Positions 1-41,717 of a stretch of DNA of 41,717 nt are shown one piece after another. A program made the position numbers and the translations under genes. Position 1 is the first letter of the stretch. Each line of letters begins with the position of its first letter. The DNA comes from Pricia antarctica (lineage in GTDB: Bacteria > Bacteroidota > Bacteroidia > Flavobacteriales > Flavobacteriaceae). The DNA lies in contig DRGL01000033.1 in assembly GCA_011050085.1 (NCBI GenBank), positions 1 to 41,717 of the forward strand. Direction: 5' to 3'. The notes below the pieces were generated by a model that made no database searches, was not told where the DNA came from, and worked only from the letters and a program-made list of their open reading frames with translations.

Positions 1-405
1 GAAACCCTTGATCTAACCTCGAAACCTGTGGTCGCTAGTCATGGTGGGGCTTTTTCGGTGTGTAAGCATTTTAGAAATTCAACAGATGATCAGCTCAAGG
101 CGCTTGCCGAGAACGGAGGGGTAATAGGAATGTATTTTTTTTCTGAATATTTAGCTAAGGAAAGGGCTAACGTAACCTTAGAAACGTTTATGAAGCACCT
201 TACCCATGCGGTTGATCTTCTTGGAGTTGATCACGTTGGTATAGGTTCTGATTTTGACGGGGGAATCGAACTACTCTATGAGGATGTTCTAAAATTGGTC
301 GATGTCACAAAAGCGATGATGGAATATGGTTTTTCGAAGGACGAGATAAAAAAAATATGGGGACTTAATTTTGTTCGTGTTTTAGAACAGAACATAGACG
401 CTTGA
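1..405 (+). CDS. Membrane dipeptidase (peptidase family M19), C-terminal part
   Basis: The reading frame is open from base 1, so the 5' end of the gene lies outside the window; about 134 codons remain. The peptide reads like the C-terminal third of the M19 (renal dipeptidase-like) family: a 'PVVASH' strand, the segment 'DDQLKALAENGGVIGMYF', and the signature 'DHVGIGSDFDGG', which lines the active site of the binuclear zinc TIM barrel. Family members hydrolyse dipeptides, often with a D-residue. The export signal, if any, would be in the missing part. It is followed by 89 bp of non-coding DNA and the esterase at 495. The family call is firm; substrate and cellular location cannot be judged from this fragment. 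Confidence 0.88.
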   Translation, partial: ETLDLTSKPVVASHGGAFSVCKHFRNSTDDQLKALAENGGVIGMYFFSEYLAKERANVTLETFMKHLTHAVDLLGVDHVGIGSDFDGGIELLYEDVLKLVDVTKAMMEYGFSKDEIKKIWGLNFVRVLEQNIDA

Positions 406-494
406 TTTACCATCTCCGTATTTATGGTTCGTTATTGATTTCCTATTAAAATCCTTTAATTTAAAGGACGCAAACCAAATAATATAAGATTATT

Positions 495-2657
495 ATGCAA
501 TGTTACAAACTTAAAAGATTGTACACCCTCCTGTTTTTTATAGTAGCATTCCAAACCATACTTCCCCAAAGTCAGCTCGAGATACTACCTCAATGGAAGC
601 AACACAGCGACGCCCCCAATTCACTATATCATCATATCGCAAAACAAGCTTATAGCCAATTGAGCGAACGTAATAAAATAATTAACGAATTGGATAGCTT
701 GTCAGATTGGAAAGGGAGACAAAGTACAGTTAGTTCGATCTTGAACGACATTTTGGGGCCATTTCCTGCTAAGACTCCATTAAATGCAAAGATTACCCGC
801 ACCATTGATAAAGGTTCCTATCGATTGGAGCACATTGTTTTTGAATCCCAACCAGGATTATATGTTACATCTACCCTATTCATACCGAAATTTAAAAAAG
901 AAAAGAAACTACCATCGATAATTTACTGTAGTGGTCATGATTCTGATGGATACCACGGAAATTACCAGCAAATGATTCTAAATCTAGTTGCAAAGGGATT
1001 TATTGTCTTTGCTTTTGATCCTATAGACCAAGGGGAACGTCTTGAGAATGATGACCGTAAGAATAAGACGTTTGAAATTCCGGGATGGCATTCGTATTTA
1101 GGAGCGCAAGCACTGATTGTAGGAAGCTCGCAGGCTAAATATATGATTTGGGATGGCATACGGGCCATCGACTATCTTATTTCCCGAAAAGAGGTCGACC
1201 CAAATAGAATTGGAATAACCGGACGTTCTGGCGGCGGAACTCAATCTGCCCAAATTGCGGCAATGGACCATCGAATTTACGCTTGCGCACCTGAAAATTA
1301 CATTACGAATTACACTCGATTATTTCAATCCATTGGTCCGCAAGATGCAGAGCAAAATCTTTACCATGCGATTGCAAAGGGTATAGACCATGCCGACCTT
1401 TTATCGGTTAGGGCTCCAAAACCTGCATTAATTATAGGTACGACAAATGATATTTTCAGTATTCAAGGTTTTAGGGAAACTGCAGAAGAAGTATCCAAAG
1501 TATATCAGGCTTACGGGAAAGAGGATAACTTTAATTCTGTAGAAGATGTTTTTATCCATGGATCAACAAAAAAGAATAACGAAGCAATGTATTCTTTTTT
1601 TCAAAGACATTTAAATAATCCCGGTACTCCCGAAGAAGAGGAAGTTCAATTCTTGGGACAAAACGAGATTCGCGTTACACCTACCGGTCAGGTTTCCTCT
1701 TCCCTAAAAGGAAATACCATCTTTGACCTAAATCGAAAGGAAGCTAAACGATTGAGTGGAAATATCGAAAATTCTAGAAAAAATTTAACTGAACATCTTT
1801 CCCAAGTATTGATTTCAGCGAAAAACCTGGCGGGAATTATTAATCCATCTACAATTAATGAACCTGTATTCTCGGGTCGCATTGAAAAGGAAAGTTATGT
1901 TATCGATAAATATTTCGTAAAAGGTGAAGGTGATTATGTCATACCTTATTTATTAATTATCCCCAATGAATCTAGTAATAAAGCCCTACTATATATAAGT
2001 CCGTCTGGAAAACCAACCGAAGCCGATGAGAGTGATGAGATTAAATGGTTTGTAGATAAGGGCTTTACTGTATTGGCGCCCGACATGATTGGTATTGGTG
2101 AAATGGGTCCCATAGATTTGCCGAAAGGATCAAACATAAATGGCGTTTCCTATAGTATCTGGTTCGCCTCGATGCTTGTCGGAAGAAGTATTTTGGGGAT
2201 AAGGACAGGTGATCTTATGCGGTTGACCAATGTTTTGGATGAGATTAATAATATTAAAGAAATCTATGCTCTTGCTAAAAATGAAATGTCTCCACTTTTA
2301 CTTCATGCGGCAGCTTTTGATTCCAGAATCAGCCGAATTGCACTAGTTGACCCTCTTACTTCTTATAGTTCATTAGTTTATAATCGCTATTATGATCCAC
2401 GATTTGTGCATAGTATCGTTCCCGGAGCACTTACCTCATATGATCTCCCCGATATTGCCGGAACCTTGGCACCCCGTAAGCTGATGATTGTCGGGCTAGC
2501 GGGCGGCGGTTCGCCAACTAAAACCCTTATTGAGAATCAGGATATGGGCATCATTCGAAAGGCATACAAACTTCGCAATGCCTCCCATCAGTTTAAGATT
2601 AAGCTAAATGAACCTGAAAAGGTAGTAAATAGTTGGTTTTCTGATTGGATAAAGTAA
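495..2657 (+). CDS. Secreted acetyl-xylan-esterase-like double alpha/beta hydrolase
   Basis: A 720-residue protein with an N-terminal signal peptide (hydrophobic about residues 9-22, Q after the likely cut). Residues 80-380 form an alpha/beta hydrolase like the AXE1/acetyl xylan esterase group: nucleophile motif 'GRSGGG' with Ser245, probable acid Asp319 ('GTTNDIF') and base His355 ('VFIHGS'). Residues about 450-720 look like a second hydrolase fold ('GFTVLAPDMIGIGEMG', 'LAPRKLMIVGLAGGG'), but where the nucleophile elbow should be there is 'ALAKNEMSPLLLHAAA', with no GxSxG. The second half is therefore probably non-catalytic. The expected role is removal of acetyl or other acyl groups from a polysaccharide outside the cytoplasm. 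The tandem architecture is unlike a single-domain AXE1 enzyme (about 300 residues). Substrate is inferred from family only. Confidence 0.8.
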   Translation: MQCYKLKRLYTLLFFIVAFQTILPQSQLEILPQWKQHSDAPNSLYHHIAKQAYSQLSERNKIINELDSLSDWKGRQSTVSSILNDILGPFPAKTPLNAKITRTIDKGSYRLEHIVFESQPGLYVTSTLFIPKFKKEKKLPSIIYCSGHDSDGYHGNYQQMILNLVAKGFIVFAFDPIDQGERLENDDRKNKTFEIPGWHSYLGAQALIVGSSQAKYMIWDGIRAIDYLISRKEVDPNRIGITGRSGGGTQSAQIAAMDHRIYACAPENYITNYTRLFQSIGPQDAEQNLYHAIAKGIDHADLLSVRAPKPALIIGTTNDIFSIQGFRETAEEVSKVYQAYGKEDNFNSVEDVFIHGSTKKNNEAMYSFFQRHLNNPGTPEEEEVQFLGQNEIRVTPTGQVSSSLKGNTIFDLNRKEAKRLSGNIENSRKNLTEHLSQVLISAKNLAGIINPSTINEPVFSGRIEKESYVIDKYFVKGEGDYVIPYLLIIPNESSNKALLYISPSGKPTEADESDEIKWFVDKGFTVLAPDMIGIGEMGPIDLPKGSNINGVSYSIWFASMLVGRSILGIRTGDLMRLTNVLDEINNIKEIYALAKNEMSPLLLHAAAFDSRISRIALVDPLTSYSSLVYNRYYDPRFVHSIVPGALTSYDLPDIAGTLAPRKLMIVGLAGGGSPTKTLIENQDMGIIRKAYKLRNASHQFKIKLNEPEKVVNSWFSDWIK

Positions 2658-2817
2658 ATATTAAAGAGCACTATTTGAGGATTGACATGGCCTGGTTTGA
2701 TGGTTCAGCCGCCCATTGCCGAATATGTGTATCGATAATAGGAATATATCTATTAACTGAACGATCGTTAATTGGTTAATTTGACCCAGAATCTATTGAA
2801 AACCTAAATAGAAGCTT

Positions 2818-4248
2818 ATGAAGTTGTTATCAACATTAAAACCGGTATTAATCATTGCACTGGTTACCGTAACTCGATTCGGCTGCGCGCAGACCGCCAA
2901 AACGCTCCCAGATGAAAAGATATGCGAGGTAAGCTCGGTTTCCATAAACAATATTTACAAAGAGTTCGATGGTCAATGGCAAGGCATAACTGCGGCCTCG
3001 GATGGCAATTGTTATTTTTCTTCGTCTACTCATTCCATTGCTAGAGGGGCAGGTTTTCATAAGTTTAATCCGGAAACCAAGGAGCATACCATGCTTGTGG
3101 AGGACATGACATTGTTATGTGGAGAAGAAGGTCAGGGCTCTCAACAAGGGAAAATTCACAGCCCCATTGTCGAACATAAGGGCTGGCTTTATTTTTCTAC
3201 TCATCTATCCAACTATTGGAAGGAAGGGATCGAAAACTATCCTGGCGCACATCTTATCGGTTATGAAATGGCAACCGGAAAATTTAGGGACTTCGGAATA
3301 GTTCTACCAAAATATTCGATATACTCTGCAGTTAACATAGACCCAATTCGAGATAAGATATATGTCTTCGTTGCTCCGTTTAGGGAGAAGGATATAAATA
3401 CCGATGGATGTCATCTGTATAGTGTGGATATTGCTTCAGGTGAAAAAAAAGACCTTGGCAAGCTCACCGATGGACAGGGAGGTGCGTCTTTCTGGTTTTA
3501 CGTCGACGACAAGGGCAATTGCTGGTTCACCCTTTGGAAAGCACATACCAAATACCAAGAGGATCAAGGTAATCTTTACTGCTATCGGCCCGACAGCGGG
3601 AAAATTGAAATATATAAAGATGTTTTGCCTGAAGGGGAACTTATAAATGGTACTCCGGTTACTGACCAAAAGAAAATAAAGGAATCGGCATGGACTTGGG
3701 CAAAGGCCTCCCCGGATAGAACAAAGTGTTATTTTACTATGGGTACTTCGGGCGGAGGTGACGAACGTCTATGGATTTTTGACCCATCAGAGAACATACG
3801 ATCAGGCAAGGCCTTTCAAGATATCGCGTATATCGGCTCCACTTTTCTTCAAACCGATATGGGTGGTGACAGACTATACTTTATTCAATATGCCGACCTA
3901 GATGATGAAAGAAATAAAGTTGCGGAAATACAAAGGGATAAAGATCCCAAAATTGTGGGCTACGGGGAGAGCCTGCATTTGAGAAGCGTTTCAATTGATC
4001 CTAAGAGCGATAACAAAGTGGTTGACCATGGCAAACTTGTCGATCAAGATGGCCGTGCGGCCCGCTTTATCAATTCAATGGCTGCCGACGACCAAGGGAG
4101 GGTCTTCATGTATGGAAGCTGGTATATCAAATCTTACAAAGAAGCTACCCTGCAATATCAATGGGCGGAACATCCTAATGGGCGCCTTTTTAAAATGATG
4201 GACAGGGGCGAATTTTTTGCCATGGCAGAGGGTTTAGTACCTCAATGA
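2818..4248 (+). CDS. Secreted beta-propeller protein, paralogue 1
   Basis: 476 residues with a signal peptide (hydrophobic 8-20, then 'FGCAQT'; the Cys lacks a good lipobox, so Sec signal peptidase I cleavage after CAQ is as likely). The rest is a succession of short beta-strand motifs ending in 'F/Y-x-P-x-T/S-G' turns ('FHKFNPETKEH', 'LIGYEMATGKFRDFGI', 'LYCYRPDSGKIEIY'), as expected for a six- to eight-bladed propeller. The strongest conserved block is 'QGKIHSPIVEHKGWLYFSTH' (residues 110-129), shared with the gene at 6060. Aromatic and histidine residues in such loops could bind or cleave sugar. Propeller polysaccharide lyases (PL22, PL24, PL25) have this fold, but I cannot assign it to any of them. 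Probable role: binding or depolymerising a glycan in the periplasm or at the surface. Confidence 0.7.
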   Translation: MKLLSTLKPVLIIALVTVTRFGCAQTAKTLPDEKICEVSSVSINNIYKEFDGQWQGITAASDGNCYFSSSTHSIARGAGFHKFNPETKEHTMLVEDMTLLCGEEGQGSQQGKIHSPIVEHKGWLYFSTHLSNYWKEGIENYPGAHLIGYEMATGKFRDFGIVLPKYSIYSAVNIDPIRDKIYVFVAPFREKDINTDGCHLYSVDIASGEKKDLGKLTDGQGGASFWFYVDDKGNCWFTLWKAHTKYQEDQGNLYCYRPDSGKIEIYKDVLPEGELINGTPVTDQKKIKESAWTWAKASPDRTKCYFTMGTSGGGDERLWIFDPSENIRSGKAFQDIAYIGSTFLQTDMGGDRLYFIQYADLDDERNKVAEIQRDKDPKIVGYGESLHLRSVSIDPKSDNKVVDHGKLVDQDGRAARFINSMAADDQGRVFMYGSWYIKSYKEATLQYQWAEHPNGRLFKMMDRGEFFAMAEGLVPQ

Positions 4249-4324
4249 TAGATAATACTGATATGGGTTTAATAAGTATCTAACCGTTTTAAACCTAAAA
4301 GGCCGCCGTAGCAAAATCAAAACT

Positions 4325-5944
4325 ATGATAAGAATTGAGTATACTTTTTTGGGATTTTCGATATTGTTTTTCCTGTTCAATTTTCAAGTTTCTGGGCAGA
4401 TACAATTTGAGGACGTAACCGAAAAGGCGGGTCTCGTGGAACCTTTAAAAGGTATGATGGGACATGGGGCTGCCTGGGGCGATGTCAATGGAGATGGATT
4501 TCCTGATTTGTTCGTAGGAACATTTTCTGATAGGCCAGATAGCATTTACAATGTTCGAGGTCATATAACCGGTCCGGCACCCGACAAACTATTGATTAGC
4601 CAAGGCGACGGCACCTTTAAAGAAATTAAAGACAGCCCAATTAGAGTGGCCGGGAGAAATTCAGGGGCAGTATTTGCTGATTTCGATAACGATGGAGACC
4701 TCGACTTGGTGACTACACACCAATCTTTTGAGGGTACGAAACACCAAAAACCCAATAACTTCATTTATGATAACGATGGTTTAGGGAATTTTACCGATGT
4801 AACCGAGGAGTCTGGTTTGGATTTTGGTTGGCCTTTCTTGGGGAGAAACGCTTTTGTTTTTGATTATGATGGCGATGGTTTGTTGGATTTGTTAATGCAA
4901 GAAGATTTCCTGCGCGCCGACGTTTCTGGAGGAGACTCAAGACTTATGAAAAATATAGGCAGTCTAAAGTTCGAAGACGTTACTGCCAAGGCCAATCTGC
5001 CCCATGGCTATAGAACGGGACTCTACGGACTCGGCGGGGTTGTAGGCGATATAAATGGTGATGGCTGGCCCGACATTTTTTTTGCCCACAGTTGCAGAAT
5101 GTTCATTAACGACAGGAACGGCGAGTTTCATGAAAAGGTGTATCGCATGGTCGAAAAGAAGTACACCGATCCAGGTACCACAAACCCGAATTGGACCTGT
5201 GGTGCCGATTTTGCCGACATCGATAATGACGGAGATATGGATCTTGTTATGGGGGAACACTACACCGGTAATGATGTCATTGATAGATTGTTCGTCTTCC
5301 TAAATGAGGGCAATGACGAAAATGGAGACCCCATTTTAAATGATGTAACCAAGGAATCAGGAATTAAAGCACCCGAATGGCGCGCACCAAACTTACAATT
5401 ACACGATTTTGATAATGATGGATTGGTAGACCTGATGGTGACAAACTTTACCAGCTTTCTTTATAAAAATAATGGATTGGAAGACGGAATTCCACAATTT
5501 GCAGAGCCCCTAACTTCAGGAGCTAAAGAAGGTCTTGGGTATTGGGCCAGTGGACCATTGGCCGACTACGACCGGGATGGAAGGGTTGATTTTTTCGGTG
5601 CGGAATGGGAGCCCGAGGCACCGTCACTCCTGTTGCGCAACGTTACTCCGAATGCGGAAAATTATTTGGATGTGATATTGAATCTGCAAAAATCAGCAAA
5701 TCGTAATGGTATAGGGGCCAAGGTCGAAATATTTCAGAAAGGACGGCTAGGAATTAAGGAAGGACTTCTTGGAACCAGAATAATTTCAGTTTCTACCGGT
5801 TATAGTTCGGCATATGAGGCCATAGCACATTTTGGTCTTCCTAGTCAACAAAATGTAGATGTTAAGGTGACAATGCCTACGGATGGAAAGGTGCATATGA
5901 AAAAGAATGTATCTCCAAACCAGCTGTTCGTGCTTAGAGAATAA
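4325..5944 (+). CDS. FG-GAP/VCBS seven-repeat propeller with ASPIC/UnbV C-terminus
   Basis: 539 residues with a signal peptide ending near 'VSGQIQF'. Seven calcium-loop repeats of DxDxDG type are visible in order: 'DVNGDGFPDL', 'DFDNDGDLDL', 'DYDGDGLLDL', 'DINGDGWPDI', 'DIDNDGDMDL', 'DFDNDGLVDL', 'DYDRDGRVDF', fitting a seven-bladed integrin-alpha-like propeller. The last about 100 residues ('NRNGIGAKVEIF', 'GYSSAYEAIAHFGL') are the ASPIC/UnbV domain found in CRTAC1-like proteins. Such proteins are extracellular and calcium-binding; a biochemical role is not established for most. It sits between two propellers of a different family, and a paralogue occurs at 37558. Confident for domain content, open for function. 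Confidence 0.85.
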   Translation: MIRIEYTFLGFSILFFLFNFQVSGQIQFEDVTEKAGLVEPLKGMMGHGAAWGDVNGDGFPDLFVGTFSDRPDSIYNVRGHITGPAPDKLLISQGDGTFKEIKDSPIRVAGRNSGAVFADFDNDGDLDLVTTHQSFEGTKHQKPNNFIYDNDGLGNFTDVTEESGLDFGWPFLGRNAFVFDYDGDGLLDLLMQEDFLRADVSGGDSRLMKNIGSLKFEDVTAKANLPHGYRTGLYGLGGVVGDINGDGWPDIFFAHSCRMFINDRNGEFHEKVYRMVEKKYTDPGTTNPNWTCGADFADIDNDGDMDLVMGEHYTGNDVIDRLFVFLNEGNDENGDPILNDVTKESGIKAPEWRAPNLQLHDFDNDGLVDLMVTNFTSFLYKNNGLEDGIPQFAEPLTSGAKEGLGYWASGPLADYDRDGRVDFFGAEWEPEAPSLLLRNVTPNAENYLDVILNLQKSANRNGIGAKVEIFQKGRLGIKEGLLGTRIISVSTGYSSAYEAIAHFGLPSQQNVDVKVTMPTDGKVHMKKNVSPNQLFVLRE

Positions 5945-6059
5945 TGTCATGTAGAGCACGGATTTTGATTTCAGTGTCATAGAATAATACGGAGAACACG
6001 GCTTTAGGCCAAAAATGGTTTTTAACGCCCTAGCGGTATAAGTAATTTAATACAAAATT

Positions 6060-7433
6060 ATGAGCATTATGAAATATTTTAAATCTAGAATATTTAAAAA
6101 GTCGAACTTCCTATTTTTAGCGTTATTCATATCTATTATCTCTAATGTCATTGCGCAATCGGATGCAGTAGGGTCTTTGTATATGGAAGGTCCTGTAATA
6201 GGGGAGATGATCGATGCCGGATTTCTGTATGGGGATTCAAATTATAATGCTATCGCCTATGCCTCCGACGGAAATGTATATTATGTAATCTGTTCCCACA
6301 ACAAAAAATCGAGCGCACAGTTTTTTCGATATGATCCGCGTACTGGTTCCGTTGACAATTTAGGTGACCTTACCGATATTGTTGGTGAGGATAGAACGAA
6401 AGTTATAAATCAAGGCAAGGTTCACTGTGATCTGTACGAGCACGACGGTAAACTTTGGTTCGGAACCCACGCCGGGTCCTATGACCGGACTTATCCTGGA
6501 GGCCATATTATGAATTATGATATTAAAACCCGCGAATTCAAGGATTTTGGCATACCCGCACCACATGAGGGATTAGTAGCACTCACTATGGACAAGGAAA
6601 GAGAAAGAATGTATGCAGTTACATGGCCTGGTTACTCGTTTCTCTACTATGATATAAAAACGGACAAAGTGGAACGATGGCAGGAAGCTATTGCCCCCGT
6701 CAACCAACAAGGACCACGCTCATTGGGAGTGGATTCCAATACCGGTAATGCCTACTGGCATACTATGGACAAATCGATACAAGTTTTCGACTATGAAAGC
6801 GAAGAAGTCAGTACACTCAAAAATCCAAATTTCGATCAGCCTATGTACAATGTTCCTATGGGCAAGGAAGGTGCCAACTATTACGTCAACGTTGCGTGGC
6901 GATCAATCAAATGGAGCGAAGCCTATCAAAAATTCTACGGGGTGATGTATTTCAGTGACTGGTTAGTTTCCTTTGATCCAAAAACAGAGGAATTGGAAAT
7001 TCTCGACCGAATAGCCGCCTCTCCAAACCGTAAATCGGGCGGCGTAGATTATACCTCCCTCGCCTTTGAGCTTTCCGACGACGGCAAGACGGTTTATTAC
7101 ATTGCCCCTTACACCACCGTGAATGACGATGGTTCACCTGGGGATTCAGAAATTCACCTAGTGACATACGATATTGCGCTTCGAAAGTATATTGACCATG
7201 GCCCGATCGAGCTTAATGACGGCCGTCGACCAAGATACTGTCAAGGTATGGAAATAGGAAGTAACGGAATGCTATATATCGTGGGATGGGCTAAGATGAC
7301 CGATCATAACAGTGAAAGGTGGAAAAAGAAGTATGAAATTGACAAAGGTGGAAAACCTGCTATGAATATAGAGCAAAGTGTCGATTTACAAGAAATTAAC
7401 TTAATCGAGATTAAGAATCCCTTGGTAAAATGA
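6060..7433 (+). CDS. Secreted beta-propeller protein, paralogue 2
   Basis: 457 residues; signal peptide with hydrophobic core about residues 17-31 and 'NVIAQSDA' cleavage region. A second Met at residue 4 could also be the start. It carries the same core block as the protein at 2818: 'INQGKVHCDLYEHDGKLWF' followed by 'GTHAG', then 'YPGGHIMNYDIKTREF', matching 'YPGAHLIGYEMATGKF' in paralogue 1. The two conserved His (122 and 137 here; 114 and 129 in paralogue 1) keep an identical 15-residue spacing. Other blades end in 'YDIKTDKVERW', 'FDYESEEVSTL', 'FDPKTEELEIL'. No known catalytic signature is recognised. Probable periplasmic or surface glycan-processing or glycan-binding protein. Confidence 0.7.
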   Translation: MSIMKYFKSRIFKKSNFLFLALFISIISNVIAQSDAVGSLYMEGPVIGEMIDAGFLYGDSNYNAIAYASDGNVYYVICSHNKKSSAQFFRYDPRTGSVDNLGDLTDIVGEDRTKVINQGKVHCDLYEHDGKLWFGTHAGSYDRTYPGGHIMNYDIKTREFKDFGIPAPHEGLVALTMDKERERMYAVTWPGYSFLYYDIKTDKVERWQEAIAPVNQQGPRSLGVDSNTGNAYWHTMDKSIQVFDYESEEVSTLKNPNFDQPMYNVPMGKEGANYYVNVAWRSIKWSEAYQKFYGVMYFSDWLVSFDPKTEELEILDRIAASPNRKSGGVDYTSLAFELSDDGKTVYYIAPYTTVNDDGSPGDSEIHLVTYDIALRKYIDHGPIELNDGRRPRYCQGMEIGSNGMLYIVGWAKMTDHNSERWKKKYEIDKGGKPAMNIEQSVDLQEINLIEIKNPLVK

Positions 7434-7634
7434 TTTCGGCTTGTTTACGGCCTAAAAAGAACTATTGTTTATCTCAAGAATATCATTAATCCATTGATAT
7501 CTCAACACTATTTTTTGAAAGGCCCCTACAATGTAACTACACCATTCTGGTATGATGTACCTTAACTTATCATTCATATTAAGGTTTGCCTCCTTCAATC
7601 TACAAAATGCTAAAGTCAGACTAATTTAAATTTT

Positions 7635-9203
7635 ATGAGAACTATAATAGGCAATGTCATCAATTTCGTTTTAGTCTTATTATCGGTTTCTTGCAACCAA
7701 TTTAATTATAGGAAAGTGAACAACAATCAGGTAGAAAAATGGCCACCCGAACTCCCAACTTCCAACGAAAAAGGAGTGGCCACCCTAGAAACGGAAGAGT
7801 TTTTAGAAGTTCCCAATGGCGTTCAACGCATATTGGATACCATATCCGATTATTCGCTATCGGTTGCCGAAGTTGCCCCAAAAATTGAGCTAGTCTACCA
7901 TGATCAATTGCCCAATGCCGCACTTAACGGCGTTGGATGGTCATCTTGGGGTGATTTGTGTGTGGCAAGCGATGGGTCGGTCTATTCCGGAACAGGAAAT
8001 CATTGGGGCATCCAAAAAGGAGAGGCCTTTGTGTATAGATGGCAGCCTTCGACCAGGGTAATAAGCAAAGTTGCAGACTTAAATGCTATTAGCGAAACGA
8101 AATCTGAAGAAGTGCATTTTTCCAAGGTGCACGCCGGCATCTTCGAAGGTAATGATAAAAAAATCTATTTTACCGGTACGCTTGACGATGGAGGATTGGC
8201 GGCAAGTGAAGAAATGCTTGATAAATGGACCGAACATGTTGTCGGCGGCAAACTTTTTCAATACAATCCCGTTACAGGAAAAACCGTAATCTATGCCGAC
8301 TTCCCCAGAGCAACGGTAACTGCTACCACTGAATACGACGCGAAACGGAATATTCTATATTGTGCTCTCGAAGGCGACCCTGAGGGCTTTGCCTTTGGAG
8401 CATTTGATATGGATGAGAAAAAATGGATTTATACAGGTAGTCCTGGGCAGATTACCAATGACAGGAACTTTATGTTAGATAGTGAGGGCAATGTATATTT
8501 TAACGGTAATGAGAGTTTCGAACATACTGGTGTTAGGTTGAACAGTTTAGAGGAAGAATGGCAGAGGACCAAACAACAAAAAGAGGGCAAGGTTATACTA
8601 TCTAGTAAAAAATCTAAAATTCTCGATCAACGAATACATAAAAATGCAGATACCTATACAACTTTATTAAAGTATGATCCCAAAATTAACGAAGTCGTTT
8701 TGACCAATTCCTTTTTGACAAGTGAAGGGATTCGCTCCTCCACTAGGGAATCAAAAGAGGGATACATATACGGTTCTACCATGGGTGGCGAACTATTTCG
8801 TTATTCACCCATAATTGATGAAATGAAATTACTGGGATCAAATTTTCTTAAAAAAGGCGAATATATAACCGTCTGTGTACTTTCTCCTGACGAAAAGTTT
8901 CTGTATTACCTTCCAGGTGCTCACGGATCGGCAGGGTTTTCAGGAACGCCTATTATTCAGTACAATATCGAAAATAGGCAACAAAAGGCCTTGGCATTTT
9001 TAAGCCAGCCCATGGTTAAGGCATTTCAGTATTCCCCAGGGGGTACATTCGGTTCTAAATTAAGTGAAGACGGTTCAAAATTATACGTTGGTTTGAATGG
9101 GTCTGGTTCGGGTAATCTAAAACCAAAGGAGCATGATGGAGGGTTTGGACTTACCTCTTTTGTGGTGGTTCATATACCTAGTGAGGAACGATCTGGAAAC
9201 TAA
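7635..9203 (+). CDS. Lipoprotein beta-propeller, paralogue 3 (divergent)
   Basis: 522 residues beginning with a lipoprotein-type signal 'LVLLSVSCNQF' (Cys20), so it is probably anchored in a membrane by lipidation. It shares the propeller pattern of the genes at 2818 and 6060: 'SDGSVYSGTGNHWG', 'HFSKVHAGIFEGNDKKIYF', 'LFQYNPVTGKTVIYADF', 'LFRYSPIIDEMKLLG'. The K-V-H element is kept, but the second conserved His of the T-H pair is replaced ('YFTGTLDDGG'), so if those histidines are catalytic this copy may be a binding protein or act differently. It lies 201 bp after paralogue 2; the gap shows no recognisable element. Function unassigned. Confidence 0.65.
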   Translation: MRTIIGNVINFVLVLLSVSCNQFNYRKVNNNQVEKWPPELPTSNEKGVATLETEEFLEVPNGVQRILDTISDYSLSVAEVAPKIELVYHDQLPNAALNGVGWSSWGDLCVASDGSVYSGTGNHWGIQKGEAFVYRWQPSTRVISKVADLNAISETKSEEVHFSKVHAGIFEGNDKKIYFTGTLDDGGLAASEEMLDKWTEHVVGGKLFQYNPVTGKTVIYADFPRATVTATTEYDAKRNILYCALEGDPEGFAFGAFDMDEKKWIYTGSPGQITNDRNFMLDSEGNVYFNGNESFEHTGVRLNSLEEEWQRTKQQKEGKVILSSKKSKILDQRIHKNADTYTTLLKYDPKINEVVLTNSFLTSEGIRSSTRESKEGYIYGSTMGGELFRYSPIIDEMKLLGSNFLKKGEYITVCVLSPDEKFLYYLPGAHGSAGFSGTPIIQYNIENRQQKALAFLSQPMVKAFQYSPGGTFGSKLSEDGSKLYVGLNGSGSGNLKPKEHDGGFGLTSFVVVHIPSEERSGN

Positions 9204-9350
9204 TCGATTATAATTCATTTTACCGAAACCGGTATTCACTCTTGCGTCGACCAGGTATAGCTTTCGATTTGTCAGGAAAGTAATGAATACATGCTTCGTT
9301 TCAAGCGAACCGCGAGTCAGTAATTTTGCCTCAACAGAAAACTATCTAAT

Positions 9351-12300
9351 ATGAAAATCACCCCTATTTTAGCATTACTTTTTTTATCCATTTTTTATAT
9401 TCGGACCGAAGGCCAATCGGTTAATATTACGGAAGAGGTCAGGTCATTGGACACTTACGGTTTCGGAAAACCCGATCCTGTGCCCATTCTAGCGGAAAAC
9501 CCTAAGATATTTCCTTATTTCAAGTTCGATGAATACGAACAAACCTCCCACAAAAAGGATTGGAAGGTCGTCACTTTAGAAAATGATTATATAAAGGTGA
9601 TGGTCTTACCGGAAATTGGGGGGAAGGTCTGGGGTGCCATCGAAAAAAGTACAGGCAAGGAATTTTTATATAAAAATGAGGTCATAAAATTTAGGAATAT
9701 CGCGATGCGTGGCCCGTGGACTTCGGGCGGTATCGAATTCAATTTTGGTTTTATTGGGCATCATCCATCAACTGCAAGCCCCGTTAATTACCTTACACGA
9801 ACCAATGCTGATGGAAGTGTTAGCTGTATCGTAGGGAGCACCGACTTGCCTTCGAATACTACTTGGACCGTTGAAATACGATTGGAAAAAGATAAGGCAT
9901 ATTTCGAAACCGATGTTGCTTGGTACAATGCCTCTTCATTAACTGAATCATATTATAATTGGATGAACGCCGCACAACCGGCAAAGAATGATTTAGAGTT
10001 TTTTCTACCTGGAAACAGTTATATAGGCCACAACGGGAATGCACATTCTTGGCCTATAGACGATAAAGGTAGGAATCTCGCATGGTATAAAAATAATGAT
10101 TTTGAGGGCTCCAAGTCGTATCACATGGTAGGGTCATTTGATAATTTTTTCGGTGGCTATTACCATGATTGTAACTTCGGATTCGGACATTGGTCACCCT
10201 ATGAAGAAATGCCGGGACAAAAATTATTCCTATGGGCGTTGTCCCGTTCTGGGGGTATATGGGAAGATTTATTGACGGATTCCGACGGGCAATATGTAGA
10301 ATTTCAATCTGGTAGGTTGTTCAATCAGTATTCTCCGAAAGGCGCCATTAACCCAATCAGCTTAACGGGGTTTGAGCCCAACGCTATGGATCGATGGAGC
10401 GAAATTTGGTTTCCCTACAAAGAAATCGAAGGTATGGTAGATGCATCGCAGGACGGGGTTCTTAATGCTGAAATCAAAGAAGGTGAAATCTATATCGGTC
10501 TGAATGCACTACAGAAACTAGAGAAGAAAATACAAGTGATGGTAAATGGTAAACCGGTTTTTTCCGAGAAATTGGACCTACTTCCAATGGAAATCTTTTC
10601 TAAGACCATTCCTGCTGTTTCTTCCGATTCAATAGTGGTTTTCGTAGAAGAAAGCGAATTGTACTATTCCAACTACGCTAAGGCCAAAGAACTTAAGCGA
10701 CCTTTTTATTCTGATAAGAATTTACAGATTACCAACGCCGAACAACTGTTCTTCGAAGGCTTGCAGGCATTGGAATATAGGGATTATAAATTGGCAGAGA
10801 AGAAGCTCTCCACACTTATTCAAATGAACCCTGCTCATCGAGATGGACAAATTAAACTGGCAGAGCTCATTTACCGAAAGGCCGATTACGATGAGGCGTT
10901 GAAGCATATCAACTTCGTACTGCGGATGGACACCTACAACCCAGGGGCCAATTATATGGCTGGTATAACCTACCGGGCCCTTAATGATACCACTAATGCT
11001 TTGGAATCTTTGGGTTGGGCGGCTAGGGATATGAAACACCGCTCCGCTTCCTTTGCGCAAATGGCAGAAATTTATCTGGCGAAAAGGGATTATCGAAATG
11101 CAGCTACATATGCCGGCAAGGCTTTGGATTTTAACACCTATAATCTCAATGCCAGAAAAGTGTTGGTTATTGCCTCAAGAAAACAAGGGGATAGGATAAA
11201 ATTTGAAGAGGAGACTTCACGTCTTTTAAAAGTAGATCCCTTGAATCAACTTGTACAGCTTGAAAGGAGCTTTATGAACGGACGAAATCCCCATCTAACC
11301 TTGAACGACGAGTTCCCAGCTGAAACCATCTTGGACCTCGCGCTTCAATACCGCAAATTCGGTTTACCCGATGAATCATTAAAAATCTTGGGATTAGATA
11401 CAACTGCAGTAAAAAACAAACTTTGGATGGCCTATTTGCTTCGTGATGCCGATAAGGGGAAAAGCATGGACCTTATGGAAGAAATAATGGAAGACCCTGT
11501 AAATTTTGTATATCCATATCGAAGGGAAACTCTTGCGGTTATGGGGTGGGCAGCCGGACAAAATGATAACTGGAAATTACGTTATTATCTGGCTATAAAT
11601 CATTTGGCAGTTGGTCACAGCGATAAGGGGCTGTCAATTTTGAAGTCGCTAAACGACGAACCTGATTCCGATATTTTTTATAGGTTCCGCGCGAAAATTT
11701 TTACCGATGGAAGCTATGAAAGCAGGGTTAAGGATTACCAAACAGCACTAAGAATAAATCCCGATGATTGGAAGGTTCGGGATGAAACCATTCAATTTTA
11801 CCTTAAAAACCAAAAATATCCAGAAGCTTATCAGCTATCAAAAACCTCTTATGGGAAATACCCAAAAATTTACAATATAGCTTTATCCTATGCTAAATCC
11901 TTATTGAATACCGGTCGGGTTGAAAAAGTATTAGGGGTTTTAGACGACATTCGTATTCTACCCTATGAACAGGCCAGCGAAGGCCGTGAAATCTATGAAA
12001 GGGCCTATGTGTCCATTGCAAAATCCTATTTTGAGAAAGGAAAATATAAAAAGGTGCTCGAGGTGGTCAATAAATCAAAGGAATGGCCGGAAAATATCGG
12101 AGTGGGCAAGCCGTATGCTCCGGACGAAAGGGAGCAGGACTATGTATTGGCAATGGCTCTACAGAAAGTCGGTGAGAACGAGGAAAGCAAAGCCATACTA
12201 AATACCATCATAGCCTATACAAATGACCATATAAACTCAAATTCCCTAAATCATCTTTATGGTCTTTTGGCCCTAAGAAAAATGGGGAACGCCGAAGCCG

Positions 12301-12470
12301 AGGACCAACTCTTGGCACAGCTTGATGAACCGACTGCCATCGATGACAAGCGTAGCCAATTGGCAGTGGCGTTCTTTACGGAAAGTAGCCAAAAATTGGA
12401 GCAACTTAAAAGCCAAAATGTAGTTCCGAAAGATGCCCAAGAAATAGCGTCCTGGTTGGTAAAGCAGTAA
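9351..12470 (+). CDS. Secreted DUF5107 domain protein with TPR repeats
   Basis: 1039 residues with a signal peptide ('LALLFLSIFYIRTEGQS'). Residues about 50-330 match the DUF5107 type of supersandwich domain, related in fold to galactose mutarotases: 'NDYIKVMVLPEIGGKVWGA', 'RGPWTSGGIEFNFGFIGHHP', 'FGHWSPYEEMPGQKLFLW'. From about residue 460 come helical TPR repeats ('AEKKLSTLIQMNPAHRDG', 'ALKHINFVLRMDTYNPGA'), resuming around 780-920. DUF5107-TPR proteins are common near Bacteroidota glycan genes; the mutarotase-like fold suggests binding or remodelling of sugars, while TPRs suggest a protein partner. No catalytic residue can be named. It probably belongs with the preceding propellers, 147 bp downstream of them. 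Confidence 0.8.
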   Translation: MKITPILALLFLSIFYIRTEGQSVNITEEVRSLDTYGFGKPDPVPILAENPKIFPYFKFDEYEQTSHKKDWKVVTLENDYIKVMVLPEIGGKVWGAIEKSTGKEFLYKNEVIKFRNIAMRGPWTSGGIEFNFGFIGHHPSTASPVNYLTRTNADGSVSCIVGSTDLPSNTTWTVEIRLEKDKAYFETDVAWYNASSLTESYYNWMNAAQPAKNDLEFFLPGNSYIGHNGNAHSWPIDDKGRNLAWYKNNDFEGSKSYHMVGSFDNFFGGYYHDCNFGFGHWSPYEEMPGQKLFLWALSRSGGIWEDLLTDSDGQYVEFQSGRLFNQYSPKGAINPISLTGFEPNAMDRWSEIWFPYKEIEGMVDASQDGVLNAEIKEGEIYIGLNALQKLEKKIQVMVNGKPVFSEKLDLLPMEIFSKTIPAVSSDSIVVFVEESELYYSNYAKAKELKRPFYSDKNLQITNAEQLFFEGLQALEYRDYKLAEKKLSTLIQMNPAHRDGQIKLAELIYRKADYDEALKHINFVLRMDTYNPGANYMAGITYRALNDTTNALESLGWAARDMKHRSASFAQMAEIYLAKRDYRNAATYAGKALDFNTYNLNARKVLVIASRKQGDRIKFEEETSRLLKVDPLNQLVQLERSFMNGRNPHLTLNDEFPAETILDLALQYRKFGLPDESLKILGLDTTAVKNKLWMAYLLRDADKGKSMDLMEEIMEDPVNFVYPYRRETLAVMGWAAGQNDNWKLRYYLAINHLAVGHSDKGLSILKSLNDEPDSDIFYRFRAKIFTDGSYESRVKDYQTALRINPDDWKVRDETIQFYLKNQKYPEAYQLSKTSYGKYPKIYNIALSYAKSLLNTGRVEKVLGVLDDIRILPYEQASEGREIYERAYVSIAKSYFEKGKYKKVLEVVNKSKEWPENIGVGKPYAPDEREQDYVLAMALQKVGENEESKAILNTIIAYTNDHINSNSLNHLYGLLALRKMGNAEAEDQLLAQLDEPTAIDDKRSQLAVAFFTESSQKLEQLKSQNVVPKDAQEIASWLVKQ

Positions 12471-12534
12471 AAAAAGCATCCCCTTCCTGTAGAACAACTA
12501 TCGGTTTACCGGAATTAAGGATAATCCAAGGACA

Positions 12535-12798
12535 ATGAAAAAATCAATTGTTCTTATCCTCTTAATCTGCATCCATTGCTGTCATACCCAAGAACAAGAA
12601 CAGGTCGAATTGCAAGCTCGACTGGCCATTGATGAGATTAGGGAATTCGTGGCCATTCCGAGCGATGTGCTGAATTATGACGATATCAATAAAAACCTGG
12701 TTTGGCTTAACCAGAAGTTTGACTATAGGGGTTTTAGAACGTCCATCCTACCCACCGATGGCGAACCCTTGTTTATGGCAATCCTGGAAATTGAATAA
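12535..12798 (+). pseudogene. N-terminal remnant of an M20-type peptidase
   Basis: An 87-codon frame starting with a lipoprotein-like signal ('LILLICIHCCHTQ') and followed by a segment resembling the extreme N-terminus of M20/M25/M40 metallopeptidases: 'EIREFVAIPSDVLNYDDINK', then 'LVWLNQKFDYRGFRTSILPT'. Intact M20 enzymes are about 400-500 residues; the metal ligands (HxD and later E, D, H) are all missing because the frame ends at 'LFMAILEIE'. The following gene begins 28 bp later, so a deletion appears to have removed the rest. A lipidated short protein with its own role is possible but less likely. Confidence 0.5.
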
Positions 12799-12826
12799 AA
12801 CTAACTTAAGACTCCTATCCTCACTT

Positions 12827-13474
12827 ATGAAATACTATATATTTACTATTCTCTTTATGATGATATCTGTTGGTAACGCCCAAGGTCCGTTACAATTTGA
12901 GGGTCAGGTCGAGGCCATCCAACAAAAATATGATGCTGTTTTTTATACTTCCCAAAAAACTATGGTGTTTACGGGCAGTTCAAGCATCCGTGTGTGGCAA
13001 GACGTTCAAGAAAGGTTTCCGGACCATCGGGTGGTTAATACCGGTTTTGGCGGTTCGCAGGCGTCTGATCTATTGTATTATATCTATGACCTAATATTCC
13101 GATACCATCCCAAAAAGGTATTTATTTATGAAGGGGATAACGACATTGCAAAAGGTAAAAAGCCCAAAGAGGTCTGTACTGATTTACAACAAATTATTGG
13201 CGGAATTCATAGAAACGATTCCGCTACCAAGGTAGTCATTATTGCTGTCAAACCCAGTATTGCCAGATGGGGCTTAAGGAGAAATTACAAACGGCTAAAT
13301 CGTAAAATGGAACGGCTTGCAAAAAGTAACCCTTTAGTGGAATATGCCAATGTGTGGGACCCGATGCTAAATGGTAGTAATGTAAAACAAGATATTTTTT
13401 TGGAAGATGGCCTTCATATGAATAATCAGGGATATGAAATTTGGTACGATGTTCTTAAGCCATTTGTAAATTAA
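12827..13474 (+). CDS. Secreted SGNH/GDSL-family esterase
   Basis: 215 residues if started at the ATG at 12827, which gives a proper signal peptide ('YYIFTILFMMISVGNAQ'). The frame is open further upstream to 12677, but that part overlaps the M20 remnant and carries no signal. SGNH blocks are all present: block I 'FTGSSSIRVW' (Ser52 as nucleophile, in a GSS variant of GDS), block II 'NTGFGGSQASDL', block III 'GDND' (Asn105), and block V 'DGLHMNNQGY' (Asp194, His197). Small secreted SGNH enzymes of this type deacetylate sugars or glycans. It adds a second potential esterase to the locus, next to the AXE1-like enzyme at 495 and the CE15-like one at 39733. Confidence 0.85.
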   Translation: MKYYIFTILFMMISVGNAQGPLQFEGQVEAIQQKYDAVFYTSQKTMVFTGSSSIRVWQDVQERFPDHRVVNTGFGGSQASDLLYYIYDLIFRYHPKKVFIYEGDNDIAKGKKPKEVCTDLQQIIGGIHRNDSATKVVIIAVKPSIARWGLRRNYKRLNRKMERLAKSNPLVEYANVWDPMLNGSNVKQDIFLEDGLHMNNQGYEIWYDVLKPFVN

Positions 13475-13484
13475 ACTAACCCGG

Positions 13485-14019
13485 AATTTATCCCCCTATT
13501 GTAATACATTAGGTTCACTCGGTTATTACTAGTCCTGTAGCCTGTTTCTTGGTTGGCCAGGTGTGACTCCCTTAGCGCACTTTAAATTATTTTCGTATTA
13601 AAGCGCATGAGCTCTAGGTTCAGTTCGCTCTCTCCTTTTGGCTTGTTTTCAAGATTGGAACAACGAATGTATAAAAGTGATCGTGCTTGGCAATACTCAG
13701 GTTGGAAATAGTCCTTGCTTATTATTTGTTTTCGTTCTTTAACGATTTTAGCGTAAGGGTTCTTCACAAAATCAAGCTCTACTTTCTGTTTGCCTATTAC
13801 CCTGATCAAACGATGCCTCCTTTCTTCTGTCTCGCACTTGATGGACTTTCTCTCTGGAGAAAGCGGATTTCGTTTACGACAGAAATTCGCGTATCCATTG
13901 GTTCACCTGTTGCGGTAAATCTATAACCTTTGATTCAGTTCCTTTTCTGTTTTAGATTCGTTGAGTGCTTACGACACTACCTTGTTCTTGTATGTTAAAG
14001 TGAATTTTCTTCGTGTCAT
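13485..14019 (-). mobile_element. Decayed IS3-family transposase (orfA and start of orfB)
   Basis: Read on the - strand from the ATG at 14019, the sequence gives 'MTRRKFTLTYKNKVVS', a stop, then 'ALNESKTEKELNQRL' and another stop: the beginning of an IS3-type OrfA (helix-turn-helix). It continues, with a frame change, through 'RLIRVIGKQKVELDFVKN', the OrfA leucine-zipper end, and into OrfB with 'KPKGESELNLELMR'. After a stop at 13582 it is still traceable through 'GYRTSNNRVN' to about 13485. Several stops and at least one frameshift show it is dead, and most of OrfB including the DDE core is missing. I did not find terminal inverted repeats. It lies between the SGNH gene and susC. Confidence 0.72.
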
Positions 14020-14502
14020 ATCAGATAATTTACGTTTCACTTTTAGGGCATAACTAACTATACTGATTTCGAGGTGATGTTCAGTTGATGTCGAAGAAAA
14101 GAGTCTCTTCATGACCCTCCGAAGGCTTCACTTCAGACTACTTTTGGCTTTATGATTACCGCCCACGGCTTGCTATATTCTGCTCGTCCAACAATAGGAA
14201 AGGGTATTAATTGCAGTCTGTTTCACGTTTAAATGAAGTGCAAACTGACAATAGCTATAGTTGAAGAATAAAGCTATTATCATTTTGAGTATTGCTATCA
14301 GGTACCGAAAAAAAATAGAACTAAGTTTCCGCATTCTTAAAAAGCTTAAAAAATCGTAAGTGATAACCATACCGAAAAGCTGGAGAAAAGTCTATTTACG
14401 ACTATACATTACAAATAGCGAAAGCACATTTTGACAAGTGTTTCAATTCCGAAATTTTAGATGACCATATCAATTATTTTAAACCACTCAAAACCAATTA
14501 CT
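14020..14502. other. Non-coding leader upstream of susC
   Basis: About 480 bp with no gene I can support. It must hold the promoter of the susC operon unless transcription comes from further upstream, but I could not find a good Bacteroidota TTTG/TAnnTTTG promoter pair. A 65-codon frame on the - strand (14173-14370) has no recognisable content. Confidence 0.45.
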
Positions 14503-17500
14503 ATGATGAAGACTGTTTACCGTAATTTCATTTCGCGAATTAAGATTTCTAAAATCGGAATACCGATCTGTAGTAGCCTATTTTTCTTTCTTCTTTGCAT
14601 TGGCTCTTTTCCGGCTCTTGCTAGCACCCCCAACACTGGAGATAAAGCAATTAATCAACCATCTATTTCAAATGCCGGGTCAATCGCGGCTTCATTATAC
14701 CAGGAATTTAAGGTCACTGGAACGATAACCGATAATGAAGGTGTGCCCTTAGCTGGCGCAAGCGTTGTAGAAAAAGGAACTTCTAACGGCACGCAATCCG
14801 ACTTTGACGGAAACTATTCCCTAACGTTATCCGACCAAAATGCAGTATTAGTATTTACCTATCTCGGTTATGGCGTTGAGGAGGTTTCTTTAGATGGGCG
14901 AGACTTAGTTTCTGTATCATTAGAACAAAGTGCTTCGAACTTAGAGGAAGTTGTAGTTGTAGGGTATGGTACTCAATCTAGAAAGGATTTGACAGGTTCG
15001 GTAGGTGTAGTTGATGGAGCGGAGATTGAATCTAGAAGCACGACTAACATTTCTAATGCTCTACAAGGTTCCGTAGCAGGTGTGACTATTACTAGAAACG
15101 GTTCCCAACCAGGTGCAGGAAATAGTATTCTAGTGCGGGGAATAACAACCTTGGAAGGCAATGGATCACCTTTGATCTTGGTAGACAATGTTCCGGTTAA
15201 CAGTATTGATGATGTTAATCCCGATCAGGTAGAAAGCATATCGGTGCTTAAAGACGGTGCGGCCTCTGCAATATATGGTTCAAGGGCAGCGGCGGGTGTC
15301 ATAATCGTCACCACAAAAAGGGCCAAAGCTGGTGTTTTTAGTGTTGGTTATACTGGGGAAAATATTATAAATACTCCTACAGAAGTAAGAAGTACTGTAC
15401 GTGCTGTTCGCTATATGCAAATGGATAACGAAAAGTCGTGGAACGATAACGGTAATGATGACAACCAATTCCCCATATGGCCTGAAAATCTTATTTCAAA
15501 TTATCCAAGTTTAAGCGCCCAAAATCCAGATTTTAATCCTAATACGAACTGGAAGGATCTTATTTTAAAAAAATCTTCCACAGGATATCGTCACAATATC
15601 ACTTTGAGCGGGGGGACCGATAAAGTGAAAACTAACGTTAATTTAGGTTATGAGTATCAAGACGCCCTGTATGATCATAGAGATTGGAAGCGTTACACCA
15701 CAAGGGTGAATAACGACATTAAGATATCCGATAAGTTTGGTGGCAGTATTGACATTGCCTTTAAGTTGACCAAAGTTGATCAGCCTATTATAGACCCTAC
15801 CGGAGATGCAATAAATACTTCACCGCTTTATCCCGCCCTGTGGCAAGACGGTAGAATTTCTGACGGTTTAACAAATCCCTACGCACGAATACAGTTTGGT
15901 GGTTTTCAGGCAAGCGATAGCTATCTTTTTTATGGTATGGCCAGTGTTTATTATAAACCTATCGAAGATTTAAAGTTATCGTTGAACTTGGCTCCTAATT
16001 TTGAGTTTAACAAATATAAAAGGTTTAATAAAGCTATTCCATTTTGGGCGGCTGACGATCCTGAACGATTAAATCCTCCCGGATATGTTGGTGGACATAA
16101 TATTAACCAGATAGGTTTAATAGAGCAGAGAGTCAATAACAATACACTTACTACACAAGCATTGATTAATTATGATAAAGTTTTTGAAAGACACAGTGTC
16201 AGTGTGGTGATGGGATATGAAGAATTTTCAGCGAAATATGAGAATTTGAATGTTGAAGGTCAGCAATTCCTAAGTAACGACTACCCCTTTTTAAATCAAG
16301 CTCCATTAGATGGCGTTTTTGATAATGGTTCAAGTTATACAGATAATGCTTATGCCTCCTATTTTGGTAGGTTGGACTATAATTTTAATAATAAATATTA
16401 CGTACAGGGTACTATACGAGGTGATGGTTCTTCAAGATTTAGTAGCGATTATAGGTGGGGTACTTTTCCCTCTGTTTCTGCTGGGTGGGTGCTTTCAAAT
16501 GAGGGTTTTATGGAATCGCTTGACCCGACATTATCCTTTTTAAAGATTCGTGCTTCCTATGGGAGTTTGGGTAATGACCGATTGGGAAATTATCTTTACC
16601 AGTCTGTTTTGCAATTTGCCAATGGGTTAATTGCTAACGGTTCCGATGTAGAGGCGATACGAGCTGCGGCAGAACGTTATTTAGCCATTCAAGACGTTAC
16701 CTGGGAAACAACAATATCCCAAAATGTTGGTATTGACCTGAACTTGTTCAATGATAGGTTTTCTTTGATAGCTGATTATTACAAGAAAGAAACTACGGAT
16801 ATGTTGTTAGATTTGAGCATTCCGTCCATAAGTGGTTATGAAGATCCTACCTCTAATGTCGGAAGTATGAATACGGAAGGTTGGGAATTGTCTGCGTCCT
16901 GGCGTGATCAAATAGGTAAATTTAGATATTCTACTTCTTTCAATATATTCGATTCTAAGTCCACTATTGGTGATATTGGTGGCAAACGTCTTTTCGGTTT
17001 TGGTGGTAGATTTTTATCAGAAGAAGGAAGTCAGTATAGGTCTTGGTATGGGTACCAATCGGATGGAATATTTCAAACCCAAGCTGAGGTTGACGCCTCT
17101 GCCTTAACGAATGAAAATGTGGGTCCAGGAGATATAAAATACAGAGATATCAGTGGGCCGGATGATACTCCCGATGGAGTCATAAACGAATTTGATAGAA
17201 CGAACTTAGGAGGATCCTTACCTAGATATCAGTATGGGGGTACGATTAATTTAGGATATAAGAACTTTGATTTTGGGATTAGTTTTCAAGGTGTGGGCGA
17301 GCAAAAATTTTATTTGTCGCAGGATTTTATACGTCCCTTCTTAGCTACATATAGATCCCCATCTACCGTTTACGAAAACAATTACTGGAGTAACTACAAT
17401 ACCCCTCAGCAAAACCAAAATGCCAGATATCCGAGATTGACAGAAAACTCTGCCGGTAATAATTATGCATTTTCAGATCATTGGTTAGTTGATGGGTCAT

Positions 17501-17712
17501 ATTTTAGGATAAAAAATCTTACCGTAGGATATACGTTGCCATCTGATATCTTCGGAGGCGATAAAATTTCAAAATTACGGATATATCTGTCCGGGAATGA
17601 TATTTTTAAAATCGATAGTCTTATTAATGGACTTGATCCTGAACAAAATTTCGAAAGTAATGGATACCTGATTACACAATCTTTTATTTTAGGTTTAAAA
17701 GCAAATTTTTAA
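14503..17712 (+). CDS. susC: SusC-type TonB-dependent outer-membrane transporter
   Basis: 1069 residues from the ATG at 14503. An in-frame ATG at 14461 exists, but only the later start puts the basic n-region ('MMKTVYRNFISRIKISK') directly before the hydrophobic signal segment. Residues about 69-150 are a carboxypeptidase-regulatory-like domain ('VTGTITDNEGVPLAGASVVE'). The TonB-box/plug entry 'SNLEEVVVVGYGTQ' and plug motifs 'VRGITTLEGNGSPLILVDN' and 'SISVLKDGAASAIYGSRAA' follow. The rest is a long barrel ending in '-LGLKANF', with the C-terminal aromatic residue of outer-membrane proteins. It imports an oligosaccharide with the SusD partner encoded 10 bp downstream. The transported glycan cannot be read from sequence. 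Probably first gene of the core locus. Confidence 0.95.
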   Translation: MMKTVYRNFISRIKISKIGIPICSSLFFFLLCIGSFPALASTPNTGDKAINQPSISNAGSIAASLYQEFKVTGTITDNEGVPLAGASVVEKGTSNGTQSDFDGNYSLTLSDQNAVLVFTYLGYGVEEVSLDGRDLVSVSLEQSASNLEEVVVVGYGTQSRKDLTGSVGVVDGAEIESRSTTNISNALQGSVAGVTITRNGSQPGAGNSILVRGITTLEGNGSPLILVDNVPVNSIDDVNPDQVESISVLKDGAASAIYGSRAAAGVIIVTTKRAKAGVFSVGYTGENIINTPTEVRSTVRAVRYMQMDNEKSWNDNGNDDNQFPIWPENLISNYPSLSAQNPDFNPNTNWKDLILKKSSTGYRHNITLSGGTDKVKTNVNLGYEYQDALYDHRDWKRYTTRVNNDIKISDKFGGSIDIAFKLTKVDQPIIDPTGDAINTSPLYPALWQDGRISDGLTNPYARIQFGGFQASDSYLFYGMASVYYKPIEDLKLSLNLAPNFEFNKYKRFNKAIPFWAADDPERLNPPGYVGGHNINQIGLIEQRVNNNTLTTQALINYDKVFERHSVSVVMGYEEFSAKYENLNVEGQQFLSNDYPFLNQAPLDGVFDNGSSYTDNAYASYFGRLDYNFNNKYYVQGTIRGDGSSRFSSDYRWGTFPSVSAGWVLSNEGFMESLDPTLSFLKIRASYGSLGNDRLGNYLYQSVLQFANGLIANGSDVEAIRAAAERYLAIQDVTWETTISQNVGIDLNLFNDRFSLIADYYKKETTDMLLDLSIPSISGYEDPTSNVGSMNTEGWELSASWRDQIGKFRYSTSFNIFDSKSTIGDIGGKRLFGFGGRFLSEEGSQYRSWYGYQSDGIFQTQAEVDASALTNENVGPGDIKYRDISGPDDTPDGVINEFDRTNLGGSLPRYQYGGTINLGYKNFDFGISFQGVGEQKFYLSQDFIRPFLATYRSPSTVYENNYWSNYNTPQQNQNARYPRLTENSAGNNYAFSDHWLVDGSYFRIKNLTVGYTLPSDIFGGDKISKLRIYLSGNDIFKIDSLINGLDPEQNFESNGYLITQSFILGLKANF

Positions 17713-17722
17713 AATATAAGTC

Positions 17723-19489
17723 ATGAGAAAATATATAGTTAATAGCATACTATTTTTAGGGGTCGTAATGATAACTTTTTCCTGTACTAAATTAGATTTA
17801 GTCCAGCAAGATGCGGCGAATTCTGAAAACTGGTATCAGACATCAGATCAATTCAGACAATCCATAAATGAAGGCTACCGTGAAATCTTATGGCCTGAAG
17901 ATGTATCTATGGGCGGAAACGGTGGATGGACTGATGATTGGTTAAGACGGGATATACTTGATGATATAACTGCAGGTACGGTTACATCAGAGTATGGCCG
18001 GTCCAATGATAGCTGGGATCTTGAATATAAGGCTATTACCAGAATGCTAACGGTTTTGGAAGAGATTGAAAATCAAAACGGTGTGCTGTTCGAAGAGGAG
18101 GAGATTGGTTTCAAGGCGGAAATCAACTTTTTAAGGGCTTCCTATTGGTCTTATCTTATATCACATTTTGGTGATGTACCATTTTTCGAGAGGGTCCTTA
18201 GCATAGATGAATCCTTTGAGCTGCCACGTACCGATAAGAATGAAATTTTGCAGAAAATTTACTCCTATTATGACGATGCAGCCTTAAATTTGCCTATCAC
18301 CCGAAATGGACCTAAATATGTGACCAAGGGAGCAGCCTATGCTATGAAAGCTAGAATTGCACTCTATATGGGCGATTTTGAGACATCAGCAAACGCTTCC
18401 AAAGCTTGCATGGATTTAGGAATTTACGAGCTATATCCTGATTTTGCAGAATTATTCAAATCTTCAACCAAGAATTCTGTAGAAACAATCTTCCATATAC
18501 CGAGGAGTGAAGCGAATAACGTGCTCCGTCCTGATAACTTAAGGGATTTTCTTCCTAAAATTTATAACGGTTATGCTGCAAAACAACCTACGTGGAGGTT
18601 GTTGGCCGCTTTTGAATGTATTGATGGGCTTCCCATTGATGAATCTCCATTATTTGACCCTCGAAATCCTTTCAAAAATAGAGATCCTAGATGCGCTATG
18701 ACTATTGTACCCTTTGGGTCTTTAACAGAAGGTGACGGTAAAACTTCGGCCGATGGTTCCAACTATTATGGCATAGAATATACCCCACACCCTCAAAAAA
18801 AGCAAATTATGAATTTTTCTGATAATACCCTTATTAGAAATCCCGATACACGTTCCCTTGAAAGATTTGCCTCGTTCAATGGGTTAGTTTGGAATAAGGG
18901 CACTTCGGAAGACTGGTTAGACCTACGTACAGATCCTGATTACCTGATCATGCGGTATGCAGACGTTTTATTGATGTATGCAGAATCAAAAATAGAACTT
19001 AACCAGATTGATGAGAGCGTCTTGGGTGCCATTAATGCAGTACGAGATCGTGCTTATGCAGGTTCAGGTATTGAAAACCCGGCAATAGCCACTACAAATC
19101 AAGATGAATTAAGATTAAAGGTGAGAAATGAACGGCGTATGGAACTGGCATTTGAAGGACGCAGATATATGGATCTTATTCGTTGGCGTTTAGCAGAGAA
19201 GGCGCTCTCTACCCCTATAGTAGGCATGGTGATTGTCAATACAGATGGTGAGGTAACTCAACCTGCAACTGGTGCATTGATAGATAATGTAGTTAATCCA
19301 GGTTTATGGTTTTGGGGTTTGACCCCAGAAATAGACGAAGATGGTCTACCTGATTTCACCGCATTATTAAATGCGGGACTTGCTCAAACGGTCAATATTA
19401 GAAATTTTCCAGAACGTCAATACCTGTGGCCTATTCCAGCCGAAGACAGGTTATTGAACCCCAATTTGACACAGAACGAAGGATATTAA
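17723..19489 (+). CDS. susD: SusD/RagB-family surface glycan-binding lipoprotein
   Basis: 588 residues with signal 'FLGVVMITFSCTKLDLV' (lipidated Cys21). Features of the SusD family are the helical TPR-like N-terminal half ('EINFLRASYWSYLISHFGDV') and the C-terminal signature 'RRMELAFEGRRYMDLIRW', with the ending '-YLWPIPAEDRLLNPNLTQN' that almost every SusD carries. It forms the lid on the SusC transporter and binds glycan at the cell surface. The 10-bp spacing from susC and the stem-loop 44 bp after the stop suggest that the two genes form the most highly expressed transcript of the locus. Confidence 0.95.
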   Translation: MRKYIVNSILFLGVVMITFSCTKLDLVQQDAANSENWYQTSDQFRQSINEGYREILWPEDVSMGGNGGWTDDWLRRDILDDITAGTVTSEYGRSNDSWDLEYKAITRMLTVLEEIENQNGVLFEEEEIGFKAEINFLRASYWSYLISHFGDVPFFERVLSIDESFELPRTDKNEILQKIYSYYDDAALNLPITRNGPKYVTKGAAYAMKARIALYMGDFETSANASKACMDLGIYELYPDFAELFKSSTKNSVETIFHIPRSEANNVLRPDNLRDFLPKIYNGYAAKQPTWRLLAAFECIDGLPIDESPLFDPRNPFKNRDPRCAMTIVPFGSLTEGDGKTSADGSNYYGIEYTPHPQKKQIMNFSDNTLIRNPDTRSLERFASFNGLVWNKGTSEDWLDLRTDPDYLIMRYADVLLMYAESKIELNQIDESVLGAINAVRDRAYAGSGIENPAIATTNQDELRLKVRNERRMELAFEGRRYMDLIRWRLAEKALSTPIVGMVIVNTDGEVTQPATGALIDNVVNPGLWFWGLTPEIDEDGLPDFTALLNAGLAQTVNIRNFPERQYLWPIPAEDRLLNPNLTQNEGY

Positions 19490-19811
19490 ATAATGAAATT
19501 GAAGCTAGTTGTTTGAGTTAGTTGAGTTGAGAAATCCCCGAAATTAATACTTCGGGGATTATCTTCTGTTAAATTTTTTTATATCCCATATTTTATTTTG
19601 TTGCACGAACGTACTCATCAAAAAAATACCAATAGTAAATTAATTTGGTAAAACTCGAATCATATCTTTAAGTATTAGATGAAATTATACATAGTTGCGA
19701 TTTGATATTTTTAATGCAACGTCAAAATAAATACGAGATACTACCTATTTCACTGTTCGTATTGAAATATTGGGATTATGCTGATTTTTTATAGATAATC
19801 CAGGTTGTAAA
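19490..19811. other. Intergenic region susD to FMN-protein gene
   Basis: About 320 bp. Besides the stem-loop at 19533-19560 it contains a TTGAG-rich tract (19514-19530) before the hairpin and very AT-rich DNA after it, which may hold a promoter for the next operon. No gene is seen. Confidence 0.5.
19533..19580 (+). terminator. Stem-loop terminator after susD
   Basis: A perfect 10-bp inverted repeat, AATCCCCGAA (19533-19542) and TTCGGGGATT (19551-19560), with an 8-base loop, followed at 19574 by a run of seven T. The T-run begins 13 bases after the stem, longer than in a textbook intrinsic terminator, so it may be a partial terminator or an RNA-stabilising 3' end of the susCD message. Confidence 0.7.
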
Positions 19812-20924
19812 TTGAAAAGACAACTACATATCTTCGGAATGATTTTAAGTTCAGCTGTGCTATGGTTTGGCATGTCTGCTTTAGGATACACCCATAAAAA
19901 AGAAAGAAGTCAAAAAGTATTTACCGCTTATTTAAAGGATTCGGTGGAAGTAGAGGTGTACTTGGTGTACGATGAAAGGGAAGTGCCCTTAAAATACTTC
20001 AGTCATATCAAGTCGCCCGTTTGCGAAGAAGGAATTTGTTATGAGCTGATTGTTGACCTTCATTGGGATGTTTTAGGTCACTTTTTGGAATACAGAGAAG
20101 AGCCCAAAAATCCGTTTACCAAATTCGACCATATAAGATTTTCCGAATCGGACCACCAAAAATTAAAAAGTATATTGGCCGATAAAACTTCTTTACTGGC
20201 CAACTATGATGCGGAGGAATTGGTGGACACCGAGATTGAAATACAATCGGATATTATCGACGCAGTTACCGGTGCCACATACCAATCTTTAAAGGGAGCA
20301 GTAGTTCCCGGAGCCGTCTATAGCTCCCATACTTTATGGCATATAGTGAACGATAATATCTCAGATCAAATCATGGAACACACGGAATCCGTGATGAACG
20401 ACCCACTGTTGATTTCCTTGTTAGAATCAAAGAGGTATAATTTGCAGCTCTACGCCTTAAAAAAAGTGGATTTCAAAATTGATAAATATGTTCCTTACGT
20501 TTTTAGATTGATTTCCGAAGGTGAATCCTACGTTCCGTATTTTGCTATCGAAAAAATACCTCAAGAGATATGGGCTAGTACAATATATCAAGAAAAATCT
20601 ATTCGACTTTTGGAAAAAGTGGAGTTTAAATTGCAAAATGAAATACTAGGCAAATTGCAACACAATTCTATAAGCGATTCTTCTTTGAGATTACTGACGA
20701 CCAAGATAAATGTTCTTGATAAAAACCAAATCGAAAAGGTGTTTCAAATTCTGTATGCCAATAAAGATAAACTTACCCGTAACTCGATTGATGAAATCGC
20801 TTCTCTTCTATCTTCTGATGAAATATTAATTTCGACTTCGGCCTATGACTTACTCAAAAAAGTCGGTCTTCAATATAAGCACATAGTAATTGAACTAAAG
20901 GAATATAAATATAAAACTAAATAA
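19812..20924 (+). CDS. Putative periplasmic FMN-binding (flavinylation-motif) protein with helical-repeat C-terminus
   Basis: 370 residues, apparently starting at TTG (19812); an ATG at 19839 would shorten the signal region. Residues 8-26 are hydrophobic (signal peptide or anchor). The key feature is 'DIIDAVTGATYQS' (residues 147-159): it fits the D-x-x-[ST]-G-A-T motif of NqrC/RnfG-type FMN-binding domains, in which ApbE attaches FMN to the last Thr, here Thr156. Two cysteines ('CEEGIC', 71 and 76) could form a disulfide. Residues about 190-370 look like HEAT-type helical repeats. It ends 7 bp before the Tat-exported FAD oxidoreductase at 20932, suggesting the two work together, perhaps as an electron acceptor and a dehydrogenase. 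The FMN attachment is an inference from the motif; no ApbE gene is in the window. Confidence 0.6.
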   Translation: MKRQLHIFGMILSSAVLWFGMSALGYTHKKERSQKVFTAYLKDSVEVEVYLVYDEREVPLKYFSHIKSPVCEEGICYELIVDLHWDVLGHFLEYREEPKNPFTKFDHIRFSESDHQKLKSILADKTSLLANYDAEELVDTEIEIQSDIIDAVTGATYQSLKGAVVPGAVYSSHTLWHIVNDNISDQIMEHTESVMNDPLLISLLESKRYNLQLYALKKVDFKIDKYVPYVFRLISEGESYVPYFAIEKIPQEIWASTIYQEKSIRLLEKVEFKLQNEILGKLQHNSISDSSLRLLTTKINVLDKNQIEKVFQILYANKDKLTRNSIDEIASLLSSDEILISTSAYDLLKKVGLQYKHIVIELKEYKYKTK

Positions 20925-20931
20925 AATCACA

Positions 20932-22866
20932 ATGTCAAAACGAAGAGATTTTATGAAAGCGCTTGGAATTGGCTCGGGCGCTTTCTTTATGAGTCCAATT
21001 ACTGTCTTTGGCGAAAGCCATGAAGATGGACGGGATTGTGACCGAAGAAAATCGGGGTTACCAAATGGCGAATTGACAGAGAAATTAAATGTTTACGAAA
21101 AAAAAGAATATCATACCGATATAGTAATTTCGGGAGGTGGCATGGCGGGCCTCTGTGCTGCAATAGCGGCTGCTAGAAATGGTAGTAAGGTTATTCTTTT
21201 ACAGGATAGGTCTAGGTTGGGCGGCAACGCCAGTAGCGAAATACGAATGCATATTTCAGGCGCAAGCCAACTGAAACAGGTTTGGAGGGAAACAGGTATC
21301 CTCGAGGAGCTAGTGCTTACGGAAGCAGCCGAGAATCCACAACGGTCATATGAAATGTGGGACTATGTCTTGTACGACAAGGTGGTGTCCGAAGAAAACA
21401 TCACTCTGTTGCTTGACACCACCTTGTACGATGCCGAGGTTGTCGACGGAAAAGTTGAAAAAGCATGGGCTATTTGTTCTCCTACGGAAGAAATATCAAT
21501 TATCAAAGCAAAGTTTTTCGCCGATTGCACTGGTGACGCGACCATGGCAGCCAAAGTAGGCGCATCATACATGAGAGGGAGGGAAGCTAAATCGAAATGG
21601 GGGGAATCGCTTGCAGTAGATGTAGCCGATCAAAAAACCATGGGAAACAGCCTGTTGTTCATGGCGAAACAATTCGATAAAGAAATGCCGTATACCCCGC
21701 CCGAATGGTCTAGAAAGTATACTACAAAAGATTTTATCCATCGAGGGATTGCCAATTATGAATACGGATATTGGTGGCTTGAACTAGGTGGGCAAATTAA
21801 TATTATAAGGGATGGCCAACAGAATAGGCACGACTTGTTGAGCGTTCTTTTTGGTGTTTGGGATTACATCAAAAATTCTGGCAATCATCCCGATTCAGAA
21901 AAATGGGCCCTTACTTGGGTGGGGATGATTCCTGGTAAACGTGAAAGCAGAAGGATAGAAGGAGATTTCATAATGAAGCAGAAAGATGTGCAATCTGCAA
22001 CCCTTTTCACTGATAGGGTCGCTTATGGAGGCTGGCCTTTAGACGACCACCCGCCAGGAGGTATGGATACCACAGGAGATGTTCCATATGTATCCATTCC
22101 TTTGAAAGAGCCGTATTCAATACCATTAAGATCACTTTACAGCAAGAATATAAAAAACCTTTTCGCCGCAGGTCGTAATATCAGTGTTTCACATGTTGCC
22201 CTATCGTCTACACGCGTAATGGCCACTTGTTCTACATTGGGCCAAGCTATTGGCACCGCTATGGCCTATTGTAATCAACATAGTATACTACCCGCAATGT
22301 TAGTAAATGATGTGGCTCATATGACCACCCTTCAACAATTATTGCTTAGACAAGACCAAGCGCTACTAGGCATTATAAATGATGACAAAAGCGATTTGGC
22401 CAAAATTGCACAAATTAGTGCTTCCTCAGAGACAAAAGATGGTGCAGCGAACAATATTATAGACGGGATCAATAGAGATGTAAATGACGGTAAAACGCAT
22501 CAGTGGCGAGCTAATATGGAAGCTGGAGAGCAATGGCTTGAATTAGTCTGGGATTCACCCATGGCAATAAATAAAATTGAGCTAACATTCGACACAGGAC
22601 TACACCGATATTTACGTATCTCAGGTCAAGATTCAGTTAATGATCAACAGGAGAGAGGGCCGCAACCTGAAACCATTGCTGACTATACCATTGTTGCCAA
22701 AGGGAAAAATATTAACGGTGTAGTTGCCGAAAACAAAAATAATTTTTTAAGAAAAGTGGTACATGATTTTGAAAGTGTTGAGGTAAGTTCTTTACAAATG
22801 AGAGTTGAAAGAACTAATGGAGACCCATTTGCAAAGATTTTTGAAATAAGATGTTATAAAGAATAA
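20932..22866 (+). CDS. Tat-exported FAD-dependent oxidoreductase (FAD_oxidored family) with discoidin-like C-terminus
   Basis: 644 residues. N-terminal twin-arginine signal ('SKRRDFMKALGIGSG'), so it should be folded with its cofactor before export. The Rossmann dinucleotide motif 'VISGGGMAGLCAAIAAA' (about 65-81) is followed by 'RLGGNASSEIR', typical of the PF12831 group. Further conserved segments are 'WVGMIPGKRESRRIEGDF' and 'LFAAGRNISVSHVALSSTR' (second FAD-contacting stretch). From about residue 490 there is a discoidin/F5-8-like beta-sandwich ('WLELVWDSPMAINKIELTF'), likely to bind carbohydrate. It probably oxidises a sugar or glycan in the periplasm. It has a paralogue at 31888 and follows the putative FMN protein by 7 bp. 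Substrate unknown. Confidence 0.82.
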   Translation: MSKRRDFMKALGIGSGAFFMSPITVFGESHEDGRDCDRRKSGLPNGELTEKLNVYEKKEYHTDIVISGGGMAGLCAAIAAARNGSKVILLQDRSRLGGNASSEIRMHISGASQLKQVWRETGILEELVLTEAAENPQRSYEMWDYVLYDKVVSEENITLLLDTTLYDAEVVDGKVEKAWAICSPTEEISIIKAKFFADCTGDATMAAKVGASYMRGREAKSKWGESLAVDVADQKTMGNSLLFMAKQFDKEMPYTPPEWSRKYTTKDFIHRGIANYEYGYWWLELGGQINIIRDGQQNRHDLLSVLFGVWDYIKNSGNHPDSEKWALTWVGMIPGKRESRRIEGDFIMKQKDVQSATLFTDRVAYGGWPLDDHPPGGMDTTGDVPYVSIPLKEPYSIPLRSLYSKNIKNLFAAGRNISVSHVALSSTRVMATCSTLGQAIGTAMAYCNQHSILPAMLVNDVAHMTTLQQLLLRQDQALLGIINDDKSDLAKIAQISASSETKDGAANNIIDGINRDVNDGKTHQWRANMEAGEQWLELVWDSPMAINKIELTFDTGLHRYLRISGQDSVNDQQERGPQPETIADYTIVAKGKNINGVVAENKNNFLRKVVHDFESVEVSSLQMRVERTNGDPFAKIFEIRCYKE

Positions 22867-23371
22867 GTCTTAAAATATTTAATTTAATACGTTTTGAGTT
22901 TCTAGTGACCACTTCACTAATGTTCATGCTTTGATACCAAAAAGGTATACAATCGAAAAATTTTCATGCATAAAGCTTATTCAAAGCACAAATCCCCTTC
23001 TAGATTTTGAAAGCAAGCTTAAAATTACTCAAATGAACAAAGCTATCTACATCCTGATTATTGTTATTATTCTGTATAAAAACGATAAACTAACTTGTCA
23101 AAAGTTTTAAATAAGATTTGATATTTCTTGAAATTCTAAAATGGTACAACATTGTATTCCCGAAAGAATATTTCTCTAGTAGTACGACTTCCATAGCCTG
23201 AGTATTAAAAAATAGTTGCTATGTTAAGAATTTTGCGAGGGCCTTCGGAAGGATAAGAAATTTTGAAATGGCAACTCAGTTATAACAAAAAGAAAAAGGG
23301 TAAGCAATGGCTGAAACACTTCTATACAAGTGTTATTAACTGGTTACTTTATACCTCTTAAAGCAAATTTC
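22867..23371. other. Intergenic region before the NagA-like gene
   Basis: About 500 bp of AT-rich DNA with no gene that I can support on either strand. A short CCTTCGGAAGG palindrome lies near 23242-23252 but is not followed by a T-run. The region probably contains the promoter of the nagA-Nramp-nagB block. Confidence 0.45.
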
Positions 23372-24583
23372 ATGAAAATTGTTACATCGATAGTAGTTCT
23401 GTTTTTTTATATGATTGGGACGTCACAGACGAACGAAATGGCACAGTTAGAGGGAATACTTTACAAAGATCACTCATTGGTCTCTATCCAAACTTTTAAC
23501 GGAGATATTTCTAAGATAAATCGACTTTCGCAAAACGTGAAGGATTCTAGACCCTTTATTGCGCCAGGCTTGATTGACATTCAGATTAATGGCTTCGTAG
23601 GCGTAGATTTTTCTGGTCCCGACCTCACTGTTGAAGGTGTCAAAAAAGCCACGCAGGCTCTTTGGGAAGCAGGAGTTACATCGTATTTCCCAACGGTGAT
23701 CACCAGTGATTTTAATCGATTGAAAAAAAACTTTGCCGTACTGGCTGAAGCAAGAAAGGATCCTGAAATAGCATTATCTATACCTGGTTTTCACTTAGAA
23801 GGACCCTATATTTCACCGATTGCAGGCTTTCGTGGCGCCCATTTGGAAAAATACATTAAAAACCCGGATTGGAGCGAATTTCAGGAACTCCAAAGAGCGG
23901 CTGAAAACGGGATTAAATTAATTACAGTTGCTCCAGAACTTGTCGGGGCCATCCCTTTCATACGAAACTGTACGAATAGTGGAGTCATAGTTTCTCTCGG
24001 CCATCATAACGGTTCTGCCAGCGACGTGCAGTTTGCAGTAGATGCAGGTGCGCGAATGGTTACACACTTGGGCAATGGTTGTGCCAACGAGATTGACCGC
24101 CACCTCAATCCCCTTTGGCCCCAATTATCGGAAGACCGGATCCATATCAGTATTATTGCAGATGGGTTTCATCTGACCAAGGAAGAAGTACGTACATTTT
24201 ATAAGGTAAAAGGAGTGGAAAATACCATATTGGTCTCCGACGCCTTAGATTTAGCCGGCCTGCCTCCAGGAGAATATCGTCGTGGAGAACGTAAACTTTT
24301 ATTGACACAAGATGTAGTCAAACTGCCAAAGGAAAATGTTTTAGCTGGTGCCACATCCCCTATTAGCAAATGCGTTGGAGTGGTAATGGATTTTACCCAA
24401 TGTTCTTTACGGGACGCTATACAAATGGCAAGTAGCAATCCAGCACGAATGTTTTCGTTGGAAGACTTAGGGGATGTGGAGCAAGGTAAGAGAGCTGATT
24501 TGATACTTTTTACTATGGAAAATAACAAGATGGTGGTTAAAAAAACGTATATCCAAGGACAATTGGTCTATTCGCAGAAGTAA
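23372..24583 (+). CDS. Secreted N-acetylglucosamine-6-phosphate deacetylase-like amidohydrolase
   Basis: 403 residues from the ATG at 23372, chosen because it directly starts a signal peptide ('MKIVTSIVVLFFYMIGTSQ'); an earlier in-frame start at 23330 adds 14 residues without purpose. The NagA amidohydrolase pattern is complete: 'APGLIDIQINGFVGVDF', 'FHLEGPY' (metal ligand Glu143), 'LGHHNGS' (His211), 'THLGNG' (His232), 'IADGFH' (His267) and 'LVSDALDLAGLPPG' (catalytic Asp290). Classical NagA is cytosolic and deacetylates GlcNAc-6-phosphate. This one appears exported, where sugar phosphates are not expected, so its substrate is more likely an unphosphorylated N-acetyl amino sugar or a similar amide. 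The stop codon is 3 bp from the start of the transporter at 24587, implying coupled expression. Confidence 0.82.
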   Translation: MKIVTSIVVLFFYMIGTSQTNEMAQLEGILYKDHSLVSIQTFNGDISKINRLSQNVKDSRPFIAPGLIDIQINGFVGVDFSGPDLTVEGVKKATQALWEAGVTSYFPTVITSDFNRLKKNFAVLAEARKDPEIALSIPGFHLEGPYISPIAGFRGAHLEKYIKNPDWSEFQELQRAAENGIKLITVAPELVGAIPFIRNCTNSGVIVSLGHHNGSASDVQFAVDAGARMVTHLGNGCANEIDRHLNPLWPQLSEDRIHISIIADGFHLTKEEVRTFYKVKGVENTILVSDALDLAGLPPGEYRRGERKLLLTQDVVKLPKENVLAGATSPISKCVGVVMDFTQCSLRDAIQMASSNPARMFSLEDLGDVEQGKRADLILFTMENNKMVVKKTYIQGQLVYSQK

Positions 24584-24586
24584 TCC

Positions 24587-25828
24587 ATGAAAGAAAACAG
24601 TATAATTCAAAAGATTCTCATTGCATTAAGCGCCGTAGGTCCGGGCCTGTTCCTTATTGGGTACAATATCGGTACGGGGAGTGTGACCACCATGGCAAAG
24701 ACAGGGGCAGAACACGGAATGGCACTGTTTTGGGCTCTTATACTTTCCTGTATTTTTACCTACGTCCTAATGATAGCCTATGGTAAAGTTACCTTAGTAA
24801 CCGGAAAAACCGCATTGTTCAATATAAAATCGGAATTCAAATATGGATGGGTGCTGTCTCTTTATATCATCACCGCCCTTATCATTGGCGAACTGCTTGC
24901 CCTTATTGGGGTAATGGGCATTGTCGCCGACCTGGTACAAGAAGGCATCCAGATTGCTTTCGATGGTATAATAGTCAAAACCGTTTGGATCATCCTGTTC
25001 TTTGTTGTTATTCTCTCTTTTCTTCTCTGGTACGGTCGCTACCGGACCTTTGAGAAAATACTGACGGTTTTGGTGATGCTGATGGGACTATCCTTTTTGG
25101 TCGTTTTTTGTATGGTAAAGCCCAACTTTTCCACTTTGGTCTATGGCATTGTCCCAAGCATTCCTGATACTCCCGGAGCGCTCGGGCTAATCGCCGCCAT
25201 AACGGGCACGACATGCTCGGCCGCCGTATTTATTATGCGCAGCACCGTAGTCGCTGAAAAGGGTTGGGGAATCAAAAACTTAAAGGAAGAGAAAAAGGAT
25301 GCCGCAGTTTCTGCTTCCATGATGTTGTTGTTGAGCGGGGCGATTATGGCGGTCGCCGCAGGTACTCTCTATGTCTCTGGCCAGACCCTTGAGAACACGG
25401 TCGAGATGATTGGTCTTTTCGAACCTATCGGTGGAAAGGCCGCGGCCTTTATTTTGATTGTCGGTATCGCCGGGGCGGGACTTTCGACCATTTTTCCTAT
25501 CGTACTGATTGCCCCTTGGTTGGTCGCCGATTATCGCGGCACTCCGAGAAATATACATTCGACATCATCGCGGATACTTATTTTCGCGGCCCTTTTGTTC
25601 ACGTTTGGGTCGGTCTTTTTGGAGGAACGTCCACCCGCACTCATGGTATTTTCACAGGCTTTTCAGGCCTGTATCTTACCCGCTGTTGCAATACCGATTT
25701 TTGTGCTTATCAACAAGAAAAAACTCATGCACAAATACACAGCTAAGACCCGATGGAACATTGGTATCGTATCTGTGATATTGTTTTCGCTACTGACGAC
25801 TTGGTTCGCCATTGCTGAATTTGTTTGA
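24587..25828 (+). CDS. Nramp-fold transporter lacking the metal-site motifs
   Basis: 413 residues with about eleven hydrophobic helices. The start resembles Nramp/MntH ('LSAVGPGLFLIGYNIGTG'), but the TM1 signature DPGN is replaced by I-G-T-G (residues 28-31). In TM6 the Met-Pro-His of metal carriers is replaced: 'ITGTTCSAAVFIMRS' has Ser-Ala-Ala at about 211-213. Both halves of the known Mn2+/Fe2+ binding site are therefore absent, although fold and length agree with the family (about 400-440). Encoded between a NagA-like and a NagB-like protein and 3 bp from the former, it may carry an amino sugar, its deacetylated product or another organic compound. Automatic annotation would probably say 'divalent metal transporter', which I consider doubtful here. 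Confidence 0.7.
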   Translation: MKENSIIQKILIALSAVGPGLFLIGYNIGTGSVTTMAKTGAEHGMALFWALILSCIFTYVLMIAYGKVTLVTGKTALFNIKSEFKYGWVLSLYIITALIIGELLALIGVMGIVADLVQEGIQIAFDGIIVKTVWIILFFVVILSFLLWYGRYRTFEKILTVLVMLMGLSFLVVFCMVKPNFSTLVYGIVPSIPDTPGALGLIAAITGTTCSAAVFIMRSTVVAEKGWGIKNLKEEKKDAAVSASMMLLLSGAIMAVAAGTLYVSGQTLENTVEMIGLFEPIGGKAAAFILIVGIAGAGLSTIFPIVLIAPWLVADYRGTPRNIHSTSSRILIFAALLFTFGSVFLEERPPALMVFSQAFQACILPAVAIPIFVLINKKKLMHKYTAKTRWNIGIVSVILFSLLTTWFAIAEFV

Positions 25829-25905
25829 TAATGCCAGGGCCTCGGTCAGGATCATAATTTAAAAATAGTAACCCATCAAAAATGTAACCCAGTAACCATA
25901 AAGAA

Positions 25906-26664
25906 ATGAAAAAAACGCTAAAAATAGAAAACTTGGATGTTGCCGTTTACGAAGAACCTATCGCCATGGGAAGGGCGGCTGCCAACTATGTACAAAAGAA
26001 ACTAACGGAGGCCATTGGCCGCAAGGGAAGTGCCAATCTGATTTTGGCCACGGGGTCATCGCAATTCAAGTTCCTCGAAGCTCTTATGGAAATAGACATC
26101 GATTGGAAAAAAATCACGGTCTTCCATCTTGACGAATACAAGGATATTTCTGATACCCATCCGGCTAGTTTCCGAAAATACCTCAAGGAAAGGATATTGG
26201 ATGCCGTAAATCCAAAAAAAATTTACTTCCTCAATGGTGATGCCGAAAATGTTGAAACTGAAATGCAACAGTATGCCACAGCCTTGAAAGAACATCCGAT
26301 TGATATCGCCTGTATCGGTATTGGCGAGAACGGGCATATTGCGTTCAACGATCCGTCCGTAGCCGATTTCAACGACCCAAAGCTGGTCAAACTGGTCACC
26401 TTGGACGAAGCCTGCAGAAACCAACAGCTTGGCGAAGGCTGGTTCCCGACCTTTGACGATGTTCCTGAACAGGCGCTAACCCTAACCATTACGGCCATAA
26501 TGAGCTGCAAAGCGATCAGCTGCGTAGTGCCGGACGATAGAAAGGCGGAAGCTGTCTATAACACTCTTTACCATGAAATGAATACGGATTGCCCCGCCAC
26601 TGTTTTGAGAAAGCATCCGGAAACCCGATTGTTTTTGGATTCGGATTCTGCATCTAAAATCTGA
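25906..26664 (+). CDS. nagB: Glucosamine-6-phosphate deaminase-like protein
   Basis: 252 residues, no signal peptide, so cytosolic. NagB features: 'LILATGSSQFKFLEAL' (phosphate-binding P-loop-like turn), 'VFHLDEYKDI' (Asp76, equivalent to the proton-acceptor Asp72 of E. coli NagB) and 'CIGIGENGHIAFNDP'. Compared with the E. coli motif GNDGHIAFNEP, the catalytic Asp141 position is Asn142 and Glu148 is Asp149, while the His is kept (His144). The family turns glucosamine-6-phosphate into fructose-6-phosphate and ammonia. The changed pair may mean a sub-family with altered kinetics or substrate. It is 77 bp after the transporter; no hexosamine kinase is seen, so phosphorylation must come from elsewhere. 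Confidence 0.85.
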   Translation: MKKTLKIENLDVAVYEEPIAMGRAAANYVQKKLTEAIGRKGSANLILATGSSQFKFLEALMEIDIDWKKITVFHLDEYKDISDTHPASFRKYLKERILDAVNPKKIYFLNGDAENVETEMQQYATALKEHPIDIACIGIGENGHIAFNDPSVADFNDPKLVKLVTLDEACRNQQLGEGWFPTFDDVPEQALTLTITAIMSCKAISCVVPDDRKAEAVYNTLYHEMNTDCPATVLRKHPETRLFLDSDSASKI

Positions 26665-26727
26665 GGGTATCGATACTAGGGGCTTTTTATAAGTACTATC
26701 TCAACTTATTTTTATTACAATTATTTT

Positions 26728-27918
26728 ATGAAAGAGTTCAGTTTTATAGTTAGCCTGCTTTTGACGGCAGTTTCTACCGCCCAAATTAGTATGGACACGA
26801 ATTATGCCGGTGCCAATGTGATAATCGATAGCGTAGCCGTCGATACCGTGTATTTTAGACCCGATCTTCGAACTACGCAGGGTAAGTGGTTCTATTGGAA
26901 TTTTAGGGCGGTTTCGAATGTCGCAAAAAAATGGTATTTCAAGGCGAACGACGATAATATTCTTACCAGCTTGGGGGCCAGTTTCTCGACTGATGGAGGC
27001 AATTCTTGGCAATGGATAAATCAAGATGACAACCTTGGCCCGAACCTGTTCTCGTATACCTTCGAGGGGGATGATGCGACAGTGCGCTTGAGCATTGGAC
27101 AACCTTATACCGAAAAAAATTTCAAGCGGTATATAGAATCATATAAGAATGATGATAGACTTAAGCTGTCCGTTTTGACAACCACGCGAAAGGGAAGGGA
27201 GGTCGAAAGGATGACCATAAGCGATTTCAGCATCGAGCCCAGATATAAGATATTGATAACCTCCCGTCATCATGCTTGTGAAATGATGTCCAACTATATG
27301 GTCGAAGGCATTGTTGGTTCCTTGTTGAGTGATGACCCCAAAATGGTTTCTCTCTTAAAAAATGCCGAGATAACCATCATCCCATTTGTTGACAAGGACG
27401 GGGTCGAGGAAGGTGACCAAGGAAAGAACAGATGGCCCCGGGACCACAACAGGGATTATTCCGGGACCAGCATCTACGAATCGACTTCGGCCATCCGCGA
27501 GTTAAAGGAAGACTGGATCAAAGATGATACTTGGATTGCTATAGACCTGCATAACCCATGGATTTTAGGAAAAGGTGCCGAAAGAATTTATTTTGTTGGT
27601 AAGGAACCACCTGCTTTTGAAAAACAACAAAAGAAATTGGCGCAGATTTTGTCAAATTCCTATCAAGGAGAACTTAGTTTCAACAGTGAAAACAACTTTT
27701 TGGCATGGGGAGAGTCCTGGAACACAAATTCTAATAATACAAAGGGATGGTCATTTGGAACTTGGTCAAAATCTTTTTTTAAAAAGGGTTTGATTTTAGG
27801 GACTACCGTAGAATTCCCTTATGCCTTGAACGGTGATCAAGTCGTTACTGCGCAGAACGCAAGAGAATTCGGACGAGATTTGATCTACGCTTTAAAGCTA
27901 TATATCGACCAACAATAA
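26728..27918 (+). CDS. Secreted M14-family zinc carboxypeptidase
   Basis: 396 residues with a short signal peptide ('FIVSLLLTAVSTAQ'). Residues about 20-130 resemble the beta-sandwich N-terminal domain that precedes cytosolic-carboxypeptidase-type M14 enzymes ('GKWFYWNFRAVSNV'). The catalytic domain has the zinc motif 'SRHHACEMMSNY' (His182, Glu185), 'AIDLHNPW' (His275 as third ligand) and a likely catalytic Glu362 in 'GTTVEFPYALNG'. All required residues seem present. It should remove C-terminal amino acids or cleave an amide bond outside the cytoplasm. Its place between a NagB-like enzyme and a GH31 glycosidase suggests action on a peptide- or aminoacyl-linked glycan; this is inference. Confidence 0.82.
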   Translation: MKEFSFIVSLLLTAVSTAQISMDTNYAGANVIIDSVAVDTVYFRPDLRTTQGKWFYWNFRAVSNVAKKWYFKANDDNILTSLGASFSTDGGNSWQWINQDDNLGPNLFSYTFEGDDATVRLSIGQPYTEKNFKRYIESYKNDDRLKLSVLTTTRKGREVERMTISDFSIEPRYKILITSRHHACEMMSNYMVEGIVGSLLSDDPKMVSLLKNAEITIIPFVDKDGVEEGDQGKNRWPRDHNRDYSGTSIYESTSAIRELKEDWIKDDTWIAIDLHNPWILGKGAERIYFVGKEPPAFEKQQKKLAQILSNSYQGELSFNSENNFLAWGESWNTNSNNTKGWSFGTWSKSFFKKGLILGTTVEFPYALNGDQVVTAQNAREFGRDLIYALKLYIDQQ

Positions 27919-27961
27919 TCCATTCTACAATTTGATTTAATCTGCAATAAAATAAACCACT

Positions 27962-30247
27962 ATGAAAATTCCCTTCAAAGTGATCAACGGATCATTATTG
28001 ATTTTTTTACTCTTCTTGTTTCAGAATTGCGATAAAAGTAAAAACCAGGTTTCCGAAAACGACACCACTATCACAATAGAAGTAGGCGAGATACACATCA
28101 ACATAGAGAAAGAAGGATTCCGCTATGATTTTAGGGGAGTGGACGGGCAACTGATTGCCCCGGCCCACCCTGTTTCAGGATTACTAATAGGCAGACCGGA
28201 CGCTAAGCTTGCGAAGGTAGAAACTACTAAACTGTCAAAGCAAGCTAATGGTCTGCTGGAGTTCGACGTTGTCTTTTCCGATAGTTCCTCGGCAAAGGTA
28301 AAGCTTGAATTGGCACAAAGTGGGGTTAAGTTCTCGGTACACCCTTCGGTAGCCGGTGACTACGATATCGTTCTTCGTACAGGGCCATTGGGCCCGGCCT
28401 ATGGTATGGGTGATCATGCCGCATTCGGAGACGGATCCGAAACCCTTGAACTGGACAATTTTGTCAGGGACCCCTTCAATCCTGATAGGCGTAGCAATGA
28501 AAGAATGATCAGCAATTTCGCCATCTTTCCAAAACAGGGCTTGGCCGAAGTGAATATCGAGCCTGGGGCAAAATTGGTGAGGATAACCAATGAAGAAAAC
28601 GCACAAGGGTCAAAAAAGGTTAGAGAAATGCCTTCCTTTTACTATTTTTTCGGATCTCCCGAAGAAATTTATCGGGCATTTCTAAAGGCTAGAAAAAAAG
28701 AAGGCCACCCCGTAGATAAACCAAAATATGCCTGGTTCGGTGTTGGTTGGGAAGCTTTTGGCGCATTGGCCTGGAATACCGACCATATAACGGTAGCCGA
28801 TAATATTGACACCTACCTAGAATACGGTTATCCGCTAAAGTGGATGGTCGTAGGCTCCGGTTTCTGGCCTAGCAAACCTGACGAATTTAATGAAATCGGT
28901 AATCCGAATCACTTGAAGTCCGCATCCCAAACAGCAAAAAAGCTTCAGAGCACTACCAGTTTCGGCATGTGGGACGAAACGAAATATCCCGACCCTAAGA
29001 AGTTTGTCGATTATTTTCATCAAAAAGGGATATTATTTACCATAGGTCTGAGAATAGGCTTCGTTCCCGGAGGTCCATTCACCGATGAAGGATTGGAACA
29101 AGGGTATTTCTTGAAGACCGGGGAAGGTGAAGAAATATTGGGCAAGCCTGGCTTTCCTACCGTTCCAGTGTACTATTTAGATACTAAAAATCCTGAGGCC
29201 GTAGCATGGTACGTAGCCTTATGCCAAAAATGGTTGGATTACGGGGTAGATGGGTTCAAGGAAGATCTCTATGGCTTTTCTACCTCCATATTACAGGACG
29301 ATTTTGTGGATGTTGTCAATCACGCTTTGATGGATAAGGGCGTTTATATTATGGGGCGAAATAATTATTTAGGATCACCAGTGGACATCCACCGTTACAA
29401 TGATTTTAATTTTAGCCAAATTCAAGATCGCGGCCCGATAAATGGTCTTGCCTACGCTTTTTCGGGCTTCCCGAATGTCTATCCAGATATAGTGGGAGGC
29501 ACAGGTCTGGCGTCAGAAAGCTTTGGGCCGGATAAAGAAAAAAAGAAGGTTTATTTAGTGAGGTACGCCCAATATGCCGCTCTCAACCCCTCAATGTCTT
29601 TTGGGTTCGGTCCCTGGAACTACGGTGCCGAGGTGAACCGGCTATGTCTAGAGGCCGCAAAATTGCATGATCGCTTACATCCCTATTTTTACAGTAATGC
29701 CATAAAGGCATACCAAACAGGATTCCCTCATACTATGATTCCATTGCCATTGGCATTCCCACAGGATGAAAATGTATACGGACTGGCCAATACCGATCGC
29801 AGAAGCTATGAATGGATGATAGGCGATGCATTGTTGGCCGCGCCGTTATATGGTGACGATTATGAAACCGCTGTCGCTCGTAGTATTTATTTGCCAGAAG
29901 GTATTTGGATGGACTATGATACTGGGAAAACATACCAAGGTCCGCTGACCCTTGAAGGTTTCAAAATTCCTTTAGATAAGACGCCTCTTTTTGTAGGCGG
30001 TACAGGTATTGTCATTGAGGAGGTAGAGAAAAAGCTAAGAGTCAGGGTATATCCCATTAAAGAAAATACAGAAACCATTTTCTATGGTAAAGATGGAGAA
30101 ACCAAAAGTGTCATCACCATAGGCGCACCAGACTGGGAAAATTTTAAAGTAACCGATACAACGAACGGTAAGGTGATGGTATTCTCTAAGGTTCGTCATG
30201 CTTTTGAGTTCGATCTTGAGCCCGGACATAATTATTTGATCGAGTAA
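27962..30247 (+). CDS. GH31-family glycosidase, lipoprotein
   Basis: 761 residues, signal 'IFLLFLFQNCDKSK' with lipidated Cys23, so membrane-anchored in the periplasm or at the surface. An N-terminal beta-sandwich (about 40-240, 'GPLGPAYGMGDHAAFGDGSE') precedes the TIM barrel: 'WFGVGWEAFGALAWNTD', 'PLKWMVVGSGFWPS', and the nucleophile region 'YGVDGFKEDLYGFS', where Asp435 is the probable nucleophile. The acid/base is likely in the segment 'DFNFSQIQDRGPINGLAY'. The C-terminal part ('LPEGIWMDYDTGKTYQGP') is the usual GH31 proximal domain. GH31 covers alpha-glucosidases, alpha-xylosidases, sulfoquinovosidases, alpha-galactosidases and GalNAc-ases; the KED nucleophile context is not that of common alpha-glucosidases (DMNE), so specificity stays open. 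The SSS symporter gene starts 6 bp later. Confidence 0.85.
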   Translation: MKIPFKVINGSLLIFLLFLFQNCDKSKNQVSENDTTITIEVGEIHINIEKEGFRYDFRGVDGQLIAPAHPVSGLLIGRPDAKLAKVETTKLSKQANGLLEFDVVFSDSSSAKVKLELAQSGVKFSVHPSVAGDYDIVLRTGPLGPAYGMGDHAAFGDGSETLELDNFVRDPFNPDRRSNERMISNFAIFPKQGLAEVNIEPGAKLVRITNEENAQGSKKVREMPSFYYFFGSPEEIYRAFLKARKKEGHPVDKPKYAWFGVGWEAFGALAWNTDHITVADNIDTYLEYGYPLKWMVVGSGFWPSKPDEFNEIGNPNHLKSASQTAKKLQSTTSFGMWDETKYPDPKKFVDYFHQKGILFTIGLRIGFVPGGPFTDEGLEQGYFLKTGEGEEILGKPGFPTVPVYYLDTKNPEAVAWYVALCQKWLDYGVDGFKEDLYGFSTSILQDDFVDVVNHALMDKGVYIMGRNNYLGSPVDIHRYNDFNFSQIQDRGPINGLAYAFSGFPNVYPDIVGGTGLASESFGPDKEKKKVYLVRYAQYAALNPSMSFGFGPWNYGAEVNRLCLEAAKLHDRLHPYFYSNAIKAYQTGFPHTMIPLPLAFPQDENVYGLANTDRRSYEWMIGDALLAAPLYGDDYETAVARSIYLPEGIWMDYDTGKTYQGPLTLEGFKIPLDKTPLFVGGTGIVIEEVEKKLRVRVYPIKENTETIFYGKDGETKSVITIGAPDWENFKVTDTTNGKVMVFSKVRHAFEFDLEPGHNYLIE

Positions 30248-30253
30248 GACAAG

Positions 30254-31882
30254 ATGGATATAGTAGATTATATAGTGATTATCGTTTTTGCCTTGCTCAT
30301 CGTAGTTGCCGGAATGTCATTTGGCAGTCGCGGATCCGACATGAAGAGCTACTTTGCGGCCGGGGGTGCAGTCCCTTGGCCCATAAATGGACTATCGCTC
30401 TACATGAGTTTTTTTTCCGCGGGTACTTTTGTGGTTTGGGGATCGATTGCCTATCAGTTCGGATTGGTTGCTATTACCATTCAATCTGCAATATGCATTG
30501 CAGGTTTTTTAGTAGCCTATTATATTGCGCCAAGATGGAGAAAAACAAATGTTCTCACAGCGGCCGAGTTCGTCAGAAATAGGTTGGGTGCGAATACCCA
30601 AAAGTATTACACTTATATCATTCTGACCCTATCATTGGCCTATACAGGGGCGTTTTTGTATCCGGTAGCTAAAATAGTGAATGTTTCCACAGGGTGGCCG
30701 GTCGATTTATGTGTTGTAGGGCTTGGAATTCTTATATTGATGTATACCATTGTCGGGGGCTTATGGGCAGTAATTATTACAGATGTTCTACAATTCGTCA
30801 TACTTACCGCCGTGGTTGCAATTGTGGTTATTCTATCCTTAGAGGAGGTAGGAGGATTGGAGCGTCTGATAATCGACGCTCCCGAGAATTTTTGGAGCTG
30901 GTCGGTAGAAGAATACAGTTGGCCATTCATATTCGCTTTTACCATTTACAACATGATTTTTATCGGGGGCAACTGGGCCTATGTTCAGAGATATACTAGT
31001 GTAAAAACCCATCAGGATGCTAAAAAAGTTGGATTAACTTTTGGGTGGCTCTATTTGGTTAGCCCAATAATTTGGATGCTACCCCCTATGATATACAGGA
31101 TCCTAAATCCAGATTTATCCGGACTTGAAGTGGAGGAGGCCTATATGCTAATCTGCAAAAGAGTGCTTCCTGTGGGAATGCTCGGGCTTATGTTGGGCGG
31201 AATGGTCTTTGCAACGGCAAGTTCAGTCAATACAACCTTGAACATGGCAGCTTCCATAATTACCAATGATATATTTAAAGTTTTAAGACCAGCTGCAGGG
31301 CACAAACAAATTATGTTCGTGGCCAGGCTTTCAACCTTACTGTTTGGCGTAGGAACTATTGCGATTGCTTTATTGGTCCCTTTTTTAGGCGGAATCGTAA
31401 ACGTGGTGCTAAGTGTGGGGGCAGTAACAGGGTGCTCACTATACGGTCCCCCAATTTGGGCGTTGTTCTCAAAAAGAATTGCAGGAAGGGCCGTTCTAAT
31501 CATTACGTTCGTTTCCTTGGCAATAAATATAGGTACATTGTTGGCTCATCCACTAAACAGAGCTAACGAAATGCTATTGGGAGCGCTATCGCCCTTTTTT
31601 CTTTTGGCAGGATATGAAGTTTTTATGATTCTTCGCAAGGTAAAATCCGGCACTGATTATCAAAGCTATGAGAAAAGTCTATTGAGAGATTCCAAAGCGA
31701 AGGAAGAAGATTCCTCACAGAACGTCTATGGATTAAAAGTTTTATCTAATACTCTCTTGACCGTAAGTGTCCTCATAATAATTCTTGGGATAATTTCTTC
31801 GGGACATGGGCTATTAATTGCATCTACAGGGTTCATAATACTTGTTGTGGCCTTTTGTTTTCATCCATCGATAAAATTATAA
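30254..31882 (+). CDS. Sodium:solute symporter (SSS family)
   Basis: 542 residues with about 13 transmembrane helices. N-terminal pattern of SSS proteins: 'DYIVIIVFALLIVVAGMSFG', 'SDMKSYFAAGGAVPWPINGL', 'SLYMSFFSAGTFVVWGS', and the family hallmark 'YTIVGGLWAVIITDVLQFVI'. It moves a small solute, presumably a monosaccharide or modified sugar released by the GH31 enzyme encoded 6 bp upstream, into the cytoplasm with Na+. Its stop is 5 bp before the start of the cytosolic FAD oxidoreductase, so glycosidase, importer and oxidoreductase form a tight three-gene unit. Confidence 0.9.
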   Translation: MDIVDYIVIIVFALLIVVAGMSFGSRGSDMKSYFAAGGAVPWPINGLSLYMSFFSAGTFVVWGSIAYQFGLVAITIQSAICIAGFLVAYYIAPRWRKTNVLTAAEFVRNRLGANTQKYYTYIILTLSLAYTGAFLYPVAKIVNVSTGWPVDLCVVGLGILILMYTIVGGLWAVIITDVLQFVILTAVVAIVVILSLEEVGGLERLIIDAPENFWSWSVEEYSWPFIFAFTIYNMIFIGGNWAYVQRYTSVKTHQDAKKVGLTFGWLYLVSPIIWMLPPMIYRILNPDLSGLEVEEAYMLICKRVLPVGMLGLMLGGMVFATASSVNTTLNMAASIITNDIFKVLRPAAGHKQIMFVARLSTLLFGVGTIAIALLVPFLGGIVNVVLSVGAVTGCSLYGPPIWALFSKRIAGRAVLIITFVSLAINIGTLLAHPLNRANEMLLGALSPFFLLAGYEVFMILRKVKSGTDYQSYEKSLLRDSKAKEEDSSQNVYGLKVLSNTLLTVSVLIIILGIISSGHGLLIASTGFIILVVAFCFHPSIKL

Positions 31883-31887
31883 TTTAT

Positions 31888-34170
31888 ATGATCAAAAAAG
31901 GACTGGAAAACCATAGAGATACCAAAGTCGAGAATATAGAATCGGACCTGGTGGTTGTCGGAGGAGGTCTGGCAGGCTTGTGCTCCGCCATTACCGCAGC
32001 GCGATCGGGATTACGGGTAACGTTGTTTCAAGATCGTCCGGTCCTTGGCGGAAATGCTTCATCCGAGGTACGCCTGTGGAGTCTAGGTGCAACTTCCCAT
32101 ATGGGGAACAATAACAGATGGAGCCGCGAAGGTGGGTTGATCAATGAAATACTTTTAGATAACCTAAAACGAAATAAGGATGGAAACCCGCTAATATTTG
32201 ATACGGTACTGCTTGAAAAGGCATATGAAGAACAGAATCTTAGGTTGCATTTAAATACAATGGTATATGAGGTTGGTAAAAAAGCCCACAACATAGAAAA
32301 CGTCACTGCCTTTTGTAGTCAAAACTCTACTACATATGTTGCTTCAGCACCCCTATTTTGTGATGCATCGGGTGATGGGATCATTGCGTTCTTATCTGGT
32401 GCACCATTCAGAATGGGTGCAGAGAACAAAGATGAATTTGAAGAAGGTTTTGCACCAAATGTTAAAGATTACGGTAATTTGCTCGGACACTCCCTTTATT
32501 TTTATACTAAAGATACTGGAAAGCCAATATCGTATACAGCGCCCTCATTTGCCATTAAAAATGCTAAAGAGTTGCCAAGAATAAAGAACTATCAACTTGC
32601 AGAGCACGGTTGTAAGCTGTGGTGGGTTGAATACGGTGGTAGATTGGATACTATTCACGAATCGGAAGATATAAAATTTGAGCTTTGGAAAGTTGTATAT
32701 GGAATTTGGGACTATGTGAAGAACAGCGGAGAGTTTCCAGAAGCTGAAAATCTGACCTTGGAATGGGTTGGAACTATTCCAGGAAAACGGGAAAGTAGGC
32801 GTTTTGAGGGAGATTTCATGCTTACTCAGAAAGATATTGTCGAGCAAAGACACCATGAGGATGCAGTGGCATTCGGAGGCTGGGCTATGGACCTTCACCC
32901 AGCCGACGGCATATACAGCGAACACAATTCTTGCACCCAATGGCATGGCAAAGGAGTCTATTCAATCCCCTATCGTTGCTATTACTCAAAAGGTATTAAC
33001 AATCTATTTCTAGCGGGTAGGATTATAAGCGCTTCCCATGTAGCCTTTGGTTCTTCACGAGTAATGCTAACCTGCGCACATGGTGCCCAAGCCGTAGGTA
33101 TGGCCGCCGCACTATGTGTCGAAAACAGCCTTTTACCCAAGGATATCGCTTTGCAGAAAAATATTGAAAAATTACAATTACGTCTTAATAGAGAAGGGCA
33201 AGGCATTCCCAGCGTTAAAATTACCGATCCCGAAGACCTTGCCCAGCTGGCAAAAATTTGCTGTAGTTCAACTTTGCAATTTAGCGGATTTGTACCCTCA
33301 GACGACTGGCAGGCTTTACATTTCGGTACCGCTCAAATACTGCCTCTAAGTGCAAACCAAGGATACGATTTTGAAATCGATGTAGATGCAAAGGAGAAAA
33401 CGTCGTTGAAAATTGAATTACGAGGCAGTTCAACAAGTGATCATTTCACTCCCGATATCATTGTAGATAAACAGGATTTACAATTGGAGAAAGGCAAGCA
33501 GAGAATTAAGTTTACCAACGAAGGAATGCTGCCACGAGACGGATATGGCTATTTGTGTCTATTACGGAATGAAAAGGTGAGTGTCAGGCTTTCCGATGAG
33601 CGCATTACCGGATTAATGACGGTTCAAAATAAAGTCAACAAAGCGGTTTCGAATTTCGGAAGGCAGGATCCGCCGAAAGATATCGGGATAGATAGTTTTG
33701 AATTTTGGACGCCGGAGCGAAGGCCTAAGGGAAAAAACTTTGGGCTTAGCATACAGGAAACCCTCTCGATTTTTGAGATTGGCAATCTATTAAACGGAAA
33801 GGTAAGGCCCGGAGCGAACGGTAGAACGAATGCATGGGTGGCGGCACGAAACGATGTGAATCCCACCGTAACCCTTACATGGGAAAACCCTGTAAACATA
33901 AATGAGATACGACTTTTTTTCGACTGTGATTACGACCACGCGCTCGAGAGCACGTTAATGGGCCATTCTGAAAATATCATTCCGTTTATTGTTGGAGATT
34001 TTCTCGTCAAGGATAGTTCGGGGAATATTTTGAAAGAAGTTACCGGTAATCATCAAGCAATGAATATTTTGAAATTCGACAGTACACTTTCTACGGATAA
34101 ATTGGTCTTTCAATTTTCAAAAGGAACGGAATATATCCCCGTTTCACTGTTCAAAATTTCGGTATTTTAA
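31888..34170 (+). CDS. Cytosolic FAD-dependent oxidoreductase (FAD_oxidored family), paralogue of 20932
   Basis: 760 residues from the ATG at 31888, 5 bp after the symporter stop; an upstream start at 31855 would overlap the symporter gene. No Sec or Tat signal, in contrast to its paralogue. FAD motif 'DLVVVGGGLAGLCSAITAA' (20-38) then 'VLGGNASSEVRLWSLGA'. Shared blocks with 20932 include 'WVGTIPGKRESRRFEGDF' and 'LFLAGRIISASHVAFGSSR'. Between about 460 and 600 there is an additional domain ('SNFGRQDPPKDIGIDSFEFW' lies at its end), and the C-terminus again looks like a discoidin-type sandwich ('VTLTWENPVNINEIRLFF'). It probably oxidises or epimerises the sugar imported by the symporter. Substrate unknown. 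Confidence 0.8.
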   Translation: MIKKGLENHRDTKVENIESDLVVVGGGLAGLCSAITAARSGLRVTLFQDRPVLGGNASSEVRLWSLGATSHMGNNNRWSREGGLINEILLDNLKRNKDGNPLIFDTVLLEKAYEEQNLRLHLNTMVYEVGKKAHNIENVTAFCSQNSTTYVASAPLFCDASGDGIIAFLSGAPFRMGAENKDEFEEGFAPNVKDYGNLLGHSLYFYTKDTGKPISYTAPSFAIKNAKELPRIKNYQLAEHGCKLWWVEYGGRLDTIHESEDIKFELWKVVYGIWDYVKNSGEFPEAENLTLEWVGTIPGKRESRRFEGDFMLTQKDIVEQRHHEDAVAFGGWAMDLHPADGIYSEHNSCTQWHGKGVYSIPYRCYYSKGINNLFLAGRIISASHVAFGSSRVMLTCAHGAQAVGMAAALCVENSLLPKDIALQKNIEKLQLRLNREGQGIPSVKITDPEDLAQLAKICCSSTLQFSGFVPSDDWQALHFGTAQILPLSANQGYDFEIDVDAKEKTSLKIELRGSSTSDHFTPDIIVDKQDLQLEKGKQRIKFTNEGMLPRDGYGYLCLLRNEKVSVRLSDERITGLMTVQNKVNKAVSNFGRQDPPKDIGIDSFEFWTPERRPKGKNFGLSIQETLSIFEIGNLLNGKVRPGANGRTNAWVAARNDVNPTVTLTWENPVNINEIRLFFDCDYDHALESTLMGHSENIIPFIVGDFLVKDSSGNILKEVTGNHQAMNILKFDSTLSTDKLVFQFSKGTEYIPVSLFKISVF

Positions 34171-34266
34171 TGATTTGATAGTCAAAATTTATAAACGCTT
34201 TTTTTATTCTTAAGACACCCTTTAAGTATTTTAAATGAAACCCACGTTAATTAAATAGTATTAGGC

Positions 34267-35730
34267 ATGAAAAAGAATCTGAATTCAACGAAAAACTCAC
34301 GAAGGAATTTTGTGAAAAAAACCTCATTACTGGCAACCGGAATATCGATTGTTCCTCGTCATGTATTAGGGGGTTCCGGATTTACGGCGCCAAGCGATAA
34401 ATTGGTGATAGCCGGAATAGGTATCGGAGGCAAAGGTGAGGAGGATATAGCTAATTTGGCAAAATCCGGAAAAGCCAATATTGCATATCTGTGCGATGTA
34501 GATGACCGCAAGGCGGCAAATTCGGTAAAACGTTTTCCAAACGCCAAATTTTATAAAGATTGGCGCGAATTATTGGATAAAGAGGCTGATAGTTTTGATG
34601 CTGTATCTATTTCGACTCCAGATCATACCCATGCCGTAGCTACCATGGCTGCAATGAAAAGAGGAAAACATGTTTTTGTTCAAAAGCCATTGACCCACGA
34701 TATATATGAAGCCAGAAAATTGACGGAAGCCGCAAAAAAATATAAAGTTGTTACTCAGATGGGTAACCAAGGTTCATCTGGGGATGGGGTGCGTAAAATG
34801 AGAGAATGGTACAATGCGGGAGTAATAGGAAAAGCCCATACTGTTTATTGCTGGACCAATCGTCCAGTATGGCCTCAAGGGATATCATGGCCAACCAAAA
34901 AGGCAGAAGTTCCCAAGGAGCTCGACTGGGATCTATGGTTGGGTACCGCTCCATTCAAGAATTATGTAGATGGTCTTGTTCCCTTTAATTGGAGAGGTTG
35001 GTGGGATTATGGAACAGGGGCATTAGGCGATATGGGTTGCCATTTGATCGAACCCCCGTTTAGCGTACTTGATTTAAAATATCCCAAAGATGTACAATGT
35101 AGTGTGGGAAGCGTATATGTGGACTCATTCAAAAGAGGGTATTTCCCAGAAAGTATGCCGCCGTCAAGTCATGTGACCATGACCTTTCCAAAAACATCTC
35201 AAACAGATGATGATATCAAATTGCATTGGATGGATGGTGGAATTCAGCCTACACGGCCTGAAGAGCTAGGTCCAAATGAAGTTTTTGGTGATGGAGGTAA
35301 TGGTGCGCTGATTATCGGAACAAAAGGAAAGATGATGTGCGGAACCTATGGCAAAAACCCACAACTGCTACCTACTTCCAGAACTAATGAAATAAACGTA
35401 GCGCAGAAATTTGAAAGGGTACCTGACGGTGAAGAAGGCCATTATGCACAATGGGTAGATGCTGCTATTGCTGGATATGGAAACATGGAAGTGAGCTCTC
35501 CTTTCGAAATTGCCGGACCGCTAACCGAGACTTTGCTCATTGCCAATTTGGCCATTCGGGGATACGATATAAGAGATGAAAAGGAAAATAAGGACGGCAA
35601 AATTTATTACGAATATCCGGGTAGAAACATTGAAATGGTATGGGATGCGGAGAATATGCGCGTAACCAATCTTGAGGAAGCAAATAGCTATGTGAAACGT
35701 GAGTATAGAAAAGGTTGGACTTTAGATTAA
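34267..35730 (+). CDS. Tat-exported Gfo/Idh/MocA-family oxidoreductase
   Basis: 487 residues with twin-arginine motif 'SRRNFVKKTSLLATG' (from residue 11). Nucleotide-binding loop 'IAGIGIGGKGEEDIA' (48-62), then 'AVSISTPDHTHAVAT' and 'GKHVFVQKPLTHDIYEA' with the family Lys140 in the QKP version of EKP. The C-terminal substrate domain contains 'GALGDMGCHLIEPPF', whose His is a usual catalytic residue. Exported members of this family keep their NAD(P) bound and are thought to oxidise sugars at C3 or act by oxidation-hydrolysis-reduction. The next gene encodes a DUF1080 protein, the hydrolase that typically handles 3-keto-glycosides. Good family confidence; the reaction is inferred. Confidence 0.88.
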   Translation: MKKNLNSTKNSRRNFVKKTSLLATGISIVPRHVLGGSGFTAPSDKLVIAGIGIGGKGEEDIANLAKSGKANIAYLCDVDDRKAANSVKRFPNAKFYKDWRELLDKEADSFDAVSISTPDHTHAVATMAAMKRGKHVFVQKPLTHDIYEARKLTEAAKKYKVVTQMGNQGSSGDGVRKMREWYNAGVIGKAHTVYCWTNRPVWPQGISWPTKKAEVPKELDWDLWLGTAPFKNYVDGLVPFNWRGWWDYGTGALGDMGCHLIEPPFSVLDLKYPKDVQCSVGSVYVDSFKRGYFPESMPPSSHVTMTFPKTSQTDDDIKLHWMDGGIQPTRPEELGPNEVFGDGGNGALIIGTKGKMMCGTYGKNPQLLPTSRTNEINVAQKFERVPDGEEGHYAQWVDAAIAGYGNMEVSSPFEIAGPLTETLLIANLAIRGYDIRDEKENKDGKIYYEYPGRNIEMVWDAENMRVTNLEEANSYVKREYRKGWTLD

Positions 35731-35816
35731 AATTACCTCCCCAATCATGAAAGAACATTCGCAATTATGCCTCTGATATTTAAGTGTGCTTAACCTTAAT
35801 GAAGAAAACATCTAGT

Positions 35817-36650
35817 ATGAAAATAAAAATTATTTTTAGTATTTCAATCCTTATATGTATTCTGATTTCCTGTCAAGACACAATAAAAGTGAATGGTTCT
35901 GATGAAAAAGCAGCTTCAGTGGATAAGGATACTGTGATTCGACATGAAGAGTATACCGGTACAGAACCTACAGACCCCGAAGAAACGGAATACTACAAAC
36001 CTAAAGTGCCCAGAGTGAATCCAGGATTAGAAGGAAGCCCTCCCAGTGATGCCGTAGTGCTTTTTGATGGCAAAGATCTTAATCAGTGGATATCTGCCAA
36101 GACTAAAAATGAAGCAAAATGGACCTTGAACGGTGATGGGAGTATGACCGTGGCAGACGATGTAGGCAGCATTATGACAAAGCAGAATTTCGGTGATATA
36201 CAGCTACATATAGAGTGGAAATCTTCCAAGGAAGAAAAAGGCGAGGGTCAACATACAGGTAACAGTGGTATTTTTCTTAACGGTATGTACGAGATTCAGG
36301 TGTTAAACGATACTGACACCTATGTAAATGGAATGGTGGGGTCTGTCTATAAACAAGGCCCTCCATTGGCAATATCATCGGCGCCAATCGGAGAATGGAA
36401 TGTCTTCGATATGATTTATCATGCCCCGAAATTTAATAGGGACGATGAAAAAATTAAATCAGGTACTATCACCATATTCCATAACGGTGTTATAGTTCAA
36501 GACCACACCGAAATCAAAGGTACAACACCGTATATCGGATGGCCTAAAAACCCCGCGCATGGCAATGGCCCTTTGATATTGCAGGCTCATGGAGAGAAGG
36601 GGCAGGTAAGCCATGTAAGTTACCGCAATATTTGGTTACGTGAATTATAA
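35817..36650 (+). CDS. DUF1080 (3-keto-disaccharide hydrolase family) lipoprotein
   Basis: 277 residues from the ATG at 35817, which starts directly on the lipoprotein signal ('IFSISILICILISCQD', Cys19); an in-frame ATG at 35799 would add six residues and is also possible. After an acidic linker (to about 75), the DUF1080 domain begins with 'VVLFDGKDLNQWIS' and includes 'GDIQLHIEWKSS', 'GNSGIFLNGMYEIQVLND' and 'VSYRNIWLREL', the standard order of this concanavalin-like sandwich. PF06439 members hydrolyse 3-keto-glycosides. Together with the Gfo/Idh protein it gives a possible oxidise-then-hydrolyse module in the periplasm. Last clear gene of the core block. Confidence 0.88.
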   Translation: MKIKIIFSISILICILISCQDTIKVNGSDEKAASVDKDTVIRHEEYTGTEPTDPEETEYYKPKVPRVNPGLEGSPPSDAVVLFDGKDLNQWISAKTKNEAKWTLNGDGSMTVADDVGSIMTKQNFGDIQLHIEWKSSKEEKGEGQHTGNSGIFLNGMYEIQVLNDTDTYVNGMVGSVYKQGPPLAISSAPIGEWNVFDMIYHAPKFNRDDEKIKSGTITIFHNGVIVQDHTEIKGTTPYIGWPKNPAHGNGPLILQAHGEKGQVSHVSYRNIWLREL

Positions 36651-37026
36651 GTTTTATGGAACCAATATAGGAGTTTCAAATTATATGTGCATTGGAAAAT
36701 TTACCTATCCGATTCCACTAGAAATTGATATGAGTATACCGTCATTTGTTGACAATATGAATTTGGTAATTCTTAAAAACTGTGCATATGTAATGAGTAG
36801 ATATTTGGAACAAACTGATGTTCCATCTACTTCTAGCAAACGTTTCTTGGGTAAATAGAAACTTCCGGATGGCGCTATAAAGGCTTTGCCTTAATTTCCT
36901 GAACCATTATTCATATAAATCTGAATGTACTATTTAAGAAAATACAATCTCAATAATTAGAAAAGAATAATTGCGGGTTCCGGACATGTTCCTTTCACTA
37001 TAGTTAGAATCATAAATAAAAATTGT
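36651..37026. other. Intergenic region after the DUF1080 gene
   Basis: About 375 bp. A frame running from inside the DUF1080 stop region to 36858 could give up to 72 residues, but it has no signal, motif or good start, and I do not call it a gene. No terminator hairpin was found. The sequence looks like decayed DNA leading to the broken gene at 37027. Confidence 0.4.
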
Positions 37027-37381
37027 ATGCCGTTAAATTATAAAGAATTTGTAAACGCGCTGGCTGTCGTTCGGAAATATCAAAAACAGATTACGCAACA
37101 TCATATGGAGGATTCGCAAAAATTGGACTCGGTATCTCTCTATGCCACCGTCTCCAGAGATACCAATATCAGAAGCTCAAAATTATCAAAAAGAACCCTT
37201 CATATTATGAATGAGGAAGGTCTGATTGATATTTTTCAAGGAGCAGTGGGGGGATTTGGGGTTCCTTTCCTTAAAGAAGATTAGTCGCTGCAAGGATTTG
37301 GGAATTAAAGGGATGAATGAATTGAAGGAGCTATGTTTGTACACCGGCGTATCCATAAAACCTGAAATATCAACATTATAG
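37027..37381 (+). pseudogene. RNA polymerase alpha-CTD-like small protein, frameshifted in a G-run
   Basis: The first frame (from ATG 37027) gives 'LSKRTLHIMNEEGLIDIFQG' and stops at 37284. In the next frame the sequence continues as 'SRCKDLGIKGMNELKEL', then 'CLYTGVSIKP', to a stop at 37381. Together they resemble the helix-hairpin-helix of the RNA polymerase alpha C-terminal domain. Removing one base from the six G at 37248-37253 joins the frames and creates 'AVGDLGFLSLKKISRC', a much better match than the present 'AVGGFGVPF'. The restored protein would have 117 residues. Either the gene is inactivated, or the run varies in length, or the extra G is a sequencing error. Proteins of this type are small and cytosolic, with unknown but possibly regulatory roles. 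Confidence 0.6.
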
Positions 37382-37557
37382 AACCAACGCCCTAAATATG
37401 AATAGCTCCAATATACTATGAAGACGAGATTTATCCACATATAGAAGTGTGTTCATAGAGAAAATCTGTTATAAATGGCTGTAGGATTAAAGGATAATAA
37501 CTCCATCTACCAGAAAAATATATTTTCATACCTAAATGGATATAAATATAAAATATT

Positions 37558-39324
37558 ATGAAGAATAAATGGAATAATCGAGTTTCTTTAATTTTTGTTG
37601 CATGCGTTTTGATCATCGCATTAGCATCGTTGAGCTTTTCGATGGTAAATACTACAATGAATGTTAAGAAAAAAATTAAAAAATCTAAAAATGTCGATTC
37701 AACAGCCTATCCGTTTCGTTTCAGAGACGTCGGCAATGCATTGGGCTTATTCCCTGCTGCTGCGGAAATAAAGGGACACGCAGCTGCATGGGGAGATGTA
37801 AACGGTGATAATTATGTAGACCTTTATATAGGAACTTTTGAAAGTTCGTCACCGTCAAAGCCTAATATGCTGTTTATTAATAAAGGGGGACAATTTGCGT
37901 TGAGTAATCAAGAATCAGTTCGTATAGCCACGCGTTCTACAGGCACAATTTTTGCAGATTTGGATAATGATGGAGATTTGGATCTTTATGTTGGTAGTAT
38001 GCCAATGGTAGAGAAGGGGTTGGTAGGATGTAGTATGTTTGAAAATGATGGTAAGGGAAATTTTAAGAATATTTCTGAGAATAACGCAGCCTGTCCTATT
38101 GAATTCGGAGGTAGAAGTTCTACGGTATTGGATTATGATGGCGACGGGTTGTTGGATATTTTAGTAGGAGAAGATCCCGCAAAGGGTTATAACGGATCGC
38201 CGACCCATAGTTTCAGACTGTTTCATAATGAAGGAAATCTCAAATTTAAGGACATTACATCTGAAGCAGGACTTCCCCTGGGAATTCCCGGTTATGGAGT
38301 TGCGGCAGCAGATGTTAATAATGATGGTTGGCCGGATTTCTTTGTTGCATGTCAAGGAGGCGTTTACGGTGATGAGTATGCAGAATCAAAAATGGGCAAT
38401 AAATTATTTATTAATAATCGAAATGGAACTTTTACAGAAATCAAGAGTTTGAATAAATTGTTCGAATGGAAAGGTGCGGGTGGTGACAAAATGGTATGCG
38501 GAATAAGTTTTGGAGATATCAATGGAGATGGAATGCTGGATATCGTTTTAGGCCCCCATTTTATATTGCCTGCCAAAAATCCGCAACCGTTACGATTGTT
38601 TGTTAATAGTGGAAATGACAACAAGGGCTTCCCAAAATTTAAAGAGATTACAGAAGAAGCAGGGTTTAAGCCTATCTATATGAAACAACCACACATAGAA
38701 ATACAAGATATGGATAATGATGGTTTACCGGATATTACCACAAGTGCCATTAGGTTTAAAGATGGAAAGCCCTATCCAATCATTTTCAGGAATACAGGTT
38801 TAAATAAAAAAGGAGTTCCTGTTTTTCAGGATTTCAAAATAAATGACTATCCAACAAAAGAGGATTTTAAAATAAATAAAAGTTCAACTTTTTGGGATAA
38901 GACCCTAATGGAGGGGACTGCTATGTACGGTGCACCTGCGCCTACTGCAGATTTTAATAATGATGGTAAACTCGATATCTTCCTAACAAGTTGGTGGCCT
39001 GAAAAACCATCCTTATTACTAAAAAATGAAACTGTTGGCGGAAGCTGGCTAAACGTAGCTGTTATAGGGAATAATGGAGTGAATAGGATGGGAGTTGGTG
39101 CGAAAGTTAAAATATATAAAAAGGGTAAATTAGGTAGTAAAAATCATTTACTCGGAACGCAGGATATAAGTGTTGGTTATGGTTATGCATCGGGACATGA
39201 GGCAATAACTCATTTTGGGCTTGGAAATCATAAGAAGGTAGATGTTGAGGTAATTTTACCCAATGAAAAAGGGAAGCTTTTCAAAAGAAATGTAGAAGTA
39301 AACCAAAAAATTACTATTCAATAA
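37558..39324 (+). CDS. FG-GAP/VCBS propeller with ASPIC/UnbV C-terminus, paralogue 2
   Basis: 588 residues with an N-terminal hydrophobic segment (about 10-29), either signal peptide or anchor, followed by a Lys-rich stretch. Seven calcium-loop repeats: 'DVNGDNYVDL', 'DLDNDGDLDL', 'DYDGDGLLDI', 'DVNNDGWPDF', 'DINGDGMLDI', 'DMDNDGLPDI', 'DFNNDGKLDI'. The ASPIC/UnbV end ('NRMGVGAKVKIYKKGKLG', 'GYASGHEAITHFGLG') closely matches that of the gene at 4325. It is separated from that paralogue by more than 30 kb containing the whole core locus. Extracellular calcium-binding propeller, role unknown. Confidence 0.85.
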   Translation: MKNKWNNRVSLIFVACVLIIALASLSFSMVNTTMNVKKKIKKSKNVDSTAYPFRFRDVGNALGLFPAAAEIKGHAAAWGDVNGDNYVDLYIGTFESSSPSKPNMLFINKGGQFALSNQESVRIATRSTGTIFADLDNDGDLDLYVGSMPMVEKGLVGCSMFENDGKGNFKNISENNAACPIEFGGRSSTVLDYDGDGLLDILVGEDPAKGYNGSPTHSFRLFHNEGNLKFKDITSEAGLPLGIPGYGVAAADVNNDGWPDFFVACQGGVYGDEYAESKMGNKLFINNRNGTFTEIKSLNKLFEWKGAGGDKMVCGISFGDINGDGMLDIVLGPHFILPAKNPQPLRLFVNSGNDNKGFPKFKEITEEAGFKPIYMKQPHIEIQDMDNDGLPDITTSAIRFKDGKPYPIIFRNTGLNKKGVPVFQDFKINDYPTKEDFKINKSSTFWDKTLMEGTAMYGAPAPTADFNNDGKLDIFLTSWWPEKPSLLLKNETVGGSWLNVAVIGNNGVNRMGVGAKVKIYKKGKLGSKNHLLGTQDISVGYGYASGHEAITHFGLGNHKKVDVEVILPNEKGKLFKRNVEVNQKITIQ

Positions 39325-39522
39325 ATGTTGTTAAAAATAGAAATGTTTACATTTTAGAAGGTTATGAGAATAAACTGAAATCGCACATTTCTTAGTATTC
39401 TGACAAAATTCACCTTGTTTGGAAAACATTGATTGAGTAGTTAAAAAATTCTCAATTAATAAAAATAACCCAATTTAAAATGGTAAATCTTTTCAAGTAG
39501 ATTCATTTAAAACCCAAGGCAC

Positions 39523-39538
39523 TGTGATTTATATCACA
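39523..39538. promoter_or_regulatory. CRP/FNR-type palindrome TGTGA-N6-TCACA
   Basis: The 16 bases TGTGATTTATATCACA hold two perfect 5-bp half-sites with the 6-bp spacing of the CRP consensus. The site is 195 bp upstream of the CE15-like gene start. Binding by a Crp/Fnr-family regulator is a guess from the match alone; no such regulator is encoded in the window. Confidence 0.4.
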
Positions 39539-39706
39539 TTAAGAAGAGATATAAGTGATAGCTTCGCTAATTTCGGTTTTCGACGTTTTAAGAGCATCCA
39601 ATAAGACGCCTCCTGATTTCGACAAATTAACTGTATTCCCATCAGACCGAATTGCTTGACTGTATGGAAGAGTAGATAGAATAGTATTTAAAAGTGGGCA
39701 AATCAT
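39539..39706 (-). CDS. Possible small ORF, unknown
   Basis: 55 codons on the - strand, ATG at 39706. The product ('LPYSQAIRSDGNTVNLSKSG', then 'GVLLDALKTSKTEISEAI') has a protein-like composition rather than the Lys/Ile/Phe-rich look of random frames in AT-rich DNA. I do not recognise a family. It ends directly beside the CRP-type palindrome. It could be a fragment of a larger lost gene or chance. Confidence 0.2.
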   Translation of the reverse strand: MICPLLNTILSTLPYSQAIRSDGNTVNLSKSGGVLLDALKTSKTEISEAITYISS

Positions 39707-39732
39707 ACTATAGATTTAAAGACTCGATGTAA

Positions 39733-40944
39733 ATGAGAAAAGGACTAAGAATCTGCCTCGTGTTTTTTATATTGTTTGTAAAAGCGCAAGCACAGGATTA
39801 CGACAAATCGGAAGGGCCTGTCATTAATTATGAGGAATCGAAAGTTCCCGATTATAACTTGCCCAAGGTTTTAGAAACTTTAGACGGTGACATAATAAGG
39901 AACAAGGCATCTTGGGAAAAGAAACGAAGGCCGGAAATATTGAAATTGTTCGAGGACAACGTGTACGGCCAACTGCCAGAGGCATATGACGGGATTAATT
40001 TCAAAGTTAAGAAGAAAGTACCGGATGCAATGTACGGAAAGGCTACCCTGAAGGAAGTGGAAATCTCCGTATGGAAAGAGAGCGACTCGGTCAACATTCG
40101 ACTAACTCTTTTCATTCCGAACAACGTTGAAAGGCCGATTCCGGTTTTTCTGTTAATCAATAACCGAGGTGAATATAACACTGATCCTACCAGATTTATC
40201 AGAAGCCAATTTTGGCCAGCTGAGATGATAATCGATAATGGCTATGCCGTTGCCGCTTTTCATGTAAGTGATGCAGCTCCCGATAACATTGAAAATTACC
40301 AGGATGGGGTATTGCAACTTTATCCTGAACAATTAGGTGCGAACAATGGGATGAAAGCAATCGGCTCCTGGGCGTGGGCCGCTTCTAGAGTGATGGATTA
40401 TTTTGAGCAAAATAAAGAAATCGATTCGGAAAAAGCGTCTCTTGTAGGCCATTCCAGAGGTGGAAAGGCCTCTTTATGGGCAGGTGCACAAGATCAACGT
40501 TTCGCACTGATTTTTTCTAATTGCTCCGGAAATACGGGCGCAGCTTTATCACGGAGAATGTTCGGGGAGACTGTCAAAAGGATCAATATTTCTTTTCCAC
40601 ATTGGTTCGCAGATAGTTATGCAAAGTACAATGACAATGAAAATGCCCTACCGGTCGATCAGCATATGCTTATATCCCTAATTGCTCCAAGACCTGTTTA
40701 TATTACCAGTGCCTCCGAAGATCTTTGGGCCGATCCTAAAGGTTCCTATCTTTCATTACTTCATGCGGAAAAAGTTTATGATCTGTATGGAGGGAACTCG
40801 GCACTTCCTAGAAATCCACCAGAGCTTGATTCCCCGATTATCGCATCCAATCTTGGGTATCACAATAGAGAAGGTATCCATAATTTGACTGCCTATGACT
40901 GGAAGAACTTTATAAAATTTGCCAACTATCATTTTGACCGATAA
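39733..40944 (+). CDS. Secreted CE15-like (glucuronoyl esterase family) alpha/beta hydrolase
   Basis: 403 residues with signal peptide ('ICLVFFILFVKAQAQ'). Features of bacterial CE15-like proteins: 'RRPEILKLFEDNVYGQLP' near the N-terminus, 'IGSWAWAASRVMDYF', nucleophile elbow 'SLVGHSRGGKASLWAGAQD' (Ser241), 'SASEDLWADPKGSYLSL' (acid among Glu329/Asp334) and 'NREGIHNLTAYDWKNFIKFA' (His383). CE15 enzymes cleave esters of 4-O-methyl-glucuronic acid in lignocellulose or other uronate esters. Here the nucleophile is in GHSRGG rather than GCSRxG, as in many bacterial forms. In this gene neighbourhood the true ester may be a different one. It follows a 400-bp spacer with a CRP-type site. Confidence 0.82.
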   Translation: MRKGLRICLVFFILFVKAQAQDYDKSEGPVINYEESKVPDYNLPKVLETLDGDIIRNKASWEKKRRPEILKLFEDNVYGQLPEAYDGINFKVKKKVPDAMYGKATLKEVEISVWKESDSVNIRLTLFIPNNVERPIPVFLLINNRGEYNTDPTRFIRSQFWPAEMIIDNGYAVAAFHVSDAAPDNIENYQDGVLQLYPEQLGANNGMKAIGSWAWAASRVMDYFEQNKEIDSEKASLVGHSRGGKASLWAGAQDQRFALIFSNCSGNTGAALSRRMFGETVKRINISFPHWFADSYAKYNDNENALPVDQHMLISLIAPRPVYITSASEDLWADPKGSYLSLLHAEKVYDLYGGNSALPRNPPELDSPIIASNLGYHNREGIHNLTAYDWKNFIKFANYHFDR

Positions 40945-40968
40945 TCATTCGAAAGATCCTTATGCTTC

Positions 40969-41136
40969 ATGATGACCATTAACCCTTACACGAGCCAAAC
41001 TTCCAAATATAATAAAGATATAGGCCAAAAGGAGGGAAGCCTAAAGTTCGGAAGAAGCGCGGATGTCGTTGTTCTTGACTGTTATTCAAATTCTGGAAAC
41101 GATTGTTGCGGGACTGCAAATTTATACTTGAATTAA
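40969..41136 (+). pseudogene. Fragment resembling an amidohydrolase C-terminus
   Basis: A 55-codon frame reading 'MMTINPYTSQTSKYNKDIGQ' and then 'KEGSLKFGRSADVVVLD'. This matches the end of metal-dependent amidohydrolases, where a 'TxNPA' helix is followed by 'GSLEVGKDADVVVLD'. None of the catalytic part is present upstream, because the CE15-like gene ends 25 bp before. It is probably the leftover of a gene removed by deletion. The assignment rests on about 40 residues. Confidence 0.38.
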
Positions 41137-41215
41137 TTCAGCAGGCCCATAGTTTTTTGTATGAGAAAAATTTTATAAGAAGGTTAATTTAAATTGAGTT
41201 GAGTTAGTTTTGTTT

Positions 41216-41251
41216 GGGTGCAGTTCCTTTAATGGTACTGCGCCCTTTTTT
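41216..41251 (+). terminator. Intrinsic terminator with neighbouring hairpin
   Basis: Stem GGGTGCAGT (41216-41224) and ACTGCGCCC (41237-41245, one G-U pair) with a 12-base loop, directly followed by six T (41246-41251). A second hairpin of 11 pairs lies at 41255-41278 (GAATCCTATTT / AAATAGGGTTC). A TTGAG-rich tract (41194-41206) precedes it, as before the susD stem-loop. It could end the CE15-like transcript 270 bp upstream or belong to a gene that has been lost. Confidence 0.7.
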
Positions 41252-41278
41252 AACGAATCCTATTTTGAAATAGGGTTC

Positions 41279-41717
41279 ATTTAAGTAGTTCGCGTAATGC
41301 TTATTCACATCACAGAATGGCTTGCAATGCTGTGGAAGTCATCAAAATAACGTCTAACTATATTATTTGGCAATCTCAAAACTATTTGTAAGAGCGATAA
41401 GTTTCTTCAGGCTTCCGTAATTTATGCATTTGCCTTTGGTCTTTAAGAATTAAAATAAACGCTCTTAATCCTATATTAAATGAAGATTCATTAAAGTTTA
41501 TATTAATGAGCATCCCCCAATCTTTACGAAAGTTTTGCATTAAGTTAAATTCCGGTCATTGATTATTATGCTGATCGTTCCCCACGTTGCCAATTAATTG
41601 GACCTTGTTTCTGAGTGTACTCATAATTAAAATAGTTAAGGATTGAAATATTCCCGTACGACCATCGCACGGGCATTAAAAACTGATTTACTTAGTATAT
41701 CCGGAGCGTTTTCCTTC
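41279..41717. other. Non-coding right end of window
   Basis: Apart from the ssb remnant, only a small inverted repeat (41653-41661 with 41665-41673, one mismatch) is visible. No intact gene is seen on either strand up to the window end. Confidence 0.45.
41556..41624 (-). pseudogene. ssb: N-terminal remnant of ssb (single-stranded DNA-binding protein)
   Basis: On the - strand from the ATG at 41624 the frame gives 'MSTLRNKVQLIGNVGNDQ' and stops four codons later. This is practically the conserved start of the flavobacterial single-stranded DNA-binding protein (first OB-fold strand). The remaining about 90 residues are absent. Extra ssb copies often ride on mobile elements, so this fragment may mark a recombination edge. 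It is too short to function. Confidence 0.55.

Follow-up and report, generated by a model that had tools for sequence, protein, structure and literature searches.

A predicted ApbE-flavinylated solenoid protein paired with an exported FAD-dependent oxidoreductase in glycan loci of Bacteroidota

What does a protein with a flavinylation motif do in a glycan locus? The question is raised by the window, a 41,717-nucleotide stretch of the Pricia antarctica genome, in which genes for a SusC/RagA TonB-linked outer-membrane protein (14461..17712, + strand; TIGR04056, 885 bits) and a SusD-family protein (17723..19489, + strand; PF07980, 148 bits) together occupy 14461-19489, upstream of an ORF at 19812-20924 (+ strand) with a TTG start and a 370-aa product. 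This ORF ends 7 bp ahead of a second one (20932-22866, + strand; ATG start, 644 aa) encoding an exported FAD-dependent oxidoreductase, the predicted redox partner. The SusCD setting and the spacing agree with a preliminary description of the locus, which had also placed the 370-aa protein outside any Nqr/Rnf complex. Indeed, no Nqr/Rnf genes lie near the window gene, ruling out an Nqr/Rnf subunit, and the genome's own PF04205 (FMN_bind) protein is encoded on a different contig, where the surrounding ORFs look by eye like nqr subunits.

The 370-aa protein contains the motif D150-A-V-T-G-A-T156 (20259..20279, + strand), as described, and its last Thr, Thr156, is the predicted FMN attachment site under the acceptor rule in the motif definition given in PMC12052999. 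The pattern D..[ST]GA[ST] occurs once in the six frames of the window and in 9 of 20000 shuffles of the protein, and both Asp150 and Thr156 are present in all 100 distinct members of the family, which rules out a chance motif. Residue 153 is variable (S43 T35 A20 V2, i.e., non-Ser/Thr in 22 members). Strict [ST]GAT is found in 75/100 members; the remaining 25 depart from it mostly by Ala at 153, with one GET, one SAT and one SGST. Invariance of Thr156 alongside variation at 153 is the pattern expected if Thr156 is the acceptor, and the refuting outcome named in the preliminary description, homologues that lack this Thr, was not seen.

The family consists of the distinct relatives collected, window included. 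Of 105 family ORFs, 5 were removed because they duplicate others exactly; the collection search retained 80 of 105 stretches, and L012, which matched weakly, and the repeat fetches (L001, L017-L019, L026) were left out. All members belong to Bacteroidota by title or phylum sample, within a collection whose search pattern was itself derived from Bacteroidota members. For one locus titled Thalassovita (L079), the phylum sample of its genome gave matches whose positions coincide with those from the Bacteroidota sample, and the title was taken as wrong. Since many members are close relatives (e.g., Arenibacter, Zobellia), family counts do not represent independent events. Conservation at about residues 167-176 is biased because the pattern used to fetch L028-L107 spans them, while residues 150-156 fall outside it. 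In addition to the window, 68 of the 82 members listed went into set A4 and 48 of the 97 FAD ORFs listed into A5; A6 has 50 of 100 domains. Hydrophobic or Tat-like N termini occur on most members and most full-length partners by a crude test, in which at least one Tat label (that of L088) seems mistaken and the locus end truncates 12 of the 14 partner ORFs labeled weak. Family members, which occur in some sugar-degrading Bacteroidota, are predicted to be exported and very probably carry covalently bound flavin.

The AlphaFold2 model of the whole 370-aa protein (pLDDT 93.8) has an N-terminal hydrophobic helix (residues 2-23), a beta/alpha domain bearing the flavinylation motif (residues about 30-180), and an alpha-solenoid from about residue 180 onward (assigned to residues about 182-370); the motif is among the less confident regions, with block means of 80-81. 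The HEAT-like repeats announced earlier are borne out by the solenoid in the model and by Foldseek, in which HEAT/armadillo proteins, natural or designed, make up almost all of the best 50 of 805 PDB matches, but not by Pfam, where the protein has no match at E 10; it also has no NCBIfam match. The Foldseek result (best E 7e-4, TM about 0.3) is dominated by the solenoid rather than by residues 30-180. Against viral models nothing reached E 0.001, and a plasmid search with the window protein gave zero matches.

Whether residues 30-180 adopt the FMN-binding fold suggested for them was approached by profile and by model. The window protein matches PF04205 below the cut-off of 22 (14.2 bits in the genome search, 13.5 for the domain). 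Across 50 member domains, no other Pfam family is matched as often as PF04205 (16/50, best E 0.0032); an OB-domain family matches 5/50 weakly (best E 0.053). In the PDB sequence search, two designed propeller proteins (E 0.026 and 0.082) outrank the FMN domain found (E 0.22). Comparison with FMN_bind by hhalign, for which 8 and 16 of 24 FMN_bind loci provided a usable row, gave 76% (8 rows, 95 columns) and 72% (16 rows, 17 columns around the motif), and this dropped to 0.33% when the motif was masked, within the range of 15 control families (at most 0.61%). In all three approaches, Pfam, PDB-sequence search and hhalign, the signal of homology to FMN_bind is carried by the motif alone. In the AlphaFold2 model, the order of secondary-structure elements agrees with that of the NqrC scaffold, i.e., the beta6-beta8 sheet, helices, and the Thr starting helix G. 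By this order, an FMN-binding scaffold is compatible with the model; homology of the domain to FMN_bind gains no support from the masked-motif comparison.

Like FMN_bind proteins (NqrC, RnfG, NosR, PceC), the window protein has a D-x-x-[S/T]-G-A-T motif and is predicted to be exported and to be an ApbE substrate, and in the model it appears to share with the NqrC type a Thr beside a helix, after a three-stranded antiparallel sheet and short helices. It differs from FMN_bind proteins in its C-terminal alpha-solenoid and in being encoded without an Nqr/Rnf complex. Where NqrC has a conserved Glu-Thr...Leu-Gly loop, the window protein has an LTKxDHxxF loop and a C-x4-C hairpin. The hairpin, C71-x4-C76 (20022..20039, + strand; C76 in 100/100 and C71 in 99/100 members), is seen in the AlphaFold2 model; its two cysteines are predicted to form a disulfide and the hairpin to border the FMN pocket on one edge. 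The loop, F102-T-K104-x-D106-H107-x-x-F110 (20115..20141, + strand; K104 in 99, D106 in 91, H107 in 95 and F110 in 100 of 100 members), may form the other edge, judging by element order relative to NqrC.

The protein might instead have a structural role, as an accessory subunit that adds a solenoid to the FAD enzyme and whose DxxTGAT stretch is never flavinylated. The confinement of FMN_bind similarity to the motif and the 25 members without strict [ST]GAT are what this reading would lead one to expect, but we regard it as very improbable given the invariant Thr156 and Asp150 and the ApbE flavin-transferase gene found in the cluster at 6/93 loci. These six (three Dyadobacter, one Chitinophaga, G284 and G249) represent two or three lineages. 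ApbE is encoded in 28/28 family genomes tested (16 genomes with the family and 12 of 80 named loci) versus 64/119 class genomes, although all four genomes of the window's own taxonomic family, among the class-sample genomes listed, carry ApbE anyway. The window's genome has two ApbE copies, both encoded outside the window locus.

The 644-aa partner begins with MSKRRDFMK, Tat-like by eye, and matches PF12831 over the whole domain (271.7 bits, cut-off 27; profile positions 1-413 of 416). The carbohydrate-binding-like tail attributed to it is recovered as a discoidin-like C-terminal domain matching PF24135/DUF7402 (30.7 bits, cut-off 27); an F5/8 type C match is sub-threshold here (18.4 vs 28.2) and passes in the relative L057 with 29.4. 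A PDB sequence search found no relative past the nucleotide-binding part. The AlphaFold2 model is weak (pLDDT 76.5), and FrdA heads its Foldseek matches; other FrdA/SdhA entries and flavocytochrome c3 also appear among the 50 matches listed. This ranking is what one would expect if the pair ran in reverse, quinol-derived electrons entering via the FMN protein and the FAD enzyme reducing its substrate, as in the reductases of fumarate, urocanate and methacrylate that contain FMN_bind; enzymes known to have this domain are often, as covered in PMC8238504, respiratory reductases. However, the matches listed have a query TM of 0.2-0.3 and are mixed with flavin monooxygenases and geranylgeranyl reductases, and hence mostly reveal the common flavoprotein fold. 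Moreover, PF00890 covers just about 37 residues of this strong PF12831 protein, and the recurring neighbors are genes for glycan uptake and hydrolysis. We thus consider reverse flow unlikely. The fumarate/urocanate reductase-like flavoenzymes of the PF00890 superfamily described in PMC8238504 are likewise exported FAD enzymes served by covalent FMN, whereas here the two flavins would reside on separate proteins, with a PF12831 enzyme, an alpha-solenoid, and a glycan-locus setting.

The co-occurrence of the two genes, which the preliminary description had suggested looking for, proved to be nearly strict. A FAD_oxidored-type (PF12831) gene adjoins 97/100 members on the same strand, with a gap of at most 341 bp that exceeds 80 bp in two cases. 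Of the other three, one has its partner in a wider fetch, one lies at a contig end, and for one (L011/L133) no FAD partner was found within 18 kb, so that 98/99 testable members have a PF12831 partner in the cluster. Among 96 pairs, the order is FAD-FMN in 67 and FMN-FAD in 29. The window's genome encodes four PF12831 proteins at E 1e-10, two of whose genes abut its two family members. Distances among flavin proteins and among FAD proteins are strongly correlated (Mantel r 0.83, reached by 0/999 permutations; one of the 97 pairs, with a short FAD fragment, was omitted). Such pairing and partner-matched divergence are too strict for a dispensable helper and make it quite improbable that the FAD enzyme alone acts as an O2-using oxidase, with the FMN protein beside it in a protective, scavenging or regulatory role, even though SaFMN3, a multi-FMN protein, can pass electrons to O2 when reduced, as reported in PMC10339131.

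The reading we favor, and consider reasonably probable, is that the pair of genes specifies a two-flavin module for electron transfer in the cell envelope, running from FAD enzyme to FMN partner to quinone pool. As a plausible mechanism, the exported FAD enzyme, which its discoidin-like tail probably keeps attached to a glycan or oligosaccharide, would oxidize a sugar-derived substrate and hand its electrons to the FMN that ApbE would have attached to Thr156 of the partner. The alpha-solenoid could be where the FAD enzyme and/or the next carrier docks, with electrons reaching the quinone pool through that carrier. The module, and with it the two-flavin part of the dehydrogenase originally proposed, is supported by the pairing, the invariant acceptor Thr, the association with ApbE, and export; the sugar substrate and the dehydrogenase direction we infer, as we do FMN on Thr156, the roles of solenoid and tail, and the membrane route. 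A c-type cytochrome as the general next carrier is unsupported, CxxCH occurring in 7/694 genes of the loci.

Over 93 loci, with clusters named from one scanned representative each, the recurring neighbors are SusD-like (at least 26), sulfatase-like (at least 22), SusC-like (at least 20), SSF-like (at least 17) and GH2-like (at least 14) genes, all minimum counts, since the flanks of 17 loci are short. The window also contains a Gfo/Idh gene and a PF06439 '3-keto-disaccharide hydrolase' gene (34267-36650), as would suit the oxidative glycoside breakdown described for Gfo/Idh/MocA enzymes such as DgpA, followed by 3-oxo-glycoside cleavage. Gfo/Idh-like genes occur in 10/92 other loci and PF06439-like genes in 2/92; therefore, the link of this chemistry to the flavin module is not general, and one to PF06439 proteins in particular is not supported.

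We judge the family to be a new class of predicted ApbE substrates, which in glycan loci would provide exported FAD dehydrogenases with their electron outlet; our literature searches returned no description of such a system. The pairing suggests a wiring of extracytoplasmic sugar oxidation to the cell's electron carriers, supplies a candidate electron acceptor for the PF12831 oxidoreductases found in glycan loci, and opens both proteins to direct testing by co-expression with ApbE. More tentatively, Bacteroidota glycan loci may hold a dedicated, flavin-wired respiratory branch in which exported FAD dehydrogenases oxidize sugars or oligosaccharides before these reach the cytoplasm and ApbE-flavinylated solenoid proteins pass the electrons on to quinones, so that some of the polysaccharide's energy is captured in the envelope without NAD. 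Should the dehydrogenase direction hold, respiration-linked glycan oxidation outside the cytoplasm would join the hydrolytic picture of these loci.

The flavinylation survey in PMC8238504, as its text describes it, started from the FMN-binding domain profile and orphan apbE genes, and could miss this family because the window member falls under the profile cut-off and most members lie away from apbE. The same source describes DUF2271 and DUF3570, ApbE substrates without FMN_bind found via apbE clustering and a conserved [S/T]GA[S/T]. The window family resembles them as a predicted ApbE substrate without an FMN_bind domain, with a conserved motif and some apbE clustering; it differs in that their flavinylation, on other domains, was demonstrated by co-expression, while that of the window family is predicted from sequence. 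A DUF3570-ApbE cluster is also present elsewhere in the window's genome.

The window carries a flavin protein gene (19812-20924 (+), 370 aa, TTG start) followed by an FAD oxidoreductase gene (20932-22866 (+), 644 aa; PF12831, 271.7 bits), and these ORFs bear out the 7-bp spacing given in the preliminary description. The oxidoreductase combines a Tat-like N-terminal start with a C-terminal DUF7402/discoidin-like region. The flavin protein has no match in Pfam, even at E 10, in NCBIfam at 0.01, or among PDB sequences at E 10. Its D150-A-V-T-G-A-T156 motif had been read as a flavinylation site of the ApbE type, for which the published motif is D-x-x-[S/T]-G-A-[S/T] (PMC12052999), and no loss of the flavinylation-type Thr156 was seen among the homologues. 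Across 100 aligned members, D150, C76, W85, G89, F110, and T156 are invariant (100/100), and C71, K104, and G154 (99/100 each) and A155 (98/100) are nearly so. Residue 153 is Ser in 43 members, Thr in 35, Ala in 20, and Val in two; judged by motif position, the sole invariant one of the two hydroxyl residues is that which ApbE would modify. The strict [ST]GAT sequence is absent from 25 of the 100 members, which counts against the flavinylation reading. The pattern that fetched most loci spans about residues 167-176, so the motif residues were not selected for.

The AlphaFold2 model (69 sequences; pTM 0.85; pLDDT 93.8 overall, 80-81 by block mean over the motif) begins with strands at residues 32-40, 46-53, 59-72, 75-85, and 91-96, followed by a helix (112-123), short helices (128-137), strands 138-145 and 152-156, helices 158-163 and 169-180, and an alpha-solenoid that runs to the protein end. 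The solenoid and the Foldseek search of the whole model, in which the best 50 of 805 rows are helical-repeat matches, support the repeat character claimed earlier, but its assignment as HEAT-like finds no Pfam match at E 10. The minimal FMN scaffold of NqrC is described as running from strands beta6-beta8 to helices G and H, helix G being preceded by a pair of short helices and by strand pair 9-10; the flavinylated Thr opens helix G, and the flavin ring lies between loop 6-7 and loop 8-E (PMC4348036). The secondary-structure elements of our model follow the order of those in NqrC, although Thr156 ends a strand two residues before a helix instead of starting one. In the model, the C71/C76 hairpin would map to loop 6-7 and the K104/D106/H107/F110 stretch to loop 8-E, so that the predicted flavin pocket would be lined by residues conserved within this family. 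Profile comparison with FMN_bind gave 72-76%, against at most 0.61% for 15 control families, and 0.33% when the motif was masked. Among 50 member domains, PF04205 is the commonest Pfam match (16/50, best E 0.0032) and an OB-domain family comes second (5/50, best E 0.053); the FMN4 domain, the only flavoprotein among six matches in a PDB sequence search, ranks third (E 0.22) after two designed proteins. Given the masked-motif value and these weak matches, we do not file the family in PF04205.

Searching the genome that contains the window with the flavin protein revealed one paralogue (27% identity), which likewise directly adjoins an FAD oxidoreductase gene. The family is present in 10 of 99 genomes (this one, counted among the ten, and 98 relatives), in none of the three other congeneric genomes in that set, and in 9 of 392 sampled Bacteroidota genomes, again counting the window's own. 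A first scan of the GTDB genome collection with the single window protein found nothing; an alignment-derived pattern found 105 relatives, from which 80 loci were retained. The combined set holds 105 family ORFs at 98 loci, or 100 distinct ORFs at 93 loci. By record title, the named loci belong to Flavobacteriaceae, Saprospiraceae, Lewinella, Prolixibacteraceae, Chitinophaga, and Cytophagales (e.g., Algoriphagus, Cyclobacterium, and Dyadobacter). One metagenome-assembled genome (L079) is labelled Thalassovita; hits in its phylum sample fall where those of the Bacteroidota sample do, and the label is probably wrong, the genome belonging with Bacteroidota.

A PF12831-type gene lies beside 97 of the 100 members on the same strand, at no more than 341 bp in all 97 and no more than 80 bp in all but two. 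Of the three exceptions, L048 lies at the end of a contig, the FAD gene of L025 appears two genes upstream once a wider stretch (L132) is read, and L011 (L133) has none within the 18 kb read; the partner is thus in the cluster of 98 of 99 testable members, confirming the expected conserved co-occurrence. Because members were collected via the flavin protein and not the FAD protein, the pairing is not a selection effect. The partnerless member (L133 7843-9652) is short (290 aa) and adjoins a small lipoprotein-like ORF that has a single CxxCH motif and matches no Pfam family. In the window's genome, two of the four PF12831 genes found at E 1e-10 adjoin its two family members. Distances among flavin proteins correlate with those among FAD partners (r 0.83, 96 pairs; maximum 0.16 in 999 permutations), to which shared species history contributes. 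Seven loci carry two pairs each, and the two flavin proteins of such a locus diverge at 70-80% of their positions; for the 14 copies the partner of the nearest relative elsewhere ranks first among FAD proteins in seven and second to fifth in seven. The FAD gene comes first in 67 pairs and the flavin protein gene in 29, which indicates that the neighbourhood was kept through rearrangement.

The search for ApbE placed apbE inside the cluster at 6 of 93 loci, in the orders FAD-ApbE-FMN (L132), FMN-FAD-ApbE (L137, L107), and FMN-FAD-ApbE-FMN-FAD (L080, L085, and L089, three Dyadobacter genomes). The six clusters come from two or three lineages and so are not independent of one another. At about 2.4 apbE matches per genome (66 matches over 28 genomes) and an assumed 4800 genes per genome, about 0.19 loci would carry apbE within two genes by chance; the probability of at least two is 0.016, and of six, if independent, 6e-8. 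ApbE is found in 28 of 28 tested family genomes versus 64 of 119 class-sample genomes (Fisher 4e-7 without the window's own genome), a contrast confounded by kinship since all four genomes of the window's taxonomic family visible in the class sample have ApbE. The window's genome has two ApbE genes, one beside a PF04205 protein in an nqr-like operon (read by eye) and one beside a gene for DUF3570, a known ApbE substrate class (PMC8238504), and the window flavin protein would have to be flavinylated in trans. An ApbE-like stretch elsewhere (G054:C40:15923-16636) has nine internal stop codons and is apparently a decayed copy.

Neighbours within five genes of a member were clustered, each cluster being named from one scanned representative; the counts are lower bounds, as 17 loci have short flanks. 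Recurring are CstA and SusD (at least 26 loci each), sulfatase (at least 22), SusC (at least 20), SSF (at least 17), GH2 and an unnamed family (at least 14 each), and Gfo/Idh (at least 10). By a crude test, a hydrophobic N-terminus is present on 87 of 100 flavin proteins and on 67 of 97 FAD partners; a further 16 partners show a Tat-like motif, and of the 14 with neither feature 12 are ORFs that are cut short. A CxxCH motif was seen in 7 of the 694 genes at family loci. The pair has the look of a two-flavin unit that is exported, belongs to glycan loci, and lacks a fixed membrane partner. In such a unit, the FAD enzyme would oxidise the substrate and hand electrons to the covalently held FMN of its partner. 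The main rival, by analogy with fumarate-type reductases (PMC8238504), is reversed electron flow; we favour the oxidising enzyme with covalent FMN because it fits the exported location and the glycan-degrading context. Loss of loosely bound FMN outside the cytoplasm is the proposed reason for the covalent FMN of NqrC (PMC4348036).

The preliminary description knew of no described system of this form within a SusCD locus, and our literature search likewise turned up none. Full-text searching found nothing linking flavinylation with polysaccharide utilization, and for ApbE together with polysaccharide utilization only one paper, listed as evaluating the safety of a Bacteroides ovatus strain. Titles and abstract starts, in a search outside which most subscription papers fall, gave no description of the flavin protein/FAD oxidoreductase/glycan-locus combination, and the main text of two flavinylation surveys, as distinct from their supplements, contains neither 'HEAT' nor 'polysaccharide' (PMC8238504, PMC11334425). 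Known here is ApbE-type extracytosolic flavin electron transfer; new are the protein class, its partner, and its setting.

In the window, SusC and SusD genes lie upstream of the pair. Downstream are genes for an N-acetylglucosamine-6-phosphate deacetylase-like amidohydrolase, an Nramp transporter, a NagB-like protein, an M14 peptidase, GH31, an SSF symporter, a second PF12831 enzyme, a Gfo/Idh oxidoreductase, and a PF06439 protein. A terminator-like hairpin (19533-19560) separates SusD from the pair; such sites, four in the window versus 5.6 expected from shuffles, are not commoner than in shuffled sequence. The NagA-like amidohydrolase (23330-24583), which precedes the Nramp and NagB-like genes, has an N-terminus that by eye resembles a signal peptide, an unusual feature because such a deacetylase would be expected in the cytosol. 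The second PF12831 FAD oxidoreductase (31855-34170) adjoins the SSF symporter, and an SSF-FAD2 pair directly follows the flavin/FAD pair in L050, L064, L103, and L105, suggesting that several flavoenzymes may share one pathway. The Gfo/Idh/MocA oxidoreductase gene and the following 3-keto-disaccharide hydrolase-like (PF06439) gene (34267-36650) are arranged as in oxidative glycoside breakdown. Among relatives, a CstA-like carbon-starvation transporter gene lies downstream of the member in at least 26 loci (e.g., L068 11043-12785), and is the very next gene in 20 cases. FG-GAP/UnbV_ASPIC proteins flank the window locus on both sides (4325-5944 and 37558-39324), and relatives of these two proteins are encoded at 6 of the 92 other loci of the family.
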